A stretch of DNA of 64,000 nt from Ulota crispa (Eukaryota > Streptophyta > Bryopsida > Orthotrichales > Orthotrichaceae), in assembly GCA_963920765.1 (NCBI GenBank), contig OY987251.1, forward strand, positions 5,830,501 through 5,894,500, written 5' to 3'. Each line of letters begins with the position of its first letter. Within the stretch, counting starts at the first letter, position 1. Below are positions 1-64,000 of the stretch, one piece after another. The notes under the pieces are model-generated. The model had not been told where the DNA came from. It did not search any database and worked only from the letters and a program-made list of their open reading frames with translations. The translations under genes were made by a program, and so were the position numbers.

Positions 1-252
1 CCTTTAGGGGTTAAAATAAAAAATTTAAAGATTTTTTTTGGGCTGCCTGAACTACCCCTTCTCCTCTAGTTTTGATAAATTCTTGCATAACTTCTTTGTT
101 GAATGTCAAAATGAAGATTTTTTTGGGTGCCCACATAGATTTATGAATTCCCCACCTTCAATAAAAGTTTTAAAAAGTCACACAAAGTAGCTTATTCAAA
201 GGTACATCCAAAATTTCATTTGTCCCCCAAAGGGACAATGGTCCTTTAGGGG
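1..252. mobile_element. TTAA-flanked (piggyBac-like) MITE, partial, with a second end inserted
   Basis: The right terminus GTCCTTTAGGGG followed by TTAA (253-256) closes a copy of the 0.9-kb family, which matches 61260-61500 in reverse, including GACAAAGGG-like and GTGGGGAATT blocks. Positions 1-10 are another terminus, CCTTTAGGGG, also followed by TTAA (11-14), so a second element sits inside the first at the window edge. Confidence 0.75.
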
Positions 253-860
253 TTAAGTTATTGAGTATGGATGCTTCCACCTTAAAAATGGTTGACTTTG
301 AGCTTTTCATCTGTTTGAATGACACAACTTGTGCTCCAATGAAAGCCAATCCAAACTTTGCTATTGCCTCATGATTGCCTCATGTTCATTTGGCATATCA
401 TGCCTATTTATTGCACTTGCCACAATTTTTTTAAAGAGTTAATTAATAAATTTTATTCTTAACATACCTTGAGTAGAGAACAAACATTTAGAAGAAACTA
501 TAAAACAATGAAAAAACATACTTGCAATTTGCGAAATGCTTTTAGGCCAATTGCAGCTTTTAGGAGTCAACTAACAAAATTTCTCCTAACTCATTAAATG
601 ATTCCATATTCTTGAAGAAGACTCTATTGACCCCTTTTCTTTGAACAATGCCAAATTGCACTAAATATAGCACATTTTTTGGTGTAACCCACATTACCCA
701 AAATAATATTCTATGAAATATCTTAGCATTGCAACAAACGCATACAAAACTTACTCTATTAAAGCAAAGTTGATGAAGTGGTATTTTGAGTAAAACATTT
801 GTAATAAAATGCAAAAAATGTAATAAATAATATATAATGAAAAATTATGCTATTGGTTAA

Positions 861-1620
861 CCCCTAAAGGCCCAAGGAGCTCACTTTCGGCTTTATGAGA
901 ACTCGGGCAAGCTCTATTGATTTCATAATTTGAAAATTTTTCATGATTTTTTTAGGATGGATGCTACTCATCATAATCTACATTGGAAGCTTTATTTCAT
1001 GTCATTCCAATAAGTAATGCAAAAATTATAAGGTTTTTGAAAATTTCAATGTCAAATCGGGCAGCAAAAAATATATTCTTTTTTTTAAATTTTTTTATTA
1101 GAATTTTATAGATTGATACCTACTCAAAAAAATTGAACCATGCAATTCCAAACAATGAGGTAAGAATTACAAGGAGTTTTCTTTTGCGGGCAATGAAGGC
1201 AGGAAGAGGGTAGAAAAACATATGAAAGTATTTTTTACTCTCAATTTTGAAAATTTTCAAATGAAAATGAAAATTAAAGTTACTAATTGTCTGTTAGAGC
1301 ATTCTCACCATTGGGATTAACAATTTTCAAATTCTTCCAAAACTTATTAGCATATTAGTTATATCTTTCATTCATTAGTACCTTTCACTTTACAATTTTT
1401 GTAAAAATGAATCCAAAATCTTTTTTGGTTAATTTTTTATATGGCAACCCATTCTCCAACATATTGCCAAAATTGCACAAGAAATACAACATATGTGATT
1501 TTGTTTAAAAAATTTGAAAAACAAAACTTCACCTTCTAGAAGGATTACAAAAGTTTACATTTTGAAACTTAGGCACATTGATCTTGCAATTGGTGGGGAT
1601 GTTCATTTTAAAATTTTGGG
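861..1620. mobile_element. TTAA-flanked (piggyBac-like) MITE, right end lost
   Basis: It starts CCCCTAAAGGCCCAAGG directly after TTAA (857-860). The interior resembles the 0.9-kb elements (GAAGCTTT, ATTATAAGG and CACCATTGGGATT blocks in the same order), but I find no closing terminus, so the right limit is approximate. Confidence 0.6.
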
Positions 1621-2332
1621 ACAATGTACTTGTGCAAGTCAACCAAAGGATCCTATGGTTGGATTTGTCACAAAGTAAGTTTCAATCAAAATTTTGACCC
1701 TAGTTTGGGGACTAGTATATTGAAGCAGTTTTGGGCCTCTAAACATGAAAGAATTTTAGGAGGTAAAACAACCAAAAAGAAGTGCAATAATGCATACAAG
1801 TACTATATGCACTTTAAATGACAGAAAATAATTAAATTCACATGCATTAGCTGGTTAACAAACATGACAAGTATTTGCATACGTTAAGAATCCTTCTAGT
1901 TATCATTTAAATATTAAAATTAACAAGATGTTTCTTAAGATTGCACTGAATTTCATCCTTTGCACTTTAATCATATTTTCATTTTGGACTCCAAATAACT
2001 CTAGTGAAGCTACATCATACAAAAAATAATGGAGGTTGAAATATTGCATCATATTTACAATTTCTACCGATCTTTTTTTTATGATAACAATAATTCCAAC
2101 GACATTAATTTTGTTTCTTACAAACAAGATGAATCACTGTAGCCATGAAATTACATACTATTTTATTATTAGCTATCTTATTGGATTTGATTGAGTTTTC
2201 CAAACAAATGAATATTATAAATTGAGAGTGTGTTTTGTGGGACTCTTAGTGTATCCTGCTAATGCATATAACATTGATTTGCCAAAGTTACTCTATTTGT
2301 AAGACATTTGAATTAGGTGAGGGTGAATATCT

Positions 2333-2521
2333 CATAACATTGTTAACTTTCAGTGGGGGGTTTCTTTTTGCTCCTCCAATATGAGGATCCCTGGAGCCAA
2401 TATCATTCGTGAGCTCTTGGCCAATACCAATGAAAATCTCTAAATGAACTGGAGCCCAGGTATCCAGGGGCAAATATCCCTCCAGAGGGGGGAGGAATAT
2501 GGCCGGGTAAACAATGTTATG
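2333..2521. mobile_element. CATAACATTGTT-family MITE, 189 bp
   Basis: CATAACATTGTT and AACAATGTTATG are perfect 12-bp inverted ends. The interior (CAATATGAGG, AATATCCCTCCA) matches 25312-25507. Confidence 0.78.
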
Positions 2522-3071
2522 CTTCATACTAACTTCTTTATATATTCTTAGGTAAGTTAGGGACAATAATATTGTGCCCTTGGTAATTGCACAAATCATG
2601 TGTTCAATATGCTTTTGGGTACTACCGGTAGTCAGCCAAATGTATATGTTTTCTTTATCATGTAAGGTACCCATTTGTTAACCCCTTGGGTGAGTTGGTG
2701 TCACTTTACTTTTTGTGCTTCTAACCTCTTTCATGTTCTTCAAAATCGCTTTCATCCTTTTGGAAAAGTCACAATGGGACATTGCCAAATGCAAAAGAAA
2801 AATATATGTGATAATTTATCGAGGGGTTTATCGAATGATTTGTGTTGTACTTTAGTGAAACCAAAATACAACAATCTATTGAACGTCTTGGATCTTCCAC
2901 ATTCTATTATATACACTAATACTCAAAACTAAAATAACAAGGAAATTTAGCAATTATACTACAAAAAATACTGATAGCCTCATCAGTTGGGCAAAAAACA
3001 CCATATATTCAAGTAGAGACAGTAGAGATTTCATTTTTCCTCTGTGAATACTTGATGTTTGACGCTTCTAA

Positions 3072-3480
3072 GGGGCGGTTTGCACTATGTCCCATGTCCC
3101 ATGTCCCATGTCCCACTGATATCTGTGAATTTGTTTGGTGTAGGGCTAAAAGCTGGGACTTGACCCTTCACCCTACAATCCAAGTCCCACGTTTTAGTTG
3201 CTTACATGGCAACATTTTTTGAAATTTTTGGCACCAAAGGAGATAAAATTTTACCCAAGATTTGAACCAACTATTTTGCTAAACCCAACTTTCAACCCAA
3301 GTCCTAGCAATATTTTTCCATAAAATATTCATGACTTTCTTCAGCATATGTATTTTTCTTTTTCTTTTCATTTTCTTTTTTTTCCCTTAACACCCAACAA
3401 ATTTGGGACCTCACATTGAGATGGGCCTTGTTGAGATGGGATTTATTGAGATGGGACTTGATGTAGGGTGAAACGCCTCC
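3072..3480. mobile_element. PIF/Harbinger-like MITE, degenerate
   Basis: Left end GGGGCGGTTTGCACTATG follows a TAA. The right end reads GTAGGGTGAAACGCCTCC, and the flank there is AAA, not TAA. The left subterminal block repeats ATGTCCC three to four times. It is an older or mutated copy of the 53051 family. Confidence 0.7.
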
Positions 3481-3733
3481 AAATCAATTTGACAAAGGTC
3501 AATGAATGTCACTTCAAACTCGACATCAAAGACCATTATTAAGAAGCATGTTTATTATACTGCTTTTAAAATCAAGCTTCAAAGTATTTAAAGAAAGTTA
3601 TATACGGTTGCACACCTAAACTTTGATAAGAATATTTGTATAATATTTAGGTGTTGGAGTTTGGATTATCATTAATCAAGAACATTTTCATGACAACCAT
3701 GGTTTGTATGTTACCCATATCTAACTTTTCTTG

Positions 3734-3933
3734 NNNNNNNNNNNNNNNNNNNNNNNNNNNNNNNNNNNNNNNNNNNNNNNNNNNNNNNNNNNNNNNNNNN
3801 NNNNNNNNNNNNNNNNNNNNNNNNNNNNNNNNNNNNNNNNNNNNNNNNNNNNNNNNNNNNNNNNNNNNNNNNNNNNNNNNNNNNNNNNNNNNNNNNNNNN
3901 NNNNNNNNNNNNNNNNNNNNNNNNNNNNNNNNN
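3734..3933. other. Assembly gap of 200 N
   Basis: Exactly 200 undetermined bases, a placeholder length, directly left of a GTAT/AT microsatellite that probably blocked assembly. Confidence 0.99.
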
Positions 3934-3954
3934 AGCTCATCACATTTTCAATAT

Positions 3955-3983
3955 GTGTGTATATGTATGTATATGTATGTATG

Positions 3984-4071
<88 letters not shown>
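3955..4071. repeat. GTAT then AT microsatellite
   Basis: A (GTAT)n tract passes into about 42 AT units next to the assembly gap. Length is likely unreliable. Confidence 0.97.
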
Positions 4072-4076
<5 letters not shown>

Positions 4077-4675
4077 CTCTAGGTGTTCCACTCTAGGTGT
4101 TTTTGCAAGAGAAATAACTTGGTTTCTAGAAATAGTTTTCTTGTTTTTCTCATGATGTTTTTTTATTTTATTTCTCATAATAATTTCCTTGGTTTTTCAT
4201 GCAAGAGAGCCCATGTTGCATTTTTCTATACCTTCTTATGTACTGCAGCCTTCAACATAGCTTCATTCACCTCAGAACATGAACCAGTTGTGTGGTGAAC
4301 GAAGTTACGTTGGAGGCCACTGTACAGTGTACAAAACTTTCTAACTTCTTGCAAGAAAATTTAGATTTTGTGTGAGAATACTGCGATGTCCTCTTGCAAA
4401 AACGCCTCCAGGTTTGGAACCCGTTACAAGTTCTTGGTGGATAAAGGGTGCATAACATCAACCATGAATTACTAACTTATGTATAGTGATCCCAAACAAG
4501 ATTTTCATATCTTGCTTGAAAACATTTGCTAAAATGGGCTAATAGTTCACACTCAACTTCAATACTATCATGTTTAGATTTTTTTGTATATGTTAAAAAA
4601 AAACTTAGTGACTTTGTACTAGATTAAGCCACAATTTTGAATGTTACCGCACACCAGAAGCGGTCCAAAGGTGTC

Positions 4676-5615
4676 TAAGGTAGAAACACCCATAAGCGTG
4701 AGTTTAAGGGTTTTGAACAAGATGATTATTACTAAAAAATTAGCAAATTATAGAATCCTACTAGCAACAAAAAAATAATGAGTTTGCACTTTTGTATGTG
4801 TTATTTGGATGATGTGAGAATAGGGTGGATGCATGGTTGGTTGACCCAAAAACGGCGGATAAAACCTCATAAAAAGTCCAAAATTTTGAGATTTCTGTGA
4901 GTATGTATCACAAAGTGTTTGTTTTCCTTTGTACAAATACATGCATTCTACAAAAAAAGACTAGGCCCATGTAGCCATTAGGAAGGTTTTTGCAAAAGAA
5001 AAAACTAAAAAGATGTTAAAATCATTAAGATATTGCCGCCTAAACATTCAGCCTTAATTTGGGCACTAAAAAGTCCATGGCTATTATTGCACGCCACTTG
5101 TCTAAAATTATAGCACACAATACTTAAAAGATGCTAAATCACATATGTAGTCCCTATGTACGCATTAAAGCTAAATTGATACATTATGTCTATCATTTTC
5201 ATAGGATGCTATGAATGGGACAGTCCAAATATATGTATTGAAAAGTCCCTTATTTCTCATATTATTAATTTTAACAAACATTAATTACATATTTTGTTTT
5301 ATGAACAAGTATAGAACATACGCACTAATTTAGGATGCTTTCAAGCTCTTTCTTCTATAAGAAATAAGCCTTGCATCAAAACATGTTCCTGAAAACTGAA
5401 TGGGACATGCATTTTGGGTCAACCAACCATGCATCTACCCAATAAGTTGTGAATCTTTAAAAAGCAAACTGCCATTGCACCCATAACCGATATTAAGGTT
5501 TCATGTTCACGTGTTGTACATCCTTGTCATTACATCTATTTACTTCCATAGATTTTCCAAGATTTCAAAAGTGATGGTTCTGAGAACCCTCACAAAAATG
5601 GGTGTTCCTGCCTTA
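4676..5615. mobile_element. TAAGGTAG-family MITE, interrupted
   Basis: Ends TAAGGTAGAAACACCCATAA and TGGGTGTTCCTGCCTTA are inverted. Outside the nested element 4823-5440 it aligns throughout with the uninterrupted copy at 52052-52365 (about 318 versus 314 bp). Confidence 0.82.
4823..5440. mobile_element. Nested element with 29-bp inverted termini, 618 bp
   Basis: Left GGGTGGATGCATGGTTGG, right CCAACCATGCATCTACCC; the inverted match runs on to 29 bp with one mismatch. Comparison with the empty site near 52196 gives a 4-bp duplication, AATA. Superfamily not assigned. Confidence 0.85.
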
Positions 5616-6428
5616 GTCTCTTAATAAACACAAGACCGGCCTCCATATTTTCTAAATCTCTTCTTCTCCTTCAAGTTGACCTCAAGGTGAAAAGTTTTAG
5701 GATTTTCACCACAAAGAGAAAATGTCAAAATTTAGAAATTTATCACGTTTGGCCTAATTCAAGAACCCTGAAATCAGATCTGGAATTAGAGACCCCAAGT
5801 TAGTCTTTCGGGAACAGATCGGATAAACACTAAAAATAGTGCTACAAAATAGAGGCAAATTTTTACTATTTTTCTTGTTTGTAAAATAACTAAGCTTTTT
5901 CAAAGGAAGTATGTAAGAATAAAGAGGGTGTTGGGGAAAGATGGAAGTGGGCCTTGCATTCGGTAAAGCTCAACTTTGTAATGCTTTTAGTGTGTAGCTT
6001 GAATAACGCCCTTGAAAGGTTTGGTACATTACACACATGTTTGTGGGGCCATGGTGGAAAAGCTCAGCCATTTTCACAAACAAGGGCAAGAGTAAGAAGT
6101 TTGCTCCTATTTTGTAGTTGGTCAAATTTACTGCCATCCAAAGTTCCATCCCTTGTCGAAGTCCTACACAAAATGAAGATTTTTGAATCCAAATATGAAT
6201 TCAAAGTTTCCAAGTTTACTCTCTTGTTGGTAAATTTTCTAAACAATTAAGTCATTTTTCATTTCTTTCATGGTGAAAATAAGGGGAATATTGTTTTGTG
6301 AGTGGGGATTCATGAGCCATGAGACGTGAGCTTAGATTCATTTTTTGTCAAAATACTAAACTTCACCTATAACCATGTACATAGGACCCTACAATTGTGT
6401 ATTTTATGCTTTCATCTCTTAAAAAAAT

Positions 6429-6834
6429 GGGAATTGCTAAAGCCACACCCAAATTGCTAACGCAACACCCCTATAATCATGTAATTTGTAAATTTCATGC
6501 TCTTTTTTTAATTCAAATTGTCCATCATTCATTCTATCAAGGCATTACCACCTTCTTGAAAGAAAGAAAAACAAATATAATTTTTTGTTGAACTTTTATT
6601 TCACCATTGCTATTAATTTGATGTATTTTTATTTTAAATATTTAAAAAGTCCTATATTTTTTGTTTCAAATTCAAATACCTCCAATTTTTTTGAATATGG
6701 CACTAGAATTATAAAGGTGAAACAAATCCCTTGTCCCAAATTAAAAAAATCAACATTAAATTCTCATAGTTCATGCTCAAAACACACCTTGAGATGTGAC
6801 GTTAACAATTTTGGGTGTGACTTTAGCAATTTCC
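6429..6834. mobile_element. MITE with about 40-bp inverted termini
   Basis: GGGAATTGCTAAAGCCACAC left and GTGTGACTTTAGCAATTTCC right; the match continues inward to about 40 bp. Same family as 7571-7982. Confidence 0.78.
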
Positions 6835-6964
6835 TAAAAAAATTGCTATTAGATTTTTAAATTTATCTTGAGATCAAAATCAATTGCCACTCACAAAATC
6901 TTGGCTCATCGCTCATAGCTTACCAATTTACGCTCACAAGATAACGTCAGCCGTGAAAATAGCT

Positions 6965-7215
6965 GAGAAGTTTTCAACTTCGGCCCCCTCAAAGATGTTT
7001 GTGAAGTATACCAAGCCCCCTTGAAGGGCCCTGAACAATCCCAGCATGCAGCCCCCAATCAATGCACGCATTCCAGAATTTCCAGGGTTGCCTGACCTCC
7101 GCCAACTTCACGCACCAGATTCCAACTGCCAAACTGGATGACCGGCAGGGGCGGTCATATAGGCGGAGGCTGGCACGGACCTGGGGGCACTGACACCTAG
7201 AAATCAGAGTCAAGG
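6965..7215. other. Isolated G+C-rich island, identity unknown
   Basis: About 250 bp of clearly higher G+C than its AT-rich surroundings. The minus strand has a 74-codon open frame (6989-7213) with no family motif that I recognise. It could be an old gene fragment, an organelle-derived piece or a transposon remnant. Confidence 0.5.
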
Positions 7216-7570
7216 AATTTTCTCTTCTACTTTAAAAATAGCCAATAAGTTATGTACGAATTGACCGGAACCGACTGATAATATAAGAGATTGCTGCCAG
7301 TGGAAACAATATAAAATTAGAGCAAACTACCCTGTTGGCCCGGAGTCATGAAACTCAAAATCAACACACAAGTTTGCAGTGTGAACTTATTTGTCGTTTC
7401 TGGGTATTTCTTTCTATACCTAGGCCAGCATGGAAGTTCACCCTCTCCAAGTAACTTGAGTTTCTATGTTTGTCTTTTTCTTGGTAAGAATAAAATATAA
7501 CTGTAATTACATTGTTACAGTAGGCTTGCCACACATGTATATAAATACATATACAATTAAATCATATATT

Positions 7571-7982
7571 TAGGGAATTACTACAACGATACCCTAAACT
7601 GCGAATGGGACACCCCTTCTAAGCATGAAAATGTGATTTTTAATGCTGATTTTGCTGATTTTTTTATTTGGATCAAAAAATTTGTTTCACCTTTATCATT
7701 CTAAGGCTATAGTTTAAAAAAAAAAGGTGTGCTTAAATTTCAAACTAAAAATATAGGACTTTTGAGTTACTTAAAGCAAAAATATATCAAAAAATAGTAT
7801 TGGTGCAATAATGTTTCAATTTTTTTGTATTTGTCATGTTTTCTTTCAAGGAGGTGATAATGTTGTGATTGAATGAATGCTGGACCACTCAATAAATAAA
7901 AAATAGCACTAAATTATCAAATTTCATGCTCAGAAGAGGGTGTCCTGTTAGCAATTTAGGGTGTCACTATAGTAATTCCCTA
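7571..7982. mobile_element. MITE with long inverted termini, second copy
   Basis: TAGGGAATTACTACAACGAT left and AGTGTCA-less right end CACTATAGTAATTCCCTA. TATATTT occurs on both sides of the inner AGGG/CCC ends, a possible 7-bp target duplication. Confidence 0.78.
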
Positions 7983-8088
7983 TATTTATACATGTTAAAA
8001 AGTCAACTTGCATCACTTGGTTGGCCAACACTTCTAACAAAGAAACATGCAAAATCCAATTTGGAAAGGAAAAATTGCATGCTTTTAA

Positions 8089-8329
8089 CCCCTGAGCACC
8101 CCATGACCTCAAAATGGGGAGCTCAGAAATGAAAAAATTCTAGTTTGACTTGCTTTAATCTTTCTATTAGTACGGTCAAACCATTTGTCCTTTTCCTTAT
8201 ACTTTGGAGCTTGTCTCACCTACCATTCAATACAGTTAGATTTTGTGGATCTTGTTTGTGATGACAATTTGGTTAGATTGAGTGTGAATGGGTCTAGATT
8301 TTGATGAATATGGGCTGAGAGCTGAGGGG
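8089..8329. mobile_element. TTAA-flanked MITE, 241 bp
   Basis: Left CCCCTGAGCACCCC after TTAA (8085-8088); right AGAGCTGAGGGG before TTAA (8330-8333). The TTAA on the right is also the left target copy of the next element. Confidence 0.65.
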
Positions 8330-8333
8330 TTAA

Positions 8334-8562
8334 CCCCTAAACATCTGAAAGTGTCTTTGTAATTGGTACAATACAAGGTATTCATCTTATATTTGGAATA
8401 GATCCACACCTTTCTTACATTTGATGAGATCAACAAAAAAGTTGAAATATAGATCAATGCGGCTTTGGTGAGGTATTTGAGATCCCAAACTAAAACTTTT
8501 TGTTGGTAGCAAATGCCAATTATACGGCAATGTACTTACTATCCCCGCAAGACATTTAGGGA
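8334..8562. mobile_element. TTAA-flanked MITE, 229 bp class
   Basis: CCCCTAAACATCTG on the left and AGACATTTAGGGA on the right, between TTAA at 8330-8333 and 8563-8566. The full interior matches 19600-19824 (inverted) and 55472-55832. Confidence 0.85.
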
Positions 8563-9432
8563 TTAACCCGCTATATTTTTTTGACTACATTTCACCAAAA
8601 ATACACTCAAAATGAGTTATTTTGTTAGCAAAGGCAAAAGAAATTAAAACTGAAATTTTGTTTTATTGTAGAATCTTGTAGTAGACTACTCCATCATGTT
8701 GTAGTAAAAGGTGAAAGATACCTACTGCACGGATTGTGAGTTAATAGGGTTTGAAGTGAGAAAGAACTTTTGGGGGGGAGGATATTCAAATTCTAGGTAT
8801 CTCTAATTTGGAGAGGCTTTTGCAATGATTAATTTCACTTTTTTGCTTGAAATTCTTTAGAATTGCCTTTGCAATAGCACTAGTCATATGTCTTTAAATT
8901 TTCATGACATTTTGAATTAGGAAATATATATTAATAAATTAGAAAACTGGCTTCAAGAAAATTCTTATGCAAAGATGTTTTTTCAACAATTTCTAGATTC
9001 TACATACATAATCTTCTCAAAATGTGAATGGTGGATTTTTAGATTTTAGCTAGTTTTAGAAGAAGGGAGAAAAAGAAAAGGAAATGGGCCAAAAATTGTG
9101 GTTTTCACAAGCTTGATCAACATAGGGCCAATTCCAACAAAGGTGAAGTAAAAGGCAATAAGCAAAAACTATTGCCTTCTTGGAATGAGGTTGGGTTAAG
9201 ATTTGGGAAGGAAATAGCTTTGCTCCTCAACCTTTGGGCAAGATCCTCAAAACTTTAGTTGCAATGTAAATAAATGTACCTCTCCTTGCCCTACAAGCAA
9301 GCAAAAATACATTTTCCTTCATATATATTTTTCTACAAATTGATAAGAGTTGAAAATTGTTGCATTGGAAAGCTACTCTTTGGCACACATCTTTTAAACT
9401 ATTTTTGAAAAAATAAAAAATAAAATAAAAAT

Positions 9433-9435
<3 letters not shown>

Positions 9436-9502
<67 letters not shown>
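9436..9502. repeat. AT microsatellite
   Basis: About 33 AT units bordered by an A-rich AAAATAAAATA stretch. Confidence 0.97.
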
Positions 9503-9507
<5 letters not shown>

Positions 9508-9544
9508 GCCTGCCCAAAATTGCTATGTTGCCAAAAAATGTTGT

Positions 9545-9559
9545 TTGGTCCTTTAGGAG
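9545..9559. mobile_element. Orphan TTAA-type terminus
   Basis: TTGGTCCTTTAGGAG followed by TTAA (9560-9563) matches the right terminus of the 0.9-kb class, but no partner end is visible to the left, where an AT microsatellite intervenes. Confidence 0.45.
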
Positions 9560-10387
9560 TTAAAGTGCCAAAATACATATTTGTCACTTGTTTGCAACTG
9601 AGCAAATATTGATAGGAATTTTAGAAGGTATGGTGTGTTTCTTTGCAAATATAAGGCATGCAAAATGATACATAAAAAATTTGGTTCAAAAAATGGAGAG
9701 ATGCTTGTTTGTGAAAGTTGGTATGAGTAGAGTATTAGTGATTGATTTTGGGGTTGCTTATAAATGAAGCCCATCACACGATAAAAATAAGAATACGATT
9801 TGGAAAACATTGAGGATTTTAGCATAATGACACCTGTTCAATGACTTGGGTACCTTTGTGATGGTTTTCCATGTCTTCTTTCCTATTCATGCTCATATTT
9901 GAGGTGCCCATGTTTGAGCAGTGCAAAAAACGCCCATAATTAAATTACGTACTTTCAAGATAGGATTCTCATTAAAAAGCTACCAATACAATATTCACTA
10001 TTTCGGAAAATTTTGATTTCGGAACATTTGAATTTCACATCTTCATAAGATTATTTGTTTAATACTCTTCCAAGAGTATATAATCCAAAAGTCCCAAAAT
10101 TGATTTTTTTCGCAATTAACATATGTTGTGTTTCCCTTGTTTTGTAATTGGTTGGGAGGTCTTCTTCTCCAATGATTCCCTGTTTCTATATGTTGAAATC
10201 AATGAAAGGCTGGGATTCATTACAGTATAATTTGAGGTTATGGATTCCAAATTTGGACTCAAAATATCCAAAAGAAAGACAACACAAATTGAACTTTGGA
10301 TACAAAAATCTCCACTTGTGAAGACACCTCCAAGCCAAAGTTATGAAAATTGGTTCTGGTTCTCATTATCCACATAAAAAACATAGC

Positions 10388-10389
<2 letters not shown>

Positions 10390-10423
<34 letters not shown>
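10390..10423. repeat. Poly(T) tract
   Basis: An uninterrupted run of about 34 T within AT-rich spacer. Confidence 0.95.
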
Positions 10424-10425
<2 letters not shown>

Positions 10426-10796
10426 CACAGTAGACCAACGAATTAGTTGCAGATGCAAGAGTACGTGTCATTTGTTGAATTTTAGTTAGCAATTGGGGAG
10501 AAATTTTGATTTTACCAGCTAAAACCGGAGCATTTCCCATTTTCAACGATTTTTTCACTGCATTGTATTGGATTTTGTAATTTTCATAATATAATATACT
10601 ATAAGTTTTTTTTTTAAATTTTTAAATCTGACTAATTTTTAGCAGGTAGTTTCAAATTTGACCAACATCTTTGCAATTTCCATTCAGTTGACAATACACT
10701 AAATGCCCGATCTCCCGAGACATTGACTTGAGTGATATCATGTTCTTCTTTCCTCAAATGTATTTTCACAAGGATAGTCCCCTCTCCCACTTGGTA

Positions 10797-10920
10797 CTTC
10801 ATGCATGAAAACAAAAATATCTACAAGGAGGGGAATTCAACTGAAAAACTCACGGTACTACTTCATGCATGATAACAAAAAATCTAGAAGGAAGGCAATT
10901 AAAATGACAAACCCATGGTA
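10797..10920. repeat. Tandem duplication of about 61 bp
   Basis: Two diverged units, both starting ACTTCATGCATGA and ending near GGTAC, lie upstream of the trehalase promoter. Confidence 0.6.
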
Positions 10921-11019
10921 CCCTAGACACATCAAACTAATCAATGAGATGGTGTCAACCATCATTACCCCGGCGTATACCTTATCCACTTATGGGTAAG
11001 CAGTTACTGACTCATTAAT

Positions 11020-11547
11020 CTAATGGGACAGATTAAGACTTTTTAGTCCTAGTCTTGAGTGAAAAATAGTTTTCACTTCTTGTTTCACGATATTGAAAGT
11101 GGGGGTCACCACGGTCATCGGTGACCGAGCGGAGTCGCTACGGTCATCGGTGACCGTGAAGGGTCGCCCAGGCCAGGCCAGCCGGTGAAGCGGAGGGCCG
11201 GGGTTCGTTAGGCACCGCGCAATCGGGACGAGCGCCGCGAGGCCCGCGACGGCGCATTCACCGGAATTACCGACCCGCGTGCTGCTGCATTTCTCGCTCT
11301 CTCTTGAGATCTCTCTCATCTTTCGTAGTTTTCTTCTGTGCTATATTTGACTCATACCCCTGCCTCCCCCTCCCCCACCCCCCCAATTCTCCGCCATCTC
11401 TCTCCCCCAGCACCCCAGTCTAGCTCGCCTTCTTAAACCCACCTGCACATGCCCATCTCCCCTCATCATCTCCCTCTTTTTTTCTTCCCGTCCTCTTCAT
11501 GAGACTAATCCACCTCTGATCCATTGCCGCACTAGTCCGTAGTGATC
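11020..11547 (+). promoter_or_regulatory. Probable trehalase promoter and leader
   Basis: G+C rises sharply here compared with the AT-rich DNA to the left. A pyrimidine-rich run (about 11355-11510, many CCCC and CTCTC blocks), typical of plant leaders, precedes the ATG. Further up, a 17-bp dyad, ACGGTCATCGGTGACCG, occurs twice (11111-11127 and 11140-11156). The transcription start cannot be placed from sequence alone. Confidence 0.45.
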
Positions 11548-14500
11548 ATGGGGTTCAGCTTGCCAGAACGATTACGAGTAGCGGAGCAACTCGACTCCAC
11601 AACGACGACAACAACGACGACAACAACGACGCCGACAACGACGACGACGACGTTGGTGGAGTTGTGTCGTGGGGTTTGCAAAAACGATGTCGACGACGGC
11701 GACGTCGACAGAGCCGGAGAGCTGCTGTGCTTTCTGATGGACTTGCAGGCGACGGCGATGCAGAGCTTCGTCGTCACCCACGGAGTCGTCGTCGACGGCA
11801 GCACCACCACGACTTACGACGGAATGGAGTTCGATCCCAAGGAGTACGTCGACTTGCCTCTCAAGTCCGCGTTGGACGTCACCAAGGCGGCGTTCCGCGC
11901 CTTGCCGCGTGCTCCCATCACTGGCTCCGTCGCACCAGGTCCGCCACATTTCCAAAGTCTGTCAGTCCGCGGCGAATCCGATGCAAATAACGAACTTAGA
12001 AGCCACGTGTGCATGCATAAACCTCCACCGATCGATCGACCGATCGAGATGGATGGGTCGATGGATCGATCGACTGTCGCCGTGCATTGAGTGTGATTCG
12101 TGACTAGACTTGACTAGACTAGTCGTTCGATCGGAGTTTTACTTTTCCGAACAATGTCATGAATTCTGTAACATCGTTCAATTGTTGTTATCTCATCCTT
12201 CTGTCGGGTTTTGGCGGATTTTGTCCTCGAGGTGCCACCAGTTGGGTGTCCCTTACGAGGTAGATAAGAGCATCGCCACGGCAGACGGAAAAGTAGACGG
12301 AACTGGACTTTAGCTGGAGGACTTGTGGTTCAGACCTCCATGGCATCACTGCTATTAACTTCCAAATAGTGCGGAAAGACGGAGAGAGTACAAGCTTGAG
12401 TGCACGTCATTGTGAAAGTCTTTTGTGTTCACGGTAGAGCTCATACTAGCCTCACGCCATTAACAATCTAGAGCTCAAAATAGCCTCACGGCATTAACAC
12501 GTTAGAGTTCACGGAAGGACTTGATTCCCTTGTCTGTAGTTGAAAGGTGCTCAAAACGGCAAGAGACGAGGGGTTCAAGTGAGCAGGATGGGATGCAAGG
12601 GTTTTGGAATTGGCAAAACTGTCACTGCAAATGATCCCCTCCTTGACCTCTTCAAAATATACATTTCATGTTCTCTTTCCAGTGAAAGGGGTGGAGCTGC
12701 TCTAATAGAGAGAAACGAGAGAAACAGCCCCACTAGCAATAAGCCAGCTTAGTAGAAGCTCATTAATACTTTAGCCATCCACTTTTAGAAACACCGTTTT
12801 TTTCCGTACCCGGATGAAGTGGATTGAGTTGACGTGCGTCACGATGCGGAGAGCCCCCCTTTAATTCGACTTATTATATCGGGGACCAAAAGATCTACAT
12901 ACGGCACCTGTCTTGCCTGGTGTTTAGAATTGCGAGAACTGTGCGCAGCGATCGTGCTCGAGACTGAGTGTGTTTATCTCAGTTGTTTAGAAATTTAGGG
13001 AAAATTTCATGGATATCCCTCAAGTTTGCCAGATTTTCATATATATCCCTTCTTTTTCCAAAAAATTCACAAATACCCTTGGATCAAAATTGTCAGGCGT
13101 CTGTTTTGTTCTGTTGTACTTCGGCATGCCATTTCCTTTCTTTGTGCGCACACATAATAAAATAGTAGTGTGCGCACAAAGGGAGTAGAAGAGAAGTGAC
13201 ATGCACAACTGAGCAAACACTTGAAAATTTTGGTCCATGGGTATTTGTGAAATTTCTGAAAAAGCACCTTTCTTTCTTTGTACACACATAACAAGAAAGA
13301 AGTGTGTGCACAAAGGGAGAAAAAGGGAAGTGACATGCACAAGAAGACAAAGGCCTGAAAATTTTGGTCCATGCAAGAGTATTTGCAAAATTTCTAAAAT
13401 AACAAGGGTATCTATGAAAATATGGCAAAACTTCAAGGATATGTATCCATGAAGTTTTCCCTAGAATAATATAACAAAGCTTACTGTGCATTGCTAGCAA
13501 CTAACACCATATTTGTTAATTTGGGAAAAACAGGTGTCCCACTTTGTAATCCACCTTAAACCCAAAAAGTTACTTTAAACCATATTTGAATGTATCAGAT
13601 TCAATATGAGCTAGTAAGATTTTTTCCCTTGCAAATTCCTCCTGTCAGGTGAGGACACGTGTATGTTTTAGGAGGCCACCTAAAACCTTCATATCAAAAT
13701 TTGAAAATCCCAAGATGTACAGTTTTTCCCAAATTAACGAATATGGTGTTAACTACTCGAACTCAGGATGATTGTGAGTAAGGATTCACTACAAGGAAAC
13801 GTTGTCAATTTGGTCCTTTTTTTGTAAATTCATACATGTCAATTTAGATGCTTTTTTTGTTAACTCAAATATTTTTTTGTCAATTTAGACAAGTTTAGTC
13901 AATTTTGGACGTCTCCATTTGGACACTATTTCTTTTTTTGTGAACATGTCGATCGATCTGACTGGTTTGATCACGTACGATGGCGTGGCAGAGAAGCTCA
14001 AGTGGTTTCTGCGGGAGTACTTCGACGCGGCGGGGAGCGACTTGGTGGCGCACACGCCGGTGGATTACGTCGCGGACCCGCAGGAGTTCCTGCCGCGAGT
14101 GCGGAACGCGGACGCGCGGGCTTGGGGCCTGCAAGTGCACTCGCTGTGGCCGTCGCTGACACGTCTCGTCTCTGCCGACGTGGAGCGCGAGCCCGACCGG
14201 CACACGCTGCTGCCTCTCCAGTTCCCTTTCGTGGTGCCCGGGGAGCGTTTTCGAGAGGTTTATTACTGGGACAGCTACTGGGTCATCAGGTGCGTGACCA
14301 TGCCTCACTCCCCTCTCCTCTCCTCTCACATTGCCAACTAAACAGTGTTTATGCATCCATGGTTTAGAGCCAACTAAGGTGGATTCGCTCGGGTCCCTAA
14401 GCTGCGTTGTCACATTGGTCCAACTCTAAACCCCCTAACCTCTTACCAATCTGGCGCAAAAGAAAATGGTCAAGGCGTGGATGCAGGCAGCTTTTTTTGT

Positions 14501-17500
14501 TGAATGTGTTTTAAAGTCGGGGCACAAACGTAACCTTGTATCCCGCTTGTCCTAACTTTTGGTCTAAATTTGCACAAAGTAACAACTTTGAGCTTAGGTC
14601 TCTTAGGTAGCTTTGTCTTCCAAGCCCAATAGTTTTGGGGTTGGTTCTTTTCTGGGTGCATGGGCATTGGGCTCCAGTTAGTTTCCCTAGTGTATTGGTG
14701 GTGGGTCTTGTTGCTTGAGTTGTAGATTTGAGGTTGGTATTGTTGACCTTTGTTTTGTAATCTATGTGTCACTTCTAGACCATTTTGGGATGGAGTGTTG
14801 TATTTGAGGGAAAATTTGATATATATCCTTGAAGTTTGTAATATTTGTATACGTGCCTTTGATTCTTTAAAAATTGCATAAATATCTGTGGACCATATTT
14901 TTTAGGCGTTTGTTATGTTGTGCATACCACTTTCTTCTCCCTTTGTGCGCACCCTACTTCTTTCTAATGGAAGTGACAAAACAACTGCTTAAAATTTATG
15001 GTCCGATAGTATTTGTGCAATTGGACATCTGTACAAATATCGCAAACTTCAGGGGTATCCATCAAAATTTTCTTGTATTTTACCTCTGCATAAAAGCTTC
15101 TGTCATTTGAGTCAAAAATATTAAAAAACTACATATTTCAAATCTTTTCTTTTCACAATCTCTTCGTACGAAGCACAATCTCCGCGCATTCTGAGGTTTG
15201 TTTGGTTGTTCTGGACATGTGGAGCAGAGGTTTACTCGCAAGCAAAATGACGCAAACAGCAGCTGGAATGGTGGACAATTTCTTATCGATAGTGCAAACG
15301 CACGGGTTCGTTCCCAACGGCACACGCACATATTACGAGAATCGCAGGTTAGTGGCGTTCTCAAACTCAACCCTTTAACCCCCTTTTCCAAATAAGTAGT
15401 TTAAATCTATATCCGCACTTCGGTCTAATCGCCATAGCCGAGTCCAAAGTGGCAACAGTGTTCTGTTTTCACAACAAACGCGATATTCGTTGATTTGGGA
15501 AAAATGGTACATTTTGGGACTTTCTGGAAGTGAGTCAAGAAATTTGAGGTGATCACCTCAAACCGACACGTGTCCTCACCTGAGAGGAGGGATTTGCGAG
15601 GGAAAAAATCTTAGTGGCTCAAATAGAATATGATATCTTCGAATCTGATTTTAAAGTAACTTTTTGGATTTGAGGGGAAAAAAATTGGGACCTCTGTTTT
15701 TCCTAAATTACCAAATATTGTGTTACATAAAATCTACTCTTGTTGTCAAAAACATGATATCTGTTAATTTGGGGCAAAAAAAAAGCAACTTTGGGACTTT
15801 TGAGTTTTATGTTTTTAAGAGCTTTTTGGTGATTTAGAGTGGGTTTTATGATGATTTCTTTAAGACCTTACTCCAATGATAAAATATCTTGAAGAAATTT
15901 TCAAAACAATCACTTTAAATCACCAAATATTCTCAGAAATGCAATATCCCAAAATTTGGTTTTGGAAAAGACTGTTTCCCAAAGTAACAGAATATTGTGT
16001 TGTGAGCTCGTCATAGAGTTTTTGGATTTGTGGCTTTTTGTTTGTCTAAGCGGTGTTTATGTATGCATGTGGTGTGGATGGTAGCCAGCCTCCATTTCTC
16101 AGTCGGATGGTCCGCGCCATCTTTGCTGAGACCGGCGATCTCAGCTTGGCCACCAGGGCGCTGCCGCTCCTGTTGCAAGAGTACGAGTTTTGGACTACTG
16201 GTGAGTCTTTATTCCCCGTCCCCATTCCCGTTGCCTTGTTCTCGTCTTGCTCTCTACCCCTCTAAAAATTTCAGTTTTGTGAACACTATAATGAACCATC
16301 AAATATTAGGCCAAAAATGCCTAATAGTTGTCGACTTTTTTAATATCCAATAACTTTTTTTTGGCATTTTTTGTGTGCATTGGAATGCCCTAATTTTGAC
16401 ATTGTAAAACTAAACAAAAAAAGAAACAAAAAAGAGAGATTAAGTTAAAGAATGTGACGTGTGCAGAGCCTCATGAAGTAGTGATTCGAGATGGGCAAGG
16501 CCGTGTGCACCGGCTCAGCCGGTACTGCGCTCATTGGGACCAGCCTCGTCCTGAGTGCTCCACCATTGTACGTTGAAACTCTCCCCCCTCCCACAAATTA
16601 AATTTGGTTTATTGTTCAAAACATTAGAAGACAAATATCAGTGTGGTTTTTGTCAATTCCTATAAAAGTCACCACCACCACTTTTTGACCATTTATTCAC
16701 TTAAAATTTCCTTCATTAAGTGACCAAGGTAAATATAGAAAAAACATATTCTTGGAAGCTATTTGTCAATATAAGCAACTTACAAAATATGTTGTTGTCA
16801 CTCTAAAATTTAGTGTAGCAATTTTTTTCTTCTTTTCAGCTCCTTTTTAGCTTCTATTTTTCATTGGAGCTATGTGGGTTAGCTTTTATTCAACTTGAGG
16901 TGACTCCTTTTTGACCATTTAGTCAACAATCAAGCAGGGGTGAATATCTTCCTAACATGATGTCATGCCACGTCAATAAACTACAGGGGATTGCAAACAT
17001 CTCCAACCCTAATTTGTAGTTTCTTTAATTTACAATTTGGTTTTAGGGTGTAGGGATTAAGGCTTTGGGCGTTGCACGGGTACTTATGAGGTTCTAAACT
17101 GGGGTGGGAATCGGGGTTTTAAATGGTCAGGATAAAGGAATTGCAGAAGGGTTTAGTAAATTGAAGCAACAGCAGCTGTACCGTGAGATTGCCACTGGAG
17201 CCGAGTCAGGGTGGGATTTCAGTTCACGATGGATGGGGTAAACATTTCAATTTTCTCTGCCCTTGTTCCTAATGGTTTAAATGTGAGAGTGTTCTTGTAT
17301 GAGGCCCTTATCTTACACTTCTAAGCATTTTAATGTGTGCAATGGTGTGATTTTTGAGATATTTGTAAAAAAAAAGTGGATAATGAATGATTTTATTTAA
17401 AGAGTACTGACATTGTTCCATTACAAGCAAAGCTATGCTTACACCCAACCTGCTTATTGAAGATCAACCAAGTGTATGAATAGATGAGTTGTTATTGTTT

Positions 17501-20500
17501 GTAACAAGGTTTTTCTTACTAGAGAGGTGATCAAATTCTAAATAATTTATTGAGTACCTTCTAAATTTTCTCATTGTTTCTCTCATTTGCAATGAACATG
17601 GAATGTATTAGATGAAAAAATTAGGTTTTTTTTGTCCCATACAACTCGACTTTTATTTTTACTTCTTTCAATTTGTTTGCCATAAAAATTGTGCCATCGA
17701 ATATATTATGAGACTGATTGATTTGACCCTAGCCACTAACACACCCCTACACCTCTCCTTTCCCTCCCATGGAAAAAAAGTTGCACATTCTATACGCAAG
17801 ATTTCCTTTGACAAGTTTTGCAACTTTTCCCCTTCTTTATTCATAATATTTCTTTAGTTCTTTTTAAACTATGCTTTTTCTTAATTTCCTTTTTTGATAA
17901 TTTCTTGCTTTCTTTTTAATCTTTTATTTATTTTGGGTGTGTGCCAGAGATGAGGAAAATTTGTCCACCATGAAGACATCGTCTATCATTCCAGTGGATC
18001 TCAACGCATTCCTTCTTCAGGTACGTGAGCCACACCTTTGGATGGAGAACACCCCACAAAGGCCACCACTTAAGGTAGGCGCACCCATAAGCGTGGAAAT
18101 AAGGGTTTGGAGTAGGTAAAACAGTTGACTAATTTTAAAAAAATATTGGAAACCGAAAATATTGGCATTAATTTCAAGGTTCCAACTACAAGCATTTGTT
18201 CACGAAGATTTTTCAAAGTCCAAAATCACTGAAATTGTACGAACCATGTGTAAGAGATGCTAAAAACAAGGTTTGTTGGTTCTTAAATAGTGAGATGGGT
18301 ACTCAAAACCTCATGCTAGTCACCCACAACCATCACTTCATCACCCATAACCATCACTTAGTCACCCACAACCATTTGTTTTTTTATTGATTAGCCCTTG
18401 CCACTGTCAGGTGACGGCCATGGGGACATAGCGCTTATGGATGCTGCTACCTTACACACTTTTAGGTTGAGAATTCAGCTAAGATGAATACACCCAATGC
18501 TAACTCCTGCAATTAATGCCGTCACAAATGTATAGCGCAAAAACATCCAAAATTTGAAGTTTAGACTAGTCATAGATAGCTTATCATCTGTGACGTGTAG
18601 ATTTCAGATTTTAGATGTTTTTGTGCTGTATATGTGACGGCATTAGGTGCAGGTGTTGGCATTGGGTGTACTCACCTTAATATCAAAGCGCGCATTTTCC
18701 CATAATGCTTGCAAGCAAGCATAATGGCATTTGACAAAGTCTTTACTAATCTATATTACAAAGTGTGGGTTGTCCGTCACAAGTTCTATTAGAGAGAGGA
18801 AGAGAGGAAAAGCATCCAAAGGGAGGTGAAAGTCATTGAATCTTTTTTTAAAACATCTTTTATGAGTTTGAATTTCTATGTTACAAAGTATTGAGTTTCA
18901 AGTATTGGGTGTCAAGCATTGGGTGTTGTAAGGCACTCAAATTTTGAAATTTGAAGGTAAGGAGAGGAAGAATCAAAGAAAGAAAAAAATGTCATATTCG
19001 TTAATTTGGGTCAAAAGGGTCATTTTGGGACTTTTGAAAATTTGGGAAGATTGGGGTGATCACCCCAAAGCAAGCCCCTTTGGTACACTTGTCCTCACCT
19101 AAGATGAGAAATTTGTGAGGGAAAAAATCTTAGTGGCTCAGACTGAACTTGATACTTTTGAATCTGATTTGAGGTGACTATTTTGGATTGAGGTGGAGTA
19201 CATAATGGTACCTTTGTTTTTCCCAAATTAATGAAAATGACTTTTAAAGTGAAAAGTCAGCTAAAAAGTCCTAGGAAATTAAGAAAGACATGGCGCAAAG
19301 TGCATGCAAGGCACACTAGTGAATAACAAAATGATGAGCTTTGTCTTCTCCTTCAGATGGAGTGCGACATAGCCATGTTGGCAAAAGTTTTGAACGACGT
19401 GGTAGTGGCAAAGCACTTCACCAGAGCTGCTGATGCTCGCAGACGAGCCTTTGAGGCCATCCTCTGGAATGAACTCATGGGCCAGTGGCTGGACTACTGG
19501 CTTCCCTTACAAAAGCCCGCCCACATGCGAAAGGTACTAACCCCCTCTCTCTCACACTCTTCATATGAATGTTAAGTCCATCTTTTGTTGTTGTTTTTTA
19601 CAAGTAAACGTCCCATGGAGATAGTAGATACGATGTTGTGTATTTGGCATTTGTTACCAACAAGAAGTTTTAATTTGGGATTTCAAATAGCTCACTAGAG
19701 TTGCATTAATCTATATTTCAACTTTGTTGATTTCAAATGTAGTAAGAATGTGAATCCATTCCCAATACAAGAATAATATCTTTTATTGTCATGGTTGCAA
19801 AGGATGCGTTTAGACATTTAAGGGTTAAGACAGAAACATGTCATTTTTTTAGAATTATATGTCATAGTCCTTTGTGAATATTGGAAGTTTTGTACATCCA
19901 TGGGTTGAGGATGAAGTTGGGATGGAACTAATTATGTCTCAATACTTGCCTTGCTACTTTGCAACATGACCTACTTGTAGATCAACCATAAGATACAAGT
20001 TTGGGCATTTGCTAAGGACAGGGTGGTTCACACAATGTCCCACATCCCAAGTCCCACTGAGATTTGAGAATTTGAGTTGAAATGTTGGACTTAGTGCTTC
20101 ACACTATGTCCTAGGTCCCATGTCTTGATTTAGTTGTCTTTTACTTACATGGCAGCACGCTTTGAAAGTTTTGGCACTAGAGAAAGTGGGACTTCCACTT
20201 GAGGTTTTGGGTTGATTTGTTTTGCTAGACCTAGTTTGTAGCCAAAGTCTCACCAATATTTGTTTGCATAAAATATTTGTAACTTTGTTTTAGTACTCAT
20301 TTTTACCCTTAAGGTAGCAGCATCCATAAGCGTTGCGTTCCCATGCTTGTTACCTGATAGTGACAGGGCTAATCAATAAAAAAACAAATGGTTGTGGGTG
20401 ATGGTTATGGGTGATGAAGTGATGGTTGTGGGTGACTAGCATGAGGTTTTGAGTACCCATCTCACTATTTAAGAACCAACAAGCCTTGTGTTTAGCATCT

Positions 20501-23500
20501 CTTACACATGGTTCTTACAATTTCAGTGATTTTGGACTTTGAAAAATCTTCGTGAACAAATACTTGCACTTGGAACCTTGAAAATGATGCCAATATTTTT
20601 GGTTTCCATTTCCTAACTTACAATATTTTTTTCAAAGTTAGTCAACTGTTTTACCTACTCCAAAACCTTTATTTCCATGCTAATGGGTGCACCTACCTTA
20701 TAACCCAACAAAGCTTCAATCTCACATTGAACTTGTAATCAAAAATGGGACGTGGGATGTAGTGTGAACAACCCCTAAGTTGCACACAATTATTTATGTC
20801 CAATAATCTAACTTGCCACTATGTAGCACAAACTGGTTACCTAGTACACAAACCATTTTACTTAATGTGAACCAATGTTGAGGAAGAGTTTGGAACTTCC
20901 TTGGTAAAAGAAACTACATTTCTCATTTTAGATTGGGTGTTTTTAGCGCATGCACTTCGCTATTGCCTATAGTACTTACAGTACTTCTACTATAGTAAAA
21001 ACCGGCTAGATTTTTGGGAAACTTTTTAATCTTCTTGATTCAAGTTTCAACTGGTTTTTTGACATTTCATTTGGTTGCCTTCTTCTTATTTTTTAAAATT
21101 CAAATCTCCCCGCTCAGTGATATGAATGCATACACCAACCAAAAAGTACAAAGTTGGACGTTGCAAATCCACAAACTTTTATAGAAACTTTATACTTTAA
21201 AGTGAACCCATTACCCGTATATGGAATAATGACTTTTCCTCGTGTTGCAGAGCATGTACGTGTGGGACAGCAGCAGGTTGAATCAAAACGTATATGCCTC
21301 AAACTTCGTGCCTTTATGGTGCAATATATTCTCTCCAGGTCATTGAACTTTTTCATTTAAAGTTTTACTCCTTTTTCCTCCACTTTGATCACTTTTTTAG
21401 TTTATTACTTTTTGATGCCTTCTGTCCCACATGTTTTTTTAGGTCATGATTTTTTCTTTATTTTCATCCTGGTATTAGATTTTTAACGTGTTTTCATTTT
21501 TTCGTTTTTTGTTTTTTAATGTTTTACAGGAGATTCAAAAATTGATAAAGTAGTGGAGGCGCTCTCCACCTCGGGCCTAGTGCAGCCTGCAGGAATCGCC
21601 ACCTCGTTAATGGAGACGGGGCAGCAGTGGTTTGTACCAAACTTAAGCTCTACTTTGTTGTTAATGCAAAAGCTTTTTCACACCCTTAAATCCATAAAAG
21701 AGACAAAAAGTGGGTTGCTTTTTTAGCAGTTTATATATTTCAAGGAGAGTAACAAAAAATGGATTTAGATGAAGAATTAAAACCCACATTTTTCAGTACC
21801 AAAAGTAACATGGCTTCAGTGTGATTTGTACCATATTCATAGTACTTTGTTTTTTTTGTTGATACAAAGTTTCACTCCTTTTGTGTACATATAGTACAAA
21901 CAGTGATCGCTTTCATAATTGAGAAAGCTTCAAGGAAAATAACAAAATGTACCGAAGAAACCCACATTTTCAAACTATGTCTTGAAACTGTAGGATAAGT
22001 GCCTCATGCAAGAGGATTCTCACTTTTAAGCCATTGGGAACAAGGGTAGAGGTCAAGTAACCAGTGGTGCAAATGTGAGATTGCTTGTACGTGAAACCCT
22101 TAACTTGTGTAAATATTGTTTGAAGAAAATACCAATAATTGTATTTTTGCTAACAAGAGTGAGGTGAGGTTATGCAAAGTGACACCACTTTGTAATTTTG
22201 TTATCATGTTCACAAGTATAAGGACAACTAAAAATGCAATTTTTTTTGATCAAGCGCTTGTTTACGCTGCTATAATTGATATGGTGTTAGTTTTTTGTTT
22301 TTTGAATTAGAGTCATGCTCAACATAACATTCAATAGCACTTAACAAGCCTGCCCTCCCTCCAACTGAAGAATGTGGAATATTCCACACCCATTAGTAGC
22401 TAAGAGGACACTTGGTTGAATTTGTCAAAGAGTTTATGAAAGAGAGACTCAGTTTAGTGCACATATGTCAATGTGGGAACCAGGCATGTCAAAAAAAAAA
22501 ATTTGTTATGATGAAGTTCGTGAATAATACCTGAAAAGAGGGAAAGGCAGCCTCTCTTCAGGCTCCTGAATGTTATGGAAAGGGTCATTCTAAGCGTTTG
22601 AAGTTGTGATTTTTTTTTCTAGGGACTTTCCAAATGCCTGGGCTCCGCTCCAGCACATGATCATTGAGAGCCTCATGATGTCAGGATGTAAGAAAGCAAG
22701 AGCCATGGCCATGGCCATCATGTGCTCCTGGTTGCAATCAAACTACGCGGCATTCCTAAGCAGTGGCCACATGCTTGAAAAATATGACGCGCGGTATTGC
22801 GGAGAAGTTGGTGGGGGTGGAGAGTATACAACCCAAGTAAGTTCTCCAATTAATAAATAAAATTGCTCATATTCAACTTTACAGTTTATTTTACTTCTTT
22901 GTCCTTTGCAACTTGTTTCTTATTTTTATTTTTTGTCTATGGGTTCATAAAATTTTACACTAAATGGTGCAATTAGGTTACCTTAAAAATTAGGTTGCCT
23001 TACCTCTAGAAAGTTCTCTTATGACTTCTTGCTTGGTCACTTGAAGACCATTGCAACTCTCTTGATACTAGGATTTCACATGGTTAACAACTTGACGTTG
23101 CTAGTTTGTTTTGTTTTTCTGCAGCTTTGTTGTTGTTGTCAAACTTTTAAAAAATAATTATTACAATGATTATCAATGAACATAATTGTATTATCAATTA
23201 GTATTTATATAGTGTAAAATGACAAGAAATTAGTATGGGGCAGCCTAAGTGCACTATTTAGTGTGGTCTTTTCTCCAACCACTTTTCTTTTGTGTCATGG
23301 TGATTGGTCAATTGGACCCAATCATGGACACAACTCCACATCATTCTCTCAAGTGAGCAAAGTTGCCGGTTTACACGCAAGTTCTGTAATCGGTTCCTAT
23401 ATATTTCCCTAAATTATTTAATTTAATTTTTTTTTAAAAGAGACTTTGTATGACTCAATACAAGGTTTTGAATTGTATAATTTCTTACAATTCTTTTGTT

Positions 23501-23633
23501 TTGGGTTTTGGATCTGATTTGGGTGGGTGGTTTTCAGACTGGATTTGGATGGACTAATGGCATTGTTCTAGTTCTGCTGAATGACTATGGCTGGCCTGAG
23601 GATTTGCCACTTGATCCTGGTTGTGCAAGATGA
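11548..23633 (+). CDS. TRE1: Trehalase (glycoside hydrolase family 37), 12 exons
   Basis: Hydrolyses trehalose to two glucose molecules, and in plants keeps this signalling sugar low. Exons joined by matching splice phase: 11548-11938, 13992-14289, 15228-15347, 16085-16200, 16467-16567, 17131-17237, 17948-18020, 19357-19533, 21251-21338, 21530-21629, 22623-22836, 23538-23633. They total 1881 nt, or 626 aa, and every intron is GT-AG. Both family signatures are present: PGERFREVYYWDSYW (residues 213-227) and QQWDFPNAWAP (522-532). Also seen are SGWDFSSRW, whose Asp371 is the expected catalytic acid, and MLEKYD (Glu576, probable base) followed by GGGGEY. The ATG follows an in-frame TAG at 11533. 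The N-terminus has a threonine run (about residues 18-34) from ACN triplets, and I see no clear signal or membrane segment there, although plant trehalases often have one. Introns 1, 2, 3, 7 and 8 contain MITEs. The reading frame is intact, so the gene looks functional. Confidence 0.95.
11596..11655 (+). repeat. ACN trinucleotide microsatellite in trehalase exon 1
   Basis: A run of ACA/ACG triplets encodes the threonine tract near the trehalase N-terminus, broken by one CCG (Pro). Because it is a triplet repeat, length changes would keep the frame. Confidence 0.8.
12996..13463. mobile_element. Long-TIR MITE (TAGGGAAAA family), trehalase intron 1
   Basis: TAGGGAAAATTTCATGGATA and ATCCATGAAGTTTTCCCTA open and close an inverted repeat of about 55 bp. 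Inside, a unit of about 120 bp is tandemly doubled (about 13133-13253 and 13275-13400), each with a TGTGCGCACAAAGGG-like dyad. Confidence 0.82.
13503..13750. mobile_element. GTTAATTTGGG-family MITE, type A, trehalase intron 1
   Basis: AACACCATATTTGTTAATTT and AAATTAACGAATATGGTGTT are inverted ends with one mismatch. The interior has the type A block CAGGTGAGGACACGTGT and ATTTTTTCCC. Confidence 0.82.
14806..15073. mobile_element. Long-TIR MITE (TAGGGAAAA family), trehalase intron 2
   Basis: GAGGGAAAATTTGATATATA left and TATCCATCAAAATTTTC right. Interior CTTTGTGCGCAC and GGCGTTTGTTATGTTGTGC motifs are shared with 12996-13463. Confidence 0.72.
15476..15724. mobile_element. GTTAATTTGGG-family MITE, type A, trehalase intron 3
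   Basis: GATATTCGTTGATTTGGG and CCTAAATTACCAAATATTG ends; interior GTCCTCACCTGAGAGGAGG and GAGGGAAAAAATCTTAG as in the other type A copies. Confidence 0.78.
15748..16001. mobile_element. GTTAATTTGGG-family MITE, type B, trehalase intron 3
   Basis: ACATGATATCTGTTAATTTG left and CAGAATATTGTGTT right. The interior differs from type A and matches 29856-30106 (TTGGTGATTTAGAG-like, ATGATTTCTT). It sits 23 bp after the type A copy. Confidence 0.75.
18071..18454. mobile_element. TAAGGTAG-family MITE, 384 bp, in trehalase intron 7
   Basis: TAAGGTAGGCGCACCCATAA and TTATGGATGCTGCTACCTTA are inverted ends. The interior carries repeated CACCCAYAACCATCACTT motifs and is found inverted at 20310-20700. Confidence 0.85.
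18987..19245. mobile_element. GTTAATTTGGG-family MITE, type A, trehalase intron 7
   Basis: GTCATATTCGTTAATTTGGG left and CCCAAATTAATGAAAATGAC right, with the type A interior GAGGGAAAAAATCTTAGTGG. Confidence 0.78.
19600..19824. mobile_element. TTAA-type MITE, 229 bp class, inverted, in trehalase intron 8
   Basis: The right terminus TAGACATTTAAGGG is followed by TTAA (19825-19828). The interior is the reverse complement of 8334-8562, including GCATTTGTTACCAACAAG. The left TTAA is degraded to GTAA, so the left limit is approximate. Confidence 0.75.
20016..20775. mobile_element. PIF/Harbinger-like MITE with a nested element
   Basis: GGGTGGTTCACACAATGTCC on the left and TAGTGTGAACAACCCC on the right, bordered by TAA on both sides. 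The host is about 370 bp; the rest is a TAAGGTAG-type element (20310-20700) inserted into it. Located in trehalase intron 8. Confidence 0.82.
20310..20700. mobile_element. TAAGGTAG-family MITE, 391 bp, nested
   Basis: TAAGGTAGCAGCATCCATAA and TGGGTGCACCTACCTTA termini. It is an inverted near-copy of 18071-18454 only 2 kb away, and is inserted within the Harbinger-like element 20016-20775. Confidence 0.85.
22970..23270. repeat. Dispersed repeat, copy 1 (trehalase intron 11)
   Basis: About 300 bp matching 51207-51500, including AGGTTGCCTTACC, AGTTTGTTTTG and ACAAGAAATTAGTATGGGGC-like blocks in the same order. I see no clean termini. Confidence 0.65.
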
Positions 23634-25311
23634 CGTGGCTCAACATAGCTGGCTGCTACTTTTTGTTATATAATTTGCGGAACTAGGACAAGTTGCTGGA
23701 CCCGCAACTGTGTCTTTTACAGTTGAGACTTATAGATCATTACAGGTATACAGGAAAGATGAAGTTTGTGCATCTTCTAGATGCCAGCTTCTCCGAGCTT
23801 TTCTTTTTCTTTTTCTTCTCCTTTTTGGGTGTACTACCATTTAATCCCACTGATTATTACCAGGGAATTCGAACTGAGCTTATTTTCCTTTCTCACAGCT
23901 TAAGTTTGCTATACTTCTATTGTCTGGATTTCGATTTTTTGTTGCTTGTGCCTTGTAATGCTAGATTCTTGCTATTAGGTACATGGGTTTGAATTTAATG
24001 TTACCATGGCTAAATAATTTTGCTATTACAAAGATGGGTTTGAATTTATTGACTTTAGAATCCAAGGGAGGAGGCTTTGTATTGAGAAAGGGTATCTTTG
24101 AGGAAGTTTGACCAGGTACTTTACTCAAAAAGCAAACCAATGCTACAAAAATAAGGCCTCTTGTAGCGTAACTGCTTGTTGTTGTTACCAAGCCAAAATA
24201 ATATAGTGATAGAGACTCAATGATTTAAAGTACTCCACAATAGATGACCTCCTTGCTTTGTTGTGCACACCTTCACCATTCTTGACATGGGGTGTCTAGA
24301 AAAGAGTTGTTTGTAGCACTATTTTCCATTTGTTTTTGGGACGGTGGATCCTAGATAATTTAAAGTTAAAAGTATATTACACCTAAGTTGTTTCATTGAA
24401 TTTTGGACCTTTTGTGGGTGTAGTTATGAATTTTCAAAGTTATGTACGCACCAAATTGTGTTTTTACACTAATAGCAAACTTACTTATTTCTATTGTTCT
24501 AGGCGCGTTGATTAGGAGACTTCTTTTTTGTTGATGTTCAATAAAAATCTTGATGTTCAAAAAAATCAACAATTTTCTAGTCAACATCAACAAAAAAGTA
24601 TCCTCATCAATGCGACCAAAACAAACAGAAAAAAAAAAGAGAGTTCTACTACCAAATTTACTTTATAATAATTTAGATATATTTCTAGTAATGCATCATC
24701 ATTTGTAAGGTAGTGTCACATGCACTATGGTGCGTGACATCATAAACCAACAAACTATGGAAAGTGGCCAAATTCCCGGGTAGTTTATTTTATTGGCTTT
24801 CAATTGTGACCTACTCCACTATCAAGATGACACCTCTTGGACTTGTCACGATGAACGTAAATGCGTTGGCCAAGTAGCATGGTTCCACTTTGGATTTTTA
24901 TAAATTTAGTCAGTCAACTTGTTAATTTCATGCAAATTAATTATTAACATTGAGGCAATGAGTGCTAGGGTGGCCAATTCTTTGCCCTCTTAGTGTAAAA
25001 TGTCCAATAGGTACCATTTTTGAATGATGATAACCTTTCTTTGGCACACAAGAATTCTAATTTCTATTAGTAACTTTTTTCCTAACATCTCATTGCTTGT
25101 AGTTACGAAGAGATATAATTTTTTGAGGGTTGCTATAATTAGTCAATATGATTGTTACATCTTTGTTGGTTTTTGGTGGCACGCACTATAGCATGAATAA
25201 ACTAGTCTAGCTCTTGGAATTTCTTGCTTGCAAAAGAAATGTGGTTTGGGTTACCTAGTGAAGTCGAGAGTTACCGGGTGAATTTGGGGTTTGCCTGATG
25301 AATTCAAGGGT
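23634..25311. other. Trehalase downstream spacer
   Basis: The first few hundred bases after the trehalase stop are probably its 3' UTR. The rest is AT-rich with one hairpin (24504-24614) and no recognisable gene. Confidence 0.6.
24504..24614. repeat. Inverted repeat (hairpin), about 33-bp arms
   Basis: GCGTTGATTAGGAGACTTC on the left and AGTATCCTCATCAATGCG on the right, continuing inward through TTTTTTGTTGATGTT, form an imperfect hairpin with a loop of about 45 bases downstream of trehalase. Possibly a small foldback element. Confidence 0.55.
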
Positions 25312-25507
25312 CATAACATTGTTAACCTTCACTAGGGGTTCCCTTTTGCTCCCCAAATATGAGGGACCCCAGCAAATGCCCATTCCCTAACTTTGGCTGA
25401 GGACCAATCAACTTTGAGGATTTATAATCAAAAGCTCCCCAGGTCTATAGCGAGGAATATCCCTCCACGGCTGGGGGTAAGAATAAAAGGTGGTGAACAA
25501 TGTTATG
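25312..25507. mobile_element. CATAACATTGTT-family MITE, 196 bp
   Basis: Same 12-bp termini as 2333-2521. The flanks TGCCTGATGAATTCAAGGG (left) and TGCCTGATGAATTCAAAGGG (right) are repeated, so a 20-bp direct repeat brackets the element. Confidence 0.78.
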
Positions 25508-25635
25508 GTTGCCTGATGAATTCAAAGGGATTGAGGTAACGGGCCCGGAAAAGAGCCCGCAATGCAGTAACAAGTCGCAACTGCATTACCGTGGACCGAG
25601 CAATCCTCTCCACTTGATGTACAAAGAAGGATTAA

Positions 25636-25994
25636 CCCTTAAAGGATTGACGGGTGACCGTGCCTGAATCAAGGCGCAGCCCATGAAGAATTCACTATTC
25701 AATCCCTCTATAGCAGTGTGACATGTGCCCATAAAGGCCAATATTCTTCCCAAAAGTGCAAAAGTCAATAATGCCCTCACGAAAATTGTAGGAAGGGCAG
25801 CAAAAGGGTAGCACAAGACATTTACATCTCTTCACAAATTGAAGTTTAAACAAATATGGAGGCATGCGATTTCTGACATTCAGAGATTGAGCACATCACC
25901 CTGACCACTTTCAGAAGAAAAAAAATTGAAAAAAACATGATTTTGCTTCGTAAGCACTGAAAGGACGATTTTCGACCTCATGGACGTTTAGGGG
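25636..25994. mobile_element. TTAA-flanked MITE, 359 bp class
   Basis: CCCTTAAAGGATTG on the left, GGACGTTTAGGGG on the right, between TTAA at 25632-25635 and 25995-25998. It shares its interior with 62598-62959 (GTCAATA-TGCCCTCA-AATTGTA-GAAGG). Confidence 0.82.
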
Positions 25995-26045
25995 TTAACG
26001 GTGACATTCAAAAGCGCGCGCAGCTGCTACAGCGACAACTCCGAT

Positions 26046-26970
26046 AATCATCTCCATAGATATTTTTGCGACTCCAAGAAATTGTACGTCGACACAGATT
26101 TAGGCAGATTTAGGCCTTTTGCATGATTTGCATGCTCACTTGCTGTGCAAGTCGCCATTACGCCGTGTGAATTGGCCATTACGCCGTATGAATTGGATCA
26201 GAATTAGTTGGTAGCAATGCAAGAGTATCTGTCGTTGAGCACAGCGATGGTTGCATACACGGGAAGCCAACAAGCGCGATGAGTACAGCTTTTTTTTTAA
26301 TTTAGAAACTGGCTGAAAAGCGGTGGTAAGGATATGCCGGAAGAATTATTTGAATGATGCGAAACGTAAGGTTCCTTTGGCATGAGCTTGAGTTACCCGA
26401 TCTCAATGCTGCGAGTGGTAGCGGTAGTCTAAGAAACACGACAGTTAGTGCGGTATCGTTGTGATGAAACGAGTGATGGTTGTGCACGGTGGCACAATCC
26501 TCGGGTTGAATCATCTCCACAGATATTTTGCGACTCTAAGAAAATGTAAGTTGACACAGATTTAGGCAGATTTAGGCCTTTTGCATGATTCAGTGCATGC
26601 TCACTTGCTGTGCACGTCGCCATTACGCCGTGTGAATTGGCCATTACGCCGTATGAATTGGATCAGAATTAGTTGGTAGCAATGCAAGAGTATCTGTCGT
26701 TGAGCACAGCGATGGTTGCATACACGGGAAGCCAACAAGCGCGATGAGTACAGCTTTTTCTTTAATTTAGAAACTGGCTGAAAAGCGGTGGTAAGGATAT
26801 GCCGGAAGAATTATTTGAATGATGCGAAACGTAAGGTTCCTTTGGCACGAGCTTGAGTTATCCGATCTCAATGCTGCGAGTGGTAGCGGTAGTCTAAGAA
26901 ACACGACAGTTAGTACGGTGTCGTTGTGATGAAGCGAGTGATGGTTGGCACAATCCTCGGGAAATTGGCG
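26046..26970. repeat. 463-bp direct tandem duplication upstream of PAP
   Basis: Two adjacent copies (26046-26508 and 26509-about 26970), both opening AATCATCTCCA, are nearly identical, with scattered substitutions and small indels. Each contains an internal short repeat, GAATTGGCCATTACGCCGT-like, present twice. The divergence is low, so the duplication looks young. Confidence 0.9.
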
Positions 26971-27992
26971 TGTATGCTAAGTCTGTCAACATTTTTGTCC
27001 TGGCCGTGGATTTGGTGAGACGTCTATTGTCCGTCTCCTGCTAACACGCTTGATGACACTCAGATTTCTTTAATGTTACAGCTATGTTTGTTCAAATTTC
27101 ACATGATTGTATGTATTGTTTGTCACATTCATCAGCCGCTTCGTGTGAAAGTGACATAACAAAAGTATTTAGAGGATTGAAGGATGTATAGAGCTCTTTT
27201 CACATTTGTGAAACTCCGTGTCGTCGCTGATGAATGTAATTTTTTGTGTTAGAATCTGTTTCGCTTGTGAGATTTCTTGAAATTACAGTACTACACAACA
27301 GTATGCAACTGTAACAGAGTTTGGTGATAATGGAACAGAGTGGATGCAAATTTCCGTAGAGTTTGGTGAGGTTTGGTGAGAGAACAGGGTGTGTGACAAG
27401 AGAGAAGTGATAATAAAGCGGTTGAGTGTGTATATAGACTTTGAACAGTAAAGCTATCTTTCATCAGACAATTAAACATCCGACGTAGCGTAATGGATTT
27501 CCCCGTGGTTAATGCAATTCTTGTGTTGTGAATGTTGTGATGGAAGTTAGACGTGCATTACCAGCGTTGCACTATCTAACACGATTTTAAAGTTTTGCGG
27601 CTTGCTAGCTAGGCTTGCTTTCTGCGCAATCTGCATTGCTGCCTGATGAATTCGGTTGAGTGTCAGCACTCGATCAACGCGACTGTCATCTCCGAGAGCC
27701 TAATTGCATGGATTTCTTGTCGCTGTAAAGTTTGAATAGGATTGTGAATGTTGTCCGATCTTCCCGTAAAGATCGATAAGGTCTGTGAATGCTTGCTCGG
27801 TAGTGCCATCTTGTATAAGCTGGAATTTAAAGGTATGCGAATGCTGTTCGATATTAGCCTTCTGTATAGCTTGAAAAGGCCTGTGAAATCTGTTTGATTG
27901 TCATTTTCCACACAGTAAGGAGTGATCAAAGCGCTTTCAAGACATTCTCCGCCAATCTGTGATCAAGAAATTAGCCCGATCTTTCTAGAAGG
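26971..27992 (+). promoter_or_regulatory. Proximal upstream region of the PAP gene
   Basis: Unique sequence between the tandem duplication and the PAP ATG. A TATATA element lies near 27430 (GTGTATATAGAC), about 560 bp from the ATG, so a long leader or leader intron is possible. The start site is not fixed. Confidence 0.35.
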
Positions 27993-30687
27993 ATGGAATC
28001 ACAGAGGGCAGCGTTTGCAACGGCGATCTTCACATCGCTTTTTATCGTTTCCTGCTTGACTGTCGTGGCTGAAGTCATACACGGTAGCGATATGCCTTAT
28101 GTGCGCCCTCCCTGCGCTGCTTTGAGCAACATTCGGCAGAAAATATCTGCTGTCAAGAAGAGCGCCACTGATCCTGACCAGGTACTTAAGATCTTGCAAT
28201 CTCTTTTAGTAGAACATAAAATCGCGTGCCTCGATTCCGTATTCTCGAAATTTCTTGAAGTTGCAGGAAGACGACTGCGAAGTAGTCTAAATTGAGGTAG
28301 TTTTTAAAACTCGCACAAGCTAAGAATAACAAAAGCACGCAGATGCATGTGTCCTTGGCAGGGCCGAATTACATGAAAGTGTCATGGATGACTTCGGACA
28401 AAAGTGTGCCGGCAACTGTGCAGTATGGCACTCAGTCAGGCAATCTGTGGAAGACAGCCACCGGCGTGTCCAAGAAGTACACCTTCCTCGCTTATAAATC
28501 GGGCCTAATGCATCATGTGAAGCTTGGTCCCTTACTCGACTCCACCACCTACTTCTATCGATGTGGCGGATTTGGCCCGGAATTCAATTTCACCACGCCT
28601 CCTCGTTCTGGACCTTCTGTGCCCGTTAAATTTGCCGTGGTTGGTAGGTGCACACACTCTAGCTCCTTGTTTGTTTCATTCAACCTTAATTTGGATGTCG
28701 TTAGAAAGGCTAATTATGTTCTGGCGAGATGAGTTCAAGGTCCAGCAATGGTTTGAAGTGCAAGATTTGTAGGCGGTTTTACTAAACATGCACTATCGTT
28801 ACGATTTCCACTCCAATACTCCTTTCCACCTCCCAAAGTCTTAGCGCTATTTTCTCTCTTTTAGGTCCCCTGCAACGTTTGGATGGAAAATCGCCATTTG
28901 GCGAAACTGCAGGTTTTGCTCTTTCTTGCATAGGAAATGTCGGTGATTAGATATTGAAGATAATTTTTGTCTTGGTGATTGGAGCACAGGTGATTTAGGC
29001 CAAACAGACTGGACTGCTTCGACCTTGCAGCATGTGGCAGCCCATGACTACGACGTCCTACTGTTTGCTGGCGATTTGTCATATGCAGACTACGTCCAGC
29101 CTCGATGGGACACTTTCGGCCAGATGATGTCCCCTTACGCCAACTACAAGCCCTGGATGGTGACGCAAGGAAATCACGAAGAAGAGATGATTCCATTGCT
29201 CGTGAAAAGCTTTCTCGCGTATAATACGCGCTGGGAGATGCCCTATAATGAGAGTAGCTCTATTTCGAATCTGTACTATTCCTTCGAGGTTGCCGGTGCT
29301 CATGTGCTAATGCTTGGTTCCTACGCGGAGTTTGGCAGAAGCTCTGCTCAATACATATGGCTGCAGGTCGTCCTTCTTTCACTGTTCGAGAGTAGCGCTA
29401 TTGTTGATTTTTTTCAAACAACAGTTTCCACTGCCATCCAATACACAAATCTCCTGTATTGATACGATTTCATCCATTCTTGCATCATGGGAGTGCAAGT
29501 AAGGTCTGTTTTGCGACATGCATATCTAATATTTTTTCTCTGTTATAACACAGGCAGATTTGGCGAGAATGGATAGGGCGAAGACTCCGTGGCTGATAGC
29601 AATGCTACACGCCCCCTGGTATAATAGCAACATTGCACATCAGGGCGAGCGCGAGAGCGTAGACATGATGGCAGCCATGGAGACCTTACTCTACCAATAC
29701 AGTGTAGATATCTTGTTTGCCGGCCACGTTCATGCCTACGAACGCTCGGTATTGGTCCAGTTCCTTCAACTCGAATGCAAACACCTCAACATCTGACACG
29801 TGCTACAATGTTCATCCATTCCTGTCGTTCCGCTTGCAGTACAATTACTGCCTAAGACACAATATTCGTTAATTTGGAAAAAACACTTTCCCAAAACGGA
29901 TTTAGGGGATACTAAGATTTTCATTTGTGAGAATTTGGTGAGATAAAGTGAGTCTTTCGATAATTCCTTCAAGATGTTTCATCATTGATGTAAGGTCTTG
30001 AAGAAATCATCATAGAATTCACTATAAATCACCTCAAAACTCTCAAAAATGAAAATTCAGAAGTCCCAAAATCTAAGGTTTTTCCCAAATTAACGAATAT
30101 CGCGTTCTAATCTTGTTTTCCGCCTTCCTGTTGCGATCCATGTTTCTAGATACTTTCAATTCCTCATCCGTCACTGATTGATTCTTACGGTAATAAATTG
30201 AACAGTTTCGAGTATATCAAAACGAGTTAAACGAATGCGGCATCGTGCACATCACAATTGGTGACGGTGGCAACCGGGAGGGGCTTGCTACAGGGTATGC
30301 CTCTGATACCATTGAATGCGCAACCTTCTTGATGAGTTTGCATTCTTCTTTGCAATAGTGCAGTCTTTTGAGAATGTGTGTATTTCTGTAGCCTTTAACA
30401 CTCACTTAACTGAGCTGAGTAATCTCCAACCTCTCTTTTCTTGTCTTAACCGTTCATCTGTTATCAGTTGGAAGAATCCACAACCCTCTTGGTCAGTCAA
30501 GCGGGAATCGAGCTTCGGATTCGGGCAGCTCAACATAGCGAATGCTACCCATGCACTGTGGAGCTGGCACAGGAACCAAGACGTGGAAGCACAGGTGGCG
30601 GATGAAGTATGGTTAACGAACCTAAGGGCTATGCCCCAATGCATTAAAGAAGATGATCCGAAACGGCAATCTCCGTCCACTATATAA
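27993..30687 (+). CDS. Secreted purple acid phosphatase, 6 exons
   Basis: A binuclear-metal phosphatase that releases phosphate from organic esters, probably exported or vacuolar. Exons: 27993-28181, 28343-28643, 28990-29366, 29554-29748, 30206-30294, 30468-30687. They total 1371 nt, or 456 aa, with all phases matching. Residues 1-27 form a hydrophobic signal peptide. A fibronectin-like N-terminal domain (MHVSLAGPNYMKVSW) precedes the metallophosphatase domain, which has all five metal-binding blocks: GDLG (Asp165), GDLSYAD (Asp192, Tyr195), GNHE (Asn225), the His308 block (LHAPWY) and GHVHAYER (His347, His349). Length fits the mid-size plant class (AtPAP18/20/21/22-like, about 430-460 aa); the exact subfamily is inference. 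Intron 4 holds a MITE at 29856-30106. A 463-bp tandem duplication lies about 1 kb upstream, so it may touch the distal promoter. Confidence 0.95.
29856..30106. mobile_element. GTTAATTTGGG-family MITE, type B, PAP intron 4
   Basis: ACACAATATTCGTTAATTTG left and CAAATTAACGAATATCGCGT right, inverted. Type B interior. CTAA flanks both sides, possibly a target duplication. Confidence 0.8.
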
Positions 30688-32501
30688 ACTCTGCATCCAG
30701 GACGAGACAATCAATTGCCACTACTCAATTTCTTCTTGTTCTCAGAATCTCACAGAACAGAGTTGCTGCACGGCTGCAGATTGCAGAGTATCTGTACAAA
30801 TGCCATTCACGACTCTGCCTACATTTTAGAGTCCCGACACCACAGCTACCATACCACTACGACGATATAAGATACATTTTTCATTCTTCTATACAGTACT
30901 TCTAGTCCTTCCAGGCTGTCTACCCAACTCTGTGGGTGCAGGATAGCAGACCTAGAAGAAACAAACAGAATTCATGCCGGATTCCAAAAAGGCAAAGTTT
31001 CTTTACTACCATAAGCTGAGACAAGTTCGCCACACAGGTTAGAGCACATCTATGGATTTCAATAGCTGTAATTCTTCCGACTTCAATTCAAATTGTTGCA
31101 GTACGTATATTTTCAAGAAACTTAGAGATTTTACTACCTGATCTTGATGATACTACTTTTTCAATTTCCTGAGGGTTTTCCAAATTGGGTACATTAGGCT
31201 CGTCTAGGCTAATAAATTCCATCACAAAAAATAAAGCAAGTAAAATACAAATTCCTATGAATATATACCGAAATGGTTTATAATCCCATAATAGATTCCA
31301 TAACTTAGCTAGGCATAATAAGAAAATTCGTTAGCTGATACGGCATCTCTCCAGGACACGCATTGTTCAAGCAATGGAATGGACAATTGGATGTTTGCTG
31401 TATACAGTAGTGTATACATTGTGCGTACTAAGCCAGTTCGCACTTTCTGCGAACAGTGTGATAGAATACTCCTAGTATACCTTCGTACATCATTAAGGAT
31501 GTGAAGGACTAGAGTACATCAGGACAGCCTAGCAATAGTGTAACGGAAGTGTCTTGTAATGTACAGTCTGCACAGCTGGATAATCCATCCTTCACTACAC
31601 GGGAGACACAATTAAAGAGGAAAGAACCTTGAGGTAATTTTACTGCAAAGCTCGGCAACGTTACCAGCAGGGCTTTTTTTTCATTTTTTAAGAAGTGTGA
31701 AAGTGGCCATTTAATATGTTATAGTGGTGCTCCAAATTTCAACATTCATCTACATACTGGATAGAAAATATCACACTAGTACATATTACATGTCTATAAT
31801 TTGGTTTTCATCCACAATTTGGCAATTTCATCCAAGTTTGTTTTTTAAATTTGAAGCCTTGTAGCAATTTCATCCAAGTTTTTTGGCATTTTTTTTGACA
31901 TTTTTTAGCCAGATTTATTTTTTGGGTGCAATCTGGCACCAGAAAGCCAAAATAAAAAAAGCCCTGGTTATCAGCCAGAAGGAGTAATAGGATGCCAGAA
32001 GGCCACGGTTCCACGTGCCAAAGCAAGCGCTAACGTCTTGACATTCAATTGTAGCTTGTGCTTCAAGAATTCAAGTGCTTCTGTCGTCTACCGTAGTTGT
32101 AAAATTCGTGACGTGCATAGAAAAAACTAACCACGTGGAGGCCAACTGTGAGGAGCCATCTACCATGCATGTTCCAGAGGACTTGGAGGCAGGGTCCGAT
32201 GCTGTGCTGTGGAAGCAAGTTGAGCATTATGTAGGCAAGTATTTCACATCTATTTTCTTCTCTTGAGATTGATGTCAATATTGAATGTCTGAAACTGGAC
32301 AGCGCTGTATCTTGCTCCAACCTGACCTTGCAAGGGGGTACCCCAGGAGGCATAACTCTGTTGGCCGAAGGCGTTAGAAAACGCAGACAGGTGACGTGAG
32401 AGCAAGTCCCTTGGATCACCCAGTAAACTCCTCTAACATACCCTGAACAATAAAAGATTCCACGTGTGTCAGTGAGAGTGTGGAGCATTGAAGGAAAGTT
32501 T
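30688..32501. other. Spacer between convergent PAP and PSF1 genes
   Basis: Both genes end here, so it contains two 3' UTRs. It also holds the hAT-like MITE (31668-31966). No other gene seen. Confidence 0.6.
31668..31966. mobile_element. hAT-like MITE, 299 bp
   Basis: Inverted ends CAGGGCTTTTTTT and AAAAAAAGCCCTG are bordered by an 8-bp target duplication, GTTACCAG left and GTTATCAG right (one mismatch). The CAGGG start and 8-bp duplication are hallmarks of the hAT superfamily. It lies between the convergent PAP and PSF1 genes. Confidence 0.8.
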
Positions 32502-35500
32502 CTACATGGGAGATTCAAATTCAGTAGACCCGTGCCTTTTCTACAGTTTGAGGTAGGAAATTGAGAACATTGACAAAACTTCATCAACCGTTATGATCGT
32601 GCACGCTAGGCTAATTACTAGACAACCGGTTGAGCGTTGGAACTTATATAAGGGCCGCTTCACACTATGGCAGACCAAGTCGAGAGGCTGTGGGATTGAG
32701 TGGCCAAACTTTGTTGAGAGGCCAAAAAAATGGGCAATAAAATATTGTTTTTGGTACCTTTGGCCACCCTTAGTGTGAAGCCTCCAAAGGCCAAGTCCAA
32801 AGGCCAAACTATTAGCAATGAGTTTCCACGGCCTCTCAACTTGAATGGTCATAGTGTGAAGGCTCCAAAGGCCAAGCCCAAAGTCCAAAGTCACAACATT
32901 TACTAGACCTTCCAAATCTAACATCCAAGATCTTGTCGGCTTTTTATTATTTTGTGAAAATAATGTGACAACCTCTCAACCATAGTTTGGGTCTCCTTTT
33001 CAGCTTGACTCAAACTTCAAACTTTTCTGGAGAGACTGTCGCTTTGGATTATAAAGTTTTACCATGTACGCATTTGGAGCATGACAGCCTTTGAAATTTG
33101 GCCTCTAGTGTGAAGGGTTGAGATGCCGAACTATTGATTTCTTGCAATCTAATTAGTGGAAACCAACGACCTCTCGACCTTTGGCCATAGTGTGAAGCGG
33201 CCCTAAGACATAATCCTCTCCTCGAGACTACACCATAACCCTCAGAAGTTGGAGATCTACAGTTCTCTGAGCACAGGGAGAACAGGGATTATGACTCTGC
33301 ACCCTCGTCCTCTTTTCCAACCGCACTGGGAATGAAAGCAACAGGGAAAGGTTACGTGAAAGTACCTGGGAAATAAGAGTCTCAGCTTCACTTCGCTTCA
33401 CAAAGTGGATGGAGTTGCGCACCAAAGATGTGGATTGGTCGCCCAAGAGCACCGCCCCGATGTCGTCCAACACTCTTACTTGAATGTAAGGGTCCTTCGG
33501 TGGTGTCATATCCTAACAGAAGGTGACCTCCACAGATTCAATCAAAGTGCGCTCTCAACGTGCTTCCACACAGCAGCCGCTCAACAGCATGTTATCAATG
33601 CTTCACATGCCAAAAGTTGCTCGAGGAGCAAACAGGAGGTAACCAGAGAAAACATACAGATTATCAAATACTATAACAAAGCAAAACAAAACATGGGGAA
33701 AAATCGGGAAAAATGGGAAAAATAGGGAAAAATGAAACACTAATAAGAACAGTGTCGTAAGAGAATGCAAGAGAGCGTGTCATAACACTGTTGTAGTACA
33801 CTGTTGTAGTACAGTTTATATGGCTGCATGAGAACAGTGCATTAAAACATACTCCCTCTGTACCTCTAAAAACCTCCAAAAAGCTTCCTTGCAAAGGATT
33901 AACTGTGGTTTTAGTCTTTGTGCTAGTGACACATGCATTTTAGAATCAATATACCATCTACCAAATGTATGCCAAATCTCCAGCTTTGATGTTGTCGTTT
34001 GGGCACCCAAATTCCATGCAGAAAGTACCATATTTGTGCATGTTGCCAACTAATTTTTATTGATGATTTAATAGTAGCAACAATGGTACCTCATATGGGC
34101 AAGGCCAAGCTTGCTAGGAGAGGAATGCTCTCTAATGGCTTAACTTGCCCCCATGAGATCATTGAACATGGCAAACGCTTTCTCAGCGTTTGAAATCAGC
34201 AGAACGGAGCTTTTTAGTAGTACAAGAAATGTGTCTGATTTAGAGAGACAGAGGGAGTACTATAACAAAGCAAAACAAAGTACGGGGAGAAATGAGGAAA
34301 AATGGGGAAAAATGAAACATTAAGAATAACGGTGTCGTAGGATAATGAAAGAGAGCGTGTTATAACAATGTTGTAGTACTGTTTAAATGGCTGCATGAGA
34401 ACAGTGCATTAAAACATGTGTTCTACTTCGTTATAGAACCTGCCCTAAAACCAAAAAATAAAATAGGGATTTAGGGATCTCTAGTGGGGAGAGCTTACCA
34501 CTGTGAGATCGATGTCCAACTTTGTCATGTAGGAGCTCAAGGCTTCAGAGTAACTTTTCACAAATTCCTTCTCGGATGGATGCAGGAGCCCTCTCACATC
34601 CTCTGGGAGTACAGCGCCCAGCTGCCATCTCAAAAGTTGCAGCCTGTTTGCACGGTGATACCTGGTCCAACAACGCAAACTGTCATCTAACAACATCCAG
34701 GTTTCCTCTGAACCTGAAACAGACGCGACCAAACGTTGAGACAAAGATGATAAATCTAAGCCCCTCTCATGAAATGCGTCCCATAGGTAGCACAGGAATG
34801 GATCTGAGGTGATTCTTGAATGGACCCTCTTTAATCAAACAAGAAAAGGTGTATTCTAATGTAAGAGCAATCATATTCCTTGATTTCACCTCATTTCTTT
34901 ACAAGTTGCAAGGGAATGGTTTATATTAGACCTAGTGGTGCCTACTATAGAAAACCTTGAAAATTCATGGACAATTCAATAATGCTTCAAAAAAATATGG
35001 AAAAAATTGTGTTACATTTGGCATCCATTTCTCTTTGTCTGAAGATTAGACAGAAATCTTCTTGTCTCAAAATGTCTATGGAAAGGCAGATCAGCCCTTA
35101 AAATGTCGCTTTTCGAGCTACCTACCTTAGTGTTTATTCTTTCCGGTGCACCAGTACGTCAACACACTCCTAGAATGGGACAGGAGCAGTATAGAGGATC
35201 CACGGCGGACCTGGCGTTAAATAGAGAACTAAAAGTGATAATGTCTTATCGAAAGTATGGAGGATCCTCGTGACTTTTACAAAATCAAAGATCAATGGTA
35301 TCAATCCCTAGGAGACCCCTTTTCCTTGTGGATATTTTTACCACACCCTGTGAGAGGCAGGCATTCCAGCCTGATCACAAAACCTGCTCGCACTACACTA
35401 TAGGGTTCGTGATTTACGAGCTCCTTCAAAAAGCACCCTGACGCTGAGATCAAAGCATAAGCCCAAACCCTAAGGTATGTTGAGTTTCCTCCTCCGGGCC

Positions 35501-37580
35501 TTCGATTGTGCTTCCTAAAAATATTGTTTTACACTTAGAAGTTCTGAATTCACATGTTTCATGTCGCAATAATCACTTAATATTACCAATTCCATAGAAC
35601 ATGACACATGACAGATGAGTTTAGAGAAGACACAGTCCTTGGACTTCTGAGCTGCGAAGTGTTGTTTGACACAAACAGAGGCTTAGACGAGGTGAAGTGC
35701 GTTTGCGTACATGTAAGCCAACAGGCACCGCTTGTTTCGAAGGATGCTTTGATGATGAATGAGAGCTCCATTGTAATTTTCATCTGCTGCTGATATCTCT
35801 CTATCCTCGTTCTCTTCCTGCATTTTTCTGTGGCAATGTTTCAGAATTCGTGAGTACCAGAACTTTTCCTCAGGAGAATCGTTAAACTACTCAAGGCCAC
35901 TTTCGATCGCTCAAAAGTATGTCACATACGAGCCACGTAAGCACCACCCTTCCTGCTTATTCAAGTTAATTGGGAATTGTTATAAAGCCGACTTCAGACA
36001 AAACAAGGTAGGATGAATCAAAAATGATTTTGCACCACTGGAGCAGTAGGATTGGATTTCTAGTTATCTCATGCTTATTGCTTTTATCTGTGCTATCTAA
36101 CATGACTCTCAAGTCACAAGAAATTCTGTTATGATCATGTTAACCCCCACATACCAACAACACGTAAAATAAGTTCAAAGGTGCACAAGTCTAGCTCAGA
36201 TATACCTAGAATTTTGAAACACCTATTCAGAAAATCAAACATTCTCAAGAATTTATTAACCAAGTTCATCGTCGGATCTTAAACATTACGAGTCGGAACC
36301 AAATTGAGCAAAGGTAGTTAGCGAAATATCAATCCTCCAAATAGAAGAACAATGTGATGGAATAAATCAAGTATAGATTAGGCAAGAACATTAAGAAAGT
36401 GCTGAACTTATATATAAGACACATAGAGATCAAAGTACTCACTCCATAATTGACGTCACTTGCTGGAAGTGCTCTTGAATTTCCGCAATGACCTTGTCGA
36501 ACAAATCATACTGCGATCATAACAACCCCACCGTGTCATCTTCACATGAAAATAACGGTACAGAAAAAAAGAACAAAGAAAAAAGAACAGGAAAATCGTC
36601 CGATGGAAAAAACTATCTACAGCACAGAACAAAATGTTTTAGCAGAGTGAAAACCCTAAACCCTAACCATGGACTAACAAAAATCGAACAATGCATGCCA
36701 AAAACTTGTGAGTATTGAGTGACGTTAGTAACATTTCCCATACCAAACCAAACAAAGATCCAAAAATATTTTACAGCTCGATAATCCAGAACTGTCATGG
36801 CAATAAAACTCCGACCTCTGTAATATCACCTCTTAAAACAACATTCTAGAACATCCTGCAAACTCATCATCACCTCGCAATATCAATTGACACTAGCAAG
36901 CCTGTCACGCATCCAAACTACGACGTCATATAGTGCATGACACTTATAACCAACAACTATTGGACAAACAAGAAATACTAAAGCACAACACATATACTCA
37001 TTAGCTCAAAAGTAATTCCACCACCAAGCATGACAAACCCTAAGCTTCATCTTGGTGGACTTGAATTTTTGATAACATTTTGTTTTGACAAAACCTTAGA
37101 CTAACCACTTGAGTTGGGAGTTGTTGGTTACAAACCCTAAGCTTCATCTTGGTGGACTTGAATTTGTGATAACTCTTTTTTTTGACAAAGCCTTAGGCTA
37201 ACCACTTGAATTGGGAGTTGCTGGTTATAAGTGTTATGCACTGTAGTCATTTCTTGAGACCAAAGGCAATCAGATTAAAGCTGTTCAATCGTAAATGCAC
37301 GTGCAAACCCATCATTGAGGTCGAGAAGAAACACAATAACCAGCAACGCATGGTTCTAAATTCAACGAAAAACTGCAGCAATCTGTTGAGAAAACAGAAT
37401 CCACGGCATTCGCTGTGGAAGGATTTTTTCCAATAAACATCTTGGTTTAGAAATCTAGAGAAAAGCTCCAATGCAGGGAAAGTATGAATTGGTTTTTTCA
37501 AGGCGTACATTGAAGCGGCGAATGTGGTTGTCGTCGTTGTTGACCTCCCGGACCAGTTGCGCTGCCGTCCGGCCATACAT
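32502..37580 (-). CDS. PSF1: GINS complex subunit PSF1, 6 exons (last tentative)
   Basis: PSF1 is one of four GINS subunits which, with CDC45 and MCM2-7, form the replicative helicase in the nucleus. Minus-strand exons in gene order: 37509-37580, 36443-36510, 35711-35827, 34499-34661, 33366-33512, and a tentative last exon 32502-32540. The first five give 567 nt with matching phases. Landmarks are the start MYGRTAAQLVRE, then LFDKVIAEI, the block NGALIHHQSILRNKRCL, LPEDVRGLLHPSEKEF, SYMTKLDIDLTV and PPKDPYIQVRVLDDIG. The last exon adds 12 residues and a TAG, giving 201 aa, the usual PSF1 size, but its sequence is not conserved enough to be sure. Intron 1 holds a MITE, intron 4 a duplicated segment with a Stowaway, and intron 5 a Harbinger-like MITE. 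Confidence 0.9.
32652..33203. mobile_element. PIF/Harbinger-like MITE, 552 bp
   Basis: Perfect 20-bp inverted termini (GGGCCGCTTCACACTATGGC) are flanked by TAA on both sides (32649-32651, 33204-33206), the 3-bp TWA duplication of Harbinger/Tourist elements. Degenerate internal copies of the terminus (TAGTGTGAAGCC-like at about 32772, 32855 and 33105) occur in the interior. It lies in the tentative last intron of PSF1. Confidence 0.9.
33669..34418. repeat. Direct duplication (33669-33849 and 34260-34418) split by a Stowaway
   Basis: The two flanks of a Stowaway-type element are diverged copies of the same 160-180 bp: both begin ACTATAACAAAGCAAAACAA and both end AACAGTGCATTAAAACAT. Everything lies in PSF1 intron 4. 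The simplest reading is a tandem duplication followed by insertion at the TA of the junction. Confidence 0.85.
33852..34257. mobile_element. Stowaway-like MITE (Tc1/mariner), 406 bp
   Basis: Termini CTCCCTCTGTACC and GACAGAGGGAG are inverted and flanked by TA on both sides, the classic Stowaway signature. Its interior matches the element at 43098-43517 over nearly its full length. No coding capacity. Confidence 0.88.
36648..36667. promoter_or_regulatory. Telo-box-like motif in PSF1 intron 1
   Basis: Two tandem CCCTAAA-type units (AAACCCTAAACCCTAACC) lie in the first PSF1 intron. Short telomere-type motifs near the 5' end of plant cell-cycle and translation genes often act as cis elements; here that role is inference. 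Confidence 0.35.
36932..37242. mobile_element. MITE with 27-bp termini in PSF1 intron 1
   Basis: AGTGCATGACACTTATAACC left and GGTTATAAGTGTTATGCACT right. A 97-bp segment inside is tandemly doubled (37033-37129, 37130-37226). Confidence 0.75.
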
Positions 37581-37693
37581 GATGGTGCTTGCAAAATCCC
37601 TTCTCCGATTCCACCATGAAGAGGGGAGAGGGTTCCGTGCAGCAGCATTGCGGTGATGGGGATGGCGAGGTGAGCGCGAGGGAGAAAATTAGA

Positions 37694-37701
37694 GCGGGAA
37701 A
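37694..37701 (-). promoter_or_regulatory. E2F-type site upstream of PSF1
   Basis: TTTCCCGC on the gene's strand, about 115 bp upstream of the PSF1 ATG, matches the TTTSSCGS consensus bound by plant E2F/DP factors. Replication genes are typical E2F targets, so position and gene function agree. A lone 8-mer can still occur by chance. Confidence 0.5.
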
Positions 37702-38296
37702 GTCAGGTTTCTGCCACGGTGGCGGGTTCATGTCGTCGAGTTGCCGAGGTGGCGATGCCACGTTAGCATTTTGTTGAGCACATCTTTAATGTTGTTGTAC
37801 ACCTCTTATAAAACTTGTCCTGATTTCATCACTTGGGTCTGAAGTTTTGTCGTCAAAATAGTGCCATGTAAGACGCCAAATTGGATTAGTAGTAGTTTCA
37901 ACCCGGTCCTAGTATGAAACCCTTGAGCCAAATTTGAGAGAACCAAGCAACCCTGTTGGTTGAAATTTGAAGACTTTGGGCTAACCCTAGATCTGGCCCC
38001 AAGTATAAAGTGGGCCTCAATGCTTGAGGGTACTTTTCTCTGTTTAGAAATGTATTTTGGAAGTTTTGAACATTGAAACAAAAAATTTGTAACCGTAAGA
38101 TCTTGAACTTCAAGGTTTTTTGATGGTGTTGCCAAAAAAGTTTTATGGTAGCCATGCAAATATTAGGATATTTGTGGCTAGATGTGGATGAATATAGGTT
38201 TTACAATTATTTTGGAAGTTACCCAAAATTTGCTATGCAAAAATGGTAACTTTTGAATACAATATTGGGAAACAATTACTTATGGTAATTTAGTGT

Positions 38297-38560
38297 TTAT
38301 ATCGCAATATTCATTAAAAAGGGAAAAGGCTTACAAAGTGGGACTTTTGCAGGATTAGGGTGGTCACCCTAATTCAAGCTCTAGCATTTTTTTTGGGTAC
38401 ACATGGCCTCACCTGAGAGGAGGAATTTGTGAGGGAAAAAATCTTAGAGGCTTAGACTGAATCTAATACCTTCAAATTTAGTTTAAGGTGGCGATTTGGG
38501 ATTAAGGTGAAATACGAAATGGTGCACATGTTTTCCCCCTTTTAATGAATATCACGTTTT
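38297..38560. mobile_element. GTTAATTTGGG-family MITE, type A, intergenic
   Basis: Weak ends (ATCGCAATATTCATTAA and TTAATGAATATCACGTTT) but a clear type A interior (CCTCACCTGAGAGGAGGAAT, GAGGGAAAAAATCTTAGAGG). Confidence 0.7.
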
Positions 38561-39171
38561 ATTATTATTACTTCAAATTGATGACCCCTCTTCCAATTCC
38601 ATGACCACAATTTTGCAAATGAGCATGCAATGCACTACCACTTCTTGATATGCAACATACATACTTGTCGATTAGCTCCCACCAAAAATTAAAAAAATTG
38701 ATCACGGAAAATTGGTGCTTCAAACATTTAGGGGTCGATATGGTAAATTTGCCTTTGTCTTTGTAGAAACTTTTTTTTTCCTTCAAAGTGATTTGCTGAC
38801 AACTAAAGATGGTATTGGTTTTGTAGTTATGTAATTATTGCACCAACTGTCATAAATTTATTGAATACTAATATCATGTCCTTTCAAGTTTAAGACAATC
38901 ATAAAAGTGAAAAATATCTCATTATTATAAATTTTTGCCGATAATATCCATGAATGTAAGTGGGCTAAGTGTAACTTGTTTTAATTGTATCGTTAACTAT
39001 TAAAGATGGTGGTTCATTTACTTCAAGGTATTGGCCCTTTAGTAGTGAAGTTTTCAACATAGCTCTTACTCATTTTTCACAAATTTCACTATTTATTTCT
39101 TAACTTTTTGTAAGCATTTGATTTTGACATTAGTTGATTACTAAAAAAACAAAAGCCATGTCACATTGCAG

Positions 39172-39517
39172 TAAGGTAGGAGGTTCAAGAACCGGGCATT
39201 TAAGGGCTGAAACTGAATTTTGGGAGGTGAAACTTCTTGAAATATGTTTCAGTAAATTTTCCTTGAAAGACAAGAGGAATTGACATCTATCCCAACTTGT
39301 TTCAAATTTTTTGGAGCTTTGGGAAATTAATTATGAAATTTGAAGTGGAAAGTCATAGGACTTTAAAACCGTGCACCTTCTCAAATGTACACTGCCTGTA
39401 CATTACTGAAAACTGTGAAAAACAACATGTACGTGTAAGGTACATTTAAGAAGGTGCACGGTTTAAGAAGGTGCACGGTTTAAGAAGGTGCACAGTTTAT
39501 GAGCTGAGACTACCTTA
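39172..39517. mobile_element. TAAGGTAG-family MITE, 346 bp, second interior type
   Basis: TAAGGTAGGAGG left and GACTACCTTA right. It shares GGGCTGAAACTGAATTTTGG and later blocks with 60869-61203 but not with the other copies. An AAGAAGGTGCACGGTTT unit is repeated three times near the right end. Confidence 0.75.
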
Positions 39518-40637
39518 GTGGGTTTCAAGCTTAAAACTTACAAGAGAACATTTGAACTCTTGGGTTACACAAGAGTAGCATCTAATGAGAAAAACAACAA
39601 GAATCTTTGACGCTCAGGTTGTAGTCATATGCAAGTTTGTTATACTTTAAGAGCAAATTCTCATTTGTGGTTTTGTATCCAAAAAGGCAAAAGCAAAAAA
39701 ATAACTTTGTAAGTAACATTAGTTTTTGTTTTTGCATTTTCCTATTATGTGATCCACATGGAAGCTCACCCTTGATGGCAGGGGGAGAGGGTCAACAAAG
39801 GGAATTCAAACATTTGGAAGATTCACAAAATTGCCATGTATACAAAAACCTAAAATAAATGACTTTCAATGACATGGTTGATTATCATGAATTTAAGGCC
39901 CACTTTTGAAAACTTGACTTTTCAACGAACTCCTAGAAGTTCAAATTTTGACACCCCCTAGTATCTCCTCGTGTGAGTCACACACACCCGGGGTATTTAT
40001 TTATTTTTCATTTTGTCGAGTGACATGCACCCAGGAATATATGCATGTGGAGAATAAATGGATAGAATCATCCACATGTGCAGATTTGTCCATAAAATCA
40101 ATTAATGCTTGTATATTTTATCCAAGTTAGTGCACCTACTATCCTACTATTTCTTTGAGAGGGATTCGCCAACTTTGTCCATTTTTCACCCAATTTCTTC
40201 CCCGCCAATGTCCAAACAACGAAAGATTTTGTAAGAAAGTGGCCTCGAAATAGTTCCTTGCACATACCCTAGACATACAAAATGCACGTCACCATATGGA
40301 ATTTTGTAATTTTGTAATGATATGATGAAGTGGCACATGTAGAAAGCAGAGTTTATCCATAGGTTTCCAAGGATGGAAACAAAAACTCCGCTTGGGAAGC
40401 AGATTGTTGGTTGTAGTGTCTTTCAAGCTAGTTATAAAATGTGCAATTTCTTATTTTATTTTTTGATTAAAAAATATCGATTATCAAATCAAACTTTTTT
40501 TCAATTGGTACGTTCAAAACAAAGTCCACCCAATTTATAAGGAAAATAATTAAAAGTGTTTAAAATCTGCTTAGAGTTTAAAATTTCATTATTAGAAGAA
40601 AGTATCAATGTTTTCACCATCAAATCTAAATAATCCA

Positions 40638-41838
40638 ATATTGACAAGATCTTGGTTGTTCAATTGGAAGTTCTACTAAATGTTTTGGATTTGGATTCTA
40701 AGCTTGACATTTGGAGGCTTCACACTATGGCTATTCAAGTCAAGCGGCCATGGAAGTTCATTGTTAGGAGTTTGGATTTTAAATCTGGCCTTTATAGGCT
40801 TTTTACTAAAATGGGCTTAACCCTTAAAAGACCAAACCCCCTTTTTAGAAACATAGTGATTTTGGGCAGGTACATGTGATTGGAGCTTTTCATATTTCAA
40901 ACTAAAATTTTAACAAAATGTGGGGACAAGGTTATTCTTTCATATGCACTAAATTTCATAACATTTGGAATTATGAGTAAAAAGTTATGGCCTAATATGT
41001 TGTTTTTTACGTTTGTTGGGCAGCTTGGGCAGATTTCTAAAAATCACTTTTTTCAAAAACAAAATTTTTAAATTGGTTTAGGGGATTTATGTGAATGTAG
41101 GAAGCTTTGAATCATTCCGCTTTGATCAACAAGATGAAAATTATGAGGATTATTTGTTTGCAGGCAGTTATGGGCTCTCTACTCCAAAATAAACTTTGAA
41201 GTTCTTTATTTTACTCAATTTTCAACATTTTGGAAAAAAAACAAAACCAAAGGATGAATATTGTTTATGACAACACTATGACCATTGGGATTGGCATTTT
41301 TCATTTCCATAATTAAATTCTTAATAATTTAGTGTTTTAAATCATTCTTTACTTCTTTTTACTTACTAACTTTTTTCCATATGTTATACAACTCCAAATG
41401 ATTTGAAACTTTTTTGACGTGTACTTTACTCAAGTGAAATAAGGAATTTACAGAAGCACCACCCACATGGCCTTTTTTCCTTAGGAATTTCACCTTCTAA
41501 AGGGTAGCTGCCCGGTTTTTTGTAAGACATTTTTGAATATTCAAACCATTCTAACTTCCAATCCATGTGGTGGAAAAATCTGAATTTTTTTCCACATCTT
41601 CTAAAACCATTCTTTTACAAGATCCTATGGTCACATAAGCATAAAAATGTTTTTGTTTTCAAATTTGGTTGATGCTCTAAAAATGGCAATTTTTGAAGAG
41701 TTTTTGTTGAAAACTTTGCTTGGTCCTTTAGGGGTTAAGGCTTCAAAAACAACATGTCATTGTCTATTTTTAGATCATCTTCTTGACCACTCAATCCCAT
41801 GGCCTCTTGACTTGGTTAGCCATAATTTGAAGTGGTCC
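40638..41838. mobile_element. PIF/Harbinger-like MITE (left end unresolved) with a nested TTAA element
   Basis: The right end (ATAATTTGAAGTGGTCC followed by TAA) and the stretch around 40638-40800 match the inverted sequence of the 32652-33203 element, including GACAAGATCTTGG and GGAGGCTTCACACTATGG. Continuity is broken by a TTAA-type element at 40821-41734. I could not find a clean left terminus. Confidence 0.7.
40821..41734. mobile_element. TTAA-flanked (piggyBac-like) MITE, 914 bp
   Basis: Termini CCCTTAAAAGACCAA and TTGGTCCTTTAGGGG are inverted and enclosed by TTAA at 40817-40820 and 41735-41738. The interior aligns end to end with 61260-62189. No open frame above about 65 codons. Confidence 0.85.
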
Positions 41839-41910
41839 TAAGTGTCACATTTACTAATGGGATATACTCAATGGATGAATGTAGTAGGAAACAAAACATT
41901 ATGCAACATG

Positions 41911-43981
41911 CATTGGGAAAAAACCTCTACTCTATATAGTATTGTAGCAATATTGCATCAATATTGATTGCAATGGCTTCACAATATAATATTGATGCAA
42001 TATTGCAACAATATTGCAAGCAATTAAAACAGACACAATAATGTTACTATACGTAAACAATATTATGTGCTATATAAGAAATCAATATTGATATAGTAAT
42101 GAAAGAGTCATACTCCAATATCATATAATGCATCGGCAAGCCACAAGCAGCAAGGAACTCTGCCATTGCACCACACAATCTGCCACAACACTGAGACTTC
42201 TTGAGAGGTCACCAATCTAGGTGCTATTCCAACCCAAAGGCACTCAACTATAGAGTTCTAATGGTGTGGTCACATTGTTGCACCACACAATTTAAGCCAT
42301 GCATATGTAGGTATTAAATTGAAATTTACCTGGTTATCCTCATTCTTCTTCATTTGATTTCTAAAATTAGCAAATTTTGAAGGCCACTTTGGCATAGTAA
42401 AACAACTTTTTCAGAATACCTTGGACTAAAAAAAGTTGTTAAATTAAGTTAGATTTAATTTTTTTAAACCCATTTCAAATTTTGATATTTCATTTAAGAG
42501 TTATGTACAAAATTATGAGAGGGTGTTTGAAAATGTTCATGAAAATTTCCTTTTCAACCCCTCTTAGAACTTTGCGTATAATTTTTTATTCAAGGCTCAA
42601 AATGTCAAACAAACTTTTGAAAATGAGAGTTAACTTACTTAAGATCTTTTTTAAGATCAAGTTTTTCTAAAAACAGTTTTTTTACTATTCTTTAATGGCT
42701 ACCAAAGTTTAGTAAGTTTAAAAACTAAATTGTGGAAGATTAAGTTTAAAAAAAACCCATTGCACAACACCCTCCAAGAAGTCTTGCAATCCCAATATGA
42801 GGTCTAATAAAAAACGTGATCATCAAATTTTCTTAAAACTATAATTAAGTTTAGCAAACTGATTGAACCATCATACTCAAATGTATAGAAGTAGTCATAA
42901 TATAAGGGTCAATTAGTAAAATATAATGGTAATTTACAAACATATAGTAAATAACATTTGGGAAGGCAATACCTTCACATCCACTCATTCTTCACCTCCC
43001 ATGGTGAAGAATGAGTCTTCTCCATCTTGGAGAATGGGCCCTCCACATTAAAGCAAGAGTACCAAAAATCCTATTCTCATGCAATACTTGCATAGTACTC
43101 CCTGTGTCCCATTATAAACCTCCAAAAAACTTCTCCATGAGGGATTATCTATATTTTAAGTCATTATGCTAGTGACAAATGCACTCTAGAATCAATATAC
43201 CACCTACCAAATATCTGCAAAATCTCAAGTTTTTATGTTGCCAGTTAGACATCCAAATTCCATGCAAACAGTATCATTTTTGTACATGTTGCTAGCTCCT
43301 CATTATTGATGATTTAATGATTAATGGCAACAATGGTACCTCATATGGGCAAGGCCAAGCTTGTTAGGATAGGAATGCTCTTTAATTGCTTAACTTACCC
43401 CCATGAGATCATTGGACATGACAAATGCTTTCTCAATAATTGAAATTAGCAAAAAGGAGCTTTTTAGTGGGACAAGAACTATGCCTAATTTGGAGGTTTA
43501 TATTAGGACAGAGGGAGTATTGTTTTAACACAAAAGAATTATTGTAAATTGTATAGTTGCATTATACATGCAAAACAATTCTTAGTTAAGAATATTGTTG
43601 CAATCAATATGACAACAATATTGAATTCCTCAGTATTATTAGCGTATATTTTTAATATTGCAACATTATTGTAATTGGATAGAGATTAAAAATATAGCAA
43701 TATTTGTGCAATATTGTATCAATACAAACTTTATCTTAATTAATTGGTTGTTTGTAATATGGATTTGAGCAAATTCTAGTATATACCAATGCTGCAGTAT
43801 TGCTTCAATTGAGCTTGTTGCATCAACACTACAAAATTATTAATCATTGCAATATTACTAAAAGTGCTAATTTTACAATACTATAACAACATATTTTCAA
43901 TACTGCATCAATATTGCTGAGGACAGAAAATCCGTCAATACTGTATCAAAACTGTTGATGTACGGGTGTATTTTCCCAATG
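41911..43981. mobile_element. 2-kb terminal-inverted-repeat element, CAATATTG-rich
   Basis: CATTGGGAAAAAACC left and GTATTTTCCCAATG right are inverted. Both subterminal regions (41940-42120 and 43560-43940) are crowded with ATATTGCAAC/CAATATTG motifs in both orientations. It carries a Stowaway at 43098-43517. No transposase frame. Superfamily not assigned. Confidence 0.6.
43098..43517. mobile_element. Stowaway-like MITE (Tc1/mariner), 420 bp
   Basis: Termini CTCCCTGTGTCCC and GGACAGAGGGAG are flanked by TA. It is a second copy of the 33852-34257 family and sits inside the larger 41911-43981 element. Confidence 0.87.
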
Positions 43982-45998
43982 TGGTCATGAAAGGAAAAGC
44001 ACAACAACGAGATCTTCAATTTTTATAGATTTGGAAGGGGGTACACTCCTAAGTTTGGACAGAATAGAAACTTTTTCTTTTTCGTTCCGGCTCTGATCTT
44101 CCTTCCATTGCAGAGCACTGGCACCAGCCCAGCATTTAAGTTAACTCCCCCAAAGCCAGTTGGCCCTTGTCCTTTGCCCAAGTGCTTTAACAGCCTGGAA
44201 GTCAGTCCAACCATACAACGAATGACAACGCAACTTCTCATCCATCCCCGTCGCCCCTACTTCACCCCTTCCAAAGTTCCAATCGCATGCTTCTCCCCGT
44301 TTCATCCCTGTCCATCCACGCCACCCCTCCAAAGTTTACAACTCATCCACGCACATCCAAAATTGTGTACTTTTAATTGATATTTTTCATTATACTAGCC
44401 GTTGGTGCTTTGTTCCGCTACGCATTCACCATTAGAATTGTTATAAAATCCAAGATTGATTGAAGATATGATATTGCAAAGGTTGGATGTGATATTACAG
44501 ATCATCATTAAAATTTAGGGTTTTCATAATTTAGATAGAATGTAAAGTAAAAAATTCAACAAGTTTTCACATTGTATCTAATATCTCCAATCTATGTGAT
44601 GTTATAGAGGTCCTACTAATTTTAGTAGTATGACAACAAACGATGGAATGTTAAGAGCGTCTCCACTAGTGACTCCAACACGCTAAAATTGGATGAAATA
44701 TGTTGAGACCCCTCTCGAAACCCTCTCTTGACATTGGGTTGTGCTATGTCTAGCAAGAGGCCTTGAAGCCACTATTCATTCACTATTCACCCTAATTTTA
44801 GTGAGCTTTATCCTTTACTTTCCTTGATAAGTGGTCAATTGCTTATTTATGTGGTGTGTTGGAGTGCGAGGCCACCTTTTTAAAGAGCATGGGTGGAGAT
44901 CAAGGGGCTTGAGGCCTTGCCAAAACACATGGAAAAGTTTGAAAGAGCTTGAATTGGTGGAGATCAATGGTAATAAATCTGGCTAAATTTTGCAAAATTT
45001 ATATCTAAAATTTGGTTGTGCTAAAACTCTATTGTAAAAACAAAGAGAAAATTTAAAAAGTACCCAAAATTTCAAGATGCAAAACTGCCTTCAAGGTAAG
45101 GTGTGATTTGACGTGCTCTCTTGTCGTTGATGGGACCTCAAAATAAGACAACTTGAGTAGCCATCAATCATATTTAATTCCCCCCTACCTAGCTATAATG
45201 CGAAGTGTAAATGTGCTTTTTAATCACTTGCCCTCCCTCAAATGACTGACTACTTGTAGTTATTGTACACTTTGCAAATGTCCAAGTTCAACATTATCCC
45301 TAAACCCTAAAACAACTATGGAAGATTGATGTTAGACATCACCAATTCACATAATTGAAGAATATATGAACTAAACTTTAAAGTTGCCATTTATAAACTA
45401 ATAAGTTGCCATGCATGTAGCTAAAAGTTCTTAGGCCTGCCTACTACTAAAATTCAAAGTAGGTTGTAAAAAATTCAACCTACAACCCACGTCTTTGGCA
45501 AGTAAAGCTAAAAACAAAAAATGAAAATAATAGCGTTGATGCCTTCCCCTCGTTTCATCCCCATTCATCCATGCCACCATTCAAAACTACCATTCATCTA
45601 TGCACAACCAACATATGCACTTATCATTGAGATTATTTGTTATAAAACAAACATCCTCATGTTAAGACTATAGAAACATCTATATTACTAACGTAAACCA
45701 CGGCCAAGATTCCTGCTCTTCATTTGCGGGGTGGGTTTTGTACTACAATTCGCAATTACTTGGGCAAAATCGCATAATCAGGGATTGTGAATTCTTCATC
45801 CAAAATTTTCATTCTTGCTTTTGTTTCATCCATTTTTTTTGAATCCTGCCCATGGTTTACATTGAACAATTGCCTCTTGTCGTCAAAGATTGCGAGAAAA
45901 AAACAGCCTCTCTGGCAGGCTCCACCTTCCTTGTTGACCCTTTGTTTCTTGCAATCTCCTCCTCCTCGGGCATTGCCCTTACTTATACTAAAACAATT

Positions 45999-46385
45999 TA
46001 AGGTAGCCGCACCCTAAAGCGAGACCATCCCCATGGGCGTCACTAACATTATAATTAAAAAAGCAAATGCTTATGAGTGAATTAAGTGATGTTTATGGGT
46101 GACAAAGCGATGGTTGTGGGTGACTAGTTTGACGGTTTTGAGTACCCATCTCACTATTCAAGAACCAACAAATCTTGTTTTTAACATCTCTTACACATGG
46201 TTCTTACAATTTTAGTGATTTAGCACTTTGAAAAATATCCACTCACACATGACTATGTGGATAACTTCCCAAACTAAACTAATATTTTTTGTTCTATGTT
46301 TCCAATCTAATGTTATAATTTTTGCGCTTATCCAACTAACCATGCTAAAGTGCTTAAACTCACGCTTATGGAGGCAGCTGCCTTA
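45999..46385. mobile_element. TAAGGTAG-family MITE, 387 bp
   Basis: TAAGGTAGCCGCACCC and GGCAGCTGCCTTA termini, interior like 18071-18454 (TTATGGGTGA, GAGTACCCATCTCACTATT). It ends just before the G+C-rich upstream region of the receptor kinase. Confidence 0.78.
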
Positions 46386-46399
46386 TGTACCCCTGCATT

Positions 46400-47717
46400 G
46401 ATCTGCGAACAACATCCATCGATATTCTTCGCTACTATTACAGTTCTCATCCGCGCCAATCATCGTCCACTGTCCATCCATCCACCGTCCTTGCGCGGGG
46501 GCTCGCGCCGCGAGGGAGGCGACGCTGGCGACGCGGGCGACGAGGGCGGCGACGAGGAACTCTGACACACACTCTGACACACTCTGACGCATTCGAACAA
46601 CGACGACCGCGACGAACACCTTTTGCGGCACATCACAGTTGCTGCTGCACAACCTGCGGCCCACCATCTCCGTCACCAAGCAGCATCTCCTGGTTTCAAG
46701 GGGATTCAGTTCCAATCGAACGCACCCCAAGTGCCCAATTTCTCCCTCATCTCAGATTTCCCACGTTTCCGGAACTCTAATAACTCGGTCTTGGGAATGC
46801 TCGGCGCGTCTCTCTCGCACCTCGTCTCTCCCGCTGCTCCTTGCTTGCTATTCTTCTTGCCAGCTTCTTTACGAGCATTTGCAACATCCACTTCGCATGA
46901 GAAGAGTGCAATGCGGGGTTTCCATTGCACGCATTTGGCGTTACCGCGCTTCGAGCTCTCATTGTAGCCCATTGTAGACCTCCTCTTGTGATAAACTTTG
47001 CGTATGCAGTGACGAACCACATGGGACGCTCTAATGCGAGGTGGCAAGAGATCTGAGCTAGCGGGATTGCACGTTTTTTGATACGTTTTGTTAAGATGAA
47101 GGAAAGGAACGCTTGCTGAGAATACTCAAACCTTTAGGTCTTGTGAAGCTTTTGGGTGAAGCATGCGAGGGAGCATTGCCGAGTCGGAGGTGGAGTTTCG
47201 AATGGAATCCGTGCGGTGGAAAGGTTAGGGACGGCTGCATTCTTTATACAACCTTGTGACCAAGCAAGTAGATCTAAGCCTGCAAGTGACAGAGGAGCCT
47301 CGAGTTTTCGTCATGAGCTGTTGAAAGGGCGGGGGTTTTGGACATGCAGTTGGTGATTTCTTCTGCAGGTACGTGCGTCTGTCTCCTCATGATTCCGTAG
47401 CTGTAGAAACGGTACCCAGGTTGTCGTCACCGATCGTGGCAAAAGCGTACATCGCTGCATTGCAAAGTTGCAAGTGCATTGTGTAATTTCGACGGCAGCG
47501 AGTGTCGCGAGCTCGAGCAGATCGTGTTGAGGTCTTTGTATGTGTGTATCTTGCGTGCTTACATGTGCGGCGGCGAATTGGTTGTACAGGAATGGCGTCG
47601 GTTGCGACGAGTGAGGCGACAATGGCGCGGCTTGACAGTACAATGGCATGAAAAGCGTTGCTTGCTTGCCTTCCACGCGCTTGATTTTGTGAAGCCGTGG
47701 AGTATTGGAGACGAGCG
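46400..47717 (+). promoter_or_regulatory. Upstream/leader region of the CrRLK1L gene
   Basis: G+C-rich DNA begins about 1.3 kb before the receptor kinase ATG. It includes GGCGAC-type triplet repeats near 46520-46560 and CT-rich leader-like stretches. The short open frames here overlap each other on both strands and show no family motif, so I read this as promoter plus 5' UTR, perhaps with a leader intron. Confidence 0.35.
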
Positions 47718-50348
47718 ATGGGGCTGCGAGGCGGCTCTGCATTGTTTCTGCTAGGGTTATCGACATTGTGCATATGCCTCCACGCGCAATCAACATGGAG
47801 TCCGGCGGACAACATCTTCATAGCCAGCGGGTCCACAACCGACGTATCCGCGGACGGCCGCTTGTTCGCAGGCGATGCAGTGCCAGCCGGACTAGCAAAC
47901 CCTAAATTATCAGCGCCAGGAGGCGTCTTGGCCTCCACGTCGGTCCCGAATGCAAATCTCCCAAACCCTAAGCTCTACCAGCAATCCCGAATCTTCACAA
48001 CGAACTCCTCCTACACATTCACAGTCACACCAGGGCGCCACTTCATCCGGCTTCACTTCTTCCCCTTCGTCTTCACCAACTTCACTCCCAACACATCCAC
48101 ATTCTCAGTCACAGCGAACGAGTTCATGCTCCTGGACGCATTCCGGCCATCGTCACTCTCCACCGACGCACATCCACTCGTGTTCCGGGAGTACTCATTG
48201 AACACATCCAGCAACTCTCTGGTAATCAACTTCGCACCAGCTCCGACGTCGTTCGCGTTCGTGAACGCGATTGAGGTGAGTTCCATGCCGGATGATCTCG
48301 TTCCGAAGTTAGCGTTGTCCATTGCGCAACCCGGGGTGGTGTTGTCGTTGAGTCCTACGACAGCGGTGGAGATGGTGTATCATGTGAACGTAGGCGGGGG
48401 TGCTATTCTCCCAGCTAACGACTCGCAAGGCTTATGGCGCAACTGGCAAATGGACGACGCGTATCTGTACAAAGCTGCAACAGGACAAGCGCACTCGTTG
48501 CCGACTGCTGTGATCCAGTACCTCCCGCCCATGGAGACCTATATCGCCCCGCCGAGCGTGTACAACTCAGCACGAACCATGGGCGTGACGGCGACGATCA
48601 ACGCCGTGTTCAATATCACGTGGATCTTCCCGGTGGATCTGGGATTCAGCTACTTTGTCCGGCTCCATTTCTGTGAGCTGCTTGTGAACGCTATGGGAGA
48701 GCGGATTTTCAACGTGTACGTGAACAATCAAACGGCAGCGACGGGGTTGGATATTATTCAGGTTACCGGACAAGCCAATGCGGCGACGTACCGGGACTAC
48801 ATTGCGAACATGGAGACCGGGGCGAACAAGCTATGGCTCCAGATCGGACCCGTGCCGTCCCCGGGGTCGACGATTCGCGACGTGATTCTGAACGGAATCG
48901 AGATTTGGAAGCTGAATTCTACGGAGGGGAGTTTGAGCGGCGGCGTGGGGGTGAAGCCGAACGGCGGCGGTGGCGGGAGTGAAGGCGTGAGCGTCGGCGC
49001 GATCGCGGGCGCCGGCGTCGCCGGCGTCGTCGCGGTCGCTTTGATTGGCGTCCTCGTCTATTTCTGCTGCTGGCGGAAGAAATCGACCAAGCTGCGTGCC
49101 GCCAAGAGCCGCAAGCACGCGCCGCCGGCGTGGCTGCCGCTGCCCGGGCACCACGCGACGTCGGATCACAGCAAGATGTCGGCGGCGTCGGGGAAGAGCG
49201 GCACCGGGAGCTACGTGTCGACCGTGCAGGGGTCGAACCTGGGTCGGTATTTTACGTTCGCGGAGTTGCAGGACGCGACGAATAACTTCGACGAGAGTTT
49301 GATTCTCGGCGTCGGTGGGTTCGGGAAGGTTTTTAAAGGGGAGATTGACGACGGGACTAAAGTGGCGGTGAAGCGGGGTAACCCGTGCTCCGAGCAAGGG
49401 TTGACGGAGTTCCAGACTGAGATTGAGTTGCTGTCGAAGCTGCGGCACCGGCATTTGGTGTCGTTGATTGGGTATTGCGAGGAGCATTGTGAGATGATTT
49501 TGGTCTATGATTACATGGCCGAGGGCCCTCTTCGTGGGCATTTATACGGCACCGAACTACCCGCCCTTGGATGGAAGCAACGACTAGAGATTTGCATCGG
49601 CGCCGCACGTGGGTTGCATTACCTTCACACTGGCGCCGCGCAGGGCATCATTCACCGCGACGTGAAAACTACGAACATTCTCTTGGATGAGAACCTGGTT
49701 GCTAAGGTTGCGGATTTCGGATTGTCCAAGACGGGCCCCAGCTTGGAGCAGACGCATATTAGCACCGCCGTGAAAGGGAGCTTTGGGTATTTAGATCCGG
49801 AGTACTTCCGTAGGCAGCAACTCACTGAGAAGTCTGACGTGTACTCGTTCGGCGTGGTGCTTATGGAAGTGCTGTGCGCTCGGCCGGCTATTAATCCCGC
49901 GCTCTCTCGCGACCAGGTTAATCTTGCAGAATGGGCGTTGCAGAAGCAGAAGCAGGGGTTGCTAGAGACGATTATGGACCCCAGGCTTGTTAATATGTGC
50001 AACCCTGCTTCGATTCGGAAGTTTGGTGAGACCGCGGAGAAGTGCCTGCAGGAGCAGGGTGTTAATCGTCCTGCTATGGGTGATGTGTTGTGGAATTTGG
50101 AACACGCATTGCAACTGCATGAAGCGTCGCTGGCGTCGCCGCAGCAGCCCAACTTGATGGACGCCAGCGCGCCCATGGTTTCGCTTATGCCTCAGCCCAT
50201 GATCTCGCACCCCCTTGATGACGACGAGTCGTCTGTCTCTAGTGAGCGTCACATCCTCGGTAGTCTCGACGACGACGACGACATCGACTTGGAGGACGCC
50301 TCCGCCAGCGCCGTCTTCTCCCAGCTTGTTAACCCCAAAGGCAGGTGA
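47718..50348 (+). CDS. CrRLK1L receptor-like kinase (FERONIA/THESEUS type), intronless
   Basis: A plasma-membrane receptor kinase of the family that senses RALF peptides and cell-wall state. The single exon encodes 876 aa. The ATG at 47718 starts a good signal peptide (MGLRGGSALFLLG, to about residue 24). A malectin-like ectodomain covers about residues 30-405, followed by a Gly-rich linker and a transmembrane helix (about 426-450). The kinase domain starts near residue 515 and is complete: Gly loop GVGGFGKV, Lys552 in VAVKR, HRDVKTTN with Asp648, DFG Asp666, GSFGYLDPEYF, and the family-typical CARPAINP. This is an active RD-type kinase by motifs. The tail is acidic (DDDDDIDLEDA). An uninterrupted coding exon is the rule for this family. 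G+C is far higher than in the flanks. FERONIA and THESEUS subclades cannot be separated by eye. Confidence 0.96.
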   Translation: MGLRGGSALFLLGLSTLCICLHAQSTWSPADNIFIASGSTTDVSADGRLFAGDAVPAGLANPKLSAPGGVLASTSVPNANLPNPKLYQQSRIFTTNSSYTFTVTPGRHFIRLHFFPFVFTNFTPNTSTFSVTANEFMLLDAFRPSSLSTDAHPLVFREYSLNTSSNSLVINFAPAPTSFAFVNAIEVSSMPDDLVPKLALSIAQPGVVLSLSPTTAVEMVYHVNVGGGAILPANDSQGLWRNWQMDDAYLYKAATGQAHSLPTAVIQYLPPMETYIAPPSVYNSARTMGVTATINAVFNITWIFPVDLGFSYFVRLHFCELLVNAMGERIFNVYVNNQTAATGLDIIQVTGQANAATYRDYIANMETGANKLWLQIGPVPSPGSTIRDVILNGIEIWKLNSTEGSLSGGVGVKPNGGGGGSEGVSVGAIAGAGVAGVVAVALIGVLVYFCCWRKKSTKLRAAKSRKHAPPAWLPLPGHHATSDHSKMSAASGKSGTGSYVSTVQGSNLGRYFTFAELQDATNNFDESLILGVGGFGKVFKGEIDDGTKVAVKRGNPCSEQGLTEFQTEIELLSKLRHRHLVSLIGYCEEHCEMILVYDYMAEGPLRGHLYGTELPALGWKQRLEICIGAARGLHYLHTGAAQGIIHRDVKTTNILLDENLVAKVADFGLSKTGPSLEQTHISTAVKGSFGYLDPEYFRRQQLTEKSDVYSFGVVLMEVLCARPAINPALSRDQVNLAEWALQKQKQGLLETIMDPRLVNMCNPASIRKFGETAEKCLQEQGVNRPAMGDVLWNLEHALQLHEASLASPQQPNLMDASAPMVSLMPQPMISHPLDDDESSVSSERHILGSLDDDDDIDLEDASASAVFSQLVNPKGR

Positions 50349-50425
50349 CGGGCGTGATGGACGCGACGGGCGTGACACGGATGCGACAGGCGTGACGGAC
50401 GCTATGGGCGTGACGGGCGTGACGG
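50344..50425. repeat. GACGGGCGTGA-type minisatellite after the CrRLK1L stop
   Basis: About six imperfect copies of a 10-12 bp unit (consensus GACGGGCGTGAC) begin at the TGA stop codon of the receptor kinase and fill the first 80 bp of its 3' UTR. Confidence 0.7.
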
Positions 50426-51206
50426 CCGCTTCTCAGCCTCCCCTACAGCCAAGCTTTTTCAACTCCCTTATATGAAGTTAGTTGCCTTCTTCTCTCTGCA
50501 GGGGTGTTTAATTAACTCACGAAAAGCCTTGTCAAATGCCACTCTCTGCCATGTGTTCCATAGGTATTGTAGTGAGTCCTCTTTGCAGTTTAGTTGCCCT
50601 CTTTTGAGAGGTGCTCCAAAATTTTCCCTTTAGGAAATTTTTCCTATCTTTAGCCTGTCTACTCTTCGTCATTTGATTTGGCTACATTTTTGTTGGAGCG
50701 GCAGTCTGCCTATCCGGTAATTCTATCCCCATTTTGTGGTTCATTTGTGTTCCACTTTTGCTTCGCATGGTGTTTGTCACCCATGGTTTTGATCAACGCG
50801 CTATGTAATATATCATTTATCAAGTTTTCATGACGGGTTTGAGTGCGTGCTTGTGCTCCAACTGCTTTTTATATGAACAACTTTGTTGTTATTTTACTGA
50901 TCTTTTGCCGACGATTTTTTGTTTGGAAAGTTTTTTATTAGTGTGTATTGTTGATGTCTGATATGTATTCACATGAAGACAACTTCGTTGTAGACTTGGT
51001 TCATGAATGGTGGCGTTTGAATGTCTGCAATTGGTAGGAGTGCGCAGTTAACTGATAGATTTCTTTCAATCCATGCTGTAATTTCAGTGTTGAGCAAGTG
51101 TGTTGAACCAGTGCTTTGGGAGGTTTTTTGACGTTCTCCGTGGTAATGTCCTTGGTTCCTCATGTTCAACCGGCTTTTCATATGCCTCCTCTACATTAAA
51201 TATTGC

Positions 51207-51500
51207 ATTTAGGTTGCGTTAACAATTAGGTTTCCTTACCCTGGAAAGTTACCTCATGACTCATCACTTGCCACTTGGAGGTGCATGCAGCTCTATATGA
51301 ACTTGGATATGAACTTGGATGTCACATGAGTTACAGTTTAGACGCCGCTAGTTTGTTTTTCCGCTATCTTGTTGTTGTAAGACTCTTTAAATGTTGTTTA
51401 TTGCAGTAATTGTTGATGAAATCACTGTAGCAGTAGTAAATATTTATGTACTGCAGAATGTCGAGAAATTAGTGTGGGCAACCTCGATGCAATATTTTGT
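51207..51500. repeat. Dispersed repeat, copy 2
   Basis: Counterpart of 22970-23270, with a short internal doubling of TATGAACTTGGA. It runs up to the TTAA-type element at 51512. Confidence 0.65.
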
Positions 51501-51511
51501 GTAGGGGTTAA

Positions 51512-51769
51512 CCATTGAAGGGCCCTTGGGCTTTGGAGCTACGGTACCAAATACGGTCGCAACCAATATTCAGAAGTTTGAATCAGTTGGAAATTAAGTA
51601 TTATAACCATACAAGGGTTATATGATGGTGGGTGCATAAAAAAAATTGGAATAATTTTTTTTGAAAAGTCTTCAGAGCAGCTCAAATATGTCTGTACATA
51701 TGGCAGCAAAGGGTTTTCGTGACGTTCAGGGTACATATGGCAGCAAAGGGTTTTCGTGACGTTCAGGGG
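51512..51769. mobile_element. TTAA-flanked MITE, 258 bp
   Basis: TTAA at 51508-51511 and 51770-51773. The right end ACGTTCAGGGG matches the family; the left end CCATTGAAGGGCCC is diverged. A 37-bp block is tandemly doubled at the right end (51694-51730, 51731-51767). Confidence 0.65.
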
Positions 51770-52051
51770 TTAAGGCACGCTTTTCAATACACTCCTGCTT
51801 TTTTGAGTTCATTCTAGGATACTTTGGATACTGGGCTCCTACGTAGTTTTTCAAAGCATGGAGTGACCATGCTTCTGACACGTGTGCATGAGGAAACACT
51901 ATAATGGGGCCACACGGTCTACATGTGGATTGGTAATAGATTGCAATGTTTGTTCATTACCTGCATAGGCTGCCCATGCTTTCCTCCATGCCAGGAAATA
52001 ATGACCTGTACCCAGTCGGTGATGTGACTTCGATTTTTTGGTGGTACTCAC

Positions 52052-52365
52052 TAAGGTTGGAGCACCCATAAACGTCAAACTAAGGGTTTTGAACATGATG
52101 ACTATTAATAAACAACTAGCAAATTATAGGATTCTATTAGGAACAGAAAAAAATGAGTTTGTATTTTCAAATATATTATTTGGATATTGTGAAAATAAGT
52201 TATGAATTTTTAAAGAATAAATTGCCATTGCACCCATAACCACTTATAAGAATTCATGTTCATACATACATTTTTGTCATTACATCTATTCATTTTCATA
52301 GATTTTTCAAGATTTCAGAAGTGACGGTTATGGAAACACTGACGCTTATGGGTGCTCCTACCTTA
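52052..52365. mobile_element. TAAGGTAG-family MITE, 314 bp
   Basis: TAAGGTTGGAGCACCCATAA and TTATGGGTGCTCCTACCTTA are inverted termini. The copy is intact and serves as the empty-site reference for 4823-5440. Confidence 0.82.
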
Positions 52366-53050
52366 CTTAAAGAAGCCCCTACATATTGGTTTTATAAGGG
52401 CGTCCTCAATTAAGGCACTTGGATAAGAGCTCTAGAATTGGTAAATGGGATCCGTGTTACATGTACAATACCTGTAGTTGCTTTTTCAAGGAGTTTGTAG
52501 TTTCAATGCGCATTGGCTTTCAAGCTGTTAGGGACGTGGGAGCGCGTGACTGGAGTAATTGGTTGCAAGAGGGATAGGAGAAATGTGAAAGGAATTATTA
52601 AAGAATCAATTACACTTGCCAATCATATTAATAATAATCAACTCTTTGAATTTTGCAAGTTCCTTTTTAGTACCAAGTTGAGATCACTAGCTTCCCATTT
52701 GGCTTTGCAACAAGCTTGAAGACAATTCTCCCTCGTTTCAACCAAATTCACCTCCCAACCAAACCAAAAATGCCTTAAGAAAGGCAAATGAAACTAAGAA
52801 GGGATGGAAGTGTCATATTTGTTTATGTATTTAAGACCATCAATTATGGTACTTTGTGTTTTGGTACTTATAATTCTATTTACCTTATCATTTAACTCAC
52901 TATAATTCTCATTTTGTTAACAATTAATGTTCATGTTGACAATTAGTTTTAGTATTAAATACTACTCTAATACATGTAAAATTATAATGATATTTATTTA
53001 GTTTTTTTAGTGGGCACTTAGTTGACAAGTAGTGTGTATGTTGATATTTA

Positions 53051-53351
53051 GGGGTGGTTCACACTATGTCCCACGTCCCAAGTGATGAAGTCCCACAAGA
53101 GTGCATAATCCCATCTTTGTGGGCTAGAAAAGATGGGTCTAGCATTTTGGTCAACTCAAAGCTTGAGTGAAGTCCCACTTTTTTGGTGCCAAAACTTCCA
53201 AAAGTGCTACCATGTAGGCGCCATGTAAGCAAGTGGGATGTGGGACTTGAGGCATAGTTTGTAACATAAAGTCCCATCTTTTGCCTCTTCGCCAATCAGA
53301 TTCTCAAATTGAAGTGGGACTTGGGATTTGGAACATAGTTTGAATCACCCT
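53051..53351. mobile_element. PIF/Harbinger-like MITE, about 301 bp
   Basis: Left end GGGGTGGTTCACACTATG and right end CATAGTTTGAATCACCC are inverted and flanked by TTA on both sides. GTCCCAC-type motifs fill the subterminal regions. Same family as 20016-20775 and 3072-3480. Confidence 0.85.
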
Positions 53352-54914
53352 TTAGCATTGATAACAATAGTAGTGATGTTGCATTTAAAGATACATTTTG
53401 CAATTAATGTTGTCGAACACTAAATACCATTATTGGTGTATTGATTTAAAAATTTACTCTTGTGGTGACAAAGACTACATCAACTCTTTTAACGTAGTAC
53501 ATGGAATTGAAATCATGTTATAGTGGAGGTCGCATGATTTCTACAAACCTTTGGCCTCACTCACAAAAAAAACTCACATACAAAGTACCACATCTTTGAT
53601 ATGTGTAGGTTGCTGAATTTGTTTTGAATTTTGGAAGTGTGCATCATGTATTGTCATTACAATAATGTAGTGTTCTAGTAATCCTAACATTATACTAAAT
53701 TCCTATGACAATCACATTCCATACACTTGCTCAAGAAGTGAAGGATGTTCCTTCATAAAAAATGTTAATAAGTACAATGTTTTGCAATTCTTGAACTTTG
53801 AGATCTAAAAGATACACCTATCTTAGCTATATGGTTTACCAAAGACATCTCCTTTATATGCGTCAAGTTACGTACATGAGTAACTAACTTCATGCTTTGC
53901 CAAAACTTAGATCCAAGATATGTAACCAAATATGAATTCAAGTAAGCAAATTGCTATTGCCAACACATGCGACCCACACCCTTTGCTAATGCAACCACAA
54001 GTTGTCATTCACCACAATACATTTTTCTAATGTATCACAATTACAGAAATTGAAAACAATGCCCACCTTTGAATGTGCAATCAGAGCATCGCGGATTGCA
54101 AAGGTGCTAGCAATGTCAACTTTCACAAGGAGAAAACATGAAGCAAAAAGTTGCGAGGAGAGCAATGGGCATGTGTAATGTGAGGGTAGAATATGGTGTC
54201 AATAGCAAAAACTGCTGATTGAAGCGGCAATGGCAATACCCTCAAGTGATACTCAACGAGTGTGGGCAAAAAAACGAACTATTGTACTTTGCAAAACTAA
54301 AATATCAAAGAGGTTACAAACTTGCCAAACATTACTTTATATACTACACAGAGATAGTTAATTCGTCGAGCACCAATTTTTCTATTTTGTGGAAATGAGG
54401 TACTTGACAACTTAGTAACCCTCGTGGCTCTAACACTGAGCCTTCACTGATAGGATATATCAATAGAATCGTACTCATTCAAAAAAATTGGCAACTAACA
54501 ATTGTAGCTATCGTGTAAAATTCTCACAGCCAAACTAAAACTCCATCCCATCACACTAAAGCCTACCTCACCCTACACCCTAAACCCTACCTTTGTAAAC
54601 CAATAATGAGCCCAAACACTTATACACCTAAGCTAACGAACAGAGCCTGCAATTGTCACGAGTTTTTTCTCCAATTCCTCAGGCTCAGCCAAAACGACCT
54701 CACACTTTTAAAAAAAATCTATAAATGGACGCAAATTTCTGTATAATCGTCACATTTATCTGTCACAATCGCAGAAGACATGCTCCTGAAACAAAACCAA
54801 AATGAAAAAAAGAAAAGAAAAAAAGACTACCCTTTCTTACTATTTTGCAAGTGCTAATAGAGCAATGACACGCCTCCTCTTCATTGAACCTTCGTTTTTT
54901 AATGTAAGAAGCCT

Positions 54915-57900
54915 CTAAACAGCGTACACTCTTATGACCTGCTCAATTGCAGCCCGGCAAACAGGACAACCCCAACCCTTGGCCTTGATCATTCCCAAGC
55001 AGTCTATGCAACCTGCCAAATGACCACACGGAATACACACACCTTGCGCCGCGGCATTCCAGCAAACAACACACTGGTTTTCCTTCTCCGCTTCCGTGGA
55101 TGCCGTTCCTTCTGGCGATGGAAGGGGCGGAGCAGACGGGAGAGACGTCAGTAGTGCAGGGGCTTCTCTTACAACGTCAGGAACTGATGTGCGAACTGGC
55201 AACACTGATGATGAGATCTGGCTTGGCCCAGCGTCATTGACACGAGAGGACTTCAGACGTTCCTTACGGTGCCTGGGCTTCTCAGAGCTTACTGGAGGAC
55301 CCAGTGTGTCTTCACCAACCCTGTGGGTGTGAAGCTGAGCTGCAGCTTGTGAAACCTTTGAGTCTTGTGAAACAGCTCTCTGAATCGGAGGAACTTTACC
55401 TCCGCTAGGAGCAGTCTATAAGCAATAAAAACAATGACTGAGCTCGTAGCAACAACAGATTGAAGACTTAACCCCTAAACGTCTAAGCGTGCCGCTGCGA
55501 CCAGTAGAATACGAGGAGTTTTTCTTCTATTTAGAATAGATTCACACCTTTACTACATTTGAGATCAACAAAGAAGTTGGAGAATAGATCAACGCGGTTC
55601 TAGTGAGCTACTTGAGATCCCAAATTAAAACTTCTTATTGGTAGAAAATGTCAATTATACGGCAGCGTATACTACAAGGAAACCATGGTCGAATCTACAA
55701 AAAGTTGACAAAGATTGTGACCTAATCTACAGCATACTGTAGATTAGGTCACAATCTTTGTCAACTTTTTGTAGATTCGACCATGGTTTCCTTGTAGTGC
55801 GGTATATACTAAGCCCTATGGTCATTTAAGGGTTAAAACAAGAACAAGAAGTAGAGGCTAACCGCAAGTGCCTCTACCTCAAACAGAAAAATGTACTTTC
55901 CATGAGTCTTTTCTTATATTTCTCAGTACAGTGCTTGGAGTACGATTCTCAATATAACTTCGGCTGAATGAAGATTTGAAATACAGTACTGTGTTCAACT
56001 ATATTAGAATGACACTAATTCTATAACATGTTGCGATTATACTAGACATGACAAAGTCTTTTCTTTGAAATGAGAGGATTCTACATGCTACTAAATGCTT
56101 TAAACAAGTACTCAATTTTTAATAGGCAATATAAGTTTCCGTTGCTTAGTTCCTCCTCCCTCAGAGTCGAGACAAGGAATATATCAACAAGGCAAGATGG
56201 ATGTTGTTTCACATTTTACACATATGGCGTCTTACTGAAATTCTTACCTGAGAGATGCCCTTGCAAGACTTATAAAACTTTTCCAGTTGCGCCTTGTCAC
56301 CTTCCGACTCTGCCAAAAATTTGTACTTCGATTCTGTTGCAATGCAGAGTGTCAATTGCCAAAGATTAATCGAGAAACCTAACTATGTGACTCGTGGCTA
56401 GTGCGAAAGGAAAGCTTACTTGTATTTCTATCCAGAATGATTACAACTGGGTCTGATAAGCTTAGTTTAGGTTCTTCCACTTCAGCCTTTGATAGGGAAA
56501 TCACAGTGCGTGGTAACGGAACCTGCACAAAGAAAGATCAAATAAACCTTTGTTAGATCAAGAACGGAGACACAAGAATTTGTAACTAATCAGTGACAGA
56601 TTAGTTAGAATTGCTAATACCCGATGAATGACAGTAATAGCATTTCAATGGATCCCCCCAATTAGATCCCAAACTGAATTTCAAAAGCAAGATGATCCAC
56701 CATATTCGTTTATTCAGGTTCACCAAGACCACATGCTTTATCAAAATTCACACGTTATTTTCAAAGAAGAGCTGTAACCCCTCTTAACCCACCTTTGGTG
56801 CTTGGTATATAGCAAGTTCAAATTTTGGAACTCGCCTGGGATTGGTCTCGGTTGGTAAAATTACAGCCCAACTATCAATCCCACAAAGCTTATGTCAGTC
56901 TCACTTGCACACATCAACCTGCAGCCAATAAAAAAAGTGTCCATATACAAGAAACTGTACACTCGGAAATGCAATAAAGAAATTAGATGCATATCGTAGA
57001 TTTTGAATCTAGACCATGCTTACATTTTCTTAGTCATCCACTGAGGCGCAATAGCTTCCAAAAACCCAGGTCCAGACAACTCTCTCAATACTCCGCCGAA
57101 TATACAAATGCGATCCTGTCACTCACCCCACTGTGTGTCAAATTCGAGATTGTACACATTCTCAGAAGCTCCACCGCAGCTTGCAAATGCCACAGCTGAA
57201 GAGGGGCACATACTACCGTTGGTGTTTGTGGAGTTCTTCCCTGCAGCAAAATCCGTTACACTAAATACACCACACACAATGGACCACAGTAACCCCTAAG
57301 AGGCCACGAATTTCCAAATTAAGTGCAGCACTTCGGACAACCTCGAAAGTTGCGAAGTAGCGGTCAACCTCCAAAAGCTGTGGATCTTATTACATTTTGC
57401 CCAATACAATTGCACACTCATACTAGACTATATGGTGTATTTAGTGTATTAACCGTTATACATAAAAAGCTCATAATTTAGCAAGAGAATTCATGAGAGG
57501 TTACCTCAATCATGCGGATCACAGCCACATGACCTCGATTGCGAGCCATGTGTAACGGAGTAAGAGAGTCATCGTTAACAGCCAACGGATCAGCTGCATC
57601 CCATAACAGCACCATTGATGAGAGTGACGTAACGTAACATTTGCAAGAGACTCATATAGGAAGTTCTCTAGCAACTGACTAGTTGCAGGGATCTGGCAAA
57701 CGTACCACCACGGGATAAAAGGAGCAGTGCTGTCTTATCAAGACCACGCTTTGCTGCATGGTGAAGAGGATAGCCTCCATAACTCCCTGTATTACGGTCA
57801 TCGTCAATCATGGTTGCAACTTCAGCAGAAGTGAGTTGCAATCATAACGTTTCCTTGGTCAAAGAAAGTCAAGGTGATTGAGAAATCCTTTCAAGTTCAT

Positions 57901-58970
57901 CCTTTTAAGGTCATCCTTAGTTTCGTGTATATTGACCCCCTATAAATAAGAGCATTTGACAATGCAACCAAGTACACCCCGCACTGTTAGACTAACTGAA
58001 TCCGAGGTACACAATTGTTTAATCAATTCAAGAATCGGAGGTATGCAATAAGAGGTTAGCAGTTGATGAATGAGTTTCATCCAGCTTCTTGAGTTGATAA
58101 AGAAATAAAGTGAAATGTATCCTAGCAAGCTAATTACAACCTTGCAAATCAAAATATGCATTCAGTTTTGGAGTTGCTTCCCAACCCCAAAAGAGAAAGT
58201 TTGAATTGAAGACAAGATGAATCTCAAACTTGGCTTATTTGACTAGGTTTGAGAAAGTTTAAAAATGTAAAGCGGAACACCAACCAGGTCGATAAGCTTT
58301 TATATTGGCTCCAAGATTGAGAAGCATCAAGGCCATCTCAAACAAGTCTCCTCGTGTGCAAGCTAGAATCAACGGTGTACGTCCCTCTTTGTCCACAAAC
58401 TGCATTTCCAAGAGCATGACAACATTGCAAATGAGACATTCAAATCCAACACCATGGCTACACCGTTTCATTCTTTTCAGTGGCATCCATGATTTAATGT
58501 GCCTACAGAATAGCGAGCCCATACCCTAGATAACCTTTTTTGTCGAATGGTGTTCTGGGAACACCATTGAGAATAGAGAGGCCTTTATAAAAAAGGCTAA
58601 TCAACAAACACTTGGCCAACACATTAAATGAACCTTGGCCAAATGCATTCCTCTCATATCCGTCCAGAGATGCAGCAATACATATCCAATATGTGATGTT
58701 TCGAATTAGCATTAATCCTGCAAAATACTGTATTATACAGTACATAGAATAATCTGCAAACATGGCATCATGCATACATCCTACCAAATCTGATATTCTG
58801 TAACGCGAAGCCAAGTAGCTCTGACACTTCACTTCCATAGAAACTCCCAACAGCTTTCAAAACCTTACCTCCAAAGACGCTCCATCACGGTGAAGGGCCT
58901 TGACAGCGTTATGGTTTGAATTCAGAACGGCCTGATAGAGCTGCTCCTCTTTGCTTGTCCCATTGCCCAT
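54915..58970 (-). CDS. XBAT34/35-like ankyrin-repeat RING E3 ubiquitin ligase, 9 exons
   Basis: Predicted RING-type E3 ligase of the plant XBAT34/35 group. Minus-strand exons in gene order: 58869-58970, 58285-58399, 57706-57786, 57505-57593, 57024-57115, 56793-56871, 56420-56522, 56248-56333, 54915-55415. They total 1248 nt, or 415 aa, with all phases matching. The N-terminus MGNGTSKE fits an N-myristoylation signal (Gly2, Ser6). Three ankyrin repeats follow (about residues 35-129; TPLILAC, YPLHHAAKRG, TPLHMARNRG), then a conserved middle region (LRELSGPGFLE, WAVILPTETNP), a Ser/Pro-rich linker, and a C-terminal C3HC4 RING (about 364-408: CVVC, CIPCGHLAGCIDC, CPVC) ending IEQVIRVYAV. Arabidopsis XBAT35 is somewhat longer (about 460 aa). 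The last intron contains a TTAA-type MITE that itself holds a 130-bp hairpin. Confidence 0.94.
55472..55832. mobile_element. TTAA-flanked MITE, 229 bp class, with a hairpin insert
   Basis: CCCCTAAACGTCTAAG and GTCATTTAAGGG between TTAA at 55468-55471 and 55833-55836. Without the 130-bp palindrome at 55670-55799 it is 231 bp and aligns with 8334-8562. Located in the last intron of the XBAT-like gene. Confidence 0.88.
55670..55799. mobile_element. CACTA-like foldback, 130-bp near-perfect palindrome
   Basis: Two 63-bp arms around a 4-base loop (CATA) differ only in the first base. The ends read (T/C)ACTACAAGGAAACC, close to the CACTACAAGAAA terminus of plant CACTA elements. It interrupts a TTAA-type MITE, so it is the later insertion. 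Transcribed as part of the intron, it would fold into a long hairpin. Confidence 0.85.
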
Positions 58971-59418
58971 CTGACACAACACCACTGTCGTGCCAAAATC
59001 AAACTCACGAAATCCGGTGACGAGTGATACTCAAGAAACACAACCCCTGAAACATACATCTCTAGTACGTTCTCTCCAAAGAACATACAGAGCAGCACTC
59101 CTCCCAATGAATGCAGACTGAAGCCACCGTAAGCAAAGAGTGTTAGTCACACAAAGCTCCTGAATCGATAGTCTTCACAATCTTCTCAATCGTCATTGTG
59201 AGCCCTAAAACGCCTCCGATTGAGACTAAACGTAACAACACCATCAAAACATGCCTTCACGAGCCTCAATAACAACAAAACCAAAAACTCTCCAAAATAA
59301 CATCCATTTCAAAGCTCGTAAAATTCTACACGCTTCTTCGCCATAACCACAAGCAAAGATTCCACTCTAAAATTCAATACCGATCGAACGTTATTTCACA
59401 TGCCATGCTCTCAAAATC

Positions 59419-60366
59419 GTTCAGCCCGAACCCTAACTCTATATACAGAGCGTCGTCACATCCAGCATCCACCAGAACCTAAAATCCAAGAAAAATAACA
59501 AACCTGATGGCGCTGTATTTACTGTTCAAGACTTCCACAAAAGCAGCAACTCCGAAAGAAAAGCCTCCGCTCTCCTGCCATAGCCTGTGCTGTCGCCTCC
59601 ACTCTAGCTCGGCAATAATTCTTCCAAATCGTTCAACCCAAACCCTAACTTTACAGAGCGTTGTCACATCCAACATCCACCAGAACCTAAAATCCAAGAA
59701 AGACAACAAACCTAATGGCAATTAAAATCCAAGAAAGACAAAGAACCTAATGGCAATATTTCTGTAGTTACTGCTCAAGACTTCCGCAAATGCAGCAATT
59801 CCGAAAGACAAGCCGCTCTCCTGCCATAGCCTGTGCTGCCACCTCCACTCTGGCTCCGCAATAACTCTCCCAAATCTCTACATACAGAGCGTCGCCACAT
59901 CCAGCATCCTCCAGAACCTAAAATCCAAGAAAAATAATAAACCTGATGGCAATACTTCTGTAGTTACTGCTCAAGACTTCCGCAAATGCAGAAACTCCGA
60001 AAGAAAAGCTTCTGTCCTGCCATAGCCCGTGCTGTCGCCTCCACTCTGACTCGGCAATAATACATCCATTAGGACGTCATCGGCAATAAGAGCAAGCGAG
60101 GAAACATCGTCACATCCAACATCCACCACAACCTAAAATCCAAGAAAAACAACAAACCTGATGGTAATATTTCTAAAATCCAAGAAAAACAACAAACCTG
60201 ATGGCAATATTTCTGAAATCCAAGAAAAGCAACTAACCTGATCGTAATTTTTCTGTAGTCACTGTTCAAGCCTTCCGCAAATGCAGAAACTCCGAAAGAA
60301 AAGCCTCCGCTCTCCTGCCATAGCCTGTGCTGTCGCCTCCACTCTGACTCCTCAATAATTCTTCCA
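59419..60366. repeat. Fourfold tandem repeat upstream of the XBAT-like gene
   Basis: Four imperfect units of about 210-250 bp start near 59455, 59663, 59894 and 60107. Each begins with a TCACATCCARCATCC-type block, followed by AACCTAAAATCCAAGAAA, then CTGATGGCAAT, TTCCGCAAATGCAG, and ends with CTCCTGCCATAGCC and TCGCCTCCACTCT. In unit 4 the AAATCCAAGAAA part is repeated three times. The array lies 0.45-1.4 kb upstream of the ATG, in the promoter or a far 5' UTR. The first two units are preceded by a CCCTAAC telo-box-like motif. Confidence 0.85.
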
Positions 60367-60868
60367 TTACGACGTCATCAGCAATAAGAGCAAACGAGAG
60401 AGCGAGCGAGAGAGCAAGCGAGCAAGAGAGCGATGGCGTTCAAGCGCAATGATCAGTCATGGGAAGGGAACAAGGGAAAGGATTGGAAGGTGGAATTTGA
60501 CGTTCAGATTTTGAAAAGCAATAAATAACGAGGGGAGATTGAGTGAATGTCAGCTTAAGCTTATTCGGGAAATGTGGAGAGTGACGCAAACGGTGATGGC
60601 GATGGTGATGAGGAGTGTGAGTGTGGCAGGGCGCGTGATGATGGCGATCAGCATTGCGCTTGCGACGATGATGATGGCGACGCAGCGACGCTGGAATGGC
60701 CTTCTGCTGGGGCGGTGCGCTCTGCTTGCTCTGCTGACAATCTGCTGTAGCTTGGCACTGGCACGATGCTAGTGGCGGTGATAGGGTGTGTTTGCACGTG
60801 GTTGCTGGTGACCGTGGCGTGGCAAGCTGGCACGGGAATGGGTTTTTATCATTGCGTTGTGCAGTTGG

Positions 60869-61203
60869 TAAGGTAGGAGGCTCTAAAATGGAGCGAATGG
60901 AGCGTTTAAGGGCTGAAACTGAATTTTGGGAGGTGGAACTTCTTAAAATATTTTCCAGTTAATTTTCTTTGAAAGAGGAATTGACATCCAACCCAAGATA
61001 TTTCATAATTTTTGGAGCTTTGTGGATTAAGTTATGAAATTTTGAAGTGGAAAGGTCATAGGTGCTCTAAAGTGGTGCACCTCCTTAAATGTTTGTCCAC
61101 TGTACATTTTTGAAGGGCTATGAATAAGAACATGTACTATCAGAGTTCATTTGGGGAGGTGAGCGGTTTTAGTGCCCTAATGGAGTTTGAGCCTCCTACC
61201 TTA
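60869..61203. mobile_element. TAAGGTAG-family MITE, 335 bp, second interior type
   Basis: TAAGGTAGGAGGCTC and GAGCCTCCTACCTTA are perfect 15-bp inverted ends. Same interior as 39172-39517. It lies directly left of the 0.9-kb TTAA-type element. Confidence 0.82.
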
Positions 61204-61259
61204 ATTGGCAATATTGCCCACAAGCATGTGCATCTGTTGCATTGAGGCATATATGTTAA

Positions 61260-62189
61260 CCCCTAAAGGACCGTTGTCCCTTCGAGGGACAAGTTGGACT
61301 TTGGGCATGTACCTATGGCTAAACTACTTTGTGTGATTTTCTGAAACTTCTATTGAAGGTGGGGAATTGAAAGATCTACTTGGGCATCTAATTTCTTCTT
61401 CATTCCGGCATTTGACAAAGAAGTTATGCATGGATTTCAAAAAATTTGGGGAGGATTGCCCGTCCGGGCAGCCCAAAAACTTCTTCAAAAATTACTTTTT
61501 TAAAAAACTCAAATTTGAAATTGGTTCTTTAGATTTTTTTATTCATGAGAAGCTTTGAATCATTCAATCCCAATCAATGACATGAAAGTTATGAGGGGTT
61601 TTTGTTTGCAAGCAATTATGGATTCTCTACTCTAAAATAAACTTTGAAGTCCTTTATTTTACTCAATTTTCATTATTTTGGAAAAAAATTAAACAAAAGG
61701 TAGTAGATTGTTTATCACAACATTTTGACCATTAGGATTTGCAATTTTCATTTTAATAATTAAATTCTTAACAATTTAGTGATTTGACTCATTCTCTACT
61801 TCTTTTTACTTACTGATTTTTCCTATGTATTGTATAGTTCCAATTGATTTGAAAATTCTCCCACACATGCCTAACTTGATCTCCTACATGGAAAAAATAA
61901 AACACAACTTTGGGTAGAGTAATTTTTTTGTTATAAGAGTGGTCAAAGGCTTCTAAAATTTTTGGGCAACATGGAAAAAAAAAATCTTTTTCACTTTAGA
62001 TGTAAATATCTCACTCCTCTCCATTTGGAATGAGCTGATTTTTTTCCCACAAGTACCTCTTCTAGTATGGGGCAAGATCCTATAGTTGGATTTCCCAAAA
62101 ACAAAACATAAATTCCATTTTTTCTAAACCTCCTAGAAGTGGTAGTTTTTAGTGATTTTGGCAGAAAAAAGGGCTTGGTCCTTTAGGGG
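61260..62189. mobile_element. TTAA-flanked (piggyBac-like) MITE, 930 bp
   Basis: Termini CCCCTAAAGGACC and GGTCCTTTAGGGG are perfect 13-bp inverted repeats between TTAA tetranucleotides (61256-61259, 62190-62193). Best-preserved copy of the 0.9-kb class; it has no transposase frame. Confidence 0.9.
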
Positions 62190-62597
62190 TTAAGCTTGTG
62201 GTTCAAACAAACTCTCAATTATTGATGGCCTTAATCCTGAACCCTTGAACGTTGAGAAGGACAAAAAACATCCTCTAGCTTTGAAAAAACATTCTGCGTG
62301 ACAAGAAAAAGCCATTTTTTGTTTGATATATTTTCAGAAGTGAGCATAAACACATGGTCCATCATGGAAGGCAAAAATTTATCTCAGTAGATGCACCCAT
62401 ACTTTTAGATATCTAAGATTGTGAAAAAAATCAAAGTCTCAATGTTAGGTCCCAAGTTGCCCTTGTTGCATTTTCATGGGGTCGGCAAGCATTGTTGACT
62501 TTTGCAACCTTTAGAAACAATACCATTGGTGCCCACCTTTGAAAACATTGTAGAAGCTACAATGTGGGCAGGCTGCGCTCACTCGCCTGACGCTTAA

Positions 62598-62959
62598 GGC
62601 TTAGACACCGGGTTGGTCACCTTGACTAGCCCGGCTTACACTATTCATCTAAACATTGCCAATGCCCAACAATTATAACATTATTTCCTACAGTCACAAG
62701 AGTCAATAGTGCACGGTGCCCTCATGAATATTGTAAGAAGGACAACTTGAAACCTAACACCGTATATCTAGATCTTATCACAATTTGGATTACCTAAAAA
62801 TATGAATGTAGTAAATGAGATAGTTTTTTGCCTTCCATGATGACCTATGTGTTCATGATCACTTTTGAAAAAAAATCAGATGAAAAATAAGTTTTTTTTG
62901 TAACACAAATTTTTTTTCAAAACCAAAGGGCATTTTCTGTCCTCCGCAACGTTGAGGGG
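62598..62959. mobile_element. TTAA-flanked MITE, 362 bp class
   Basis: Its left part (after TTAA 62594-62597) aligns with 25636 onward; the right end AACGTTGAGGGG is followed by TTAA 62960-62963, which also begins the next element. The left terminus has diverged (GGCTTAGACACC). Confidence 0.72.
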
Positions 62960-62963
62960 TTAA

Positions 62964-63608
62964 CCCCTAAATGCCCAAGGCACCCAATTTGGGTGTTTGC
63001 AAAACTTTGAAGAGTAATGAAACCTTATCAAATCACTATTTTTGGTACTCTCTTTTGAATGCCAATTTGTTTTGAAGTCTATTTTCAACATCAAAAATCT
63101 GATTTGAAAAATGAATATTGATGATTTTTCTACTCAAGATTTTGTACAAGGGTGTCCACTGCAAACTTGAGTTTTTTAGTGTTGGAAGATCTTGAAAATG
63201 AGCCTCAAATACACTAGAGCTTGGAGAAAAATCCGCATTAGCAATCCATTAATAAAAAATACATGAGTAGATTTTGGAAGCTATAAATTGACTAAAGTTA
63301 AACATGTAATGACCTTAAACCTCATATTTTTTTAATGACCAACTTTTTAGATTTGACATGTGAAATGAGGATTAGAAAACTTCAAGTCACTTTTGCAATT
63401 TTAACACCCTCATATTCAAATGTTATAATCTTTCAAACTACAAGTGATTTTGTTATGTTTTCTTTTTCCATGTAATCTTTAACATGTCAAGTTTAAATTT
63501 GTACGGTTACATTTTAAAAAAACTTGATGAGATTTATGAAAAAATTAGTTGACTATCCACTTTCCTAAAAATGCCAAAAAGTTCAAAAAGGCCTTGAGCA
63601 TTTAGGGG
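62964..63608. mobile_element. TTAA-flanked MITE, 645 bp
   Basis: CCCCTAAATGCCCAAGGC and GCCTTGAGCATTTAGGGG are inverted repeats with one mismatch, between TTAA at 62960-62963 and 63609-63612. The interior is unlike the other classes that I can compare here. Confidence 0.9.
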
Positions 63609-63725
63609 TTAACTCATGGTGTAAAGGACCCTTATGCAATGTTTGGGGAGATTTCTATCTTCACTCACTCATGCTCAATATTTTCCATTTTCATCCGATC
63701 TCTCTCACAAGCCTCTACCACTTAT

Positions 63726-63728
<3 letters not shown>

Positions 63729-63781
<53 letters not shown>
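63729..63781. repeat. AT microsatellite
   Basis: About 26 AT units near the right edge of the window. Confidence 0.97.
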
Positions 63782-63788
<7 letters not shown>

Positions 63789-64000
63789 TGTTTATTTATT
63801 GTCAATTTTTTTTCAAAATCTGACCAACTTCTTTATTGTATTTTCGAAGTTCAGTTAATTTATTTACATTTTGATTGGTCAACAATACATTAATGATTTG
63901 TTCTCCCTTACACATTCCCGTTGACCACAAATTTTCTTAAAATCCACTAAAAACAAGGGTGGTAAATTTAAATGTGCAATTGAATCAAATATGGACCCAT

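What the first reader, a model, noticed from the sequence alone, without database searches (positions are those of the whole stretch)
61256..62193. A TTAA-flanked, CCCCTAAA-ended MITE group in a plant: candidate piggyBac-type elements
At least twelve full or partial copies in the window end in CCCCTAAA-like inverted termini placed exactly between TTAA tetranucleotides (for example 61260-62189, 62964-63608, 40821-41734, 25636-25994, 8334-8562, 55472-55832). A fixed TTAA target duplication next to C-rich termini is the signature of the piggyBac superfamily (Kolobok also uses TTAA). To my knowledge piggyBac elements are rarely reported from land plants, so an abundant plant family would be notable.
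Basis: partly seen in the sequence, partly recalled or inferred. Interest (0 to 1): 0.75.

Follow-up and report, generated by a model that had tools for sequence, protein, structure and literature searches.

The report
Moss genome full of piggyBac transposons
The repeats are short, non-coding relatives of piggyBac jumping genes, a kind best known from animals, in a moss genome that carries tens of thousands of their ends and about a hundred mostly broken piggyBac transposase genes.

Summary
All six listed elements lie exactly between TTAA sites. The window has 11 exact TTAACCCCTAAA ends against 0.04 expected; the 274.8-Mb genome has 30,972 against 77 for the reversed pattern.

The piggyBac reading also holds. 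A 95-bp gap-free paralogue (83%) of the given element's insertion site has a single TTAA where the 938-bp element sits. The piggyBac transposase family PF13843 gives 120 matches in the genome, best E 1.3e-73, and the aspartate triad aligns with solved piggyBat and piggyBac transposases. Five transposase loci (four of them chosen because they resembled the element) end in the same CCCCTAAA terminus, with 500-600 terminal bases homologous to the element's right half. One 5.03-kb transposase element occurs twice at 90.5% identity, homology ending at TTAA sites.

The host is a moss by its LEAFY gene (species unknown). Of 120 transposase matches, 110 contain stops, and no intact autonomous partner with both matching ends was found. 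Ten searches of an open-access library found no described plant piggyBac family with its transposase. Verdict: new member of a known superfamily, in an unexpected host and number.

The parts
61256..62193 (+). A1, the given element, 938 bp with both TTAA sites; termini CCCCTAAAGGACC
   Evidence: Ends and flanks; empty-site paralogue C3:17211422-17211516; right half homologous to the 3' ends of five transposase elements; full-length copies at 87% and 88%
40817..41738 (+). A2, same family, 922 bp
   Evidence: 79.9% to A1 over 373 bp, 64.9% over 951 positions; sits in a repeat whose paralogues run on without it
857..1766 (+). A3, diverged family A copy, right site decayed to GTAA
   Evidence: 57.7% to A1 over 886 positions, E 1.3e-36; ends
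35..256 (-). A-type terminus and adjoining arm (partial copy)
   Evidence: 77.7% to A1 1-224
9509..9563 (-). A-type terminus (partial copy)
   Evidence: 80% over 55 bp to the left end of A2
55468..55836 (+). B1, 369-bp element; right end CCCTTAAATGACC
8330..8566 (+). B2, 237-bp element, shares its left TTAA with E1
   Evidence: 78.8% to B1 over 212 bp
19624..19828 (-). B-type end (partial copy)
   Evidence: 76.6% to B1 1-208
25632..25998 (+). B3, 367-bp element, grouped by termini and size only; no sequence match to the others
   Evidence: Ends; no other window match
62960..63612 (+). C, 653-bp element with 21 of 22 matching terminal bases; shares its left TTAA with D
62238..62963 (+). D, 726-bp foldback element, left site decayed to TGAA
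   Evidence: Arms 62280-62427 and 62775-62922, 74% complementary; 67.9% to its own reverse over 741 positions
8085..8333 (+). E1, 249-bp element ending CCCCTGAG / CCCCTCAG, shares its right TTAA with B2
51762..51773 (-). isolated terminus (TTAACCCCTGAA read on the - strand)
51500..51511 (-). isolated terminus-like site (TTAACCCCTACA read on the - strand), uncertain

Best explanation
The element at 61256-62193 and its relatives are non-autonomous piggyBac-superfamily transposons in a moss nuclear genome. A piggyBac transposase (DDD catalytic core) made by larger TTAA-bounded elements elsewhere in the genome recognises the CCC(C/T)T-type termini, cuts the element out and inserts it at a TTAA, which ends up on both sides. 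Shown here: one TTAA at the empty site of this very element, homology of its right half (to the last base before the flank) with elements that carry piggyBac transposases, and the identity of those transposases. Inferred: movement in trans, origin of family A by internal deletion of a longer element, seamless excision.
For: Empty site with single TTAA, 95 bp, no gap, 83%. A second element (232 bp, L006:3841-4072) in a repeat with seven uninterrupted paralogues, TTAA in five and TTGA in two. A D copy inside a B copy at B's TTAA, sites now TTAA and TTCA. PF13843: 120 matches, best E 1.3e-73; six of six translated frames pass the family cut-off; P0004 against piggyBat E 2.6e-24 and piggyBac E 7.6e-20 with the three aspartates aligned. 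Elements with transposase between TTAA-CCC termini: L042 and L045, two copies of 5.03 kb at 90.5% with homology ending at the sites, L044, L049. Right ends of five transposase loci match A1 to its last base, E 2.9e-26 to 5.1e-66. 4,746 of 5,668 A-type termini follow exact TTAA.
Against: No element with A-type ends on both sides of a transposase was found: left ends are missing in L028, L041 (about 4.5 kb upstream examined), L037, L029 (1.5 kb) and L043. Four of the five linked loci were chosen because they matched A1; L015, related by DNA but not so chosen, has no such end within about 2 kb, and neither L015 nor L025 matches A1 or the ends of L041 and L043. L046 and L047 showed no convincing termini. 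110 of 120 transposase matches contain stops and 10 of 30 aligned domains lack at least one of the three aspartates. The paralogues of the A2 site carry CAAA or other words, none TTAA (0 of 14). 922 of 5,668 A-type termini lack exact TTAA; decay is assumed, not tested.
Confidence: 0.93

Rival explanations
1. The repeats belong to another superfamily that uses TTAA (Kolobok or Sola3; their target site is recalled) and only lie near piggyBac remnants.
For: Same target site; no Kolobok or Sola transposase was searched for; complete A-type autonomous element not found.
Against: The right half of A1 is homologous to the 3' end of five piggyBac transposase loci up to the TTAA, and independent piggyBac elements L042/L045, L044 and L049 have the same kind of CCC termini at TTAA.
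Confidence: 0.04
2. They are Stowaway-like (Tc1/mariner, TA target) or Tourist-like (PIF/Harbinger, TAA/TTA target) MITEs whose termini happen to extend the site to TTAA. Target sites recalled.
For: These are the usual TA-rich-target MITEs of plants.
Against: With a TA target the outer T and A would be free, but 4,746 of 5,668 termini have all of TTAA; read as TAA or TTA the two flanks are not direct repeats; the empty site has TTAA once.
Confidence: 0.01
3. The transposases are contamination (for instance animal or oomycete) and not part of the moss genome.
For: PiggyBac is known mainly outside land plants (recalled).
Against: The matches lie on contigs C1 to C11, ten of them 15.8 to 41.4 Mb; C10 also bears plant genes and C4 the LEAFY gene.
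Confidence: 0.01

Closest known systems
piggyBac superfamily (solved: piggyBac 6x67/6x68, piggyBat 9c0f)
   Same: TTAA target kept once at the empty site, termini beginning CCC (that of the original piggyBac recalled), PF13843 transposase with three aspartates, cysteine-rich C-terminal motif in a few copies
   Different: Moss host; several families of short foldback and deletion-type elements in very large number; transposase copies mostly broken
piggyBac-type MITEs of other organisms (recalled for animals; Blepharisma MITE paper PMC9942856 seen in a search listing only)
   Same: Short elements without genes that share ends with a transposase element
   Different: Land plant; families not compared by sequence
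Stowaway and Tourist MITEs of plants (recalled)
   Same: Short, abundant, inverted termini, AT-rich targets
   Different: TA or TAA/TTA duplications, not TTAA
'PiggyBac' entries of plant repeat tallies (PMC6890710, one passage: 1,230 fragments in Ceratopteris; PMC10004981, passage: PiggyBac listed among angiosperm MITE superfamilies)
   Same: The label
   Different: The passages seen give no transposase, termini or empty sites

Membership tests
piggyBac superfamily | TTAA target, one copy before insertion and one on each side after | tested here: met
   A1 empty site; L006 element, five of seven paralogues TTAA; D in B. A2: site contiguous but not TTAA in 14 of 14 paralogues
piggyBac superfamily | DDE_Tnp_1_7 (PF13843) transposase in related elements | tested here: met
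   inside complete elements L042, L045, L044, L049
piggyBac superfamily | DDD catalytic triad | tested here: met
   Aligned with 9c0f and 6x67; all three D in 20 of 30 domains (my count)
piggyBac superfamily | C-terminal cysteine-rich domain | tested here: inconclusive
   Motif in 3 of 30 loci, 2 with all cysteines, one of these with an in-frame stop; control strand 0 of 30
piggyBac superfamily | Termini beginning CCC next to TTAA (recalled) | tested here: met
piggyBac superfamily | Same termini on both sides of a transposase, for the A family | tested here: inconclusive
   Right ends in five loci; no left end found
piggyBac superfamily | Seamless excision | not testable with these tools
   Needs an excision assay or population data
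Kolobok / Sola3 | Their own transposase linked to these termini | not tested
   No such family was searched
Tc1/mariner (Stowaway) | TA target, outer bases free | tested here: not met
   4,746 of 5,668 termini follow full TTAA
PIF/Harbinger (Tourist) | 3-bp TAA or TTA direct duplication | tested here: not met
   Flanks are not 3-bp direct repeats in the frame of the termini; empty site has TTAA once. Its transposase was not searched

The most novel reading that the evidence does not exclude
piggyBac has been a dominant and long-lived DNA transposon in mosses: several transposase lineages, kept by descent or acquired repeatedly, have filled this genome with more than ten thousand TTAA-targeted elements, a load of this superfamily not described from a land plant.
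Probability: 0.55. Interest if true: 0.75.

Novelty: new member of a known kind. Interest (0 to 1): 0.62.

Why it matters
PiggyBac is a standard gene-delivery transposon known chiefly from animals. A moss genome with about 31,000 exact piggyBac-type ends makes it possible to ask how the superfamily reached or persisted in land plants, how mosses silence it, and whether plant MITE annotation, tuned to TA and TAA duplications, has missed it elsewhere.

Tried and rejected
Left end of the A-type autonomous element: the TTAACCCCTAAA at L043:417 looked like it, but 417-1342 aligns from end to end with another MITE (71.5% over 973 positions), so it was dropped. A search for a left terminus with up to 4 mismatches found none in L028, L041, L037 or L029 with their added flanks. 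The end first taken for L049 (7215) belongs to a MITE at 6247-7215; the transposase element there more likely ends at 6250. My note (L043 left arm = MITE left arm) was thereby overturned.

Empty sites that did not decide: of 66 candidate junctions in 269,043 bases, overlapping and spurious pairs included, 2 had spanning paralogues. L044: 22 of 38 non-self matches run at least 10 bases, at most 26, across the junction; weak support. L045: all matches other than its own flanks stop within a few bases of the TTAA; no information. A2: 32 of 40 non-self matches span by at least 20 bases each side, but 0 of the 14 aligned have TTAA.

Preference for landing on other elements' ends: GGGGTTAACCCCTAAA 1,189 among 30,972 (3.8%), while 29 of 387 window TTAA are such ends (7.5%), so no preference is needed.

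Not searched: Kolobok, Sola, Harbinger transposases. The 14 control genomes are not named in the output and gave no LEAFY match either, so they say little about plants. Structure prediction was not used.

Literature: ten searches, the whole cap. Seen: PMC10004981, PMC6890710 and PMC10619864 as passages (in the last 'piggyback' is not a transposon), all others as listings only. Repbase and most subscription journals are not held, so an earlier report may exist.

Full report
OBSERVATION. In 64 kb there are 11 exact TTAACCCCTAAA on both strands against 0.04 expected, 9 against 0.58 with one mismatch, and 12 against 7.46 with two. Without asking for TTAA the window has 15 CCCCTAAA, 11 of them preceded by TTAA. 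The elements form several families: A (61256-62193, 40817-41738, 857-1766 and partial ends), B (55468-55836, 8330-8566, partial 19624-19828; 25632-25998 by termini and size only), C (62960-63612), the foldback element D (62238-62963) and E1 (8085-8333). E1 and B2, and D and C, abut and share one TTAA.

GENOME. The window is C10:5830501-5894500 of an assembly of 274.8 Mb in 157 contigs. TTAACCCCTAAA occurs 30,972 times, the reversed control 77 times. CCCCTAAAGGNCCAAG occurs 5,668 times and, with TTAA in front, 4,746 times; controls 0. Thus 83.7% of these termini follow exact TTAA although it was not asked for. The first 105 bp of A1 gave 2,480 candidates, of which the 40 scored have 94-100% identity, A1 itself included. 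Two of these copies, read further, match A1 from base 1 to 938 at 87% and 88%.

HOST. The window has a malectin-like receptor kinase frame and purple acid phosphatase exons. A LEAFY gene lies on C4. An exon of it is 104 of 106 identical (counted on the printed alignment) to PDB 4bhk, E 9e-73, against 2.6e-49 for the entry named PROTEIN LEAFY, 2vy1. That 4bhk is the Physcomitrium patens protein is recalled. The host is therefore taken to be a moss; the species is unknown.

TARGET SITE. The joined flanks of A1 match C3:17211422-17211516 over 95 bp without a gap, 83%, with a single TTAA where A1 lies. A 232-bp element in L006 (ends TTAACCCCTAAACGACC and TTAACCCCGGAAGGGCC) lies in a repeat with seven uninterrupted paralogues, four in the window, with TTAA in five and TTGA in two. 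In L045 a D copy interrupts a B copy at B's TTAA; the sites read TTAA and TTCA. For A2, 32 of 40 non-self matches run across the junction, but in the 14 aligned the tetranucleotide is CAAA in 10 and another word, never TTAA, in 4; the TTAA must have arisen in that copy before insertion, or the match is only to a diverged relative.

TRANSPOSASE. PF13843 gives 120 matches (116 of 528 first candidates scored, so a lower bound), the best E 1.3e-73 over positions 2-349 of 349; 110 of the 120 rows have stops inside. Six of six translated frames pass the family cut-off. P0004 (389 aa, L046) matches solved piggyBat (E 2.6e-24) and piggyBac (E 7.6e-20) with its three aspartates aligned. Over the 30 best loci D stands at the three positions in 27, 22 and 26, and all three together in 20; 29 of these 30 contain a stop. 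A cysteine-rich motif was seen downstream in 3 of 30, control strand 0 of 30.

LINK. Eight transposase loci were read at 8 kb. L042 and L045 hold the same 5.03-kb element at 90.5%; homology stops at the TTAA sites, one of which has decayed to TTCA in L045. L044 and, after correction, L049 also have two CCC-type termini, L043 and L048 one, L046 and L047 none convincing. In L041, L028, L037 and L029 sequence downstream of the transposase matched A1, so I read beyond it. In these four and in L043 the match runs to a TTAACCCCTAAA end 1.6-1.9 kb past the catalytic domain: A1 from 363-443 to 938 at 69-72% in the four (E 2.0e-55 to 5.1e-66), A1 339-938 at 59% in L043 (E 2.9e-26). Aligned with A2 too, these ends agree closely over the last 17 bases and diverge outside the TTAA. 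The four were selected by their match; L015, related but not so selected, had no such end in about 2 kb, and L025 no match in the 1.5 kb held. Left termini were not found, so the complete autonomous partner of family A is missing.

MECHANISM. The economical reading is that short deletion derivatives and foldback elements were moved in trans by piggyBac transposases, landing at TTAA. Shown: single TTAA at empty sites, terminal homology, transposase identity. Inferred: movement in trans, internal deletion, seamless excision. Abutting elements that share one TTAA (1,189 of 30,972 exact ends) need no special preference, since 29 of 387 TTAA in the window are element ends.

NOVELTY. In kind these are piggyBac elements; the host and the number are the news. 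Ten searches of an open-access library listed no paper on a plant piggyBac family with its transposase. Passages seen: a review naming PiggyBac among angiosperm MITE superfamilies (PMC10004981) and a fern genome table with 1,230 PiggyBac fragments (PMC6890710). Repbase and subscription journals were not available, so priority is open.

Noticed in passing
window 55671-55798: Inside element B1 lies a near-perfect palindrome: 128 bp match their own reverse complement at 98%.
   Followed up: no
window 5517-5615 and 52267-52365; L045 left flank: A repeat whose copies end in CCTTA(A): 43 matches include many that stop at the TTAA next to the L045 element. It may be another TTAA-bounded family without CCC ends; the link between the window repeat and the L045 flank rests on similar end letters only.
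   Followed up: no
G000:C1:1180709-1181995 and C8:19570986-19572215: PF13843 matches in two pieces without stops inside (open frames 563 and 472 aa): possibly intron-bearing, younger or domesticated copies. The C8 frame was translated, the C1 one not read.
   Followed up: partly
window 26129-26428 and 26594-26893: A 300-bp direct repeat, 99% identical, 465 bp apart: a recent local duplication.
   Followed up: no
window 18147-18357 and 20398-20608: 211-bp inverted repeat, 96% complementary, 2,040 bp between the arms.
   Followed up: no
window 59437-60366: Array of 75- to 142-bp degenerate direct repeats.
   Followed up: no
window 13510-13663, 15566-15717, 19079-19235, 38383-38562: A repeat of about 160 bp or more, 65-80% alike, four copies in the window and others in fetched loci; it supplied empty sites.
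   Followed up: partly
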